Virus record (IMG/VR): IMGVR_UViG_3300048573_000410
Span: 1-42,049 of that record
Origin: a virus
DNA length: 42,049 bases
Reading direction: 5' to 3' (one strand)
Of the stretch, positions 1 to 42,049 are shown one piece after another. The notes below the pieces were generated by a model, which saw only the letters and a program-made list of their open reading frames with translations, did no database searches and was not told the origin of the DNA. The position numbers and the translations under genes are program-made. Each line of letters starts with the position of its first letter. The first letter of the stretch is position 1.

Positions 1-4
1 ATAC

Positions 5-27
5 AAACCATTGATTTACAATGGTTT
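5..27. repeat. Inverted repeat at left end
   Basis: Nine-base arms AAACCATTG and CAATGGTTT flank ATTTA. It resembles the larger palindrome just after the large terminase gene at 40521-40547 (shared CATTGAT/CAATG core). It lies beyond the terminator of the leftward late operon. Function unknown; a protein-binding site or a weak terminator are both possible. Confidence 0.5.
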
Positions 28-86
28 AAGTGTTTTCTAATGATATTATAACAATTTGTTATAAAATAAAAAATTAGGCAAAAAAA

Positions 87-114
87 AGCCGTTTTGCAAA
101 AAAGCAAAACGGCT
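87..114 (-). terminator. Terminator of leftward head/neck operon
   Basis: An 11-bp perfect stem (AGCCGTTTTGC / GCAAAACGGCT) with a six-base loop is followed on the minus strand by a run of eight T. It sits 64 bases past the last leftward gene and is a standard intrinsic terminator. Confidence 0.85.
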
Positions 115-177
115 AAATCTATATAGATTCAATAATAATTTTTCAATTATCATTGAGACAAAGTTAAGTAATTATTT

Positions 178-603
178 TCAAATTTCAATAGAAAATATTC
201 CATTTACATTAATCCTAATCACATTCCCTAAACTCCTAAAAGCCTCATCAGCTAAATCATTTGCTAATATTTTAGACTGCGATTCTAATACGGGCTTTAT
301 CCATTGCATAGGTTTTTCTTTTCCACTTCCAATTTTCCTGCCTCTTCCTACACCTCGTTCCTGGAATATACCGTGTCTTGTGAAAGGCCATATAACACGA
401 ACAACGTCACCACCCGATTTTTTAAACTTAATACTTACTTTACCCCTCAGTATTTCTTGCCCAGTCCTACCAGCCCACATTTTACGCTCTTTAAAAGGTA
501 ATGTGCGAATCTTTCGTAAAAACTCAGCTTTACTCGTTTTTCCCCAAGCGTTGATGATTACATTAAATCGCTGTTGGTGATGTAAAAGTTCAAAATCTGT
601 CAT
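178..603 (-). CDS. Tail completion / HK97 gp10-like neck protein
   Basis: A 141-residue basic protein, last gene of the leftward structural operon. Residues around 75-90 read FTRHGIFQERGVGRG, and the C-terminal half begins PMQWIKPVLESQSKILANDLADEAF, a pattern seen in small Bacteroidota phage proteins placed between connector and tail genes. By analogy with gp10-type proteins it would join head and tail. It follows the endolysin gene by five bases, so it is probably co-transcribed. One copy of the dispersed ACTGAGGGG repeat is inside the gene and encodes ILRG. Function is inferred from pattern and position; no catalytic motif is visible. Confidence 0.5.
   Translation of the reverse strand: MTDFELLHHQQRFNVIINAWGKTSKAEFLRKIRTLPFKERKMWAGRTGQEILRGKVSIKFKKSGGDVVRVIWPFTRHGIFQERGVGRGRKIGSGKEKPMQWIKPVLESQSKILANDLADEAFRSLGNVIRINVNGIFSIEI
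443..451 (-). repeat. Dispersed repeat ACTGAGGGG
   Basis: Exact nine-base copy, same strand as the surrounding neck gene, read as ILRG. Confidence 0.8.
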
Positions 604-608
604 AGTTG

Positions 609-1166
609 CTAAACAGGTAATTTAAGATATTCATTTGCTTCTGTTAATTTATCCTCATTCATCTCTTTAAACATATTAATGTATCCATTCAAATAAAGAA
701 ATGCTTCAGATTTTCTTCTACGAATCAATCCTTTTATAGGTTTTCCACCAGCATTACAATACTGGATAAATTTCCCACCTACTCCAAAATATCTGTATTT
801 CACAGATGTATTACCAACAATTCGTTTATCAGTTGAATTGTTTTTAATCATTTGAATGAATGATTTGGAAATACCTCCTACACCTACATTGTACACCAAA
901 CTAACCAAAGCATCAAACATTTGTTGATTCAGTCTCGCCCCCTCAGTAATACGTAAAACATCAGCTTGTTTGAGGTGGAGTTCAAAAGCAAGCCATCGTT
1001 CAGCTTCAGCTAAATTACAGACATCTCCTTTTTCAACTTTTCTACCATCAGGATATTGTATGGTGCCCCATCCAATTGTCCAAACGCCAACGATATCTTG
1101 ATAGGCATTTTCAAAAAATGATTCATAAGCTTTTATGAGCTTTATTCCGTTCTCTGATATATTCAT
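609..1166 (-). CDS. GH24 T4-type lysozyme endolysin
   Basis: A 185-residue muramidase that would cut the peptidoglycan glycan strand at the end of infection. The GH24 catalytic pattern E-x8-D-x5-T is intact: Glu15 in KAYESF, Asp24 in YQD and Thr30 in TIGWGT. Further family signatures are FDALVSLVYNVG near residues 84-95 and the C-terminal GLIRRRKSEAFLYL. There is no signal peptide or N-terminal membrane anchor, so it should depend on a holin for access to the cell wall. It is placed between connector and neck genes, about 9 kb from the holin/spanin genes, so the lysis functions are physically split. Confidence 0.92.
   Translation of the reverse strand: MNISENGIKLIKAYESFFENAYQDIVGVWTIGWGTIQYPDGRKVEKGDVCNLAEAERWLAFELHLKQADVLRITEGARLNQQMFDALVSLVYNVGVGGISKSFIQMIKNNSTDKRIVGNTSVKYRYFGVGGKFIQYCNAGGKPIKGLIRRRKSEAFLYLNGYINMFKEMNEDKLTEANEYLKLPV
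938..947 (-). repeat. Dispersed repeat ACTGAGGGGG
   Basis: Exact ten-base copy inside the endolysin gene, read as TEGA (a different reading frame from the copy at 443). Confidence 0.85.
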
Positions 1167-1167
1167 T

Positions 1168-2070
1168 TTATAAAGTTTTAACAGCTATTTTGTTTTCACT
1201 ATTTCTTGGCGCAACAAGAGCAGGTGCCGTCCACCCCAAATCAACAGCGTTTTCAGTTAAATATTTATTTACATGCAAAAAAAATCTTACTGTATGAGCT
1301 TTTCTATTACGCATGAAATAATCAAAATAATCAAGAGAAGGTGTTATCCTTTGCTCACTATTATCATCGTTTCTGTCTTGTCGTAAATAAACATTATTTC
1401 CAGATACAGTGACCATACCCATCTCGAAAGCCATATTTATAGCGTATTGTGCCAATGCTTGCCTAATTATCTTTAGAAGCATCTTTTTTGTCACAGATTC
1501 AATCGTTTTGTATTGTTTATCCTTCAAATAATCATACAAAACAACGCCTAAAACAGATTTTAAGGCATCCAGTTCAATTAACTCCACATAAGGCTTAATA
1601 ACTGCAAGAGTTTGATAGTCAAGCGTAAATGCGCCTATTTCATGCGTAAAATTGACAAAACTACTCGTTACCTCTGCATACTTCTCATGTGCTTGAAAAT
1701 CCTGATTGCTACACGCTAAAAAAACAGCATCTTCCAAAGCAGTAAAGCCACCCCTCAGTAGTTCATCTCTAAATAATCTTTCCTGATTTTTGAATGCTGT
1801 TTTGAAATCTTCGTTTTCAAATCTTTGAACGCCAGAACCTGTTATGTGAACAGATGCGGTCAGACTGTATCGCCAAACGGATAATTTAGCAACCGATTCT
1901 TTCAATAATTTCAAGATGTCAACTTTAGAGGAATAATCAAAATCTCCAAAATATTTTTGTAAATACTCACGCTCTACGGTGCGAATAGCATCTTTTATGT
2001 CTGCATCTTGAACGCCCGTCGTAATAGCCGGGACATATTCCCTTATTTCTGAAATTGTTGATATTATCAT
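1168..2070 (-). CDS. Putative head-tail connector / adaptor protein
   Basis: A 300-residue, largely helical protein directly after the portal gene, whose stop codon overlaps its start by four bases (ATGA). Two related segments are suggested by VQDADIKDAIRTVEREYLQKYFG at 20-42 and by the central VELIELDALKSVLGVVLYDYLKDK, which resemble duplicated helical adaptor domains. Position next to portal and before the neck protein fits a head-completion role. It ends one base before the endolysin start, so translation is probably coupled. No motif proves the function. Confidence 0.45.
   Translation of the reverse strand: MIISTISEIREYVPAITTGVQDADIKDAIRTVEREYLQKYFGDFDYSSKVDILKLLKESVAKLSVWRYSLTASVHITGSGVQRFENEDFKTAFKNQERLFRDELLRGGFTALEDAVFLACSNQDFQAHEKYAEVTSSFVNFTHEIGAFTLDYQTLAVIKPYVELIELDALKSVLGVVLYDYLKDKQYKTIESVTKKMLLKIIRQALAQYAINMAFEMGMVTVSGNNVYLRQDRNDDNSEQRITPSLDYFDYFMRNRKAHTVRFFLHVNKYLTENAVDLGWTAPALVAPRNSENKIAVKTL
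1751..1759 (-). repeat. Dispersed repeat ACTGAGGGG
   Basis: Exact nine-base copy inside the connector-like gene, read as LLRGG. Confidence 0.8.
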
Positions 2071-3470
2071 TTGATTACTATTGCTTTTTTATCTTTTTGG
2101 ATTCCACTTTCTTGATTATTAGTTGTTGTGTGGGTTTCATTTTCTACAAAATATACAACATCCCAATTAGAATAACCACGATTACGATTATAGTTAGCCA
2201 TCAGTTGCAAGTCTGATAAATAAAGCATTTGCATAGGAGTATTCAACGTGAGCATAGTATTAAAACCTTCCCGTGAAGTTGATCCACTTTCACTATTCAT
2301 CTTCACATTGCTATTTTGGATACCAAACATTGTTTGTGGCATATTATGTCCCATCACAATATGTTTATTTGAATGGTCAGCATCTGGCACCCATCCATTT
2401 CTATCCAATTTATCAGCAACGGGCTCAACCCATATCGTTTTATTGAATGAGCCATCGCCATTTGTTGTGCATAAAAGAGCAATTGTACTATTGATGTTAC
2501 TTGTTCCTGATAATTTTAAAGTTAGCTCATCTCCAAGGGCATCAAACAATTCTTGTTGTTTATCTAAATCTAACATGATCCAGTTGTCATAGCGTTGCTT
2601 CATATAATCAACGCTCACGTAGATTATCTGTTTAATGCTCGCCTGTTTGTTCTGAAGTGTATTGACAATCTTAGGCACATTAGCGGCATTATCTACCCAG
2701 CCATCTTCTATATACAACCCTTTGTGTGTCGGAGTTGCATAATAGTGTGAGCGCATCGTCCTTACACGGGTATGAGTTGCAAATGTTTTAGTTTTTGATT
2801 TTTCTAATTCTGCAAAAAAATTAAGATTTAGCGGGTCATGCAATTTCAAAGTCGTAGTCAATTCCTTATCATCTAAGTCTTTGTCTTTTAATGACCTCGA
2901 AAATTCACCTGAGTAATAAACATACTGCCTGTCAGAAGTTCCCTTGGATAAATTAAATCTTGAAACCCTTGAATATTCAGCCTCAAGCGTTTTAAGTTGA
3001 ACAATTTTTGAAGAATTGATAGATAAAACATGTTGAGTAAAACTATTATAAAAGGCACATAAATCGAATGCTTTTAAAGGCAAATGCTCTAAATATACAG
3101 CATTACGCTCCAATGCTTTTTCTATTTCAGGATCATAATGCCTTCTTACCACGCCTGTTTCACCCGCATTCATCAAATCTTCACGACGTACATAACCTAC
3201 GCTTTGACCCATCAAGGCCCAGGCACGATTCTCAATTGCAGTGGCTGCAATTGGCACTTTTTCTATTTTATCAAGCAATAATTTTGGAAAATCCCATCTT
3301 TCATATCGTTCACTACCTTCTTTTTTTCCTCTTGCTTTCGCAACGGGTTGAGCCGCTGGCTCATCGGCAGTAGAGCTTGTTTTAAGTAAAGGCAAACGGG
3401 TAACACTTGCCTTTTCATCAACGCCGTAAACAGCTGCAATTTCTATATTTTTGGGAATAGATTTAGACAT
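2067..3470 (-). CDS. Portal protein
   Basis: A 467-residue protein of usual portal length. It would form the dodecameric ring at one capsid vertex, dock the terminase and pass DNA. The C-terminal third carries IVMGHNMPQTMFGI followed by SREGFNTMLTLNTPMQMLYLSDLQLM, which matches the region of Bacteroidota phage portals where a loop with MP..MFG precedes a helix facing the DNA channel. The N-terminal 50 residues are low complexity. The gene overlaps the connector gene by four bases. No other product in the window looks like a portal. The terminase genes are on the opposite strand about 34 kb away (adjacent only if the genome is circular). Confidence 0.65.
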   Translation of the reverse strand: MSKSIPKNIEIAAVYGVDEKASVTRLPLLKTSSTADEPAAQPVAKARGKKEGSERYERWDFPKLLLDKIEKVPIAATAIENRAWALMGQSVGYVRREDLMNAGETGVVRRHYDPEIEKALERNAVYLEHLPLKAFDLCAFYNSFTQHVLSINSSKIVQLKTLEAEYSRVSRFNLSKGTSDRQYVYYSGEFSRSLKDKDLDDKELTTTLKLHDPLNLNFFAELEKSKTKTFATHTRVRTMRSHYYATPTHKGLYIEDGWVDNAANVPKIVNTLQNKQASIKQIIYVSVDYMKQRYDNWIMLDLDKQQELFDALGDELTLKLSGTSNINSTIALLCTTNGDGSFNKTIWVEPVADKLDRNGWVPDADHSNKHIVMGHNMPQTMFGIQNSNVKMNSESGSTSREGFNTMLTLNTPMQMLYLSDLQLMANYNRNRGYSNWDVVYFVENETHTTTNNQESGIQKDKKAIVIK

Positions 3471-3476
3471 GATTTT

Positions 3477-3818
3477 TTAGGGTAAAATGACTTTTCTTCC
3501 ATTAAATCGGACAATCAAGTCAACGTGTATTTTTGTAATATCGCCCACTGGCTTTTTATTTATGGCTATCCTAATATTGCGGGTAGCATGATAACGATGA
3601 TTGGAATTACGCTTTGATTTTTGAACCTTTTTAGCATGTGATTCAACTTTATCACTCTCTGAAACAGTTCTGATACTCATAGCTTCTTGCAGCTCTATCC
3701 ATCGCCTTTCACGCCCCTTTAAATCTCTTTTTTCATCGTATGGTTGCACTTTTATTGAAAAAGGTAATCCTGCATCCATGATGTTTAAGCATTCTCTCAA
3801 GGTTATCGTATTTTCCAT
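3477..3818 (-). CDS. Hypothetical protein, leaderless late gene
   Basis: A basic 113-residue protein that I do not recognise. Residues 25-70 are rich in charged amino acids; the C-terminus has beta-like segments (KIHVDLIVRFNGRKVIL). Its start codon is only four bases past the -7 box of a late promoter, so its mRNA should have no leader. It is the first gene of a transcript running on to portal, connector, endolysin and neck protein, with six bases before the portal gene. Position suggests a virion or assembly protein. Confidence 0.7.
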   Translation of the reverse strand: MENTITLRECLNIMDAGLPFSIKVQPYDEKRDLKGRERRWIELQEAMSIRTVSESDKVESHAKKVQKSKRNSNHRYHATRNIRIAINKKPVGDITKIHVDLIVRFNGRKVILP

Positions 3819-3822
3819 GGTT

Positions 3823-3858
3823 CAAAAGTACCCCCTCAGTATTTTGACTTAAAGGACA
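3823..3858 (-). promoter_or_regulatory. Late promoter P1 (portal/endolysin operon)
   Basis: On the minus strand TGTCCTTT (3851-3858), exactly 20 bases, then TACTTTTG (3823-3830), a perfect Bacteroidota -7 box. The spacer holds an ACTGAGGGGG repeat (3831-3840) touching the -7 box. Four bases separate the -7 box from the ATG at 3818. Confidence 0.85.
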
Positions 3859-3864
3859 TTACAA

Positions 3865-4731
3865 TTAACCTTTTGCAGTTTTGGCTCTTTTAGCAATCAA
3901 ACGGCTTGCAAATTCATATACTTCGTGACAATTCATATTCAATACAGCATCTTTCTTGCTTATGTCAAAGTCGCATATTTCAAAGACAAAATCTATCATA
4001 TCACCACCGCCTTTATTTTTTTTACCATCGTATAAATCTGAATATTGACTTGAAAAAGCCTCAAAAGCCGAAACCACATGAAGGCATATCATAGATTTTA
4101 AACCTTTAGGAAATTGTTGCTCAACCAATTTAGATCGCCTTGATAAAAGTTTCTCTGAATCTTCGAGCTTCATGCGTGGATCATCCTGATCATCATTCAT
4201 GCGTTCATTTCTTGGTTTTGCCTCTCGATACAAAATTGCTATCATATCATTCAAATATTGCTCATTGTTTTCTTCACGGTAATTCTGGTAAAGAAAAAGT
4301 ATGCGAGCAATTTCTATAAATGTACAATCTCTAAAAGGTTGTTCTTCTGAACAATAAGGTGCGTAATACTTCCTTATTGTACCTTTTTCATCTTTCAATT
4401 TAACCCATGGCAAAGGATTGATATAAAGATTGTGTATCAACTTACGGCTGTCTTTATTTGAAAGCGCAAACTGATCAACAAAACTTTTAGCAATCTGAAT
4501 CAAATAATCCATGCGCTCCAATTCATCGAAAAAGACTTCCGTGATTTCAGCTACTAAATCCTTATTGAATAGCTTAAGTAATGTAACATCTTGAAATTGC
4601 AGAGCCATTTCAATGTCACTAAATGGCACTCGTGCTTCCAAAAACGTCAAAACATGCGCTATTTCATCAGAGGTCATTTGTGACCATCCATCAATAAGTT
4701 TAAATTCTTTTTCCCCAATTTCAATTATCAT
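3865..4731 (-). CDS. Hypothetical protein in tail gene cluster
   Basis: A 288-residue protein that I cannot assign. It is acidic and helical, opens with a short beta segment (MIIEIGEKEFKLIDGW) and has KPRNERMNDDQDDPRMKLEDSEK as a charged linker near residues 170-195. It lies downstream of the tail-tube gene and overlaps the GIY-YIG gene by 11 bases. In many siphophages this slot holds the tail assembly chaperone, but the tape measure here is on the other side of the genome, so that is only a suggestion. It is the last gene before promoter P1. Confidence 0.55.
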   Translation of the reverse strand: MIIEIGEKEFKLIDGWSQMTSDEIAHVLTFLEARVPFSDIEMALQFQDVTLLKLFNKDLVAEITEVFFDELERMDYLIQIAKSFVDQFALSNKDSRKLIHNLYINPLPWVKLKDEKGTIRKYYAPYCSEEQPFRDCTFIEIARILFLYQNYREENNEQYLNDMIAILYREAKPRNERMNDDQDDPRMKLEDSEKLLSRRSKLVEQQFPKGLKSMICLHVVSAFEAFSSQYSDLYDGKKNKGGGDMIDFVFEICDFDISKKDAVLNMNCHEVYEFASRLIAKRAKTAKG

Positions 4732-5050
4732 TTCCCTGTTTATTGTGAGTTGGCTTCAACTCTTTTATCAATTTTTGTTCTTTTAAATGGGCATCATCCG
4801 TAAAAATAACGCCTAAAAAAGACCAATCAAGCTCTTTTTCTATGCCTTGACTGTTTGATTGTTGCTTGATGCGCTCGGCTAAGTCTTTGCTTTTACCGAC
4901 GTACAAAGCTTTAAAATCCTTGTCAAAATAGACATATACGCCCATCTTTTTACCCGAAATGGCGGCTATTATTAAATCTTTATTCTTTTTACCCGCAAAA
5001 ACACTAAAGGTTAAAATATTACAATCGGTTTTTAATTCTAAAATATACAT
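4721..5050 (-). CDS. GIY-YIG nuclease domain protein
   Basis: A 109-residue single-domain GIY-YIG protein. All signature residues are present: GVY at 37-39, YVG at 50-52 with GKSKDLAERI, Arg60, Glu91 in HLKEQKLI and Asn103 in LKPTHN. The core of the family is about 90 residues, so little else is encoded. Such enzymes nick or cut DNA with a metal ion. No DNA-binding extension typical of homing endonucleases is seen. It sits inside the structural gene cluster and overlaps the next gene by 11 bases. Possible roles: homing or mobility, cutting host or rival DNA, or a packaging/repair nuclease. Confidence 0.85.
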   Translation of the reverse strand: MYILELKTDCNILTFSVFAGKKNKDLIIAAISGKKMGVYVYFDKDFKALYVGKSKDLAERIKQQSNSQGIEKELDWSFLGVIFTDDAHLKEQKLIKELKPTHNKQGNDN

Positions 5051-5077
5051 GCTTAGTTGTTTTATTTTTTTAAAAAC

Positions 5078-5111
5078 AAATGCCCCCGACTGTTACATCT
5101 AAGGGGCATTT
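5078..5111 (-). terminator. Terminator after tail-tube genes
   Basis: Stem AAATGCCCC / GGGGCATTT with a 16-base loop, followed on the minus strand by GTTTTT. It separates the 80-residue gene from the GIY-YIG gene. Confidence 0.7.
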
Positions 5112-5112
5112 T

Positions 5113-5121
5113 ACTGAGGGG
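5113..5121 (+). repeat. Dispersed repeat ACTGAGGGG
   Basis: Exact nine-base copy in the short spacer before the stop codon of the 80-residue gene, abutting the hairpin at 5078-5111. Confidence 0.8.
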
Positions 5122-5130
5122 TTTTTGGGG

Positions 5131-5373
5131 TCATTCTTGAGAACCTAAATTCACATCTTCATTCTGGATTTTTTCAATGTAAGGCGAGCCTTCCATTACC
5201 AGCCGTTCAGCTTCACTTTCCGTTAGTTTCTCAAAATCGAAATGACGACCAAAACAATAAATAGGGCTAAATGGCAAAACCGGTGTAAGTCGGTATTTTG
5301 CTTGCAAATCTTCTGGCAATTGTACAACTACTTGAGATTTGTCCACTTTTGTTTGTTTGTTATTTTTCATCAT
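5131..5373 (-). CDS. Small hypothetical protein after tail-tube gene
   Basis: Eighty residues, not recognised. Visible parts: a basic N-terminus (MMKNNKQTKVDKS), a short strand VVVQLP, and a helix LTESEAERLVMEGSPYIEKI that resembles helical ends of small head or tail proteins in Bacteroidota phages. The start could be Met1 or Met2. It is seven bases from the tail-tube gene and is followed by a terminator, so it is probably the second gene of that unit. Confidence 0.65.
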   Translation of the reverse strand: MMKNNKQTKVDKSQVVVQLPEDLQAKYRLTPVLPFSPIYCFGRHFDFEKLTESEAERLVMEGSPYIEKIQNEDVNLGSQE

Positions 5374-5380
5374 TCAAAAT

Positions 5381-5956
5381 TTACACAAGTTCTGGATATA
5401 CATCCAAAGCCAAAGCTTTTGGATAAGTACGCCACACTTTACCGGTTGTATCCTCAATATCAACCGTTGCGACATTTTTATCGCCCGCTTTAGATCCTGA
5501 TTCACCCTTTGCTTTCACAGAGGCTGGATGATTGGCGTTACCCAATACAGCATAGTCGCCGCTTGGCATCTCAAACATAACCACGTGACCACATCCGCAA
5601 TCGTTGATGTCCTCAACCACTTCACGAACACCGTCTTCAGTAGCGTTCAGAATCTCGAAAGAGCCCATGTTTTTAATAGCTTCAAAGAACGCATCACCAG
5701 CGGTTTCAAAAGATACCTTTCCAGTGTCCACTATTGCCCGGTGTTTGGTAAATTTCTCACCACCTACCATCAAAAACGGTTCACCATATCGTACTTTATC
5801 GCCCTGAGCACGAACGTAACCATTAGCGGCTTGACCAAGCTCATAAACAGTTTTAGGTACATTAGCAACCGCATCGGCACATGACATCAAAACATTGATA
5901 GTTGTGCCTGGGGTTGCTTTTTTACAGTTTTTTTTCAAATAGCCAATTCTTGACAT
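5381..5956 (-). CDS. Probable major tail (tube) protein
   Basis: A 191-residue protein rich in Gly, Val and Ala. The N-terminus MSRIGYLKKNCKKATPGTT is followed by beta-type segments and a C-terminal stretch VATVDIEDTTGKVWRTYPKALALDVYPELV. Length, composition and location after capsid genes fit a major tail protein that polymerises into the tail tube; this is inference. A cluster DINDCGCGHVV carries two close cysteines. The upstream leader has the recurring ACCCCAAAA element 16 bases before the start codon. Confidence 0.5.
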   Translation of the reverse strand: MSRIGYLKKNCKKATPGTTINVLMSCADAVANVPKTVYELGQAANGYVRAQGDKVRYGEPFLMVGGEKFTKHRAIVDTGKVSFETAGDAFFEAIKNMGSFEILNATEDGVREVVEDINDCGCGHVVMFEMPSGDYAVLGNANHPASVKAKGESGSKAGDKNVATVDIEDTTGKVWRTYPKALALDVYPELV

Positions 5957-5972
5957 TTTGATATAATTTTTT

Positions 5973-5976
5973 GGGG
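5973..5976 (-). promoter_or_regulatory. AACCCCAAAA leader element
   Basis: Minus strand reads TTAACCCCAAAAAA, 16 bases before the ATG at 5956. No Shine-Dalgarno is present. The same element precedes several other structural genes. Confidence 0.5.
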
Positions 5977-6027
5977 TTAAACAATTTATTTTAGCAATGA
6001 CTTATCGCTTACAACATTCTTTAGCTT

Positions 6028-6603
6028 TTAGGCTTCAGGTTTAGCTTCTTTAGCTTCTTTTGCTTCTGCATCCGCTTTAGCTTTGGCTTCTTTGGCTTCT
6101 GCATCGGCTTTAGCTTTGGCTTCTTTGGCTTCTGCATCCGCTTTAGCTTTGGCTTCTTTGGCTTCTTTGGCTTCTTTGGCTTCTGCATCGGCTTTAGCTT
6201 TGGCTTCTTTGGCTTCTTTGGCTTCTGCATCAGCTTTGGCTTCTTTGGCTTCTTTGGCTTCTTTGGCTTCTGCATCGGCTTTAGCTTTGGCTTCTTTGGC
6301 TTCTGCATCAGCTTTAGCTTTATCAAAAGGAGGTATTGCCATTTTTGATAAAGATTCTTCTTTTACAAGTAGATACTTCGACTTATTTGAAACCATTTCG
6401 CTAATAAGCGTCTTAGCTTCTTCTTGAGTCATATCCTCCAAAGCTTCTTCTTCAGTCTCGCCTTCAGATGCTAATGTGAGCAAACCGCCTAAAGTATAAG
6501 CAAAACCTTCTCGCAGCGTTTTTACATCAGGATTATCGGTAGTAACAATCAAAACTGATTGAACACCATCCGGAGTCTCTAAATTTAATTTTAATGCTTT
6601 CAT
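6028..6603 (-). CDS. Repeat protein with Lys/Ala/Asp/Glu helix
   Basis: A 191-residue protein. Residues 1-95 form a compact domain (MKALKLNLETPDGVQSVLIV, then acidic EGETEEEALEDMTQEEAKTLI). Residues from about 96 to the end are a near-perfect tandem array built from KADAEAKEAK-type units, predicted as a long charged single helix. It lies between capsid and tail-tube genes, where head decoration or head-tail joining proteins are common. The array is encoded by nearly identical DNA units, so its length should vary easily by slippage. Function unknown. Confidence 0.75.
   Translation of the reverse strand: MKALKLNLETPDGVQSVLIVTTDNPDVKTLREGFAYTLGGLLTLASEGETEEEALEDMTQEEAKTLISEMVSNKSKYLLVKEESLSKMAIPPFDKAKADAEAKEAKAKADAEAKEAKEAKEAKADAEAKEAKEAKAKADAEAKEAKEAKEAKAKADAEAKEAKAKADAEAKEAKAKADAEAKEAKEAKPEA
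6055..6325 (-). repeat. Tandem repeat array inside structural gene
   Basis: Units of about 12-33 bases built from TTCTTTGGC, TTCTGCATC and GGCTTTAGCTTTGGC (plus strand) repeat many times with few changes. Unit lengths are multiples of three, so the frame is kept. Several other frames stay open through the array only because of the repeat. Confidence 0.9.
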
Positions 6604-6645
6604 TTATAAAAAAAGATAAAATTGTAATTTGAAAAAAGAGTAAAG

Positions 6646-6675
6646 AAAATCGGACACTTTAAAATGTCCGATTTT
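6646..6675 (-). terminator. Bidirectional terminator after capsid gene
   Basis: Perfect 11-bp stem AAAATCGGACA / TGTCCGATTTT with an eight-base loop. On the minus strand it is followed by TTTTCTTT; on the plus strand by eight T. It lies 23 bases past the capsid stop codon and would reduce read-through into the repeat-protein gene. Confidence 0.8.
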
Positions 6676-6697
6676 TTTTAAACTATTTATTATTGAA

Positions 6698-7675
6698 TTA
6701 CGCTACTCTTGTCACATAAGTACGCTCATAACGGCGCAATCCATAACGACGGAACATTTCGCCCATCACCGCAACATTACGCTTATCGCCTTCAAAACGC
6801 AATTCTGGAAATGCTGACCGAGTCTTCGGATACAACACAATCATGTTTGTTTTGCCGTTTTCTTCAATGTCAATGATAAAATAATTTTTACCTGACATTG
6901 CCAAAATCGGTACAATCATCGCATCGTAATCATCCACAACCGCAAATGTTCCCGTAGGTGTGGTGATAACAGGCACCGCATATTGATGAGTGGCTTTGTA
7001 ATTTTGAGAATACCAACGAGCCATCGTGCGGCTCATCCGTATTTTGATTTTCAAACCATTCAATTTTTCAGGAATTTGGCTCAATGCAAACTGAACACGC
7101 TCTACAATATTGCTTGACGTGATAGCACCCGTGACAATCGTATTCAAATTGCCCGCAAGTATTTCGTCTGCGAAGAGTTTATCGTAGCCCGTAAATGTAG
7201 TGAGGAATGGGCTTGATTCACCCTCAACCGTTCTATCAATACGTACACCATTCACACTCAATTGATTGGTTTCACGGTACAGCTGATTCATGATGAACTC
7301 ATTCAAGAAATCAGTTACAAAATCTTGAGAAAGCGGATCCTGTCCAGCCTGGCTGTAACTTGGGTAACGGGTGTCAAAGAACTTTGCTTGATCAACCGCC
7401 TTGATGAGCAAGTCTATTTGAGCAATTTCAATTTTGTTTTCGTGCGAACCAATAGTAAAAGTCCCTTTTGGCGCAAAATCACCTAAATAAGGTTGCAACA
7501 AATTCTCAACTTGGCGGCTATCCTCTACATAAATACCGTCGGTATAAACAATATCCAATTGTTGCTCCAACTCAATTTGCTGCATAATATCCTCATTCCA
7601 ATCTGGCATACGTTCAGACACCACTTGATTCAAAACCTCTGCCATGGCACGAGGTGGAATAATAATGTTTGGCAT
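6698..7675 (-). CDS. Major capsid protein
   Basis: A 325-residue protein directly downstream of the protease/scaffold gene and followed by a strong terminator, the usual setting of a highly expressed capsid gene. Segments fitting an HK97-fold shell protein include the helical N-arm, the spine-like DPLSQDFVTDFLNEFIMNQLYRETNQLSVNG near residues 112-142, and the C-terminal YFIIDIEENGKTNMIVLYPKTR. The leader contains ACCCCAAAAA 16 bases before the start codon. No sequence motif is decisive; the call rests on context, size and general resemblance. Confidence 0.7.
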   Translation of the reverse strand: MPNIIIPPRAMAEVLNQVVSERMPDWNEDIMQQIELEQQLDIVYTDGIYVEDSRQVENLLQPYLGDFAPKGTFTIGSHENKIEIAQIDLLIKAVDQAKFFDTRYPSYSQAGQDPLSQDFVTDFLNEFIMNQLYRETNQLSVNGVRIDRTVEGESSPFLTTFTGYDKLFADEILAGNLNTIVTGAITSSNIVERVQFALSQIPEKLNGLKIKIRMSRTMARWYSQNYKATHQYAVPVITTPTGTFAVVDDYDAMIVPILAMSGKNYFIIDIEENGKTNMIVLYPKTRSAFPELRFEGDKRNVAVMGEMFRRYGLRRYERTYVTRVA

Positions 7676-7691
7676 TATCTTTTGGTTTTTT

Positions 7692-7695
7692 GGGG
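7692..7695 (-). promoter_or_regulatory. AACCCCAAAA leader element
   Basis: Minus strand reads AGTAACCCCAAAAAACC, with the C run 16 bases before the capsid ATG at 7675, the same spacing as before the tail-tube gene. Confidence 0.5.
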
Positions 7696-7760
7696 TTACT
7701 AAATAAAAACGATATTCTCTAAAACATTGAAAATCAACGCTTTACAACATCAAATAAAAA

Positions 7761-9056
7761 TTATTTGCGGCTTTCCTTAATAGCATTCGCTATAAAAGCA
7801 TTCGCTTTTTCCGTAGCCGTTTGGGTAGCTGCACCGTCCGCTTGTGGCGCAGGGTCATTCGCACGAGCCAAAGGCGCACCCGCTGTTTCTGATTGATGCT
7901 CAATGACTCTGGCTAAATCAGCTTTAATCGTTACCATTTCGGCTTTAGTGTCAGCCAGTTCTTTTTCCAGCTTTTCACGTTCCGTTTTCGACTTCTCTTC
8001 AGCTTGTTCCAAAGCTTTTTCTTGCAAAGCTGTCATCGACTCTTGATCAATGACAAAACCTTTGTCAGTTGCTTCTCCTTTGACTTTTACGCCAAATAGA
8101 TCTAAAATGCTTCTCATCTGTAATTCAGATTTTGGGTTATCAAATTTTTTTTCTTCCGCTTTATTGCCCATGAATGGATTCGAGGGCGTTAATACTATGG
8201 GGGCTTTTTCTGGCATTAAACATTCTTGGATGCAGTCATCCAAAAGCATGTAACCATCAATCAAACCAACCGCTTGGGCATCTTGCGCCAAATAAGTTTT
8301 ACCTCTATATACCTCATCGTGCCCGATTGTAGCCGGGCGAAATTCTTTCACTAAATCAATAAAATTTTGGGCAATCGGGTTGGTAAAAGCCTGTTTGTAT
8401 GGCTCGCTATCACCCGCAAATACAGCCTCAATCTCACTGTTTTTCAAGTCTGATTGATCTGCCTTAATTTCTATGGTTTGGATGCCATAGCGTTTGTCTC
8501 CTTGTGTCGTGTCCCTGAATACTGATATGACTCCTATTGAGCCTACCTTATCCATTTTGCTTGAAGCATAGATTTTATCAAAACCCAACGCAATGGCATA
8601 AGCCGCTGATTGACAGCCACCCGAAATAATGGCAATCTTTGGTTTTGAAATCTTAGTTTTGATGAATCGTGCCGTTTCTTCGATGCTGGAGGCATCACCA
8701 CCGCCACTATTGAAATAAGCAATGTGCGCTTTCACGGATTCTAACCCGTCATTTTCACGCATCTGGCGCATGAGTGCACGAGTGCTCGATGTGTCATAGT
8801 AATAATCGTAGTTGCTGATTGTGCCATTAATGCCATAAACAGCAACGTTGCTTGTTTTGTCGGTTGAAGTCAAATAACCCGTTCTTTGATACTGAGCATC
8901 TACATAGTAGCTTGCCGTTTCTTTTGCATCTTCTTTATCACCCTCAAATGTCATTTTACCTTCAGCTATATTGTTCATAATAGCTTCAAGAATCACCTTT
9001 TGCTCATAGCTTACGGCTAAAGGTGCAGACATTAAATTTTGATAAAATTTCAACAT
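7761..9056 (-). CDS. S49-family head protease fused to scaffold
   Basis: A 431-residue protein that would be packed into the procapsid, mature the head proteins and act as a scaffold. The N-terminal two thirds are an SppA/S49 serine protease: substrate-strand motif FNSGGGDASS near 116-124, nucleophile Ser150 in ISGGCQSAAYAIALG, KVGSIGV at 170-176 and a likely base Lys198 in TIEIKAD, spaced as in single-domain SppA. The last 100 residues are a charged coiled coil (about 330-390) then an Ala/Pro-rich tail, matching the protease-scaffold fusions of lambda C/Nu3-type phages. The start is the ATG at 9056, six bases after an AACCCC element; Met9 is an alternative. Confidence 0.88.
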   Translation of the reverse strand: MLKFYQNLMSAPLAVSYEQKVILEAIMNNIAEGKMTFEGDKEDAKETASYYVDAQYQRTGYLTSTDKTSNVAVYGINGTISNYDYYYDTSSTRALMRQMRENDGLESVKAHIAYFNSGGGDASSIEETARFIKTKISKPKIAIISGGCQSAAYAIALGFDKIYASSKMDKVGSIGVISVFRDTTQGDKRYGIQTIEIKADQSDLKNSEIEAVFAGDSEPYKQAFTNPIAQNFIDLVKEFRPATIGHDEVYRGKTYLAQDAQAVGLIDGYMLLDDCIQECLMPEKAPIVLTPSNPFMGNKAEEKKFDNPKSELQMRSILDLFGVKVKGEATDKGFVIDQESMTALQEKALEQAEEKSKTEREKLEKELADTKAEMVTIKADLARVIEHQSETAGAPLARANDPAPQADGAATQTATEKANAFIANAIKESRK

Positions 9057-9071
9057 ATTTATGGGGTTATT

Positions 9072-9557
9072 TTAAAAATACCAATTCAAAATGGGGTGTA
9101 GTAGTTGACTTTTAAACGAGAAACTCATCTTTCTTAAATCTTTACCCAATTCACCACCTTCCGTTTTAAAGGAAAATTGGGCTGGATACTGAGGGGTCGC
9201 TATCAAAAATTTGTATCCATCGGACAGTATAATCCTTACAACAAATTCCGTTCGCTTCATTCTCAAGGCAGTAGATTCACTCAAGTTATCTACATCGGTG
9301 TTGACGATGCCCCTTGCCACTATTTCAGTTAAATCTCCTTGTTTACTTTCCTTATTGGAGCTTTCCCAAGGTGCAGCACCTTTTTGAGGCATCGTTTTCC
9401 AACTGTAGCCAGCTTTCAGATTTAGCTCACCCAGAAACACGGCTTTTTCGTCAAAAACAGGGAGATATTCTTCAATACCTTCCACCTCTACATATTCTAA
9501 GCGCACATATTTTCCAATCTGCACTTTTTTTGATGCTTTGTTATATGCGGCTATCAT
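9072..9557 (-). CDS. Hypothetical structural protein, leaderless late gene
   Basis: I place the start at the ATG at 9557 (MIAAYNK), not the upstream ATG at 9575, because 9575 lies inside the -7 region of a late promoter. This gives 161 residues. The protein looks beta-rich (KVQIGKYVRLEYVEVEGI..., TEFVVRIILSDGYKFLIATPQYP). It precedes the protease/scaffold gene by 15 bases, and its promoter probably drives protease, capsid and tail-tube genes. Function not recognised; a virion or assembly protein is likely from position. Confidence 0.7.
   Translation of the reverse strand: MIAAYNKASKKVQIGKYVRLEYVEVEGIEEYLPVFDEKAVFLGELNLKAGYSWKTMPQKGAAPWESSNKESKQGDLTEIVARGIVNTDVDNLSESTALRMKRTEFVVRIILSDGYKFLIATPQYPAQFSFKTEGGELGKDLRKMSFSFKSQLLHPILNWYF
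9188..9196 (+). repeat. Dispersed repeat ACTGAGGGG
   Basis: Exact nine-base copy opposite in strand to its gene, which reads it as TPQYP. Confidence 0.8.
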
Positions 9558-9561
9558 GCTA

Positions 9562-9597
9562 CAAAGATGAAGCATACAATAGAGGGTAAAAAGGACA
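9562..9597 (-). promoter_or_regulatory. Late promoter P2 (head operon)
   Basis: TGTCCTTT (9590-9597), 20-base spacer, CATCTTTG (9562-9569) as -7 box, then four bases and the ATG at 9557. The spacer lacks an ACTGAGGGGG copy. It supports moving the start codon of the downstream gene to 9557. Confidence 0.8.
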
Positions 9598-9599
9598 TT

Positions 9600-10088
9600 T
9601 CAAGATAGAATATTGGCGTAGCTTCTGATGCGAGTATTGACTCTTATCAAAGAATCAATGTCAAGGTCATCGGTATCAATCAAAAGCTTTTCGGCACTCT
9701 TGATGATTGCCTTTTTGCGGTCAATGTTTTCGTAATCCATGACCAATTTGGAATCATAATTAATCATAAAATTGCGAAAATGTCTAAGCTCGTTGTTGTA
9801 ACGGCGCATTTCTGAAGGCATGATGTACAGAATGTTATGACTGATCATGTAATCGCTCAACTCCACATACACCAATTTTGTGTATCCTTTTAAATCAACC
9901 TTTTCGCCTTGAATGTCATCAATGGAAGAAAATTTCTGTTTTAAAAGTAGCCTAAACGGGCTAATACCTTTTCTTAAAGACAGATAAGGCTGTTGAGGGT
10001 TAATGCCCTCCACCTTGCAGAGAAAAGAGAATTCAGACGGTTTTAGTAGGATTTTAGCGCAATGCTCACGGGATTTTTTCAATAGCAT
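9600..10088 (-). CDS. Hypothetical protein upstream of head operon
   Basis: Not recognised. Start chosen at the ATG at 10088 (MLLKKSREH, 162 residues) because a TATATTTG -7 box lies just upstream; an ATG at 10145 would put that box inside the gene. The protein is basic, with a helical C-terminus (IDRKKAIIKSAEKLLIDTDDLDIDSLIRVNTRIRSYANIL). It lies between the holin genes and the P2 head operon with its own promoter, ending three bases before the P2 box. A regulator is one possibility, but there is no HTH that I can see. Confidence 0.65.
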   Translation of the reverse strand: MLLKKSREHCAKILLKPSEFSFLCKVEGINPQQPYLSLRKGISPFRLLLKQKFSSIDDIQGEKVDLKGYTKLVYVELSDYMISHNILYIMPSEMRRYNNELRHFRNFMINYDSKLVMDYENIDRKKAIIKSAEKLLIDTDDLDIDSLIRVNTRIRSYANILS

Positions 10089-10102
10089 TTCATTATTTTT
10101 TA

Positions 10103-10110
10103 CAAATATA
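10103..10110 (-). promoter_or_regulatory. Host-type promoter -7 box
   Basis: TATATTTG on the minus strand, matching TAnnTTTG, inside an A/T-rich stretch, 14 bases before the ATG at 10088. No TGTCCTTT at the expected distance, so this is not a member of the late promoter family. Confidence 0.55.
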
Positions 10111-10154
10111 TATATAAATCGTAAATCTAAAAAATAACCAAACATATAAATAAA

Positions 10155-10181
10155 GTGCGATGTACTTTACAGCCATCGCAC
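10155..10181 (-). terminator. Terminator after holin genes
   Basis: Eight-bp perfect stem GTGCGATG / CATCGCAC, followed on the minus strand by TTTATTTAT. It lies 42 bases past the stop of the 143-residue holin-like gene. Confidence 0.7.
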
Positions 10182-10222
10182 CCCAACAAAAAACATACTA
10201 TGAGAAAACTTAAAGTCTAAAC

Positions 10223-10654
10223 TTAGATACTACTGAGGTCTTTTCTAACCGCTCGAATTTCAGATGATACGGTTTTAGGCAAGTAGTTTTCGAGTGCCTC
10301 AAAGACAACACCTGCAGCAATATAAGCCATCAATGCTTCCTGAATGTTCAAATAACCATATTTTAAAAAGCAAATGAGTACAGCTCCACCAATTACAATC
10401 GCTCGAAGAAATCCTCGTAGATAACTCAACCCGTGGGCAACACCTGGAATCCATTGCGCTACATACACGATGATAAAAGTCAGGACTGCCGAAAGCCACA
10501 TGGCCCAACTCGTAAACGGGTTAACCAAATCGCCTTTTGGTGGGTTGCTGATTGTCGAAATCAAATCACCTACCGAGGGTGTTTGAGCCATTGCAGAAAA
10601 CACAAAAGCAAAGGCAAAAAACATAAATAACGCTAAAAGACTACTTCTTTTCAT
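10223..10654 (-). CDS. Putative holin (signal peptide plus membrane segments)
   Basis: A 143-residue membrane protein. Residues 1-24 form a Sec-type signal peptide or first membrane helix ending AMAQ. Further hydrophobic segments lie near 49-67 (AMWLSAVLTFIIVYVAQWI), 80-100 (LRAIVIGGAVLICFLKYGYL) and 105-118 (LMAYIAAGVVFEAL), and the tail is basic (SSEIRAVRKDL). Size, topology and position next to a BhlA-like protein and a spanin suggest a holin or antiholin. The leader has AACCCAAAAA 14 bases before the start. A near match to the dispersed repeat (ACTGAGGTC, 10232-10240) lies in its last codons. Confidence 0.6.
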   Translation of the reverse strand: MKRSSLLALFMFFAFAFVFSAMAQTPSVGDLISTISNPPKGDLVNPFTSWAMWLSAVLTFIIVYVAQWIPGVAHGLSYLRGFLRAIVIGGAVLICFLKYGYLNIQEALMAYIAAGVVFEALENYLPKTVSSEIRAVRKDLSSI

Positions 10655-10685
10655 TCTTAAATTTTTTTGGGTTAGAAAGATAAAA

Positions 10686-10955
10686 TTAAACTCTTAATGC
10701 CTTCAACAAAGCATTTTCCAATTTATCAATCACGTGTGTATTGCGCTTCAACGAATCGTTCACCTCTTCAGTCAATTGAATCAATGAGGCTCTATCATCT
10801 TTCAAATAAGCCATATTTTCGGCATGAGCCTTCTCCAATTTTTCCTCTAATTTCGATTGTCTGTTGTAGAAATAATAAGCAGCCATCAGCATCATGGTCA
10901 TCGAAAGACCTTGATTCTTGACTTGCTCGAACACGAATGATAATAACTGATCCAT
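10686..10955 (-). CDS. BhlA/UviB-type holin
   Basis: An 89-residue protein with one N-terminal membrane helix (about 16-32, LSMTMMLMAAYYFYN) followed by a charged coiled coil (RQSKLEEKLEKAHAENMAYLKDD, then SLKRNTHVIDKLENALLKAL). This is the layout of the BhlA/UviB holin group, where residues F-YNRQ-K-EE-L follow the helix. It would permeabilise the inner membrane. The mRNA starts at promoter P3, giving a leader of roughly 30 bases with ATCCCCAAAAA 12 bases before the ATG. The next gene, 31 bases on, is the second holin-like gene. Confidence 0.75.
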   Translation of the reverse strand: MDQLLSFVFEQVKNQGLSMTMMLMAAYYFYNRQSKLEEKLEKAHAENMAYLKDDRASLIQLTEEVNDSLKRNTHVIDKLENALLKALRV

Positions 10956-10989
10956 AACTTTGTTTTTGGGGATTACTTTTTTTATCCCA

Positions 10990-11025
10990 CAAAAGTACCC
11001 CCTCAGTCTTTTAGCTTAAAGGACA
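10990..11025 (-). promoter_or_regulatory. Late promoter P3 (holin operon)
   Basis: TGTCCTTT (11018-11025), 20 bases, TACTTTTG (10990-10997). The spacer contains ACTGAGGGGG (10998-11007) next to the -7 box, as in P1 and P5. The ATG is 34 bases past the -7 box, so this transcript has a short leader. The TGTCCTTT box lies three bases beyond the stop codon of the spanin gene. Confidence 0.85.
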
Positions 11026-11027
11026 TT

Positions 11028-11525
11028 TCAAACTGGCACTTTTTTCTTTATAAATCGTGAAGACACTATACCAAGTGCAAGTAGCAAACCCAGAATAATA
11101 ATGATTTTATTTCCTATTTTTCTTAGTGTTGAATATTTATCGCTGTCAATTTTAAGTTTTTTGTTTAGCTTTTCAATCGCTTCACGTTTTTCAACTTCTT
11201 TCAACAACTTATCCTTCAAAAGAAAAACATTCGCACTATCCAAAACCATTTCCTTAACATATCGAGTGCGATACTCCACCTCACGCACACACGGTGGACA
11301 ACTAACCAAAATAACCGACGGCTCCGCCGATGCTGGACACACAACAGACCGCATCACGGGCAGAGCCGACACATCCAAAGTTAAAAAACGAATACTATCT
11401 ATCACGGTTGTATCACGCACGGTCGTGATCACTGCGGGAAATTTATCAGCGCATTTTTGCGCCAGACGGGCATCACTCAAGCAAGCGACAAAAAGGAAGG
11501 GTAAAAGGAATAGTAAATTTTTCAT
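11028..11525 (-). CDS. Unimolecular spanin (u-spanin)
   Basis: A 165-residue protein with a lipoprotein signal at one end and a membrane anchor at the other, the defining layout of u-spanins such as T1 gp11. The lipobox is FVAC with acylated Cys15. The periplasmic part has cysteines in VVCPAS and SCPPCVRE, then a coiled coil about 95-135 (LLKDKLLKEVEKREAIEKL). The C-terminal membrane helix is about 141-158 (IIIILGLLLALGIVSS) followed by RFIKKK. It would link inner and outer membranes and fuse them at lysis. The gene is next to the holins and has its own leaderless late promoter. Confidence 0.8.
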   Translation of the reverse strand: MKNLLFLLPFLFVACLSDARLAQKCADKFPAVITTVRDTTVIDSIRFLTLDVSALPVMRSVVCPASAEPSVILVSCPPCVREVEYRTRYVKEMVLDSANVFLLKDKLLKEVEKREAIEKLNKKLKIDSDKYSTLRKIGNKIIIILGLLLALGIVSSRFIKKKVPV

Positions 11526-11529
11526 GCGT

Positions 11530-11565
11530 CAAAAATATCTTGCCAAAATAGATACTGAAAGGACA
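11530..11565 (-). promoter_or_regulatory. Late promoter P4 (spanin)
   Basis: TGTCCTTT (11558-11565), 20 bases, TATTTTTG (11530-11537), four bases, ATG at 11525. The promoter starts directly after the terminator of the early operon, so early read-through is blocked and late expression is independent. Confidence 0.85.
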
Positions 11566-11579
11566 TATCAACACAAAAA

Positions 11580-11606
11580 AGCCCATTCCGAAAATCGGAA
11601 CAGGCT
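11580..11606 (-). terminator. Terminator of the leftward early operon
   Basis: Stem AGCC..TTCCGA / TCGGAA..GGCT with a three-base loop; minus strand continues with TTTTTT. It separates the early operon from the P4 spanin promoter. Confidence 0.85.
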
Positions 11607-11649
11607 AAAAAATTGTTAATTTAATTCCAAATATTAAAAAGTTCAATAC

Positions 11650-11811
11650 TTAGCTCATTTTGCGCTGCAACTCCAAGTCAGTCACTTGGGCATCAATGTT
11701 CATCACCTCCGCAATCATAATTTTACGGACGTTTTCAAAAGCTTTGTCCAGGGCAGGGCGTTTGATATGGTCCGTGATCAATGTATTTTTCAAGGTCAAT
11801 ACATCCACCAT
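11650..11811 (-). CDS. Small hypothetical protein (53 residues)
   Basis: An open frame of 53 residues (begins MVDVLTLKNTLITDHIKRPA, ends LQRKMS), nine bases downstream of the zinc-ribbon gene and 44 bases before the early-operon terminator. It fills the gap exactly, has no competing longer frame, and looks like a soluble helical protein. Not recognised. A real last gene of the early operon is likely from packing alone. Confidence 0.6.
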   Translation of the reverse strand: MVDVLTLKNTLITDHIKRPALDKAFENVRKIMIAEVMNIDAQVTDLELQRKMS

Positions 11812-11819
11812 TCTTGAAC

Positions 11820-12077
11820 TTAATTATGTTTGGCATTTTCTTGATATTTTATACCACACCACGGGCAATAAACAGCAACTAAAACCATAGTAGATTCTTT
11901 ATGTTTTAGGGTGTTCTTTTTGGTCAATAGCTCCATGGACACAATTGCTTGAATACCCACTTGTGGATGCTCTGCCATTGATTGTGTGATCAAAACATAA
12001 TTAACCGAATTAACCTCATATTTTGTTAGAAGGTGTTTTTTTACTCCTTCTGCCTGTATTTCTAAACACTTGCACAT
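11820..12077 (-). CDS. Small zinc-ribbon-like protein
   Basis: Eighty-five residues. A C-terminal CPWCG motif (YCPWCGIKYQE) and an N-terminal CKC could together bind one zinc ion. The middle is beta-rich (NYVLITQSM, IQAIVSMELLTK, STMVLVAVYC). Such small zinc proteins are frequent in phage early regions, often as modulators of host proteins, but no target can be named. It is part of the early operon, 11 bases after the gene upstream. Confidence 0.65.
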   Translation of the reverse strand: MCKCLEIQAEGVKKHLLTKYEVNSVNYVLITQSMAEHPQVGIQAIVSMELLTKKNTLKHKESTMVLVAVYCPWCGIKYQENAKHN

Positions 12078-12088
12078 GATTTTGAAAT

Positions 12089-12361
12089 TTATTCAGTGAA
12101 ATTATTCCAAGCATCAATAAATTTTTGATGCAATCTTTTATTACGATTTACAGTGAAGTTATCCCACTTAAAATCGTCCATTAATTCTTGATAACTTTCA
12201 AACGACCAACCAACAACGATGCCATAAATCCATGCATCCGTTGCCTTTTCAGACCAATCTTTTGAACTACTTGTTATAATTTTATGAAGACTTTCCATTG
12301 GATTTTCCGAAATTTCTGGTCTTTCAGAAAACTTTACAGATTCACTAAGGATTTTTGACAT
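12089..12361 (-). CDS. Hypothetical protein in early operon
   Basis: Ninety residues, not recognised. The N-terminal third is polar (ILSESVKFSERPEISENPMESL), the rest appears helical and rich in aromatic residues (DAWIYGIVVGWSFESYQELMDDFKWDNF). No membrane helix or metal motif. It lies 106 bases after the zinc-finger gene, across a hairpin (12427-12466), and 11 bases before the zinc-ribbon gene. Confidence 0.6.
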   Translation of the reverse strand: MSKILSESVKFSERPEISENPMESLHKIITSSSKDWSEKATDAWIYGIVVGWSFESYQELMDDFKWDNFTVNRNKRLHQKFIDAWNNFTE

Positions 12362-12387
12362 TGCTATTTAGTTAAAAAGTTAAAAAT

Positions 12388-12396
12388 ACTGAGGAG
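12388..12396 (+). repeat. Degenerate dispersed repeat ACTGAGGAG
   Basis: Eight of nine bases match ACTGAGGGG, in the intergenic region beside the hairpin at 12427-12466. Confidence 0.5.
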
Positions 12397-12426
12397 CCCC
12401 TTTTTTTGCCGAAAAAACACGCATTC

Positions 12427-12466
12427 AATGACAGAAAAACACGCATTTGTATGAAATTCTGTCATT
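12427..12466 (-). terminator. Hairpin with two direct repeats
   Basis: Perfect 10-bp stem AATGACAGAA / TTCTGTCATT with a 20-base loop. The loop and its downstream flank contain two copies of AAAAACACGCATT, so the segment could also be a binding site. Followed by GTGTTTTTT on the minus strand, so weak termination is possible. Confidence 0.5.
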
Positions 12467-12467
12467 T

Positions 12468-12827
12468 TTAATCATCCTCATCATCCAAATCACTATTTGT
12501 TTGAAAACCAACACATTCTCCATGAAAGCGATACTCTATATTTTTTTCGTTTGGCCACATTCTAACAGCACCAGTTGCAATTGGTAATGCGCAGCGACTA
12601 CACAAACATTCAGGGCTGCCACAATCAGGAGAATCCAAAAATGGCTTATCATATTCCGTCACGCCTTCAGTAAAAGGTATTGGATTTTGACCAATGGGCG
12701 CATGATGATGTGTACAATTTGCACAAAAACGGTTTTTAATGTCATTGACGTTATGACTTATACGCTTACAAAAATGACATTTTATCGTGTCAGTTAAAAC
12801 TGTAAAAGTTTTATACATTAATTCCAT
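12468..12827 (-). CDS. Zinc-finger protein, two Cys clusters
   Basis: A 119-residue protein with CHFC at about 17-20 and FCANCTHH at about 34-41, which together make a four-Cys zinc site, and a second cluster CGSPECLCSRC near 69-79. The first module (CHFCKRISHNVNDIKNRFCANC) is a small zinc domain common in phage and plasmid proteins. It ends in an acidic tail DLDDEDD. It could bind nucleic acid or a host protein. The start may be Met1 or Met4. It starts nine bases after the 50-residue gene. Confidence 0.7.
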   Translation of the reverse strand: MELMYKTFTVLTDTIKCHFCKRISHNVNDIKNRFCANCTHHHAPIGQNPIPFTEGVTEYDKPFLDSPDCGSPECLCSRCALPIATGAVRMWPNEKNIEYRFHGECVGFQTNSDLDDEDD

Positions 12828-12836
12828 AGTAGATAT

Positions 12837-12989
12837 TCAGTTTAATGATGTGATGTAATGATTATTGAAAACCAAACACGGAAACAAAATCCCATATTTA
12901 ACTTTCCCAATAACCGTATATTCAGTTCTATAGGTAGAAAAACAAGTCATGCGCCACCAAACAGGTGGATAATTATAGTCGCTTTTCAT
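12837..12989 (-). CDS. Small hypothetical protein (50 residues), ATGA-coupled
   Basis: An open frame of 50 residues (MKSDYNYPPVWWRMTCFSTY...) whose ATG overlaps the stop of the gene before it as ATGA and whose stop lies nine bases before the next gene. The tight packing argues it is translated. It is rich in aromatic residues (Tyr, Trp, Phe) and holds two cysteines. Not recognised. Confidence 0.6.
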   Translation of the reverse strand: MKSDYNYPPVWWRMTCFSTYRTEYTVIGKVKYGILFPCLVFNNHYITSLN

Positions 12990-13255
12990 GTCATTTTGTT
13001 TTTAGCTTTAGTCAATTGCCCTTTTAGGCTACTGATTTTAACCTTCAAAAACTTATTTTCTTTATGCAAGAGCGCATGTTGCTCTTCATAATAAGCAACC
13101 TTTTTAAGAATCTTTAAATACTCTTGACTGATAATATCTACACTGTCCGCAATGCGCATCATGCACGATGTTTGTAGAAGATCATAATTTGGTGAACTTA
13201 TGGGCTTTTCAAATGATAAATGCCGCTTTGATACGTCTTGTATTCTTTCTGCCAT
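12986..13255 (-). CDS. Coiled-coil protein in early operon
   Basis: Eighty-nine residues. The C-terminal half is a clear coiled coil (YLKILKKVAYYEEQHALLHKENKFLKVKISSLKGQLTKAK) with a heptad pattern and a basic end. The N-terminal half is polar. It starts three bases after the preceding gene and overlaps the next one. Such small coiled coils often act as adaptors or inhibitors, but nothing in the sequence names a partner. Confidence 0.65.
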   Translation of the reverse strand: MAERIQDVSKRHLSFEKPISSPNYDLLQTSCMMRIADSVDIISQEYLKILKKVAYYEEQHALLHKENKFLKVKISSLKGQLTKAKNKMT

Positions 13256-13258
13256 AAT

Positions 13259-13480
13259 TTAATAGAATGCTATGTGAAACAATAGTGGAATCTGATTGAC
13301 AGGCTGAATTTTTTCATACTCATATTCAACATGTTGTGCCAATGTTTTAATAAATTCCTCTTCGGGTGACGAAATATCAGACACGGATAATTGACCATGC
13401 ACGTTTTCTAACTCCAAAAAGTAGAGCGTTTTTTCGTGGTTGAGGTCTTTGATTGCTTTGTTTAAAATTTCTAATTTCAT
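13259..13480 (-). CDS. Hypothetical protein in early operon
   Basis: Seventy-three residues, not recognised; helical and acidic (MKLEILNKAIKDLNHEKTLYFLELE). It overlaps the preceding gene by four bases (ATGA), so translation is coupled. Confidence 0.6.
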   Translation of the reverse strand: MKLEILNKAIKDLNHEKTLYFLELENVHGQLSVSDISSPEEEFIKTLAQHVEYEYEKIQPVNQIPLLFHIAFY

Positions 13481-13938
13481 GCCGCTTGAGTTGGAAGGTC
13501 AAATAATTCGGTTGGTTTAGATTCTTTTTGAGTTTCTTCTAAATTTTGATTCAGAAGGAACTCTATGGGCAATAGTAGGCGGTGCGCATCGTGGGCAGTC
13601 ATTGCTTTTTTAAGAATGAGCCTTTGATATGCCGCCTTTCTTGACTTAAAAATGAGGTGCAGCTCATATAGCCGCTCCTCTTTTGTAAAAAATTCTTCTT
13701 TGATGTCACCCCTTAGTATTTTTAAGGTTTCGTCCAATTTCTGGTATCTCCCGAGTAATACATTTTGTAGCTCATTTTTGGCTTTTTCACCTATTTGTGT
13801 CACTTCATGCAATTGGCATCCACGGTATGTAGCTTCCCATTCGGCAGCAACCTTAAACTCTTCGATTGAAATAGCGTAGGCAATACGCCTTTTGCAAAGC
13901 TCATTTTCCAAAAAATCTATAACCTGTTTGGTGGTCAT
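13477..13938 (-). CDS. Hypothetical helical protein in early operon
   Basis: A 153-residue, all-helical-looking protein with many charged residues (QLHEVTQIGEKAKNELQNVLLGRYQKLDETLKILRG...). No catalytic motif. It overlaps the membrane-protein gene by four bases upstream and the 73-residue gene downstream. A near copy of the dispersed repeat (CCCCTTAGT, 13709-13717) falls inside and reads LRGD. Confidence 0.6.
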   Translation of the reverse strand: MTTKQVIDFLENELCKRRIAYAISIEEFKVAAEWEATYRGCQLHEVTQIGEKAKNELQNVLLGRYQKLDETLKILRGDIKEEFFTKEERLYELHLIFKSRKAAYQRLILKKAMTAHDAHRLLLPIEFLLNQNLEETQKESKPTELFDLPTQAA

Positions 13939-15053
13939 GATGTGAATAGTTTTTCTCTATCTTGCTTTTTGGTCAAATAAACTTTGCCAAAAACGTACTC
14001 CATAAATGGAATACTGGCGCAATACAGCAATGAAAAAATCACTTCTTTTCCGATGCCAAAAGTGTCCCAAACGCCCGGGACAAATAGAAAAGCATTAAAG
14101 AGAAAAACACCCACTTCATAGTTCAAAAGTGGCTTTAATGTATAATCTCCAAAATCGTCTTTTGGGGTGTTCATCGTTAAAACGATGCCAAAACAGCCCA
14201 TCAAAAATGCACCGAGGAACGCCAATATTGAGGGGATGTCTTTGCCGCTTATTTGATGAAAATTTAAAAGTGATAGGCCCGTCTCGTAAGATTGGTAACA
14301 GATCATGCCGACGAAACAGACGAGCGCAAATAGCTCCTTTTCAAAAATATTCGTCCGTTGTCCGAGCGTCCGTAGCATCGTCCGAGCGTCCGTGAGTTCG
14401 GCGGTCAAAGCGTCCGTTGCGTCCGTGAGCGTCCGTATTTGCGTCCGAGCGTCCGTGAGCTTTTGAGCGATTGCGTCCGTGTCCGTCCGTAGCGTCCGAG
14501 CGTCCGAATGGGCGGACATGAGTTCTTTTTCTAACTCATTTCGACGGATTTGTAGGGTTTTCACTTCATTTTCGAGGGTTTCTACCTTTTCAAAGGCATC
14601 TCGAATCATGATGTTTTTTGCCACATTTTCGTTATACATCATCTGCATTTGCTTATCGTCCGAGTCCGTCCGTGAGCGTCCGTGAGCGTCTGAATGAGCG
14701 TCCGAGTTGTTGTCTGCGTCCGTCCGTGAGCGTCCGTTTGCGTCCGAGCGTCCGAAGTCGTCCGTCCGTGTCGGACGGTTAGCGTCCGAGCGTCCGTCCG
14801 TGTCCGTCTGAGCGTCCGTGAGCATCCGTCCGTGTCCGTTTGCTATCTGTTGAGCAACATCAGCCGCTTTGGGATAATTACGGGCGAAGTGAAGGCTAAT
14901 GGTTTCAATTGCATCAACGGTGAGGGTGTCCGTCCGTTGAACGGGACCAACTTTGTCACGATACTTTCTCGAAAAAGTATCCCATGTGACGCTTATTAAT
15001 TCAGCAACTTCAAAAGCTGTCATAAGGTTAAGTTTTTGAATTTCAGCTATCAT
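13935..15053 (-). CDS. HTH / coiled-coil / four-helix membrane protein
   Basis: A 372-residue multi-part protein. Residues 9-40 (LMTAFEVAELISVTWDTFSRKYRDKVGP) look like a helix-turn-helix of the excisionase/MerR type. Residues 78-135 are a Thr/Asp/Arg/Ser tract from a DNA-level repeat, then a coiled coil at about 145-240 containing a second tract (TDARTQIRTLTDATDAL). The C-terminal 130 residues hold about four membrane helices (LFALVCFVGMICYQ, IPSILAFLGAFLMGCFGIVL, VGVFLFNAFLFVPGVW, VIFSLLYCASIPFMEYVFG). This predicts a DNA-binding protein anchored in the inner membrane. It overlaps both neighbours by four bases. No named family is recognised. Confidence 0.7.
   Translation of the reverse strand: MIAEIQKLNLMTAFEVAELISVTWDTFSRKYRDKVGPVQRTDTLTVDAIETISLHFARNYPKAADVAQQIANGHGRMLTDAQTDTDGRSDANRPTRTDDFGRSDANGRSRTDADNNSDAHSDAHGRSRTDSDDKQMQMMYNENVAKNIMIRDAFEKVETLENEVKTLQIRRNELEKELMSAHSDARTLRTDTDAIAQKLTDARTQIRTLTDATDALTAELTDARTMLRTLGQRTNIFEKELFALVCFVGMICYQSYETGLSLLNFHQISGKDIPSILAFLGAFLMGCFGIVLTMNTPKDDFGDYTLKPLLNYEVGVFLFNAFLFVPGVWDTFGIGKEVIFSLLYCASIPFMEYVFGKVYLTKKQDREKLFTS
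14351..14510. repeat. GTCCG-rich repeat array, cluster A
   Basis: About fifteen copies of GTCCG within GCGTCCGT, GAGCGTCCG and related units of 9-12 bases. Because unit length is not a multiple of three, the same DNA is read in different frames (TDAR versus other products) along the gene. Confidence 0.75.
14656..14845. repeat. GTCCG-rich repeat array, cluster B
   Basis: About nineteen more copies of GTCCG in units like those of cluster A. The gene reads them as SDAHSDAHGRSRTD and similar, showing that frames switch between units while the DNA motif persists. One inverted copy (TCGGACGG) is included. Confidence 0.75.
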
Positions 15054-15232
15054 TTTCCTACGGGCTTTTTGTACTTGTCCGTAAACATAAGGCAGACGGC
15101 AAGGAAGATGAAAACCAAAACAAAGGGTGAGGTGGTGCCGCTTAATTGGAAATTGAAGCGTGGCACGGTATCACGGATTGTAAAAAATAAGAAAAATGTG
15201 CCCATGATGAGGCAGTAAATTAAAAATTTCAT
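15050..15232 (-). CDS. Small two-helix membrane protein
   Basis: Sixty residues with two hydrophobic segments (FLIYCLIMGTFFLFF at 3-17 and FVLVFIFLAVCLMF at 37-50), joined by a polar loop, and a basic tail YKKPVGK. It overlaps the larger membrane protein gene as ATGA, so the two may act together. An overlapping frame on the other strand has no context. Function unknown. Confidence 0.6.
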   Translation of the reverse strand: MKFLIYCLIMGTFFLFFTIRDTVPRFNFQLSGTTSPFVLVFIFLAVCLMFTDKYKKPVGK

Positions 15233-15264
15233 AATATTGCTGCGGATTATAGAAGTTAAGAAAT

Positions 15265-15507
15265 TTATTTCTTGATTTTCGGGCGTTGTGATGCTGTCGC
15301 AACGCCTTTTTTTATTGGATTTACTAAATCACTCAATTGTTCGCCAAGGTCATATATCTGAAGGCTGAGTTCATACTGATATTCAGGATGAATCTTTGAG
15401 ATTTCACGAAGTCGCTCTTTAAACGCTTTTTCTTTCCTCAATTTTTTCAAAAGATATTTGACACTCGCTTCACTCAAGCGATAAAAGTCGTCATTTGAAT
15501 TACTCAT
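15265..15507 (-). CDS. Small basic helical protein
   Basis: Eighty residues. Helical with alternating charges (ASVKYLLKKLRKEKAFKERLREISKIHPEY) and a basic tail ending RPKIKK. It could bind nucleic acid, but no fold is recognised. It sits in the early operon after the 227-residue gene with 46 bases between. Confidence 0.6.
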   Translation of the reverse strand: MSNSNDDFYRLSEASVKYLLKKLRKEKAFKERLREISKIHPEYQYELSLQIYDLGEQLSDLVNPIKKGVATASQRPKIKK

Positions 15508-15553
15508 TGATAGTATGTTTAAAACATAAATTTGTTCTGTATCCTACTTTTTG

Positions 15554-16237
15554 CTACATTTGCAGTGCTAAATCAAGGCATTTTAACTGTTTTTTGGTGT
15601 GGTGATAATAAGGTCGACAGGTCTCCATATCGAAGTAGGCAAATGATTTTGTTTCGTTGCCATAACCTGAATGAAGGGTTTTGCCGTCACCGTAAATCTG
15701 CCCGCTTTGTTGATATTTGAGCTTTGTGGTTTCCTTAAACCTTAACATTTGAGCGACAATACTAATAATGGCTTGACGTTCAGAAATTTCACCCGTGTGG
15801 ACGTTAACGCCCATTTGACTGTAAAAAGTGACTGAATCACCGCCAGTTATTGGTAGCCAAAGTTTAAAAATCCAATCTTTGGGCGGTTCTGGTTTCTGAA
15901 CTACTTGCCTTTCAGTTGGGTTTTGAAATACTGAGGGGTGCAAAAAACGGTTGCTTTCTCGGTCATATTTGAACAGTATTTCACCCTTTTTTGGATAATC
16001 CGCATCGGCTATGAATACTGTTTCGTAGCCATTGGCGGCAAGCTCTTCAAAAAAAAGATTTTGAAGATAGGTTATGCCTCGTTGAAGCTGAAATTGAGCG
16101 GGGTCATCCGAAAACCGTAATTTACCCGAATGTACGTGACGACGACCGTCAAAACTGTAGCGTGTGAAAGGGTTTTTATCCTTAAAACACACAAGTTTTG
16201 TTCGGCTGTCTCGCTTAAATTCAAATTGAAAACTCAT
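15554..16237 (-). CDS. Hypothetical protein in early operon
   Basis: A 227-residue soluble protein, not recognised. Visible pieces: a basic N-terminus (FKRDSRTKLVCFKDKNPFTRYSFDGRRHVHSGKLRF), a hydrophobic strand YETVFIADADYPKKGEILF that could carry acidic active-site residues, and a C-terminal half with ISERQAIISIVAQMLRFKETTKL. A dispersed repeat copy is read as HPSVF. Nothing allows a firm role; a nuclease-type or DNA-binding function is only a guess from the DxD in IADADYP. Confidence 0.6.
   Translation of the reverse strand: MSFQFEFKRDSRTKLVCFKDKNPFTRYSFDGRRHVHSGKLRFSDDPAQFQLQRGITYLQNLFFEELAANGYETVFIADADYPKKGEILFKYDRESNRFLHPSVFQNPTERQVVQKPEPPKDWIFKLWLPITGGDSVTFYSQMGVNVHTGEISERQAIISIVAQMLRFKETTKLKYQQSGQIYGDGKTLHSGYGNETKSFAYFDMETCRPYYHHTKKQLKCLDLALQM
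15931..15939 (+). repeat. Dispersed repeat ACTGAGGGG
   Basis: Exact nine-base copy opposite in strand to the 227-residue gene. Confidence 0.8.
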
Positions 16238-16405
16238 AAAAAGATTGTTGTTAGTGGTGAATGATTCGTGTTAATGATGCACAACAGTCCTTTTTTCCAA
16301 TCACGTCTTTCCTACTCGCATAGTAAAGAACATTAGTAAGTGCCACTTTCTCACGCATCCTATGCTTTGAACGTGGCTCTTTTTTTTGCCTTACGGGCAT
16401 AGAAA

Positions 16406-16447
16406 AAGGCGCAATAACCGACCGAGTGGGGTAGATTATTGCGCCTT
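16406..16447 (-). terminator. Terminator after the 96-residue gene
   Basis: Twelve-bp perfect stem AAGGCGCAATAA / TTATTGCGCCTT with an 18-base loop, followed on the minus strand by TTTTTC. Part of its right arm (GGGTAGATTATTGC, 16429-16442) recurs inverted at 17016-17029. The rest of 16238-16475 holds no gene that I can support. Confidence 0.8.
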
Positions 16448-16475
16448 GCTTTTGATAGTATGTTTGTCTTCCTGT

Positions 16476-16766
16476 CTAATTTACTAATTCGTAATCAGCG
16501 AAGGTATAGTCTTCGGTGATTACGGGTGTTTCTTCTTCAATCGGATCTTCATAGTAACGTATTTTTAAATCATCTTTTGATGCTCGTTGCATTTCAAGCC
16601 AAAGCATAAAATCATTGTTGATTTGATTTCGGTAAAACATTTTTCCGTACAAAACAATATATTCAACAGTTGATTCTTTTTGCCAATTGATAAATTCTGT
16701 CATCAAATGTTTTGATGCTTTCAAGAAAATTCCATGATTTTTAATAGTTTGCGCTGTATCGTTCAT
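16476..16766 (-). CDS. Hypothetical protein in early operon
   Basis: Ninety-six residues, not recognised. The N-terminal two thirds look helical and aromatic-rich (EFINWQKESTVEYIVLYGKMFYRNQINNDFMLWLEMQ); the C-terminal third is acidic (DPIEEETPVITEDYTFADYE), as in some DNA-mimic or inhibitor proteins, though this is only compositional. Its start overlaps the stop of the 56-residue gene (ATGA) and it is followed by a strong terminator. Confidence 0.6.
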   Translation of the reverse strand: MNDTAQTIKNHGIFLKASKHLMTEFINWQKESTVEYIVLYGKMFYRNQINNDFMLWLEMQRASKDDLKIRYYEDPIEEETPVITEDYTFADYELVN

Positions 16767-16933
16767 GATTTACCAGTTTCTAATGATTTACGAATTTTAT
16801 TGGATATTAAAATTTCTTTTTTTAATTCATCTTTGGAAAGTTCTTGAACGACATAATTTTGAACATTTTTAACCATTTGCTCAAATGAACCACAACCTTG
16901 ATTACTTACAATTTTAGGATTTAAATTCTTCAT
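16763..16933 (-). CDS. Small hypothetical protein (56 residues), ATGA-coupled
   Basis: An open frame of 56 residues (MKNLNPKIVSNQGCGSFEQM...). It is lysine-rich and helical, and its stop overlaps the next ATG by four bases, the operon's common junction. That junction and the lack of any other gene here support it. Function unknown. Confidence 0.65.
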   Translation of the reverse strand: MKNLNPKIVSNQGCGSFEQMVKNVQNYVVQELSKDELKKEILISNKIRKSLETGKS

Positions 16934-17015
16934 TGGATTATGATTTAAAATTAAGAAAAATATTTGAGATAATCAGCTTTTTTAAAATAAATTGTTAGTG
17001 TTTTCACACCGCTTT

Positions 17016-17029
17016 GCAATAATCTACCC
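17016..17029. repeat. Inverted copy of a 14-base element
   Basis: GCAATAATCTACCC here is the exact reverse complement of 16429-16442. The two copies bracket the 96- and 56-residue genes. Possibly a shared protein site; the 16429 copy is also part of a terminator stem. Confidence 0.5.
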
Positions 17030-17085
17030 GCCTTGTCAAAGAACTATTGTTTGTAAAATATTGATATTCAATTAGTTACGCATGT

Positions 17086-18858
17086 TTAAAAGTTCAATTG
17101 CCCATTGGCAGCCGCTTCTATCCACACTTGTATTTGATTGTCGTGAGCCTTTTTGTCACGGGACCTGGTTATTATTTTTTGGACTAAATCCTCACTGATT
17201 TTGGCTTTTTGGTTGCGCACCAATGCCGTCACTTTCAAGTAATATTCATCTGTTTTGCCTTCGCTGCGGTCTTTTTCGTACCGTCTTTGGCGTTTTTCGG
17301 TGGCAATGTCGATGCCATTGGCGAGCAAAAGCTCTTCTGCATCGGCGTGTCGTTTGATGACTCTTGAATCTCCAAGTTGGTTAATTACGCCCATGATGTA
17401 GGCTACAACCGTGACATCAGGCTTGAAACCCCTACCTAATTTTGCTTTTGTATAGCGAATGCAGTCGGTAATTGTCTCAAAACTCCACTTTTTAATTTTT
17501 CGATTAACTACTTGCCTATCGGCTCCTTGTCCGTCAATAAACCATGAGATGTAGTCGTATTGGTAGGGGCGGCTTTCGCCTATTTTGCCTACCACGTCAA
17601 TACTTTTTTCACCATTGGTAGTATTTATTTGGGCTGTAAGTGGTTGATTATCAACGCTTTGCGCTTCGCCGTCTTCGGTTTCTTCTTTGTACCATCGCTC
17701 GTGATAGGCTTTCAATGTTCCTGATTGCATCGACACGTCGAGGTACATCAACGGGGCATATATTTTGAAATGGGGGTGCTTTTGCATGTAGGCAGCCGCT
17801 CTTTTGATGATTTCGTGGATGCGAGCGTCCGTGTCCGCCCATGGTTCGCCCTCGATGTGCAGGGTTTTGTAATTCTGAATCATTAGGTAGAGCATGTCGT
17901 CGGGGTTGGTGCCCACCAAATTCAAAAGAATAGTGTGTTTGTTGAGCTGAACCCGCTGATTGTTGAAGTTTTGACGGGTGTAAATCTGCCCAACTAAGCT
18001 ATCCACGGCTCGTTTTGCCATTTTCAACACTTCGGGCGGCGGGGCTTCGGCAGCGGCGGCCCCGGCGGAAAATTTTCTACCTTCAACAAAAGTTTCCGAC
18101 GCAGTCGGTTTCCCGCCGATCGTCTCTCGTTCTCCCTTTTTTGTTTCCGACGCAGTCGGCTCATTCGAGTGTTGATGCCCTTCTGCATCAAGACTTATCA
18201 ACACGCCGTCTTCCCTTTGTCTTGTATAACTATTAATAGTGTATAAATAATCCGTAGAAATTCCACTTAATAGGTCTAAAGAGAAGCCAAAAACCCAATC
18301 CAAATTGACAAATAGCGTCACTTTTGTGCCTTCGTTAACTTTGTTAACTAAAAACCCGCAAAGTGCCAAACTCTCATAAATACCTGATTTTCCACGAAAG
18401 CTCGCAGAGTCACTTTTCATTGCAGATGCCAGACTTTCAGTCGTCGTTTCAAAGGCATACTCACGGAATTTTCCCTCCGTGTATCTTAAAACTTGCTCTT
18501 CATTGAGCATCCATTCTTTTTGTAATCGCTGGATAATGGTGTGGGCAATGTAACGGATGCAATTTTCGGCCATGCGCCCAAACGTGACGTTTTTGGTCAC
18601 GTCAAACATGTAGCGGTGCATTTTGCCCATTTGTTTTTTGGCTTCTTTGCGCTTGCCTGAGCGCATCAGCTCGCAGAACGTGGCGTTCATATCCATCAAA
18701 AGACGGTCTTTGACAAGCTCTTGCTCTGGGCTCAAGACTTCCTTTTCAACGGGCTTACGGCTCGCCTTAAAATCTTCGAGGTGTGCATCAATAAACTTAT
18801 TGACGGATTTTGAAGAGGGGAGCGGTGCTTCCTTTCTTTTTGTTTTGGATTTTGTCAT
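17086..18858 (-). CDS. Large early protein, putative replication protein
   Basis: Start chosen at the ATG at 18858 (MTKSKTKRKE, 590 residues); the frame extends upstream to 18951 but that part abuts the tRNA-like gene. It is the largest early gene. The N-terminus is basic. A helical region follows (MAENCIRYIAHTIIQRLQKEW), then a possible winged-helix-type segment (SGIYESLALCGFLVNKVNEGTKVTLFVNLDWVFGF). A low-complexity linker lies around 230-275, and a basic C-terminal half ends in helices. There is no Walker A, primase or polymerase motif. No other replication gene is present, so an initiator is plausible by elimination only. Confidence 0.5.
   Translation of the reverse strand: MTKSKTKRKEAPLPSSKSVNKFIDAHLEDFKASRKPVEKEVLSPEQELVKDRLLMDMNATFCELMRSGKRKEAKKQMGKMHRYMFDVTKNVTFGRMAENCIRYIAHTIIQRLQKEWMLNEEQVLRYTEGKFREYAFETTTESLASAMKSDSASFRGKSGIYESLALCGFLVNKVNEGTKVTLFVNLDWVFGFSLDLLSGISTDYLYTINSYTRQREDGVLISLDAEGHQHSNEPTASETKKGERETIGGKPTASETFVEGRKFSAGAAAAEAPPPEVLKMAKRAVDSLVGQIYTRQNFNNQRVQLNKHTILLNLVGTNPDDMLYLMIQNYKTLHIEGEPWADTDARIHEIIKRAAAYMQKHPHFKIYAPLMYLDVSMQSGTLKAYHERWYKEETEDGEAQSVDNQPLTAQINTTNGEKSIDVVGKIGESRPYQYDYISWFIDGQGADRQVVNRKIKKWSFETITDCIRYTKAKLGRGFKPDVTVVAYIMGVINQLGDSRVIKRHADAEELLLANGIDIATEKRQRRYEKDRSEGKTDEYYLKVTALVRNQKAKISEDLVQKIITRSRDKKAHDNQIQVWIEAAANGQLNF
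18092..18159. repeat. Two 17-base repeats with internal palindrome
   Basis: GTTTCCGACGCAGTCGG occurs at about 18092-18108 and 18143-18159, each containing the inverted repeat CCGAC-GCA-GTCGG. The centres are 51 bases apart. The flanking DNA is GC-rich. They encode PTASET twice in the low-complexity linker of the putative replication protein. Confidence 0.6.
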
Positions 18859-18957
18859 ACTTGATTCTCTTAAAAACCTCAAATAAAAATTGTGAGCGAC
18901 GGCAAGTTCCGTGGTTGACGTACTACCGCCGGTGCGCTCGTAAAATATCATCTCTCG

Positions 18958-19029
18958 TGGGTTGGGTAGGGTTCGAACCTACGACCTTCGGTATTTCATA
19001 CCGACGCTATACCACTTAGCTACCGCCCC
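18958..19029 (-). tRNA. tRNA-Phe-like gene (anticodon GAA)
   Basis: The minus strand folds into a cloverleaf: D arm GCT/AGC with loop AAGTGGTAT, anticodon stem TCGGT/ACCGA with loop ATGAAAT (anticodon GAA, Phe), variable AGGTC and T arm GTAGG/CCTAC with loop TTCGAAC. The acceptor stem GGGGCGG / CCAACCC has two adjacent mismatches (G4-A69 and C5-A68) and CCA is not encoded. It lies between early genes in the same direction. It may be a phage tRNA, a decaying tRNA or a tRNA mimic. Confidence 0.75.
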
Positions 19030-19045
19030 AAAAACACCCCCGAAT

Positions 19046-19055
19046 ACTGAGGGGG
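19046..19055 (+). repeat. Dispersed repeat ACTGAGGGGG in small hairpin
   Basis: Exact ten-base copy. CCCCC at 19037-19041 can pair with its GGGGG, giving a short hairpin just upstream of the tRNA-like gene. Confidence 0.8.
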
Positions 19056-19136
19056 CAAGACAAACCATAAACTCTAATAAATAAACCAACTACTAAAAAA
19101 ATTTGGCAACGTCATCAGCCCCCGCCACCATGGGGT

Positions 19137-19472
19137 TTACTCAAATAGCGCTATTTGAGTAATATCTTCGTAAAAACGGCGGGCTTTTTGGAGCTTAAAG
19201 CCGTTTTCAATTTGTCTTTCGATGTTGATGATAGCCGCTTTTAGGGCATCATGTCGCTCTTTGAAGGGCTTTCCGTGCGTGTTGACGGACACACTGCACA
19301 CAAATGGGTAATGAAACGGCTTGTAGTTGTATTCAAAACCGTAGTAGTATTTGCCTTCAAAAACCCCGACACTTATTTTCAAAAACTGAAAATCTTGGGC
19401 GTTTTGCATTTCAAACTCGATACGACTTTGAATGACTACACTTTCGTTATTTGTTGTAGCGTGTATGTTCAT
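19137..19472 (-). CDS. Hypothetical protein in early operon
   Basis: A 111-residue protein, not recognised. Beta-rich N-terminal half (ESVVIQSRIEFEMQNAQDFQFLKISVGVFEGKYYYGFEYNYKPFHYPF) and a helical C-terminal half (ERHDALKAAIINIERQIENGFKLQKARRFYEDIT). It resembles, in layout, the 109-residue gene that precedes it, so the two may be distant paralogs; this is weak. It lies 107 bases before the tRNA-like gene. Confidence 0.6.
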   Translation of the reverse strand: MNIHATTNNESVVIQSRIEFEMQNAQDFQFLKISVGVFEGKYYYGFEYNYKPFHYPFVCSVSVNTHGKPFKERHDALKAAIINIERQIENGFKLQKARRFYEDITQIALFE

Positions 19473-19499
19473 ATTAATCTACTTTTTTTTAACCAAAAG

Positions 19500-19508
19500 A
19501 CTGAGGGG
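19500..19508 (+). repeat. Dispersed repeat ACTGAGGGG
   Basis: Exact nine-base copy in the 64-base gap between two early genes, followed by CTTTTTGG. Confidence 0.8.
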
Positions 19509-19536
19509 CTTTTTGGATATTTATAATGATCAAAAA

Positions 19537-19866
19537 CTAAATTTCAGCATTAGTTAAGGGGTTTGCATAGACATACATGAATGGGCCCTTACTGGCGCAA
19601 TAGACATTATAATTTGCATAAATAGCCATGCAAAGCCGTCCATTGTCTTCCCATTTTTGGATATTGATTTTATCGCAGCGATTTTGCGGCGCATTCAGCC
19701 TCAAATCGTATTGCTCTACTTCAATTTTTTGAATGAGAGAACCCAAACCGTCATACTTCAAGTTTGGATAATCATCAATAAACTTCATAACAAAAGCGGC
19801 TATTGACAGACAAAGTGAATTGGCGGGTTTTACCCCTTTTTTATATACCAACCTGTATTGAGTCAT
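19537..19866 (-). CDS. Hypothetical protein in early operon
   Basis: A 109-residue protein, not recognised. The middle contains IQKIEVEQYDLRLNAPQNRCDKINIQKWEDNGRLCMAIYANYNVYCA, predicted as beta strands with three cysteines. No membrane helix. It is the first gene after the 0.53 kb non-coding segment and would be read from any promoter there. Confidence 0.6.
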   Translation of the reverse strand: MTQYRLVYKKGVKPANSLCLSIAAFVMKFIDDYPNLKYDGLGSLIQKIEVEQYDLRLNAPQNRCDKINIQKWEDNGRLCMAIYANYNVYCASKGPFMYVYANPLTNAEI

Positions 19867-20395
19867 AATTTTAAATCTTAAAATGTTCGCCCACTTTTAA
19901 GGGTGAGCGTCCATCATGAATGAATAAACACATAAACTGTTTGAACACGGGAAAATCCCGATTTAAAGCCAAATTGAAAAACAAGACGGAAACACAACTT
20001 CAGACTGAGGGATACTCAAAATGTCGTTGTGTGTTCCAGCTTGACCGATAACCAAAACACACGTGTAGGACACCACACGGTAATATCTTTCAAAAAAAAT
20101 GGTATCAAAATTTAGCCCTTCCCTTTGGTCGGGCTATGGTTGTGCCTTCAAAAATTGGTGACACATTAGATAAAATCATAGTACGTTTGTTTAATTATTT
20201 TGCCCGAAAACAATAAAAAGTGGGCGTAGATTCGCATAGTAAGTTATTTGCTAAGTTTTTTCTCTCGTTTGAATCCCCTCCAACAAATAGGATAGGAGGG
20301 GCTTCGTTTCATTGACACGACCGAGCCTCTGCCCATTTTTCAAAATCAACTTTAATAAATCTTACACGATTAATGGATTCGCAACTAATTGATTA
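19867..20395. other. Non-coding segment with several inverted repeats
   Basis: No open frame longer than about 26 codons is convincing here. The segment holds AGCCC/GGGCT (20114-20135), a 7-bp stem CCCCTCC/GGAGGGG (20275-20301), the palindrome ACACGTGT near 20060, a plus-strand TACGTTTG box near 20181-20188, one truncated repeat ACTGAGGG (20004-20011) and ATTGATTATCAA (20388-20399). It could hold an origin, an early promoter or a structured RNA. None of these is proven. Confidence 0.5.
20275..20301. terminator. GC-rich hairpin in non-coding segment
   Basis: CCCCTCC and GGAGGGG pair perfectly around a 13-base loop. T-runs on either side are poor (CTTCGTTT to the right, TTTTTTC further left), so a terminator or an RNA/DNA structural element are both possible. 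Confidence 0.45.
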
Positions 20396-20800
20396 TCAAG
20401 TAGTTACATGTTCTAAATTGAAATTTGGTAGGGCTTCTTTTACCTTGCCTAATAATTCATCAAGGGGTATCATGTTTTTGCCTGAAAAGTCTTGTCTGTT
20501 ACAAGCATCCTTTAAGATACTTGATGGGAATAATCCCATTTGACATGCTCTCAATACTCCAATCATTTTCACAATATCTCTTTCACAGATGTCACTCCAC
20601 AATACATAAATGTTTGATGCATAGATATTATATGTGTCGAGTAATAAGATTGTACCTATACCTCCCATCAGATTATCAGGATCTATTTGCGGACAGTGAT
20701 TAATAATTTCGAATAATGCATTAATTGCACCTGGGTTGCCACCAGACATTTTTATGACCACATCCTTAATGCTGTCATTACCTTTTATTATTGTACCCAT
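20396..20800 (-). CDS. Conserved phage-type hypothetical protein
   Basis: A 134-residue protein. The pattern MSGGNPGAINALFEII near residues 18-33, then GIGTILLLDTYNIYASNIYVLWSDICERDIVKMIGVLRACQMGLFP, resembles a hypothetical protein that I have seen in many phages and integrative elements, where G-NPGA and LxLD..xIYGSxIW are the fixed parts. I cannot name a function. It follows the 100-residue gene by ten bases, directly downstream of the switch region, so it is expressed early. Confidence 0.6.
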   Translation of the reverse strand: MGTIIKGNDSIKDVVIKMSGGNPGAINALFEIINHCPQIDPDNLMGGIGTILLLDTYNIYASNIYVLWSDICERDIVKMIGVLRACQMGLFPSSILKDACNRQDFSGKNMIPLDELLGKVKEALPNFNLEHVTT

Positions 20801-20810
20801 ATTATAAAAT

Positions 20811-21113
20811 TTAGATTTCCATTTTTGCGAATAAACTCTCTTCGCTCTCTCGCTCGATGAGGTTCATCTTTTTGCCCATCTTTTGGGTGAAATAATCTTC
20901 GAACTGATTAGCTCTTTTTCTACTCATTGTTGTTCTGTCACCTACCATTTTATTTTCATACCTTGACAATGCAGCTAACGACAAAGGAAATAATCTACAA
21001 ATCTCATTTCTAATAAATGTTGGCTCGCATGAATGATGCGCAGAGACAACCAATATCATTTCTGATAGATTGAACAATCTTTTCGTCAAGTCAAAATTTT
21101 GTGGTATAACCAT
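20811..21113 (-). CDS. First leftward early gene, hypothetical
   Basis: A 100-residue protein divergent from the repressor, the usual place for a cro-like or antirepressor gene. It does not show a standard HTH, though RNEICRLFPLSLAALSRYENKM near residues 35-56 is an HTH-like arrangement (LSLAALSRYE) that could contact DNA. The C-terminal third is charged. Its promoter is overlapped by the operator palindrome at 21144-21158, so repression by the lysogenic repressor is likely. Confidence 0.55.
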   Translation of the reverse strand: MVIPQNFDLTKRLFNLSEMILVVSAHHSCEPTFIRNEICRLFPLSLAALSRYENKMVGDRTTMSRKRANQFEDYFTQKMGKKMNLIERESEESLFAKMEI

Positions 21114-21143
21114 TTTTTATTTACGCAAAATTAATTTACATTT

Positions 21144-21158
21144 GTTAAATTATTTAAC
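21144..21158. promoter_or_regulatory. Operator palindrome O1 in the switch
   Basis: GTTAAATTATTTAAC is a perfect 15-base palindrome. It lies just downstream of the leftward -7 box (21164-21171), over the expected leftward transcription start. A related sequence abuts the repressor start codon at 21223-21238. Confidence 0.7.
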
Positions 21159-21163
21159 ATGCA

Positions 21164-21196
21164 CAAATATATGTAAAACAATTTCACACTTCCAAA
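21164..21196 (-). promoter_or_regulatory. Leftward early promoter
   Basis: On the minus strand TTTG (21193-21196), 21 bases, TATATTTG (21164-21171), a good match to the Bacteroidota -33/-7 pair. It would drive the leftward early operon. The operator palindrome lies directly downstream. Confidence 0.7.
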
Positions 21197-21222
21197 TTTA
21201 AAGTAAAATATTTTCACATTTT

Positions 21223-21238
21223 GTTTAAATTTTTTAAC
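21223..21238. promoter_or_regulatory. Operator half/imperfect palindrome O2
   Basis: GTTTAAATTTTTTAAC, a one-base-longer relative of O1, immediately followed by the repressor ATG at 21239. Autoregulation of the repressor is a reasonable inference. Confidence 0.55.
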
Positions 21239-21607
21239 ATGAGTAATTTTAATTGGAAACCACCGCCTGAATGGAAGGAAATTTTTTCAGAAAATTTGGA
21301 TTATTTAAAATCCTTAAAAGGTTTTGATCAATCGGATTTAGCGAAAGAATTTGAGTTAAATCGCTCAACAATTTCAAATTGGGAAAGAAAAGCATCACTG
21401 CCAAACCTCGAATTATTAATTAAGGTTTGCACTTATTTTGGAACAAGCATTGACGAATTATTATTCGTTAGATTAAAAGAACAAAGAGGTAGGGCATCGC
21501 CCGAGCAAACAGAAAGCCCACCGGGAACAGAGCAAAAAGAAGGCATGGAAGAGCGGATCAGAAGATTAGAAAGCATGATGTTTCAGAAAGGGATTTCGGC
21601 TATTTAG
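21239..21607 (+). CDS. XRE-family HTH repressor
   Basis: Start placed at the ATG at 21239 (MSNFNWK), seven codons... that is, six codons inside the longest frame, because the operator-like sequence abuts it; this gives 122 residues. The HTH spans about residues 19-75: FSENLDYLKSLKGFDQSDLAKEF, then recognition helix NRSTISNWERKASLPNLELLIKVCTYFGTSIDELLF, a textbook Cro/CI fold. The C-terminal tail is low complexity then a short coiled coil (MEERIRRLESMM) that could dimerise. No LexA-type peptidase domain, so RecA-driven self-cleavage is not expected. It is the likely lysogeny repressor, next to integrase. Confidence 0.88.
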   Translation: MSNFNWKPPPEWKEIFSENLDYLKSLKGFDQSDLAKEFELNRSTISNWERKASLPNLELLIKVCTYFGTSIDELLFVRLKEQRGRASPEQTESPPGTEQKEGMEERIRRLESMMFQKGISAI

Positions 21608-21681
21608 CTTTTTTGTATGTGCAATAAAACACTTTTTTGACATGGTGAAATAAAAGATTGACAACGGGCGTTTTGTAACTC

Positions 21682-21694
21682 ATTGATAATCAAT
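21682..21694. repeat. Palindrome between repressor and integrase
   Basis: ATTGATAATCAAT is a perfect 13-base palindrome in the 249-base gap before integrase, the usual region of attP and integrase arm sites. Related sequences occur at 20388-20399 and 40528-40540. No att core can be proven without the host junction. Confidence 0.4.
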
Positions 21695-21856
21695 TGTTTA
21701 ACGTTGCTCATGTGTTTTTTTTCTTTGCGCTATCCAGACCACTATAATTTATCCTTAACTCGTTCACAACTAATTATTTACACACTAAAAAAAAGTACAA
21801 ATGACACGAATTAGACACTTTGAAAAAAAACACTTTGGGTAGAATCAAAAAATTTT

Positions 21857-23065
21857 ATGACAAAACTCAAATTACCGATTACAGCAAGTATTACAAAACA
21901 AATAAACGGAGACTGGTATATAAGGTGGAAAAATCCAAATCGCAAGATTCCTTTTCGAGAAAAATTTGGACTCAATAGAATAAAAGATTTAGGGTTACGG
22001 CAACGGTGGGCAGATAAGATTTGTAGTTTTATAAATGCTGCGTATTTAGACGGAAAGGATGTCGAGCCTTCGGATTTGGAAAACTTCAAATTCGTGAAAA
22101 ATAAAAAATCATCTACTCATGATGATTTGCCAAAAAATGAAAATTCTTTTTTAAAATATATTTATAGTCATTTAGAAAATATTGAAGGGATCCTCTCGGA
22201 GGATACTTTTAGGCATCGAAAAACGGTTTTGAACAACTTTTCGAGTTTGTCAAAAACGGTTTTTAAGAAAGATTTTATTGATTTTTCTGATTTAGACTTG
22301 GCATTTCCTTTGAAATTTCAGCGTTGGGCGTTTGAGAAACCTCGTGAATGGTCAAAAAATTACGCTTCTAAACAACTTTCGACATTAATATTGTTTGTGA
22401 AAGAAGCGGTTATTGAGGGCATTGTAACAACCAATCCGCTTTGGTTTTCTAAGAAATACAAAATAAAACAGACGGCAACAGATAGTGTGGCTTTGAGTTT
22501 TAAGGAAGTAAATGAGTTGTATTTGCTTGAAATGGATGATAAGGGCATGGAGAAAGCGAGAGATATTTTCGTTTTTGCATGTTTGACGGGCTTGCGGTTT
22601 GTGGATTTTTCAAAAATAAAGCCGTCATATTTTACTTTTGTTCAAAAGAAGCGGTGTATAATTTTTAAAAGCACTCAAAAGACCGATGAGAAGGTAGTTG
22701 TGCCGCTTCATCCAATTGCGCTGGCTATCGAGCATAAATACCAGGGTGATTTTAGGTGCTACACAAATCAGACGATGAACGACTACATCAAATTGGTTTG
22801 TGAAGCGGCTGGATGGCGACAGGTAGTTACGATGAAGGAAAACATTGGCGGCAAAACTGTTTTGGTGGATTATCCTTTTTTTGAAGTTGTTTCATGTCAC
22901 ACGGCTCGGCGCACCTTCGCTACTATGGCTTATTTGGAATGGAAAATGCCAATTGGTCTTTGTATGAAAATTACGGGGCATAAGACGGAGCGGCAGTTTT
23001 TGGATTATATAAAGGTGAGCAAAGAACAGGCTGCACTTGAAATGATTAAATATTTTAACTATTAA
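21857..23065 (+). CDS. int: Tyrosine recombinase integrase
   Basis: A 402-residue site-specific recombinase of the Bacteroidota phage/ICE type. It would integrate and excise the phage genome. The N-terminal Arm-type region (1-80) is followed by the SAM-like core-binding domain (about 95-205) and the catalytic domain. Catalytic residues are visible: Arg247 in CLTGLRFVD, His348 and Arg351 in SCHTARRTF, His375 in ITGHKT and the nucleophile Tyr384 in FLDYI. A basic Lys275 in STQKT fits the beta-hairpin lysine. It is transcribed with the repressor, away from the early operon. No excisionase-like gene is beside it. Confidence 0.95.
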   Translation: MTKLKLPITASITKQINGDWYIRWKNPNRKIPFREKFGLNRIKDLGLRQRWADKICSFINAAYLDGKDVEPSDLENFKFVKNKKSSTHDDLPKNENSFLKYIYSHLENIEGILSEDTFRHRKTVLNNFSSLSKTVFKKDFIDFSDLDLAFPLKFQRWAFEKPREWSKNYASKQLSTLILFVKEAVIEGIVTTNPLWFSKKYKIKQTATDSVALSFKEVNELYLLEMDDKGMEKARDIFVFACLTGLRFVDFSKIKPSYFTFVQKKRCIIFKSTQKTDEKVVVPLHPIALAIEHKYQGDFRCYTNQTMNDYIKLVCEAAGWRQVVTMKENIGGKTVLVDYPFFEVVSCHTARRTFATMAYLEWKMPIGLCMKITGHKTERQFLDYIKVSKEQAALEMIKYFNY

Positions 23066-23075
23066 ATCAATCTTT

Positions 23076-23525
23076 ATGAAGGATATTGCAATTAAGATAA
23101 CAATGCTTAGTAGTGTTCTTTTTATTGGTTTTATTGGTTATTTAGAATTTCATAAACCTAATAAGGAGATTATACAGCCTATCTTAAATGGTAGTGATAC
23201 CACTAAGTTTATTTCGCCAAAGGCATCATATGTCGAGGATGATAAAGAGTTGGAAGCTCAAAAAAATGAAGCTCGAATTGGCATCAGAGATGCTTATGAA
23301 GAAAAACTACGCAACATTTTTTTAGATAGTGGTTTGGACATTAAAGTTAAAATATCAGGAAAAAATAGTGATAAAATGGTTTTGACGTATATTTTATTTA
23401 ATGATGTTTGGCATCGTAGATTTGATACTGACGGGTCTGTATCAATTTGGGGCGAAATGGGTTTCAAAAGTGTCATGCTTTCAAATAATTATGATTATAT
23501 GAAAGGTTGGAAATGGAAAAATTAA
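23076..23525 (+). CDS. Membrane-anchored moron-like protein
   Basis: A 149-residue protein with an N-terminal membrane helix (about 7-24, KITMLSSVLFIGFIGYLEF) and a C-terminal periplasmic domain with a coiled-coil-like ELEAQKNEARIGIRDAYEEKLRNIF and a beta-rich end (KMVLTYILFNDVWHRRFDTDGSVSIWGEMGFKSVML). It is placed ten bases after integrase, so it is likely expressed in the lysogen. Superinfection exclusion or host-envelope change is a possible role, typical for such positions; no homolog is recognised. Confidence 0.6.
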   Translation: MKDIAIKITMLSSVLFIGFIGYLEFHKPNKEIIQPILNGSDTTKFISPKASYVEDDKELEAQKNEARIGIRDAYEEKLRNIFLDSGLDIKVKISGKNSDKMVLTYILFNDVWHRRFDTDGSVSIWGEMGFKSVMLSNNYDYMKGWKWKN

Positions 23526-23644
23526 TTAAAAAGACAATTATGAATAAATTCGAGCATGAAAAACCACAATTTCAAAATCCATTTAGACGCTCAAAAGGTT
23601 TTATTTTATTGATTTTTGATTTTTTTAAATGGATTTTTAAATAA
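23513..23644 (+). CDS. Small hypothetical protein overlapping moron gene
   Basis: A 43-residue frame (MEKLIKKTIMNKFEHEKPQF...) overlapping the end of the previous gene by 13 bases in another frame. The C-terminal part is very hydrophobic and aromatic (GFILLIFDFFKWIFK) with flanking lysines, so it may be an amphipathic membrane-active peptide. It ends exactly at the terminator. Moderate support only. Confidence 0.4.
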   Translation: MEKLIKKTIMNKFEHEKPQFQNPFRRSKGFILLIFDFFKWIFK

Positions 23645-23679
23645 CCCCCCCCCTTGGTTGTGAGACTGAGGGGGCTTTT
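23645..23679 (+). terminator. Terminator of the lysogeny operon, built on a repeat copy
   Basis: A run of nine C pairs with the GGGGG of a dispersed ACTGAGGGGG copy (23665-23674), followed by CTTTT. It lies one base after the last rightward gene. Confidence 0.65.
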
Positions 23680-23705
23680 GGTTGCGGGATACATCCTATA
23701 ACCAA

Positions 23706-23734
23706 ATATATACGACACTGAGTTGCGTATATAT
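23706..23734 (-). terminator. Inverted repeat at convergent gene ends
   Basis: Nine-base arms ATATATACG / CGTATATAT around an 11-base loop, just past the stop of the leftward tail-tip gene. It is probably a terminator for leftward transcripts, though a T-run is lacking. Confidence 0.5.
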
Positions 23735-23739
23735 CTTAG

Positions 23740-25566
23740 TTACCCCGCTATTAATTCGAATTTAACCTCCGTAAATGGCGAATTGGTATTATTGAGCTTT
23801 GCGGAAAGCTCTTTCACGTAGGCTGTAGTCGTGCCGTGTTCGGTTTCGACAATGACTTTTGTTTGTTTCATTTCTGCAAAACGTTTCAAATTGTAAAGGC
23901 TCATGTAGCTTGTAATACTGAGGGGGTATCCTGATGCTCGAAGTTGCGCCGTGCGTTGCCACTGTTTCAAGTAGAGACCATTTGCGCCCTGGATGAGTAG
24001 GCTCATCGTTGGAGTGGAGTGATTGGCGGCTCTGAACGGGCTGTTTGAGTTTTCCTGATAATCGAAAAATAGGCGTTTGGCTATGGTCTTTTTGCCGATG
24101 CCAAAGGCGGTGGTTGATCCCTCACGTGCCATGTCAACGGTGGTGAGACTGTTGAGAGGTAGGGTACTGAAAGGAAGTGCTATGTCGTTTTGCCCTTCGC
24201 CTTTGGTGAATGAGTCGAGCTGCCCTTTGTTGTTGATTTTTTCGACATCATCGGTGTATTTTACGATGAATCCGTTGTCGTCTTTGTAGGCTCGGCTATA
24301 CTCGGGCTGCATGTTTTCAATTTTAACAGCCTGTTGATTGAAAACATCTTCGTTGCGTCTGAATTGCATTTTGTTGGCAATCAAGAACGGTGTGAGGTTG
24401 AATGTATTACAAAAATCACTTATAAATTCTTGACAGCTTTGGTCAAAAACGTGATTTGCGGGGTCTATTTTGGATACAAAAGCATTTAGAAAACCGTAAT
24501 CTTTATTATTCCCTACTTGAATAACTTCTTTTAGTACGTTATCGAGCGCATAGTTATTATCCATAAGAAGCTTATCGAAATCGTCACCCAAAACAGAAAA
24601 ATCGAAGCTATCAATGCCAATTTTCAGAGCAATTTTTTCAAATATGTATTTTATTCGGTAAAAGGGTATGTAGCTGTTTTCAAAATGTTCATCAACAGAC
24701 GGCTCATTTTTATAGACATTCCAATTGCTATTTTGGTACTCAACACGATTAAAAAAATTTCCAATGTTGATTTTATTGTTTTTTTGAGCGTAAAAGCCCG
24801 GGCACTGTACGAAGTTGAAACTTACGTCTGAGCGGGGTGCAATGGTGTAGGTCAAAATGAAATTTACAAAGTTTTCTTGAATTGATTTGGCGTAGCTTTT
24901 TTCGTATAAAACAATAAAATCAGAAGTAGAAAGTGGCCTAATGATTGGCGTAAAATCTTTGGTGGGCGTGATGTCGAGCGACACATAGCCTTGATGATTT
25001 ACAGTTGATGCCACGCCAGGGTACTTTACATTGATAAGGTTTTTCAGTCCTCCAATGACCGACATTTGTTGGTTGACAGGTGCGTAAACATCAAAATCCT
25101 CGCCGTTTATGTTGATGCGATAGAGCTTGCCAACAGTCGCTTGAGGCGAAATGGTGTAGCTGTAAAGAGCCACAACGGTTTGCGGAATTTCAAGCATGGA
25201 CAAACAGTCCGCTATCTTATATTTTGCGAGTTTAGCCCAAACAGCTTCCGCATCTTTTTTAAAATAACAAGCATATTGGTCGTTGGTGACTTGCACGCCC
25301 TCGATGTTGCTGATGTATCCCCGTTGGAGCAATTGATTTTTGTAAAAAATTGAAGCTTTTATATTTTGTGCTTTGGCTCTACGGGCATCAAGGCGGTTGG
25401 CGTGCTGGATGATTGCTTTAAATTCTGGGGTTAGCTTGAGTTTGAGAGGGTAGGAGTAGTTCTTTTCTTTGCGGTCGCTCTCAAAATAGGCATTGGCAAC
25501 GTTGAGGGTTAGCGATTGCTTTCCGTCAAGGGTTACTAATTTGTTTTTTATATTGAGATGCAACAT
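23740..25566 (-). CDS. Tail-tip / baseplate-type structural protein
   Basis: A 608-residue virion protein, last gene of the leftward tail cluster. The N-terminus (NKLVTLDGKQSLTLNVANAYFESDRKEKNYSYPLKLKLTPEF) matches the opening of large Bacteroidota siphophage tail proteins that follow fibre genes. The middle (QDFCNTFNLTPFLIANKMQFRR-like stretch near 390-410) is a segment found in tail-hub proteins. A repeat copy is read as GYPLSITS. It starts after a terminator. The exact place in the tail tip is inferred only. Confidence 0.5.
   Translation of the reverse strand: MLHLNIKNKLVTLDGKQSLTLNVANAYFESDRKEKNYSYPLKLKLTPEFKAIIQHANRLDARRAKAQNIKASIFYKNQLLQRGYISNIEGVQVTNDQYACYFKKDAEAVWAKLAKYKIADCLSMLEIPQTVVALYSYTISPQATVGKLYRININGEDFDVYAPVNQQMSVIGGLKNLINVKYPGVASTVNHQGYVSLDITPTKDFTPIIRPLSTSDFIVLYEKSYAKSIQENFVNFILTYTIAPRSDVSFNFVQCPGFYAQKNNKINIGNFFNRVEYQNSNWNVYKNEPSVDEHFENSYIPFYRIKYIFEKIALKIGIDSFDFSVLGDDFDKLLMDNNYALDNVLKEVIQVGNNKDYGFLNAFVSKIDPANHVFDQSCQEFISDFCNTFNLTPFLIANKMQFRRNEDVFNQQAVKIENMQPEYSRAYKDDNGFIVKYTDDVEKINNKGQLDSFTKGEGQNDIALPFSTLPLNSLTTVDMAREGSTTAFGIGKKTIAKRLFFDYQENSNSPFRAANHSTPTMSLLIQGANGLYLKQWQRTAQLRASGYPLSITSYMSLYNLKRFAEMKQTKVIVETEHGTTTAYVKELSAKLNNTNSPFTEVKFELIAG
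23917..23926 (+). repeat. Dispersed repeat ACTGAGGGGG
   Basis: Exact ten-base copy opposite in strand to the tail-tip gene, extended match AATACTGAGGGGGTA. Confidence 0.85.
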
Positions 25567-25589
25567 GCTTAATTTTTATAATGTGTAAA

Positions 25590-25619
25590 AAAAGCCCTAA
25601 TTCAAGAATTAGAGCTTTT
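25590..25619 (-). terminator. Terminator between spike and tail-tip genes
   Basis: A 14-bp stem with one mismatch (AAAAGCCCTAATTC / GAATTAGAGCTTTT) and a two-base gap, followed by seven T on the minus strand. It isolates the spike gene transcript from the next gene. Confidence 0.8.
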
Positions 25620-25643
25620 CAACAATCGTTTTTAAAACTTTAA

Positions 25644-28600
25644 TCAATACGTTCTAACTTTTATATCATCAAATTGAAAAGATTGTGAAACAACTCCTGC
25701 ACTTGCTACAATAACTGCCATTACTCCAAATTCACGACCTGATACTTTTGGAATGTTAGTTGTAGAAGTAAAAATTGGCGTTGTCATGTTGTTGATATAA
25801 TATTCAATACTTGTTGAAGTAGCTATTATTTTCAAATCGTAATCAGTATTTACTGCAAAATTGAAAAGTCCTGCTAAGCTATTTGTTCGTGTAGAATTAC
25901 TTGATGTAACGCAAGTAATGTTAGTAGATAAATCATTAATTTTAAAGTATGAGCCATCGACTGGCTCGGTCGTTGTTCCATCGCCAAATCCAATATAAAT
26001 GTTTATGGATGGTGTAAGAGTAGCAGGAATTCTAAACCGTCTTACATAAAATTCATACGTTTTTCCTGTTTCAAACAAAAGTGATGCTGATGATGTCGTT
26101 ATACCAGCACGACCTGTTACAGTTGTTCCTGTTTTACAAGACATACGTGCATAGTTATCACCCATGACTCGTGTTTCTAAAGTATTTGTTGCACCTGTAC
26201 CACTTACATTTGAAATGAAAACACTTCCTGATGGAATATTTGCTGATACTGAATGAACTTGTTCAGTTAAATCCCATGCCGTTGATGCAATTGCTGCATC
26301 TACGTAAGATTTCGGAGTAGGATTAGCGTTACCAGTGGGATTTTGTACTGTAACAGCCGAGAAGAAATTTACTATTGAATTGTAATTTTGTGTTGCTGTA
26401 TAGTTATTTATTGCATTAAGTGATGCAAAACTATTATCTACATAGTTTTTATTAACTAAATCAATCGGTAGAATAGGTTCATTTATTGCTTGTGGCGTTT
26501 TTGTAAATTTAAATCTTTCAGTTATCGTTTTCAGACGATTAGTAAATAATATTGTGGAAGTATCAATTTCAGTTTTTTTCCAAATGTAGTCGTATCCATT
26601 TGATCCAATTTTGCCGTTTTCGTCAAAAATCGGCAAAAAAGCACCTACAACGGAAAAGGAATTACTGTTATTGTATTTATCGAATTTTATTGATCCATCT
26701 TCAAGTAAACTTTGCGAAAAACTGAACACTCCTGAATTTTTCACGCCCAAAGACATTCTTCCACTTTCTCCACCAGCTAGTGTTATGCCCCAAATTTCAG
26801 ATGTTCGCACTGGATCAACACCCAATTTTGCACCAAAACTAAAAATTGTTGCAACAGGTGCCGTTAAAGCATCTAAATCTCTGTAACTGCCAAAACCGTA
26901 TGCGTTACTTGTAATTAAACTGTTTTGTGTTTCTAAATTGGACAGAATATTTCCTTGTACGACTTTGTTTTTAAAAAATAAATCTACACCATTATTTCTT
27001 AAAACATCACTTCCAACAAAATTCGTTCCGTTAAATCTTAACGTTTCAGCGTTTGCTGCATTAGGTAGGAATTTAAAAGAAGGATTAAAAGACCTTTGAA
27101 CACTTTTCATCCATTTGTCTGGATTAATTTTAGTAAAGATAAATACATCTCCAAAATAGATATTGTCATTTTCATCATAATTTTTAAGGATAATTTCTCC
27201 TTGACTTGCTTGAAAAGTTATATTAGTCGCAACTACATAAGGTGTAGTCATTTCAACAGTATTTGTTGCTGCTAATCCAGTAAATATGAGCTCATATGAT
27301 TCACCCATTATGGTATTTGACGGCAAAATTATAGTGCCATTTGTTGCTGTTGTTGAACCAACTTGATAGAATAGTGTCTTGTGTTTTTCTTTTAAAATCG
27401 TTGCTGAAATATCACTAGTAAAGCTTACGATTTCAAATGTGTTAGATTGTCGTTTTACGGTATTCCCACCTCCACCCGAATTACCTAAGGTTTTTATTAG
27501 ATCAATAGTATTGTATGTTATATTATCAGCTATGTTAAAATAACTACAGTTATTTAAGACTATACCATAACCACCATCTTTAAATGTGTTGTTTGTAATA
27601 TTATTATAGCTGCACCCTTCTGCTTCTATAAAGTTTCCACCACTCTCGAATAAATTTTGTGAAATTAAATTTGTTGGAGAATTTTTAAGTCTGATGGCAG
27701 GCACATTTGCCAATGTTTCTGAAAATGGACGATTTAGGTGATTTAGTAAAAAAGCATTTTTCCAATTTTGAAAAACATTCGATTGTATCATATTTAGACC
27801 TGTATTTTCAAAATAAATACAGGTATAGTCATTACTTATAAATTGATTGCCCAGAACTAAAATTGGACGTGAAGCATTATTGTAGTTAGAATAGATACAA
27901 TAACCCTGATTGTGTTTGAATTGATTCCCCGAAATAGTAAGTTTACCATTATTTGAAACTGAATTGTTCAATACTTCAATTATTCCTGCATCAACGTTTC
28001 CAAATTCAATTGGATTACAAAAAGAAACTAAATTGTTACTATTAAATGTCCAGTTTGCACCCTCAATATGAGTCACAGCTTTGTGTAATCCCCAAAATGT
28101 GCAACCAGTTATAAAGCCAAATTCGGAAACAGTTTCTTGGCTACTCCCTTGATTACCTGTTATGATTATTCCTCTACCACGTTGTGTTGGATTATTGTAA
28201 TCTAATTGTCCATTATTACTGTTCCCTTTGAATGAACAATTAGTAATTTTTGCACCTGAACCTAAACCATATGAACCACCCACATCATCGCCCACACCAT
28301 ATAAAAACAGCCCAGTTTGTGCATTAGATCCAAAATTGAACGCATGAACATTGTCAATATTAAGTTCTTTTTGTATGTTACCAAAAAATAAAGCATTACA
28401 TGTCGTGATTTGATTTCCAAAGTCAAAAAATAAATTTTCAACTTTGGAACTTACATCGTATGAAATATTACCACTTCGACCAATGTAAAAAACACAACCT
28501 TGTGAAGGTGATAAATTATCAATTAAACCAACTTTTATTGTAGCATAATTGCCGTCGAAATGTAATAATTTTTTATCTGTTACTAAAACTCGTGAGTTAA

Positions 28601-29210
28601 CATTATAAATACCAATTGATAACTTAACTGAAACATTTTCAGCCAATAATGGTGAATTAAACATTGCTTGAAAAGCAAATGCATCATCAGTATTATCGTT
28701 AAGCGTTGCTCCAAACATTGTTACATCAACGATGTTATTCGTTAATTTTCTTTTCCAATATCCACCATTTTTTCCAGTTGCTGGGAAAACTATACCAAAA
28801 TCAACTACTTGAATAGGAAGTGCTGGTAGGTAATCAAAAATGCCATTATCGTTAATTGTCTTAAGACTTATTGTGTTCAAAAGTTTATCGTATGCTATTA
28901 AATCTGAATAAGAAGATACTGTTGTTTGAACTTGTGAAACATTAATAGCATCTTTATTTAGAACGCCGTCAAATACGGAAGAAATGCGACCATTAGCCGT
29001 ATTACCATGACTAATCGCATCAGAAAGCGTAAAATTAATAGAATTTTTTAAACTATTAAAGGGCATCCATTCAATAGACCCATCTGCATTTGTCACTAAA
29101 ATGGTGCTATTTCCTCCACTTTGTAGTAACGAAGTAGCTGATATCCTCGTGCTTTGTGCATGAATTATTTGAAAAAGAAAAAGTACAATAATTACATAAA
29201 TTAGCCTCAT
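25644..29210 (-). CDS. Tail spike with beta-helix and signal peptide
   Basis: Start set at the ATG at 29210 (the longer frame begins at TTG), giving 1188 residues. Residues 1-19 (MRLIYVIIVLFLFQIIHAQ) form a Sec signal peptide. About 150-590 is a pectate-lyase-type parallel beta-helix: repeated Asn-rich rungs such as ITGCTFWGLHK, ISGNQFKHNQGYCIYS and ITNNTFKDGGYGIVLNNCSY. About 890-990 has phage-fibre repeats (DLVNKNYVDNSFASL, PTPKSYVDAAIAST). The C-terminal 200 residues look like a jelly-roll, ending FQFDDIKVRTY. It would bind or degrade a surface polysaccharide. The gene is more AT-rich than its neighbours. A signal peptide on a tail spike is unusual. Confidence 0.78.
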   Translation of the reverse strand: MRLIYVIIVLFLFQIIHAQSTRISATSLLQSGGNSTILVTNADGSIEWMPFNSLKNSINFTLSDAISHGNTANGRISSVFDGVLNKDAINVSQVQTTVSSYSDLIAYDKLLNTISLKTINDNGIFDYLPALPIQVVDFGIVFPATGKNGGYWKRKLTNNIVDVTMFGATLNDNTDDAFAFQAMFNSPLLAENVSVKLSIGIYNVNSRVLVTDKKLLHFDGNYATIKVGLIDNLSPSQGCVFYIGRSGNISYDVSSKVENLFFDFGNQITTCNALFFGNIQKELNIDNVHAFNFGSNAQTGLFLYGVGDDVGGSYGLGSGAKITNCSFKGNSNNGQLDYNNPTQRGRGIIITGNQGSSQETVSEFGFITGCTFWGLHKAVTHIEGANWTFNSNNLVSFCNPIEFGNVDAGIIEVLNNSVSNNGKLTISGNQFKHNQGYCIYSNYNNASRPILVLGNQFISNDYTCIYFENTGLNMIQSNVFQNWKNAFLLNHLNRPFSETLANVPAIRLKNSPTNLISQNLFESGGNFIEAEGCSYNNITNNTFKDGGYGIVLNNCSYFNIADNITYNTIDLIKTLGNSGGGGNTVKRQSNTFEIVSFTSDISATILKEKHKTLFYQVGSTTATNGTIILPSNTIMGESYELIFTGLAATNTVEMTTPYVVATNITFQASQGEIILKNYDENDNIYFGDVFIFTKINPDKWMKSVQRSFNPSFKFLPNAANAETLRFNGTNFVGSDVLRNNGVDLFFKNKVVQGNILSNLETQNSLITSNAYGFGSYRDLDALTAPVATIFSFGAKLGVDPVRTSEIWGITLAGGESGRMSLGVKNSGVFSFSQSLLEDGSIKFDKYNNSNSFSVVGAFLPIFDENGKIGSNGYDYIWKKTEIDTSTILFTNRLKTITERFKFTKTPQAINEPILPIDLVNKNYVDNSFASLNAINNYTATQNYNSIVNFFSAVTVQNPTGNANPTPKSYVDAAIASTAWDLTEQVHSVSANIPSGSVFISNVSGTGATNTLETRVMGDNYARMSCKTGTTVTGRAGITTSSASLLFETGKTYEFYVRRFRIPATLTPSINIYIGFGDGTTTEPVDGSYFKINDLSTNITCVTSSNSTRTNSLAGLFNFAVNTDYDLKIIATSTSIEYYINNMTTPIFTSTTNIPKVSGREFGVMAVIVASAGVVSQSFQFDDIKVRTY

Positions 29211-29211
29211 T

Positions 29212-29547
29212 TTAATATTTTTTGTTTTCAAAATCTTTGTTTATTTTTGCTCTATCCTCTTCTTTTTTAACACCAAAAAATATGTTCATAAGCATATTAA
29301 AGTCGTTTTCTGATTGCTCATATGCAGCTCTTATTTGCGCCCTTTGTACTGATTTTTGTTCAATCATTAAAGAAACTGATTTTGAGTCAGTTACTCGTTC
29401 GCTGGTGTCAGCTTTTCCATTTTGAATCACGATTGACTGAACAACAACGCTATTATCACGAGTAAAATAATTAGTTTCATTATTTTGAGAATGACCAAGA
29501 TGCATAGAGATTGAAAAAAAAATAATAAATAAAATTAAAATTTTCAT
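29212..29547 (-). CDS. Small secreted protein in fibre cassette
   Basis: A 111-residue protein with an N-terminal signal peptide (MKILILFIIFFSISMHLGHSQ, about 1-21). The mature part is polar and helical (KSVSLMIEQKSVQRAQIRAAYEQSENDFNMLMNIFFG) and ends KINKDFENKKY. It is one base from the spike start, so co-translation is likely. It may be a chaperone or a partner of the spike; not recognised. Confidence 0.65.
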   Translation of the reverse strand: MKILILFIIFFSISMHLGHSQNNETNYFTRDNSVVVQSIVIQNGKADTSERVTDSKSVSLMIEQKSVQRAQIRAAYEQSENDFNMLMNIFFGVKKEEDRAKINKDFENKKY

Positions 29548-29603
29548 TGTAAAATTAAATTATTTAAAAATTTGAATGATAAATTTATTAACCAAAGTCA
29601 AAA

Positions 29604-29969
29604 CTAATTTTTATCTTTTTTTATAATTTTTTCAATTTTCTTTTCAACATCTTCGACTTTGCCTTTATATTTCGATAATTCAGCAATCTGAAGGTCAAGA
29701 GCTTCAATGTTTTGCAGCAATTGTTTTTTTTGTTCCCGGAGTTGAGCAACCTGTTGATTGATAAGCTGCGAGCTGGTAGGCACGGATGTTTCTTTGTATT
29801 CTTTGACTTTGATGAAAATCAAAGAATCAGATTTCGTGACAATTTCATAATTATAGACAAGCGAATCGGGCTTGATTTCGGCTTGTTGCTGCCCGCCTTG
29901 TTGTTGGTTTTGGGCGAATGAGAAGAGAGAAAGCGTTAATAATAACCCCAAAAACATTAATTTTTTCAT
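29604..29969 (-). CDS. Secreted coiled-coil protein in fibre cassette
   Basis: A 121-residue protein: signal peptide MKKLMFLGLLLTLSLFSFAQ (1-20), a Gln-rich linker (NQQQGGQQQAEIKPD), a short beta region (LVYNYEIVTKSDSLIFIKVKEY), then a long coiled coil (QLINQQVAQLREQKKQLLQNIEALDLQIAELSKYKGKVEDVEKKIEKII). Probably trimer- or dimer-forming, by its heptad pattern. It lies between two fibre-type genes. Role unknown. Confidence 0.65.
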   Translation of the reverse strand: MKKLMFLGLLLTLSLFSFAQNQQQGGQQQAEIKPDSLVYNYEIVTKSDSLIFIKVKEYKETSVPTSSQLINQQVAQLREQKKQLLQNIEALDLQIAELSKYKGKVEDVEKKIEKIIKKDKN

Positions 29970-30002
29970 TGAAAAATATATTTATGTAAGAAAATATTGA
30001 TT

Positions 30003-30037
30003 TACTGAGGGGGTACTTTTTTAATACCCCCTCAGTC
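30003..30037. terminator. Hairpin from an inverted pair of the dispersed repeat
   Basis: ACTGAGGGGGTA (30004-30015) and TACCCCCTCAGT (30025-30036) form a stem of at least 12 bp around a nine-base loop with a T-run. It ends the fibre gene six bases past its stop on the minus strand and is the clearest case of two copies acting as one element. Confidence 0.85.
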
Positions 30038-30042
30038 TTATT

Positions 30043-30762
30043 TTATTCGTTGTACCAGATTTCTACATCCATGTTTGGCGCACCACCGACAAAGGTTAAC
30101 GTAGAACCACTTACAGTGTAGTTATCTGTTGTTGGTGTCATTTTTAATCCGCCAATGTAAATGCCAATGTCGGTTGCAGTGCTTGGAACGGTCGCAGGCA
30201 GTGCTAATGTAGCAGTTACTTGATTTTTAACATGTGTTTTATAGGTCCATTGTTTTGGGAGCGTCACCGATGCGCTGCCAGTCAATGAAATTATTTTCCC
30301 CGAAATGCTCATGGTTTGAAACATATTTGCTGCATTGACTACATAAGGCGAAGCGGTTGTACCCGCTCCTGTCAACGTAATATTCGTTCCAGCATTTAAT
30401 TTTGTTTCAGATCCGTCAGGCGCACTGGCGGTAGGCAGAGTGACAGAGCCGCCACCATTTGATAGCGAGACAGTATTTCCCGAAATGCTTAAGGCTTGAA
30501 TTTCATTAGTCACGCTTGGATCCGATGCAGCGATTACACCCGCACCAGAAATGCTGATGCCTGAACCAGCTGAAAATAGTGAAATGGGATCAACCGCTTC
30601 AATTTTCTTGCGACCATTCGCCCAGCTTGTTGCACTTACTCGAAAAATGAAGCCTGATGTGGCTGCATTTGCATCGAGCGTATTGAAAATATTGGTCGTT
30701 GTTTGGGCTTTTAGGCTTAATGAAAAGACTGCTAATAGTCCGAGTAATAATACTTTTTTCAT
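30043..30762 (-). CDS. Tail fibre-like protein with signal peptide
   Basis: A 239-residue protein. Signal peptide MKKVLLLGLLAVFSLSLKAQ (1-20), then fibre-type sequence: NAATSGFIFRVSATSWANGRKKIEAVDPISLF, two related beta repeats (QALSISGNTVSLSNGGGSVTLP and QTMSISGKIISLTGSASVTLP) and a C-terminal knob-like domain ending GAPNMDVEIWYNE. This shape is common for Bacteroidota phage fibres and related virion proteins. The leader has AACCCCAAAAG 14 bases before the ATG. It follows the 646-residue tail gene by 19 bases and ends at the repeat-built hairpin. Confidence 0.7.
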   Translation of the reverse strand: MKKVLLLGLLAVFSLSLKAQTTTNIFNTLDANAATSGFIFRVSATSWANGRKKIEAVDPISLFSAGSGISISGAGVIAASDPSVTNEIQALSISGNTVSLSNGGGSVTLPTASAPDGSETKLNAGTNITLTGAGTTASPYVVNAANMFQTMSISGKIISLTGSASVTLPKQWTYKTHVKNQVTATLALPATVPSTATDIGIYIGGLKMTPTTDNYTVSGSTLTFVGGAPNMDVEIWYNE

Positions 30763-30776
30763 GAAAAAAAACTTTT

Positions 30777-30780
30777 GGGG
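30777..30780 (-). promoter_or_regulatory. AACCCCAAAA leader element
   Basis: Minus strand reads TAAACCCCAAAAG, with the C run 14 bases before the fibre ATG at 30762. Confidence 0.45.
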
Positions 30781-30781
30781 T

Positions 30782-32722
30782 TTAGTAAAATATTCGAATA
30801 TCTTCCATATTAAGAGGGATAGTAAAAATGATTTGATTCAAATTATCAATGATAAAATCATCAATTTCAAATATTTCGACATTACCTCGGTAAACTCTCA
30901 TGCGTAATCTATCATTTGCGGTGGTGGCACTAATGTCGGCTATTAGTATGCTTCCACTTGTAATGTTCAATGCTTTTGCAAATCGTAATGGGCCATATTT
31001 GATGTTGATAGCCAATGAGCCACCACCGCTCAAATAAACATTTTCGTTGTCGGTTATGCGGTAGATGCCTTCATTGAGCGTTCCTTGAGCTTGTAGCGCA
31101 TCAAATTCCGCTTGTGTCATCTCAAAAATCAACAACCCTGATTGAATGCCCCCTAAATTATTGACCAATCCATTTGGAAAGGCGGGTGGTTCGGCAGGGT
31201 TTGCCATTGATTTTGTAACCGCATCCGTTTCAAAATTAGACTCTTGGATAATTGGGATACAAACAAATTCCCATGTGTATAGATATTCGCCCGTTTCACT
31301 CACCAGTTCATCTTTTGAACGGCTGTCCGCTATTTGAAGCGCAAAATAGTTTGTATCCGTAACGTCATAAAGGACATTTGAAGCAAGCACTTCTGAATAG
31401 GCTTCTTTTTCTGATGCACTCAAGTAACCCGTGCGATAGGTATATTTATGCTGAACATTGTCTTTAAGTCGTTTATTGACAATTGTTTGGCTGCCCCCCT
31501 CAGTATTTCTGATGATTTGATACGCTTCAGCACTGATGGCAATGGTATGAGAAAAATTACCTCTGCATGTTATTGTTTCGGGTAATCCAAAGGCATTGAG
31601 GTAAGCCAATTGCCGAAAACGATAAAAAAAACGGTCGTGTATGTAAGTGCGAAGCGGTGACACTGGCACATTGCCTTTAAAAATTTGAACGGTGTAATGC
31701 GTTGTTTGCGCGTGTAAAACCAACGCCGCAGGTGAGACTGAAAAAGTTACACATAGCCCGTTGACGGCGGTGACGTACTGTTTTTCAAAATAGTCTGATA
31801 GACCCGCTTTCCAGCGTCTTACCTTTAAATATACTTCACCGTCACCGGCATAACAAAACCACGAAAGCCATTCTTTTGACTGAAAAGCAACGCTTTTTTG
31901 ATTGGGTTGATAGGTCAAAAAGCTGTTTGAGTTACCAAGGGAATTAAAAAAGTCTTGAACCAAAAAACGACGATTTGAATATCCACCAATCATAAGGAAT
32001 CTAACAGCATCATAAGTCTTGACAAAACGACAATAGTATCTTCTGATGTTGTTGGATACTATGGCATCATCAATTGGATAGTGCGCAAATGGGTTTTCTA
32101 AAAGCGTCGTTAAGCATTCACTTTGTAACACATCTGAAATGTTTAAGGCTATTTTGGCGTTGTCATCAGCTACCAATTCACCTTTAAATGCTTCTGCAAA
32201 AACATTTGTATTGTATCTTTTCTCAAAAAACACGGCATAAGTAGCCCCCTCAGTATCAGCACTCATGAAAGGCGTAAAAGACTTTGTAAAAGCTTTTTGG
32301 GGGTTAAAAATCCATTCAATGGTGTAATTATCCGATACTATCAATTGAGCATGGATACCTAAATTGTCTTGATAACAAAATATGTAAGGATTTAGACGAT
32401 AATGAGCGTTGATGGAATCAATGATATGTTGCATCTCATCCTGATCAATGTTTGCAAAATTGACCTGAATTTCATTGGTGTTGGTGGGCGCCGTTGAAAT
32501 CAATTGAAACTGAACCAAGGCAACCAATTGATTGTCTTCGTCGGTGATGCTGATGGCAACCACGTCGCCGTCTTGAAAAGCATCATTATTATATTTAAAA
32601 ACGGAATCTGCCAATTTTGAAACCAAGGGAACGCCCAGTTCATCCCGCAGTGTCAGTTTATAGACAACGGGATTGTTAGAGAAACTCAAATTTCTGGGAG
32701 AATTATCAATGCTTACCGTCAT
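30782..32722 (-). CDS. Tail-tip structural protein
   Basis: A 646-residue protein, the second gene after promoter P5. The N-terminal 450 residues are a beta-rich virion-type domain (PVVYKLTLRDELGVPLVSK..., GDVVAISITDEDNQLVALVQFQL). The C-terminal 120 residues (LLIFEMTQAEFDALQAQGTLNEGIYRITDNENVYL) match the hinge to a fibre-like end seen in Bacteroidota phage tail proteins. It overlaps the 178-residue gene by four bases (ATGA). It likely sits at the tail tip together with the 608-residue protein. Two dispersed repeat copies fall inside, read as NTEGGS and DTEGAT. Confidence 0.6.
   Translation of the reverse strand: MTVSIDNSPRNLSFSNNPVVYKLTLRDELGVPLVSKLADSVFKYNNDAFQDGDVVAISITDEDNQLVALVQFQLISTAPTNTNEIQVNFANIDQDEMQHIIDSINAHYRLNPYIFCYQDNLGIHAQLIVSDNYTIEWIFNPQKAFTKSFTPFMSADTEGATYAVFFEKRYNTNVFAEAFKGELVADDNAKIALNISDVLQSECLTTLLENPFAHYPIDDAIVSNNIRRYYCRFVKTYDAVRFLMIGGYSNRRFLVQDFFNSLGNSNSFLTYQPNQKSVAFQSKEWLSWFCYAGDGEVYLKVRRWKAGLSDYFEKQYVTAVNGLCVTFSVSPAALVLHAQTTHYTVQIFKGNVPVSPLRTYIHDRFFYRFRQLAYLNAFGLPETITCRGNFSHTIAISAEAYQIIRNTEGGSQTIVNKRLKDNVQHKYTYRTGYLSASEKEAYSEVLASNVLYDVTDTNYFALQIADSRSKDELVSETGEYLYTWEFVCIPIIQESNFETDAVTKSMANPAEPPAFPNGLVNNLGGIQSGLLIFEMTQAEFDALQAQGTLNEGIYRITDNENVYLSGGGSLAINIKYGPLRFAKALNITSGSILIADISATTANDRLRMRVYRGNVEIFEIDDFIIDNLNQIIFTIPLNMEDIRIFY
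31495..31504 (-). repeat. Dispersed repeat ACTGAGGGGG
   Basis: Exact ten-base copy (six G in total) in the strand of the tail gene, read as NTEGG. Confidence 0.85.
32245..32254 (-). repeat. Dispersed repeat ACTGAGGGGG
   Basis: Exact ten-base copy in the same gene, read as DTEGA. Confidence 0.85.
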
Positions 32723-33255
32723 TTGTCGAGCCAGCCAGTTTGATTAACTAAATCGCAGATATCCTCAATGAACTCCACTTTAAATTGAAAAGTCGTGACG
32801 ATGCCTATCCAAAAACCGTCGCCTTTGAAAAGCGAGGTTTCACACAAAAATTGACCGTAACTGATGCGATTGAGTGAGGATTGAAAAAGACTCAAACGGT
32901 CACGAGAATCCATGACCATGCGGGCGATGACCTCTTGAGTGATTTTGAGGCACTCATCTTTTGCTTTTTGAACTTCTGCATCCGTCAGTTCTGGAATTCT
33001 TTTAGTGATGGTAAATCCGGTGTCGACATGCGCCAGTAACCCTTGGCTCTCATCTCCTTCGGGCTTGATGGATGAATCTATCAGGCGCAAGCTGTATCCC
33101 GAAGGCTTCAAGGCATTGCGAAAAACACCGTCCAAAAGGTCAGCATAATTATCAACGGCATAACCAACTTTACCTGGCTTATCCTCATGACGTATATCAG
33201 GATGATTGACCGCAATAGATTTGAAATAATCAGCGATGTGGCGATGGATGTACAT
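32719..33255 (-). CDS. Tail protein, possible tail terminator or tip adaptor
   Basis: A 178-residue protein, first leftward gene from promoter P5. N-terminus MYIHRHIADYFKSIAVNHPDIRH, middle strands (SGYSLRLIDSSIKPEGDESQGLLAHVDTGFTITKRI), then helices (KDECLKITQEVIARMVMDSRDRL) and beta end (FWIGIVTTFQFKVEFIEDICDL). No family is recognised; size and place before the tail-tip genes fit a small tail accessory protein. The ATG is five bases past the -7 box, so the mRNA is likely leaderless. Confidence 0.6.
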   Translation of the reverse strand: MYIHRHIADYFKSIAVNHPDIRHEDKPGKVGYAVDNYADLLDGVFRNALKPSGYSLRLIDSSIKPEGDESQGLLAHVDTGFTITKRIPELTDAEVQKAKDECLKITQEVIARMVMDSRDRLSLFQSSLNRISYGQFLCETSLFKGDGFWIGIVTTFQFKVEFIEDICDLVNQTGWLDK

Positions 33256-33260
33256 GGGGG

Positions 33261-33296
33261 CGAAAGTACCCCCTCAGTATTTTGAGCGAAAGGACA
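33261..33296 (-). promoter_or_regulatory. Late promoter P5 (leftward tail operon)
   Basis: TGTCCTTT (33289-33296), 20 bases, TACTTTCG (33261-33268). The -7 box has one change from TAnnTTTG. The spacer carries ACTGAGGGGG (33269-33278). The ATG at 33255 follows after five bases. It is back-to-back with P6. Confidence 0.8.
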
Positions 33297-33310
33297 TTTC
33301 ATTTATGAAA

Positions 33311-33346
33311 AGTCCTTTCTGGTGGTAGTTGTGAACGTGAATTTTG
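33311..33346 (+). promoter_or_regulatory. Late promoter P6 (tape measure operon)
   Basis: AGTCCTTT (33311-33318), 20 bases, GAATTTTG (33339-33346). It is the divergent partner of P5, with the two upstream boxes only 14 bases apart, so one activator complex could serve both. The tape measure ATG is 39 bases past the -7 box, with AATCCCCAAT eight bases before it. Confidence 0.75.
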
Positions 33347-33385
33347 GGGCATTATCAACCAAAAGGTTAAAATCCCCAATAGATT

Positions 33386-36300
33386 ATGGCTGAAAGAGTA
33401 GAGCAACGCTCCGTATCCGTCAGGATTGACGGTAAAGAAATTGAAAGCACCCTTAAAAGTATCAGCCGTGAAATGGGTCGGCTTAAAGATGAAACGGCAC
33501 GGGCTGCGGAGGGAACAGATGCCTACGTCAATCGAGCTCTTTCATTAGCCCAAGCCGACGAAGCCGCAAAAAAAAACCGAGCGAGTATAAAAGCAATTGC
33601 CGACATCTGGGAACGCATGCCCGAAGATGTAAAAGCGAGCGTGCTGGAGCAACAAAAAGATTTACAAAAACTTCGACAAACCTACATTGACCTCGTAAAA
33701 GCGGGGCAAAAAGTGGATAGCATCAACATGAAGATGCTCGCCAAAGATATTGAAAAAGCAGAAGCTCGTATCGCTTCTACCGTTACAGCTTTTTCTAATT
33801 TGGATAAAACAGCCACTAATAATATTGAACATGTTAAAAAACGCTTTTCTGAACTCAATAAAGAGTTAGATAAAGCAACTATTAACTCTCAAGAATATTA
33901 TGAAAAAATTAAGGAGTACAAAAACTTAGAAAAAGTTCTTGAAGATCATAAGAAAAGTATTACGGGGATTACCAAAGCGTGGCATGAGCAAATACCAGGA
34001 ATTAATGGTGTAATTGCAGCAGCGGCTGGAATGTTCGCTGTTGACCAAATTGTTGCATATGGGCGTGAACTATATAAAACAGGGGTAGAATTAGATAATA
34101 TTGCTCGAAAAAGTACAGTTGTCCTTAAAGAACAATTGAGTTTTGTAAGTGAAGAAGCCCGAAAAAATGCAACTGATATTGGTTTAGCCAGAGAGCAATA
34201 TGTTGGTTTAAGTACAGATGTAACTGCCTTTTTGCAATCGCAAAAATTTAGCCGGGAAGAAGCCGCTAAAATGAGTACCGAGGTAGTAAATCTTTCTGGT
34301 GTTTTATCACAGTTTTCTGGTGGGGGTGTTGAAAAAACACATGAAGCCTTGGAAGCTATCAAAGGGGCATTTGCGGAAGATGTTGAACAACTCGCCAAAT
34401 TCAACATTGCTATATCAGAAAATGTAGTGCAAGCAAAAATGATGGAGTTAGGGCTTGACAAAATGAATGCCGCTGCCCAGCAACATGGCAGAGCTATGAT
34501 TATTCTAAAAATGATAACAGATGGAGCAGCTGCACAAAATGAAGCTTTTACAGGTAGTGCGGATGGAATGGTCAGAAGTCAAGCACGCATTGATGCCATG
34601 TTGGCAAATATTACTAATAATTTAGCTAAATTTTTTATTCCACTTTTTGAAAAATTATTGAATGTAGTTGCACCTGTTGCTGATTGGTTGGGTGAAGTAT
34701 CTGGTGCAATGGCAGGTATGGTAAATCCAAGTAAAGCTGCAAGTGATGCTTTTTTTGAGCAAAAAAACAAAGTAGGAGAACTTGAGAAGTCTTTGCCAAA
34801 ATTACTTGAAAAATATGAACATTTAACTGAAAAGAGTAAAAAAGTAGGTGGTGAAACCAAGTTAAATAAAAAAGAACAGGAAGAACTTAAAAAAGCAATT
34901 CAAGGAATAGGTGAAATTGTTCCTACATCAATTATAGAAATAGATAGATATGGTAAAGCTTTAAAAATTAATGCCAGTGCAGCTGAAGAGTTTTTAGTTG
35001 CTCAAAGAAAAATATTAAAATTAGATAATGCTGATGCCATAACAAAAACAAGTTCAAGACTTGATTATTTGGAAGGAGAAGAAGTGCGAATTAGAGAACA
35101 GATAGAAAAAATTAATAAAGGAATAATTGTAGGTACAAGTGGTTTTTTTGGTAAAAACTATCTTAAAGATACTGATGCTAAAATAGAAGCTGTTACAGAA
35201 TTACAAAATAAGTTAGGTAAAGTTACTCAAGAATGGGATACTCTATATTATAAAAGACAGCAATTGAGAGGAGAACCATTGGATGATATTAAGGCACCAG
35301 ATACACCAGATATGTCAGGTGTGTCCATATATGATCAAAACGAAGCCAAAAAGCGAGAGGCCGAAATTCAGAAAGATTTAGAGAAATTAAGAGAAGCCCG
35401 TGAGCGACATGAAGCTGATGTTACTCGAAATCTTTTAGACAATGAAGCAGCACGAGCTGAAGCCATTAGAGCAAAATATCGAGAAGATATACAATTAGCT
35501 GAAACACTTGAAAAGCAAAAAGGTAAAATTGGCGAGGAAGCATATCAACTAAAACTTGCCTTAGAAAAACAAAGAGGCATTGAAATTAGAGATATTTATA
35601 CAGATGTTCTGAAAAAACAGTTAGATGATATTGAAAAGTTTTTGGATGACGGGAATCTAAAACGGTTAACTGCAAATGAAAAGGAGATACAAGGTATTTA
35701 CAGTAAATACGATAAACAAATTGCAGTCGCCCAACGCATTGAAAATGACCTACTAAACACCACCGAAGCCCAGCGCGCCACAGCTCATACGCAGAAACTC
35801 GCTCTGATGGCAACCCGTGAACGTGAAATAGAGGCTTTTCAAGAAACCAAAAGACTTGAAAAAGATTTCAAAGCAGCAGAACAAACTATTAAGGATTTAG
35901 AAGCTACTAAAAAGTTTTTTGAAGAAGTAAAACGTATTGAAGATGAATATAATCAATATGTAGCTGACACAAATGCTGGATTAAAACCTGTAAAATCAGT
36001 TGAAGGCTCATTTGAAGAATTAGAACTTTTCAAAATACAGATTCAATCAAAAGCAGATGCTGAGATTGAACAGGAAAGACTTAAATTAGAAAAATTACTT
36101 GCAGCCAATCAAGGGTATGAAGAGCGTTTGGATGCCATTAGAAAAGCATTTGATGTTAAAAAGAAAAATATTCAAGACGTAGCTGATGCTGATAAAACTA
36201 AAAAAGAGCAAGAGTTTGTCAATAAAACAATTCAAAATTACAATGCACTTGCCAATGCTGTTGGTAATGCTTTTACAGCTTTAGGAGACATTATTGGTGC

Positions 36301-36982
36301 TGAAACGGAAGAAGCAGCAGCTTTACAAAAAGTAGCTGCATTGGCAAAGATTGTTTTTGATACTGCACAGGCTATTTCGGGTGTTGTTGCAGCAGCAGCA
36401 AGCACCTCTATAACACCAATTGACCTTGCAATTAAGGTGGCATCAGGTGTAGCTGTTGTTTTAGCAAACATAGCTATGGCAAAAGAGGTATTGAGCACTG
36501 CACCAAAAGTTAAAGCTAAAGCTGATGGAGGAACTATTGGTGTTGTGGGCAATCAAGATGGGCAGTATTATGATGCTTTTATGGGTGGTGAAGCTAAAAC
36601 AGGCATGGTTACAAGACCCAATGTTTTTTTAGCGGGAGAAAAAGGAGAAGAATATGTTATCGCAAATCCTGAACTCAAAATACCAGAGGTAGCAAACTTT
36701 TTGCCCGTCATCGAGGCACATCGCCAAAGGCGTAAAAGTGGAACTACTCGACAATTTGAAGATGGTGGAAACGTGGGCAGTGCGAGCAATAATCAAAATA
36801 TTCCTTCGGGAGCTCCAGTTTCTCCCTCAAATACTGAGGGGGTGTTCATCGCTGTAGCGGAAAAAATGATGGCTGTTTTAGAAAAAATGGAAAGTGCTTT
36901 TGATAAAGGCGTAGTGTTTACCTGGGAAGATTTAGTAGAGTTTGGCAAACGACAAAATACTTTGAACCACATTAAGAAATAA
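33386..36982 (+). CDS. Tape measure protein
   Basis: A 1198-residue protein, the longest gene, which sets tail length and assists DNA entry. It is mostly alpha-helical. Coiled coil spans about 10-195. A hydrophobic segment lies near 208-229 (INGVIAAAAGMFAVDQIVAYG), then a TMP domain (ATDIGLAREQYVGLSTDVTAFLQ...FTGSADGMVRSQARIDAMLANITNNLAKFFIPLFEKLLNV). Further coiled coils run 640-970, and a hydrophobic stretch about 985-1040 holds IVFDTAQAISGVVAAAAS. It is transcribed away from the other tail genes. Parts (33400-33790 and 35700-35830) have different codon use from the AT-rich remainder, which suggests mosaic exchange. Confidence 0.9.
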   Translation: MAERVEQRSVSVRIDGKEIESTLKSISREMGRLKDETARAAEGTDAYVNRALSLAQADEAAKKNRASIKAIADIWERMPEDVKASVLEQQKDLQKLRQTYIDLVKAGQKVDSINMKMLAKDIEKAEARIASTVTAFSNLDKTATNNIEHVKKRFSELNKELDKATINSQEYYEKIKEYKNLEKVLEDHKKSITGITKAWHEQIPGINGVIAAAAGMFAVDQIVAYGRELYKTGVELDNIARKSTVVLKEQLSFVSEEARKNATDIGLAREQYVGLSTDVTAFLQSQKFSREEAAKMSTEVVNLSGVLSQFSGGGVEKTHEALEAIKGAFAEDVEQLAKFNIAISENVVQAKMMELGLDKMNAAAQQHGRAMIILKMITDGAAAQNEAFTGSADGMVRSQARIDAMLANITNNLAKFFIPLFEKLLNVVAPVADWLGEVSGAMAGMVNPSKAASDAFFEQKNKVGELEKSLPKLLEKYEHLTEKSKKVGGETKLNKKEQEELKKAIQGIGEIVPTSIIEIDRYGKALKINASAAEEFLVAQRKILKLDNADAITKTSSRLDYLEGEEVRIREQIEKINKGIIVGTSGFFGKNYLKDTDAKIEAVTELQNKLGKVTQEWDTLYYKRQQLRGEPLDDIKAPDTPDMSGVSIYDQNEAKKREAEIQKDLEKLREARERHEADVTRNLLDNEAARAEAIRAKYREDIQLAETLEKQKGKIGEEAYQLKLALEKQRGIEIRDIYTDVLKKQLDDIEKFLDDGNLKRLTANEKEIQGIYSKYDKQIAVAQRIENDLLNTTEAQRATAHTQKLALMATREREIEAFQETKRLEKDFKAAEQTIKDLEATKKFFEEVKRIEDEYNQYVADTNAGLKPVKSVEGSFEELELFKIQIQSKADAEIEQERLKLEKLLAANQGYEERLDAIRKAFDVKKKNIQDVADADKTKKEQEFVNKTIQNYNALANAVGNAFTALGDIIGAETEEAAALQKVAALAKIVFDTAQAISGVVAAAASTSITPIDLAIKVASGVAVVLANIAMAKEVLSTAPKVKAKADGGTIGVVGNQDGQYYDAFMGGEAKTGMVTRPNVFLAGEKGEEYVIANPELKIPEVANFLPVIEAHRQRRKSGTTRQFEDGGNVGSASNNQNIPSGAPVSPSNTEGVFIAVAEKMMAVLEKMESAFDKGVVFTWEDLVEFGKRQNTLNHIKK
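36833..36842 (+). repeat. Dispersed repeat ACTGAGGGGG
   Basis: Exact ten-base copy near the end of the tape measure gene, read as NTEGV. Confidence 0.85.
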
Positions 36983-37016
36983 TTTTATACATTCACCTCA
37001 AAAAAAAGGAAAAGTA

Positions 37017-37091
37017 ATGGAAAATCTAAAACACCCTAAAACCCAAAATGGTAATGGCACGAGCGATGGCGGTTACATTTGGGTTGGTTAA
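37017..37091 (+). CDS. Tiny peptide ending GGYIWVG
   Basis: A 24-residue frame (starts MENLKHPKTQNG, ends SDGGYIWVG) between tape measure and its terminator, preceded by AAAAGGAAAAGTA, one of few purine-rich starts here. The Gly/Asn-rich body and aromatic tail look non-random, but it is very short. A hairpin of AACCCAAAATG / CATTTGGGTT spans the frame and could be the real reason for its conservation. Confidence 0.35.
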   Translation: MENLKHPKTQNGNGTSDGGYIWVG

Positions 37092-37094
37092 AAA

Positions 37095-37130
37095 ATAAGC
37101 CCCCTCAGTCACCAAACTGAAGGGGCTTAT
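37095..37130 (+). terminator. Tape measure operon terminator, contains a repeat copy
   Basis: ATAAGCCCCCTCAGT pairs with ACTGAAGGGGCTTAT around a six-base loop, with one mismatch, followed by CTTTT. The left arm contains the dispersed repeat as its reverse complement (37100-37109); the right arm is a degenerate copy. Confidence 0.85.
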
Positions 37131-37139
37131 CTTTTCAAT

Positions 37140-37175
37140 TGTCCTTTCAAACAATTGTTCAATACCCCAAATTTG
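37140..37175 (+). promoter_or_regulatory. Late promoter P7 (packaging operon)
   Basis: TGTCCTTT (37140-37147), 20 bases, CAAATTTG (37168-37175), then four bases and the ATG at 37180. It follows the tape measure terminator and would drive the ART-like gene and the terminase genes. Confidence 0.85.
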
Positions 37176-37179
37176 AGCT

Positions 37180-37578
37180 ATGATTGTTTTTCATGGTACA
37201 CAACTGGATATTTTGGATTTGGACAACAACCGTTCAAGATATGGTAAATCTTTGATTTTTGCCACCAATTCGCTTCAAATCGCCAGCATGTTTGGAAGGC
37301 AGCGTGCTTATGATTGGGGAAAATTAAGTCATAACATCTTCAATTTAGATATTGGCAATTTAGAAAAAACGGATTTATTCATTGAATACGAGGGTAAAAA
37401 TACTTATTCAAGTGATTTTAAGAAGTTGGTTCAGGATATGATTAAAACGGATGCCGGAATCATTAAAATCAAAAATGTGGTTGATTATCCGAGTCGAATT
37501 TTTAGGCATTATGAATTATCAGACACATACATCATTACAGATTTTTCAAGAATAAAGTCAATTGAGAGACGTGGATAG
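37180..37578 (+). CDS. ADP-ribosyltransferase-like protein
   Basis: A 132-residue protein. Residues 3-7 VFHGT, a later SLIFATNSLQIASMFG (about 25-39) and a beta-rich remainder (NIFNLDIGNLEKTDLFIEYEG, GIIKIKNVVDYPS, DTYIITDFSRIKSIE) resemble small ART-fold proteins with HGT, then a strand with S/T, then a helix A..F. The third catalytic residue is not obvious. If active it would modify a host protein or be a virion effector. It is the first gene of promoter P7, leaderless, and lies before the terminase genes. Confidence 0.5.
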   Translation: MIVFHGTQLDILDLDNNRSRYGKSLIFATNSLQIASMFGRQRAYDWGKLSHNIFNLDIGNLEKTDLFIEYEGKNTYSSDFKKLVQDMIKTDAGIIKIKNVVDYPSRIFRHYELSDTYIITDFSRIKSIERRG

Positions 37579-38251
37579 GTTAAGTCAATACATAAAAGAT
37601 GGTGGTTCAGTTAAAAAAGGAATCGAATTGGTCTGTCAACACGGAACACCTGCCGAAATTGCTTCATTAAAATATCTTCAATCTAAAGCATTTGTATCAC
37701 AAGCTGATAAAACTGCCATAATAAAGATTTTGAAGCAATATTTTGTTTCTGAAAACATCATTGATGAACCAAAAACTATAAACGAAACAGTACATATCAA
37801 GGAATATGTAAAATCAGAAGTTAAAATACAGGATGAGCCAGCTATAATTTTGAAGCTGCGAAAAGAGCAAAGAGAATTGAGAGATGAAAGACGAAGTATT
37901 CATATGACCCTTGAAGAAACTGAGGAATCACAATCAAGAACCATGAAGGCACGGCGCATCAGAGAGCTAACCAAGCGAATTGATAGGATTTTTGAACAAT
38001 TAGATGGTTATGATGAAGACGGAACATTGCCCATTGAAAGCATTTTAAACAACTCTGAGAACCCTATTTTGGATACTGTTGAGTTGATGACTAAGAAAAA
38101 ATATCTTTCAGAAAGGGTGTGCAGATTAAATGGATTATTGAAAGAAGATACTTTAGGTCAAAACAAAATAAAACGCTATACAGATGAGCTGGCCATTAAA
38201 AAAGCTGAACTCTTAGAAGTTGATGAAAAAATAAAATCCCTAAAAAAATAA
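37562..38251 (+). CDS. Hypothetical coiled-coil protein before terminase
   Basis: A 229-residue protein, not recognised. No ATG start is near; TTG at 37562 or GTG at 37571 would serve. The C-terminal 140 residues are strongly charged and coiled-coil (LKLRKEQRELRDERRSIHMTLEETEESQ, MTKKKYLSERVCRLNGLLKEDTL). The N-terminus has a helical part VKKGIELVCQHGTPAEIASLKYLQSKAF. It overlaps the ART-like gene by up to 17 bases and ends four bases before the small terminase, so it may take part in packaging or be an accessory. Confidence 0.6.
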   Translation: MRDVDRLSQYIKDGGSVKKGIELVCQHGTPAEIASLKYLQSKAFVSQADKTAIIKILKQYFVSENIIDEPKTINETVHIKEYVKSEVKIQDEPAIILKLRKEQRELRDERRSIHMTLEETEESQSRTMKARRIRELTKRIDRIFEQLDGYDEDGTLPIESILNNSENPILDTVELMTKKKYLSERVCRLNGLLKEDTLGQNKIKRYTDELAIKKAELLEVDEKIKSLKK

Positions 38252-38255
38252 TACA

Positions 38256-38936
38256 ATGTCTGATTTACCCCAAAAACTTCAAAAAACAAATAGGCAAACT
38301 GCATTACTCGCCCTTAAAGAAAATCGCAATGCCGAACACGCCCTGGAATCATATTGGCGAGGCGATTTAGAAAAATCCGATTTGACCGATAAAGAATTGA
38401 GAATGTTACGTCGCTATCAATGGCTCATGTCTCATTTAAATGACCTAAAAGGTGTCAAATATGACAGAGGTAAGGTGATTGAAGCTCACATGAAATTTAA
38501 CAACGTTGAAATTGCGACCGCAAACAGAGATTTGGCATTAGTCAGCAAACACCGTCAAAGATTGATGCAAGCAGATGTCGTATTTATCGAAAGCTATTTG
38601 ATTGAAGAAATTTACGAAGCTATCTCTTATGCTAAAACAGGAGAAAGACCAGAGCAAGGGGCAGCAGCCGTTGCGAGACTTGCCGCAGCTGCAGAGAAAA
38701 TCCTATCAAAATATCAAGACACGGGGGGCGGTTTTGATGCTTCAAAAATGGAACAGCACATTAATATTTTGATTGCTGATCCTCTTACCAATCATATTTT
38801 GAAAGAAATGATTGCTCAAAATGTATCGGTCAATAAGCATAACATGAACTTAGATGAAATATTAGCCCTTGAAAAACAATTTAAAGCGGAGGCAGATGCC
38901 CAAAAAACCGAAGACATAGACCATGAAGAAATCTGA
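38256..38936 (+). CDS. terS: Small terminase subunit
   Basis: A 226-residue helical protein ahead of the large terminase, which it overlaps by 14 bases. Small subunits recognise pac or cos and regulate the motor. The N-terminal half (NRQTALLALKENRNAEHALESYWRGDLEKSDLTDKELRMLRRYQWLMSHL) could hold a HTH-type segment followed by long helices for oligomerisation. The tail is acidic (EADAQKTEDIDHEEI). Assignment rests mainly on position and size; the sequence is too diverged to show a family motif. Confidence 0.6.
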   Translation: MSDLPQKLQKTNRQTALLALKENRNAEHALESYWRGDLEKSDLTDKELRMLRRYQWLMSHLNDLKGVKYDRGKVIEAHMKFNNVEIATANRDLALVSKHRQRLMQADVVFIESYLIEEIYEAISYAKTGERPEQGAAAVARLAAAAEKILSKYQDTGGGFDASKMEQHINILIADPLTNHILKEMIAQNVSVNKHNMNLDEILALEKQFKAEADAQKTEDIDHEEI

Positions 38937-40524
38937 TGTAGATTTACTGAAGGGGGAAATTGAAAGAATCAATAATAAGGGTAGTCAAGATTTTCAAAGT
39001 TTGATGCGACAAGTAGGCAAAAAAAGTAGAACGTTGGTTCGAAATGCTGCCCAAGTTGTTGCTTATAACTCACTTTTCAATTGCTTAAATCTGATATGGG
39101 TTTGGGCTCGTGGAGTGGGCAAAACAACTGAAATTGCTGATTTTTTAGGCGTTTTAGTGCATGATATGCCCCGTGGTGTTACAAACATCATTGTACCAAG
39201 TTATGCGAAATTTTTGAAGGAAATGCTACCTTCTTTACGCTTATCGCTTGAGAAATTGGGATACTTTGAAGGATTACATTTTTTTATAGGTAGGCGACCA
39301 CCTAAAAACTGGAACTGGCCAACACCTTATATGCAGCCCGATGATTATACTCATATCATTTATTGGTACACGGGGCATATTAATCAAATCATAAGTCAAG
39401 ACGTAAAAGGTTCGGGTCGAGCATTAAGTGTTGATGCAGAAATTAGAGATGAAGCGGCAATGCTCAATAAAGCTGTTTTAGATGAAACATCAGCTGCAAC
39501 ACTGAGGGGGTCAAATGTCAAAGAATTTAGGCATAAAAGAACATTTGGTTTAAGTTTAACGGCTACGTCTATGCCATTAACGCTTTCTGGTCAATGGGTT
39601 TTAGAAATGGAACAATTGGCTTTAGAATCGCCAAAATTGTTTAATTTTTCAATGTTTAATGTGGGTGTCAATCTACGTAACCTCATGTCGGGTTATGTAG
39701 AAAACGCATGGAAAAAGGCGTTGTTTGAGTGGATTTTTAAAGCTGAATACCTCAATGAAATACCCAATTTAGTATTAGGCGCCTTCTATTCATTATTGCG
39801 TGAAGATAGACACGGTTACATTCCTATTTTAAATGATTATAGAAGTTATGAAGATTGTCGGTATGATTATGGTCCTGATAACTTAAAATCTAACATACCC
39901 CTAATTTTGGGGATTGACTGGGGCGCACGCATCAACTGTATGACTGTTAATCAACTTTCTGATGAAAAGGAAGGTCGTGTTTTAAGAGCCTTGAACGAGT
40001 TTCACGCCCTGGGCGATGATTCTGAAATTCAGAGCGACATGGTGGCAAAGTTCATAGAATATTATTCTATTTTTCCCACTAAAAGGGTAATATTATTTTA
40101 TGACAGAACAGGAAATAATAAGACAGGAAACACACGAGAAACACGGGCCCAAGAAATGGAAACACAATTGATTAAAGCAGGTTGGAAAGTTGAAAGAGGT
40201 TCAAAAGGCGGGTCAAATCCTTTTAAATATTTAGTACGCAGTCTTTGGGAGGTTATGTTAAAAGAGGATGATTATAGAATACCAAAATTTAGAATCAATC
40301 TTTTAAAATGTAGAAATCTTTTAATCTCAATGCAAAACACCCAAACAAAGGAAACAAAAGACAAACAAGTAACTAAAAACAAAAGTAGTGAACGGGCAAA
40401 TAGTAACATACATCCGACACACGCTACCGATTTTTCAGACGCACAAGACCAAGTAGTAACAGGAATTTGTGGAGATGAATATAAATTAGGCTCAATACTT
40501 TTACCAAAAATGAAAACTACATAA
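38923..40524 (+). CDS. terL: Large terminase subunit
   Basis: A 533-residue packaging motor with an N-terminal ATPase and C-terminal nuclease. Walker A is ARGVGKTT at 62-69 (Lys67). A Walker B-like strand is ALSVDAEIRDEA at about 167-178. The coupling region is LSLTATSMPL near 210-219. The RNase H-type nuclease carries Asp332 in LGIDWGAR, Asp394 in FYDRTG and Asp503/Asp506 in ATDFSDAQD. Length is typical. It overlaps the small subunit, and an exact ten-base dispersed repeat (39501-39510) is read as LRGS. It is followed by a 27-base perfect palindrome. Confidence 0.93.
   Translation: MKKSDVDLLKGEIERINNKGSQDFQSLMRQVGKKSRTLVRNAAQVVAYNSLFNCLNLIWVWARGVGKTTEIADFLGVLVHDMPRGVTNIIVPSYAKFLKEMLPSLRLSLEKLGYFEGLHFFIGRRPPKNWNWPTPYMQPDDYTHIIYWYTGHINQIISQDVKGSGRALSVDAEIRDEAAMLNKAVLDETSAATLRGSNVKEFRHKRTFGLSLTATSMPLTLSGQWVLEMEQLALESPKLFNFSMFNVGVNLRNLMSGYVENAWKKALFEWIFKAEYLNEIPNLVLGAFYSLLREDRHGYIPILNDYRSYEDCRYDYGPDNLKSNIPLILGIDWGARINCMTVNQLSDEKEGRVLRALNEFHALGDDSEIQSDMVAKFIEYYSIFPTKRVILFYDRTGNNKTGNTRETRAQEMETQLIKAGWKVERGSKGGSNPFKYLVRSLWEVMLKEDDYRIPKFRINLLKCRNLLISMQNTQTKETKDKQVTKNKSSERANSNIHPTHATDFSDAQDQVVTGICGDEYKLGSILLPKMKTT
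39501..39510 (+). repeat. Dispersed repeat ACTGAGGGGG
   Basis: Exact ten-base copy inside the large terminase gene, read as TLRGS. Confidence 0.85.
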
Positions 40525-40547
40525 ATCATTGATTATCAATGATTTAT
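40521..40547. repeat. 27-base perfect palindrome after terL
   Basis: Arms of 13 bases (ATAAATCATTGAT) around one central T. It includes the terL stop codon. Its inner part (ATTGATTATCAAT) is related to palindromes near the integrase and at the left end of the window. It could bind a dimeric protein; a hairpin would be AT-rich. Confidence 0.6.
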
Positions 40548-40562
40548 CTAAGTTTTTCATTA

Positions 40563-40611
40563 AAAAATAAGGCTTTTTTGTTGCAATTGCGACGAAAAAG
40601 CCTTATTTTTA
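40563..40611 (+). terminator. Strong bidirectional terminator after terL
   Basis: AAAAATAAGGCTTTTT pairs with AAAAAGCCTTATTTTT, and the loop region GTTGCAATTGCGAC is itself nearly palindromic. T-runs on both sides. It separates the packaging operon from the antirestriction cassette. Confidence 0.85.
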
Positions 40612-40655
40612 TGTATTATTTTAAAATAGATTCAATAATTTAAATTCAATTAATC

Positions 40656-40991
40656 ATGTCAAATCTTACTACAACTCGCAGAGCCGAGTTAAAACAACTG
40701 TCCAATCAATTGCAGCCAATGGCAAAAGAAAACCAATCAACAATTAATGCAACTCTAATTTTCCATTATGCCACTATTGAGGGGGTCACATCACAAGATT
40801 TTAAAACTTATGATGAATGGCAAAAGTTAGGTTTTTCCATTAATAAAGGTGAAAAAGCCTTTTCAATATGGGATAAAAGAAAGAAAATAACAATAAATTT
40901 GGAAGATAGCCTAATCGCTGGCGAACCCGAAGTTATTGAGTTTTCGCCTATGAAATACCTATTTCATGTCAAACAAGTGTCTAAAAAATAA
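40656..40991 (+). CDS. ArdC N-terminal domain-like protein
   Basis: A 111-residue protein matching the N-terminal ssDNA-binding domain of ArdC: HYATIEGVTSQDFKTYDEWQKLGFSINKGEKAFSIWDKRKK, where TYDEWxKLGxxxxKGEKAFxIW is the family signature. The ArdC protease domain is missing, so this is the binding domain alone. In phages and plasmids such proteins protect entering single-stranded DNA. It starts 46 bases past the terminator and lies 29 bases before ardA. A near match to the dispersed repeat (ATTGAGGGGG, 40776-40785) encodes IEGV. Confidence 0.8.
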   Translation: MSNLTTTRRAELKQLSNQLQPMAKENQSTINATLIFHYATIEGVTSQDFKTYDEWQKLGFSINKGEKAFSIWDKRKKITINLEDSLIAGEPEVIEFSPMKYLFHVKQVSKK

Positions 40992-41020
40992 TTATTTATC
41001 ATTCTAAATCTTATTTAAAA

Positions 41021-41551
41021 ATGGAAGCTAAAATTTATGTGGGTACTTATGGCAAGTACAACGCAGGTAATCTCTTTGGTAAATGGTTAGATTTAACTAA
41101 TTATTCAGATAAATCAACATTTGTTAAAGCATGTAAGAAGTTACATAAAGGGGAACATGACCCCGAATTAATGTATCAAGATTATGAAGGCATTTTACAT
41201 CAAATGCCTAAATGTTGGATAGGTGAAAGCCATGTTTCAGACATCGTATTTGAGTTTATAGAAGCCTATAAAGACGACGACGAAAAAGGAGAGGCACTTT
41301 TAAACTGGATGAGTCACACAGGATACACTGGCGATTTTGATTATTTGCAAAGTGTATTTGAAGAAGCCTATGTAGGTAAGTATGACAATGAAATAGCCTA
41401 TGCGGAATATTTAGCTGAGGAAAGCGGTTGGTTTGATGCCTTAGAAAAAGCAGGAATAAACGCCGCTTATTTTGATGAAGAAGCCTACGCACGTGATTTA
41501 TTTATGAGTGACTACTTCTATTCTGATAGTGTAGTGTATAGGAACATTTAA
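41021..41551 (+). CDS. ardA: Antirestriction protein ArdA
   Basis: A 176-residue acidic protein of the ArdA family, which mimics bent DNA and blocks type I restriction-modification enzymes. Family-type segments: IYVGTYGKYNAGNLFGKWLDL at 5-25, DPELMYQDYEGI near 49-60, EAYVGKYDNEIAYAEYLAEESG near 116-137 and YFDEEAYARDLFMSDYFY near 152-169. Length is typical. The many Asp and Glu residues agree with DNA mimicry. It is in one unit with the ArdC-N and RadC-like genes. Confidence 0.88.
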   Translation: MEAKIYVGTYGKYNAGNLFGKWLDLTNYSDKSTFVKACKKLHKGEHDPELMYQDYEGILHQMPKCWIGESHVSDIVFEFIEAYKDDDEKGEALLNWMSHTGYTGDFDYLQSVFEEAYVGKYDNEIAYAEYLAEESGWFDALEKAGINAAYFDEEAYARDLFMSDYFYSDSVVYRNI

Positions 41552-41573
41552 CTAATCATTAAAAATCAAAGCA

Positions 41574-42014
41574 ATGCAACATATCATATCTGAAATAGAA
41601 ATTATTTACAAGCCTAACCGCTTTTCAAAAGAGATTTTAAAAACTGTTGGGAGTGTTGTTGACATTCTTCGTATGTTTTGGAATCCTAACACTTTAGAAT
41701 ATTATGAAGAATTTAAAGTGATATATTTGGATAGGGGGAATCATATATTAGGAATCTTAACCGTTAGCAAAGGCGCACTCAATGGGGTTTTAGTTGATGT
41801 GAGAGTAATATTTCAAGGAGCATTAAAAGCAAATGCTCATAGTATTATTGTTAGTCATAACCATCCATCAGGCAACGCACAACCAAGCCAAGAAGATTTT
41901 GCGATAACTAAACAAATAAAAGCGGCTGGCGAAGTCCTAAATATAAAACTACTCGACCATATCATTTTAACCTATGATAACTATTTATCATTTTTGAGTG
42001 AGGGGTATCTTTAA
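41574..42014 (+). CDS. radC: RadC-like JAB/MPN domain protein
   Basis: A 146-residue protein of the RadC group. The JAMM metal motif is intact: His95 and His97 in SHNHPSG, Asp108 in SQEDF, with Glu46 in YYEEF as a likely fourth residue. The usual helix-hairpin-helix N-terminus of full-length RadC is absent, as in the short copies in mobile elements. Its biochemical role is unsettled; such genes commonly accompany antirestriction genes. The last codons hold a degenerate repeat copy (AGTGAGGGG). Confidence 0.88.
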   Translation: MQHIISEIEIIYKPNRFSKEILKTVGSVVDILRMFWNPNTLEYYEEFKVIYLDRGNHILGILTVSKGALNGVLVDVRVIFQGALKANAHSIIVSHNHPSGNAQPSQEDFAITKQIKAAGEVLNIKLLDHIILTYDNYLSFLSEGYL

Positions 42015-42024
42015 AAATTATGTG

Positions 42025-42038
42025 GGGGCGAAAGCCCC
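42025..42038 (+). terminator. GNRA-loop hairpin at right edge
   Basis: GGGGC-GAAA-GCCCC, a stable stem capped by a GAAA tetraloop, 11 bases after the radC-like stop. There is no T-run, so it may be a terminator cut off by the window edge or an mRNA-stabilising hairpin. Confidence 0.5.
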
Positions 42039-42049
42039 TGCATATATCC

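Follow-up and report, generated by a model that had tools for sequence, protein, structure and literature searches.

Tailed-phage fibres are assumed to reach their folded, assembled state inside the cytoplasm. For tail-fibre-like proteins, a missing signal peptide has served as a mark of phage origin (PMC6199706). In Bacteroidetes, SPase I cuts ahead of a glutamine, the so-called Q-rule (PMC5837995, PMC10653852), and Porphyromonas gingivalis phage genes with Q-rule signals may modify the host outer membrane (PMC10367356). No description of signal peptides on Bacteroidota phage virion fibres was found in the open-licence literature searched. Here we analyzed a stretch of viral DNA of 42,049 nucleotides (the window), taken from an uncultured record which carries an integrase gene, and compared its fibre/spike cassette with the fibre genes of other Bacteroidota phages.

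The fibre/spike cassette and its tail operon

The four open reading frames noted in the sequence-only reading were confirmed at their positions, and the features of the region are collected in Table 1. The cassette, with the spike gene, lies inside the tail operon between the genes of the 646-aa and 608-aa proteins, which are adjacent in three relatives: profile search found homologues of the 646-aa protein in the related prophages L006, L016 and L017, with the 608-aa homologue directly after it in each. The 646-aa protein has an additional C-terminal stretch which its relatives lack.

Table 1. Features of the cassette and its neighbours in the window (^, predicted cleavage site)
Feature	Position	Strand	Remarks
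178-aa conserved tail-module protein	32719..33255	-	opens the minus-strand operon; homologue adjoins the 646-aa homologue in prophage L006
646-aa tail-module protein	30782..32722	-	upstream neighbour of cassette; without signal peptide
Fibre/spike cassette		-	four consecutive genes (239, 121, 111 and 1188 aa)
239-aa fibre-like protein with Q-rule signal peptide	30043..30762	-
239-aa protein, signal peptide	30706..30762	-	MKKVLLLGLLAVFSLSLKA^QTTTN
Inverted repeat of dispersed motif	30004..30036	-	ACTGAGGGGG; separates 239-aa and 121-aa genes
121-aa protein with Q-rule signal peptide	29604..29969	-
121-aa protein, signal peptide	29913..29969	-	MKKLMFLGLLLTLSLFSFA^QNQQQ
111-aa protein with Q-rule signal peptide	29212..29547	-	no relatives found
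111-aa protein, signal peptide	29488..29547	-	MKILILFIIFFSISMHLGHS^QNNET
1188-aa beta-helix tail spike with Q-rule signal peptide	25644..29210	-	para_beta_helix TIGR03804
Spike, signal peptide	29157..29210	-	MRLIYVIIVLFLFQIIHA^QSTRI
608-aa tail-module protein	23740..25566	-	downstream neighbour of cassette; without signal peptide

The cassette junctions gave no match to the consensus Bacteroidota promoter. The inverted repeat is a possible regulatory or termination element and could split transcription of the 239-aa gene from that of the 121-aa gene, a point against the reading favoured below. Third-position GC is low in the spike (0.19) and in the 111-aa gene (0.21), the rest of the operon having 0.35-0.46, and is not lowered in the 239-aa and 121-aa genes. 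The cassette is therefore mosaic at most, and recent acquisition of the entire cassette from a host was rejected. Outside the cassette, the window also encodes a lipoprotein (11028-11525) and a further protein with a Q-rule signal (10223-10654).

The spike matched TIGR03804 just above the NCBIfam cut-off (19.8 bits against 19.45), while its matches to Pfam NosD and Beta_helix were below cut-off; no virion-attachment domain was found at its N terminus in Pfam and NCBIfam, and an AlphaFold2 run without alignment on residues 151-750 gave no usable model (mean pLDDT 37). The 239-aa protein has a repeat, NEIQ.LS.SGNTV, in common with the virion protein gp25 of phi39:1 (61.5% over 26 aa). In the mature part of the 121-aa protein, a Q-rich stretch is followed by a beta-hairpin and a helix of about 55 residues (AlphaFold2, mean pLDDT 80), too plain a shape for fold search. 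No close relatives of the cassette proteins were obtained by tblastn in phages or by peptide patterns in IMG/VR, and PHROGs gave nothing useful; a weak match at E = 1 pointed to phi39:1.

Q-rule signals in the window and in Cellulophaga phages

With a home-made predictor used in place of SignalP, all four proteins showed a basic n-region, a hydrophobic core, a small residue at -1 and Q at +1, which are the Bacteroidetes criteria for Q-rule SPase I cleavage. This bears out the sequence-only reading, which had placed Sec signal peptides on all four neighbours; it had described three of them as ending in AQ with mature N-termini arising after it, and here Q stands at +1 in all four (A^Q or S^Q) and the Q-rule sets the cut ahead of Q. 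The naming of all four as fibre-cassette proteins holds in part, as the two small ones were so named from position alone. By a criterion blind to the +1 residue, signal-like N-termini occur in 4/4 cassette proteins and in 2/38 of the remaining ORFs in the window with a length of 100 aa or more (Fisher p = 1.3e-4). For the spike the ATG at 29210 is preferred, as the TTG form at 29231 merely extends the n-region. That the four are Sec/SPase I substrates which are exported and cleaved is well supported, the cleavage itself being predicted from these residues.

The proposed survey of fibre genes in other Bacteroidota phages found such signals repeatedly in Cellulophaga phages, so the cassette is not singular as had been implied: members of several Cellulophaga phage families have 2-5 Q-rule fibre/spike genes in a row. 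Thirteen Q-rule signal-bearing fibre/spike proteins of five of these phages (phi10:1 gp91-94, phi18:3 gp85-87, phi19:1 gp101-103, phi39:1 gp25 and gp26, phiSM gp08) are virion proteins according to the MS/MS annotations of their records, where virion mass spectrometry can pick up co-purified envelope proteins. The trait is absent in phi12:1, phi18:1, 11b, P12024S, P2559S, FCL-2, immuto and Panino, and many Bacteroidota phages are without it.

Among 18 distinct signal-like cassette N-termini, which were picked without regard to the +1 residue, Q directly follows the cleavage residue in every one, against 41/414 (9.9%) in the background. In the Cellulophaga cassettes the signal and the following 20-130 N-terminal residues are conserved and the distal part is swapped; gp81 of phi46:3, for example, combines a gp94-type signal module with a spike body of the gp93 type (93.5% over 707 aa). 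The signal codons of the gp94-type family differ by 0.213 synonymous against 0.044 nonsynonymous changes per site and are under purifying selection. The only sequence homology between the window fibre/spike proteins and these cassettes is the 26-aa repeat of the 239-aa protein, so the link between them is one of pattern and not of shown descent.

Proposed export before attachment and the competing explanations

The cassette signals, together with the same pattern in laboratory-grown phages having MS/MS-annotated virion fibres, suggest that some tailed phages probably export their host-gripping proteins before these join the particle. For the window phage we favour, with some confidence, that both the spike and the 239-aa fibre belong to the virion as receptor-binding proteins, which are exported, cleaved and attached outside the cytoplasm. 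Export followed by joining of virions was one option of the sequence-only reading, and the 13 annotated Cellulophaga proteins favour it over the others; virion membership in the window phage would follow by analogy. The reading also draws on Q at +1 in all the signal-like N-termini, on the place of the cassette between two tail genes, on the conserved signal modules and the purifying selection on signal codons in the Cellulophaga phages, and on the similar spike bodies that start with Mtd_N in place of a signal. The infected cell would export both proteins via Sec, SPase I would expose the glutamine, which would then probably be cyclised to pyroglutamate, and attachment to tails would occur outside the cytoplasm, most likely once the inner membrane opens at lysis. 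The 121-aa and 111-aa proteins would probably give periplasmic help (folding, trimerisation, docking) or be docking parts themselves; their role, like the place and time of attachment, is put forward as a proposal. For phi10:1, phi18:3 and phi19:1, export first predicts a mature N terminus of pyroGlu-TVEGTVGSDGSLIPYNVS. We know of no route by which periplasmic fibres could meet cytoplasmic virions before lysis, which counts against this reading.

Among the competing explanations the strongest, though rather unlikely, is that these are surface or periplasmic factors encoded in the tail operon (for receptor masking, superinfection exclusion or lysogenic conversion), comparable to Lom of lambda, a signal-bearing outer membrane protein whose gene is flanked by those of the tail spike and the tail fibre (PMC12309495). 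Shielding of the surface or masking of receptors would apply above all to the 121-aa and 111-aa proteins. The repeat of the 239-aa protein is found too in secreted proteins with Q-rule signals encoded by Bacteroidota genomes, and Porphyromonas gingivalis phages also encode Q-rule proteins with function unassigned (PMC10367356). Against this stand the MS/MS annotations in five phages and the location of the beta-helix spike between tail genes; the four window proteins also gave no match to an outer-membrane beta-barrel family or to a T9SS domain in NCBIfam and Pfam, and T9SS cargo was rejected as none gave a match there to a C-terminal sorting domain.

Several signal-bearing members are annotated as pectate lyases and the window spike is a beta-helix, which would suit exported polysaccharide depolymerases clearing the capsule before or at lysis and co-purifying with virions via glycans or vesicles. 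We give this a low probability, because similar bodies are fused to the tail-attachment domain Mtd_N and a conserved N-terminal module joined to exchanged distal parts is how receptor-binding proteins are laid out. Slightly lower still stands the option, also raised in the sequence-only reading, that the N-termini stay uncleaved as membrane or virion anchors: the evidence on them comes from sequence, but the -1 and -3 residues are mostly compatible with SPase I, and the Q present in 18/18 would be purposeless unless SPase I cuts and exposes it. An artefact of misplaced starts or chance hydrophobic N-termini is very improbable: the longest spike ORF starts with TTG and chance can yield short leader-like N-termini, but Q recurs at +1 in four successive genes, with the Fisher result above, and comparable Cellulophaga phage signals are under purifying selection.

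Wider meaning and comparison with known systems

More speculatively, export before attachment may define a class of Bacteroidota phages whose receptor-binders are matured by SPase I and glutaminyl cyclase in the host periplasm, assisted by phage-encoded exported helpers (121 and 111 aa) and mounted only at lysis, in a second, extracytoplasmic assembly stage. If many Bacteroidota phage fibres are exported first, the no-signal-peptide criterion for phage origin fails, and annotation pipelines may wrongly file such fibre genes as host proteins. Host SPase I and glutaminyl cyclase would be candidate phage host factors, and it would have to be asked how periplasmic proteins get to the virion, for which the cultured Cellulophaga phages suit testing.

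Like the cassette proteins, Lom is a signal-bearing phage protein from the tail-fibre region, but it is a cellular outer-membrane beta-barrel and not a virion fibre, whereas the window spike is a beta-helix. The Porphyromonas gingivalis phage genes have Q-rule signals like the cassette but are not identified as fibres. Mtd-type fibres (the major tropism determinant of BPP-1) are likewise receptor-binding with a modular N-terminal attachment part, but they have no signal peptide and their assembly is assumed to be cytoplasmic. Similar spike bodies (44-66% identical) occur without a signal in phiST (gp30, 66% over 590 aa) and phi14:2 (gp97, MS/MS-annotated, 44% over 664 aa), both with an N-terminal Mtd_N (PF18454) above cut-off instead. 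The closest likeness is with phi10:1, phi18:3, phi19:1, phi39:1, phiSM, Ingeline and Nekkels, which like the window have at least two consecutive Q-rule tail-region genes including a long spike. These Cellulophaga phages are cultured and marine, whereas the window phage is known from an uncultured record; between fibre and spike their cassettes have no small proteins with signals, where the window has two, and they include spikes of beta-helix or pectate-lyase type, as the window spike is a beta-helix.

Signal peptides and setting of the cassette

In the window, a virus record of 42,049 bases, the minus-strand genes run in the order 178, 646, 239, 121, 111, 1188 (spike) and 608 aa, and signal peptides are carried by four of these seven (239, 121, 111 and 1188 aa). 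The signals were called with a home-made predictor, not SignalP; when scored by a test blind to position +1, all four cassette proteins were signal-like, against 2 of the 38 remaining ORFs in the window that are 100 aa or longer. The sequence-only reading had placed the genes correctly and had proposed cleavage after AQ in three of the four proteins. This cleavage point is off by one, since Q is the residue exposed by SPase I in most Bacteroidetes substrates, where it is then turned into pyroglutamate (PMC5837995, PMC10653852), and the fourth protein fits equally well, as a small residue followed by Q is found in all four (A^Q, A^Q, S^Q and A^Q in gene order). No lipobox was seen by inspection in the four proteins, and none of them matched a T9SS sorting domain.

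The spike matched a parallel beta-helix repeat model just over the cut-off, the mature 121-aa protein is predicted to form a beta-hairpin and a long helix, and a search for relatives of the 111-aa protein found none. The 239-aa protein has the repeat NEIQ.LS.SGN.V.L, which is also present in gp25 of phage phi39:1 and in secreted proteins with Q at +1 (the Q-rule) of Bacteroidota genomes (L020, L022, L025 and L026); fibre-like repeats thus pass between phages and host surface proteins, whichever side is the donor.

When Bacteroidota genomes were searched with profiles, three related prophages (L006, L016 and L017) proved to have homologues of both the 646-aa and the 608-aa protein. The two genes are adjacent in all three with no signal-bearing gene between them, and in the window the cassette lies between these two genes. 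One Q-rule gene lies directly downstream of the 608-aa homologue in L016. Third-position GC is 0.19-0.21 in the spike and 111-aa genes vs 0.35-0.46 in the remaining operon genes; the cassette is therefore mosaic, and by composition these two genes were likely acquired together. No consensus Bacteroidota promoter was found between genes in the short window junctions.

Other features of the window were also recorded. The motif ACTGAGGGG(G) is dispersed, its 10-mer having 23 matches with at most one mismatch (0.57 expected) and its 9-mer 20 exact matches, 10 of them within the intergenic 10.6% of the sequence (example positions are tabulated below); it may resemble the stoperators of mycobacteriophage L5. 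The tape measure (1198 aa) has the same length as that of Flavobacterium phage 6H, which is absent among the listed tblastn matches.

Coordinates of features in the window and in two other sequences
Feature	Position	Remark
Spike and 111-aa genes	25644-29547	minus strand
Inverted repeat	30004-30036	between 239-aa and 121-aa genes; dispersed motif also here
Dispersed motif	3832, 10999, 33270	just upstream of gene starts; common longer element AATGTCCTTT...AAAA(T/G)ACTGAGGGGGTACTTT(T/C)G
Dispersed motif	37101	
Tape-measure gene	33386-36982	strand opposite to the tail-fibre operon starting beside it
Further Q-rule signal protein, 143 aa	10223-10654 (-)	apparently membrane segments after signal; probably lysis-related; near the next two
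Small holin-like protein	10686-10955	
Lipoprotein	11028-11525	
Degenerate tandem coding repeats, CTTTGGCTT units	6048-6321	in 6028-6603 gene
Degenerate tandem coding repeats, CGTCCG units	14360-14839	in 13935-15053 gene
Fibre-like protein with signal peptide (MRKLSFLASLLLVVAAAQA)	L064, 2228-4099	viral contig, 58% GC
phi46:3 gp81	L048:5890-8124	

Occurrence in other phages

In phi39:1, gp25 (M at -3 of its signal) and gp26 (pectate lyase) are neighbours behind the tail genes, both with Q-rule signals and both virion proteins by MS/MS according to the record. Further cassettes were reached from gp26 by tblastn, and Q-rule signals were found in phi10:1 (gp91-94, all MS/MS, and gp95), phiSM (gp08, MS/MS, and gp09), Nekkels (53-55), phi13:2 (gp84, 86, 87), Ingeline (31-34), phi18:3 (gp85-87, MS/MS) and phi19:1 (gp101-103, MS/MS), with signal-bearing members also in phi19:3 and phi46:3. 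MS/MS virion annotation covers thirteen Q-rule proteins in total; phi19:1 gp104 is likewise annotated and has a signal-like start, but with K at +1. These phages span Assiduviridae, Pachyviridae, Duneviridae and unclassified phages, and metagenome contig L060 has three signal-bearing genes in a row. The trait was not seen on fibre or structural genes of phi12:1, phi18:1, FCL-2, 11b, P12024S, P2559S, immuto and Panino. A Q-rule DUF4468 gene adjoins the tape-measure gene in 6H, and in RAP44 a structural annotation is attached to a lipoprotein. The host of L064 is probably not a member of Bacteroidota, so the trait may extend beyond this phylum.

Of 20 distinct cassette N-termini, 18 passed the blind test, and every one of these 18 has [AGSC]Q where it is expected, against 9.9% of 414 non-signal phage ORFs; the p-value (about 8e-19) is indicative, because homology searches and not random sampling led to the phages, the Q-rule was known when the proteins were listed, and the distinct N-termini are not wholly independent of one another.

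Export and attachment to the virion

The steps with the best support are export and cleavage. For virion membership, support comes from the MS/MS notes on other phages, from which we infer it for the window proteins. Exported proteins that belong to virions must be attached outside the cytoplasm, which would most simply happen at the moment of lysis by holin and endolysin. The 121-aa and 111-aa proteins were found in the window cassette only and, as a guess, could assist in the periplasm or be parts used in docking. It is also possible that the exported proteins mask receptors or act as free depolymerases instead of virion parts, since co-purified proteins can appear in virion MS and the MS/MS support is at the level of record notes.

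Module exchange and known receptor-binding proteins

Phage Q-rule genes were already noted as genes of unknown function (PMC10367356), and in a study of phage retroelement targets an absent signal peptide was taken to support phage origin (PMC6199706). Signal peptides are not mentioned in the North Sea flavophage paper (Nekkels, Ingeline), and a limited literature search brought up no account of virion fibres with signal peptides; the finding concerns such fibres within the already known class of tailed-phage receptor-binding proteins.

In the gp93 and gp94 types, signal-bearing Cellulophaga phage proteins named from phi10:1, the signal and 20-130 further residues are conserved and the distal part is swapped, which is the layout of phage receptor-binding proteins; variation in gp94-type signal codons is mostly synonymous. 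In phi46:3 gp81, residues 1-38 are of gp94 type; beyond them the protein is 93.5% identical over 707 aa to phi10:1 gp93, a clean domain swap, with a single spike body on two signal modules. Like spike bodies also occur with no signal, in phiST gp30 (66% identical to phi39:1 gp26) and in phi14:2 gp97 (44% identical to phi10:1 gp93, and MS/MS-annotated too); both begin with Mtd_N, a domain that forms the N terminus of the BPP-1 tail fibre, and the signal peptide thus occupies the place that a tail-attachment domain has in another phage.
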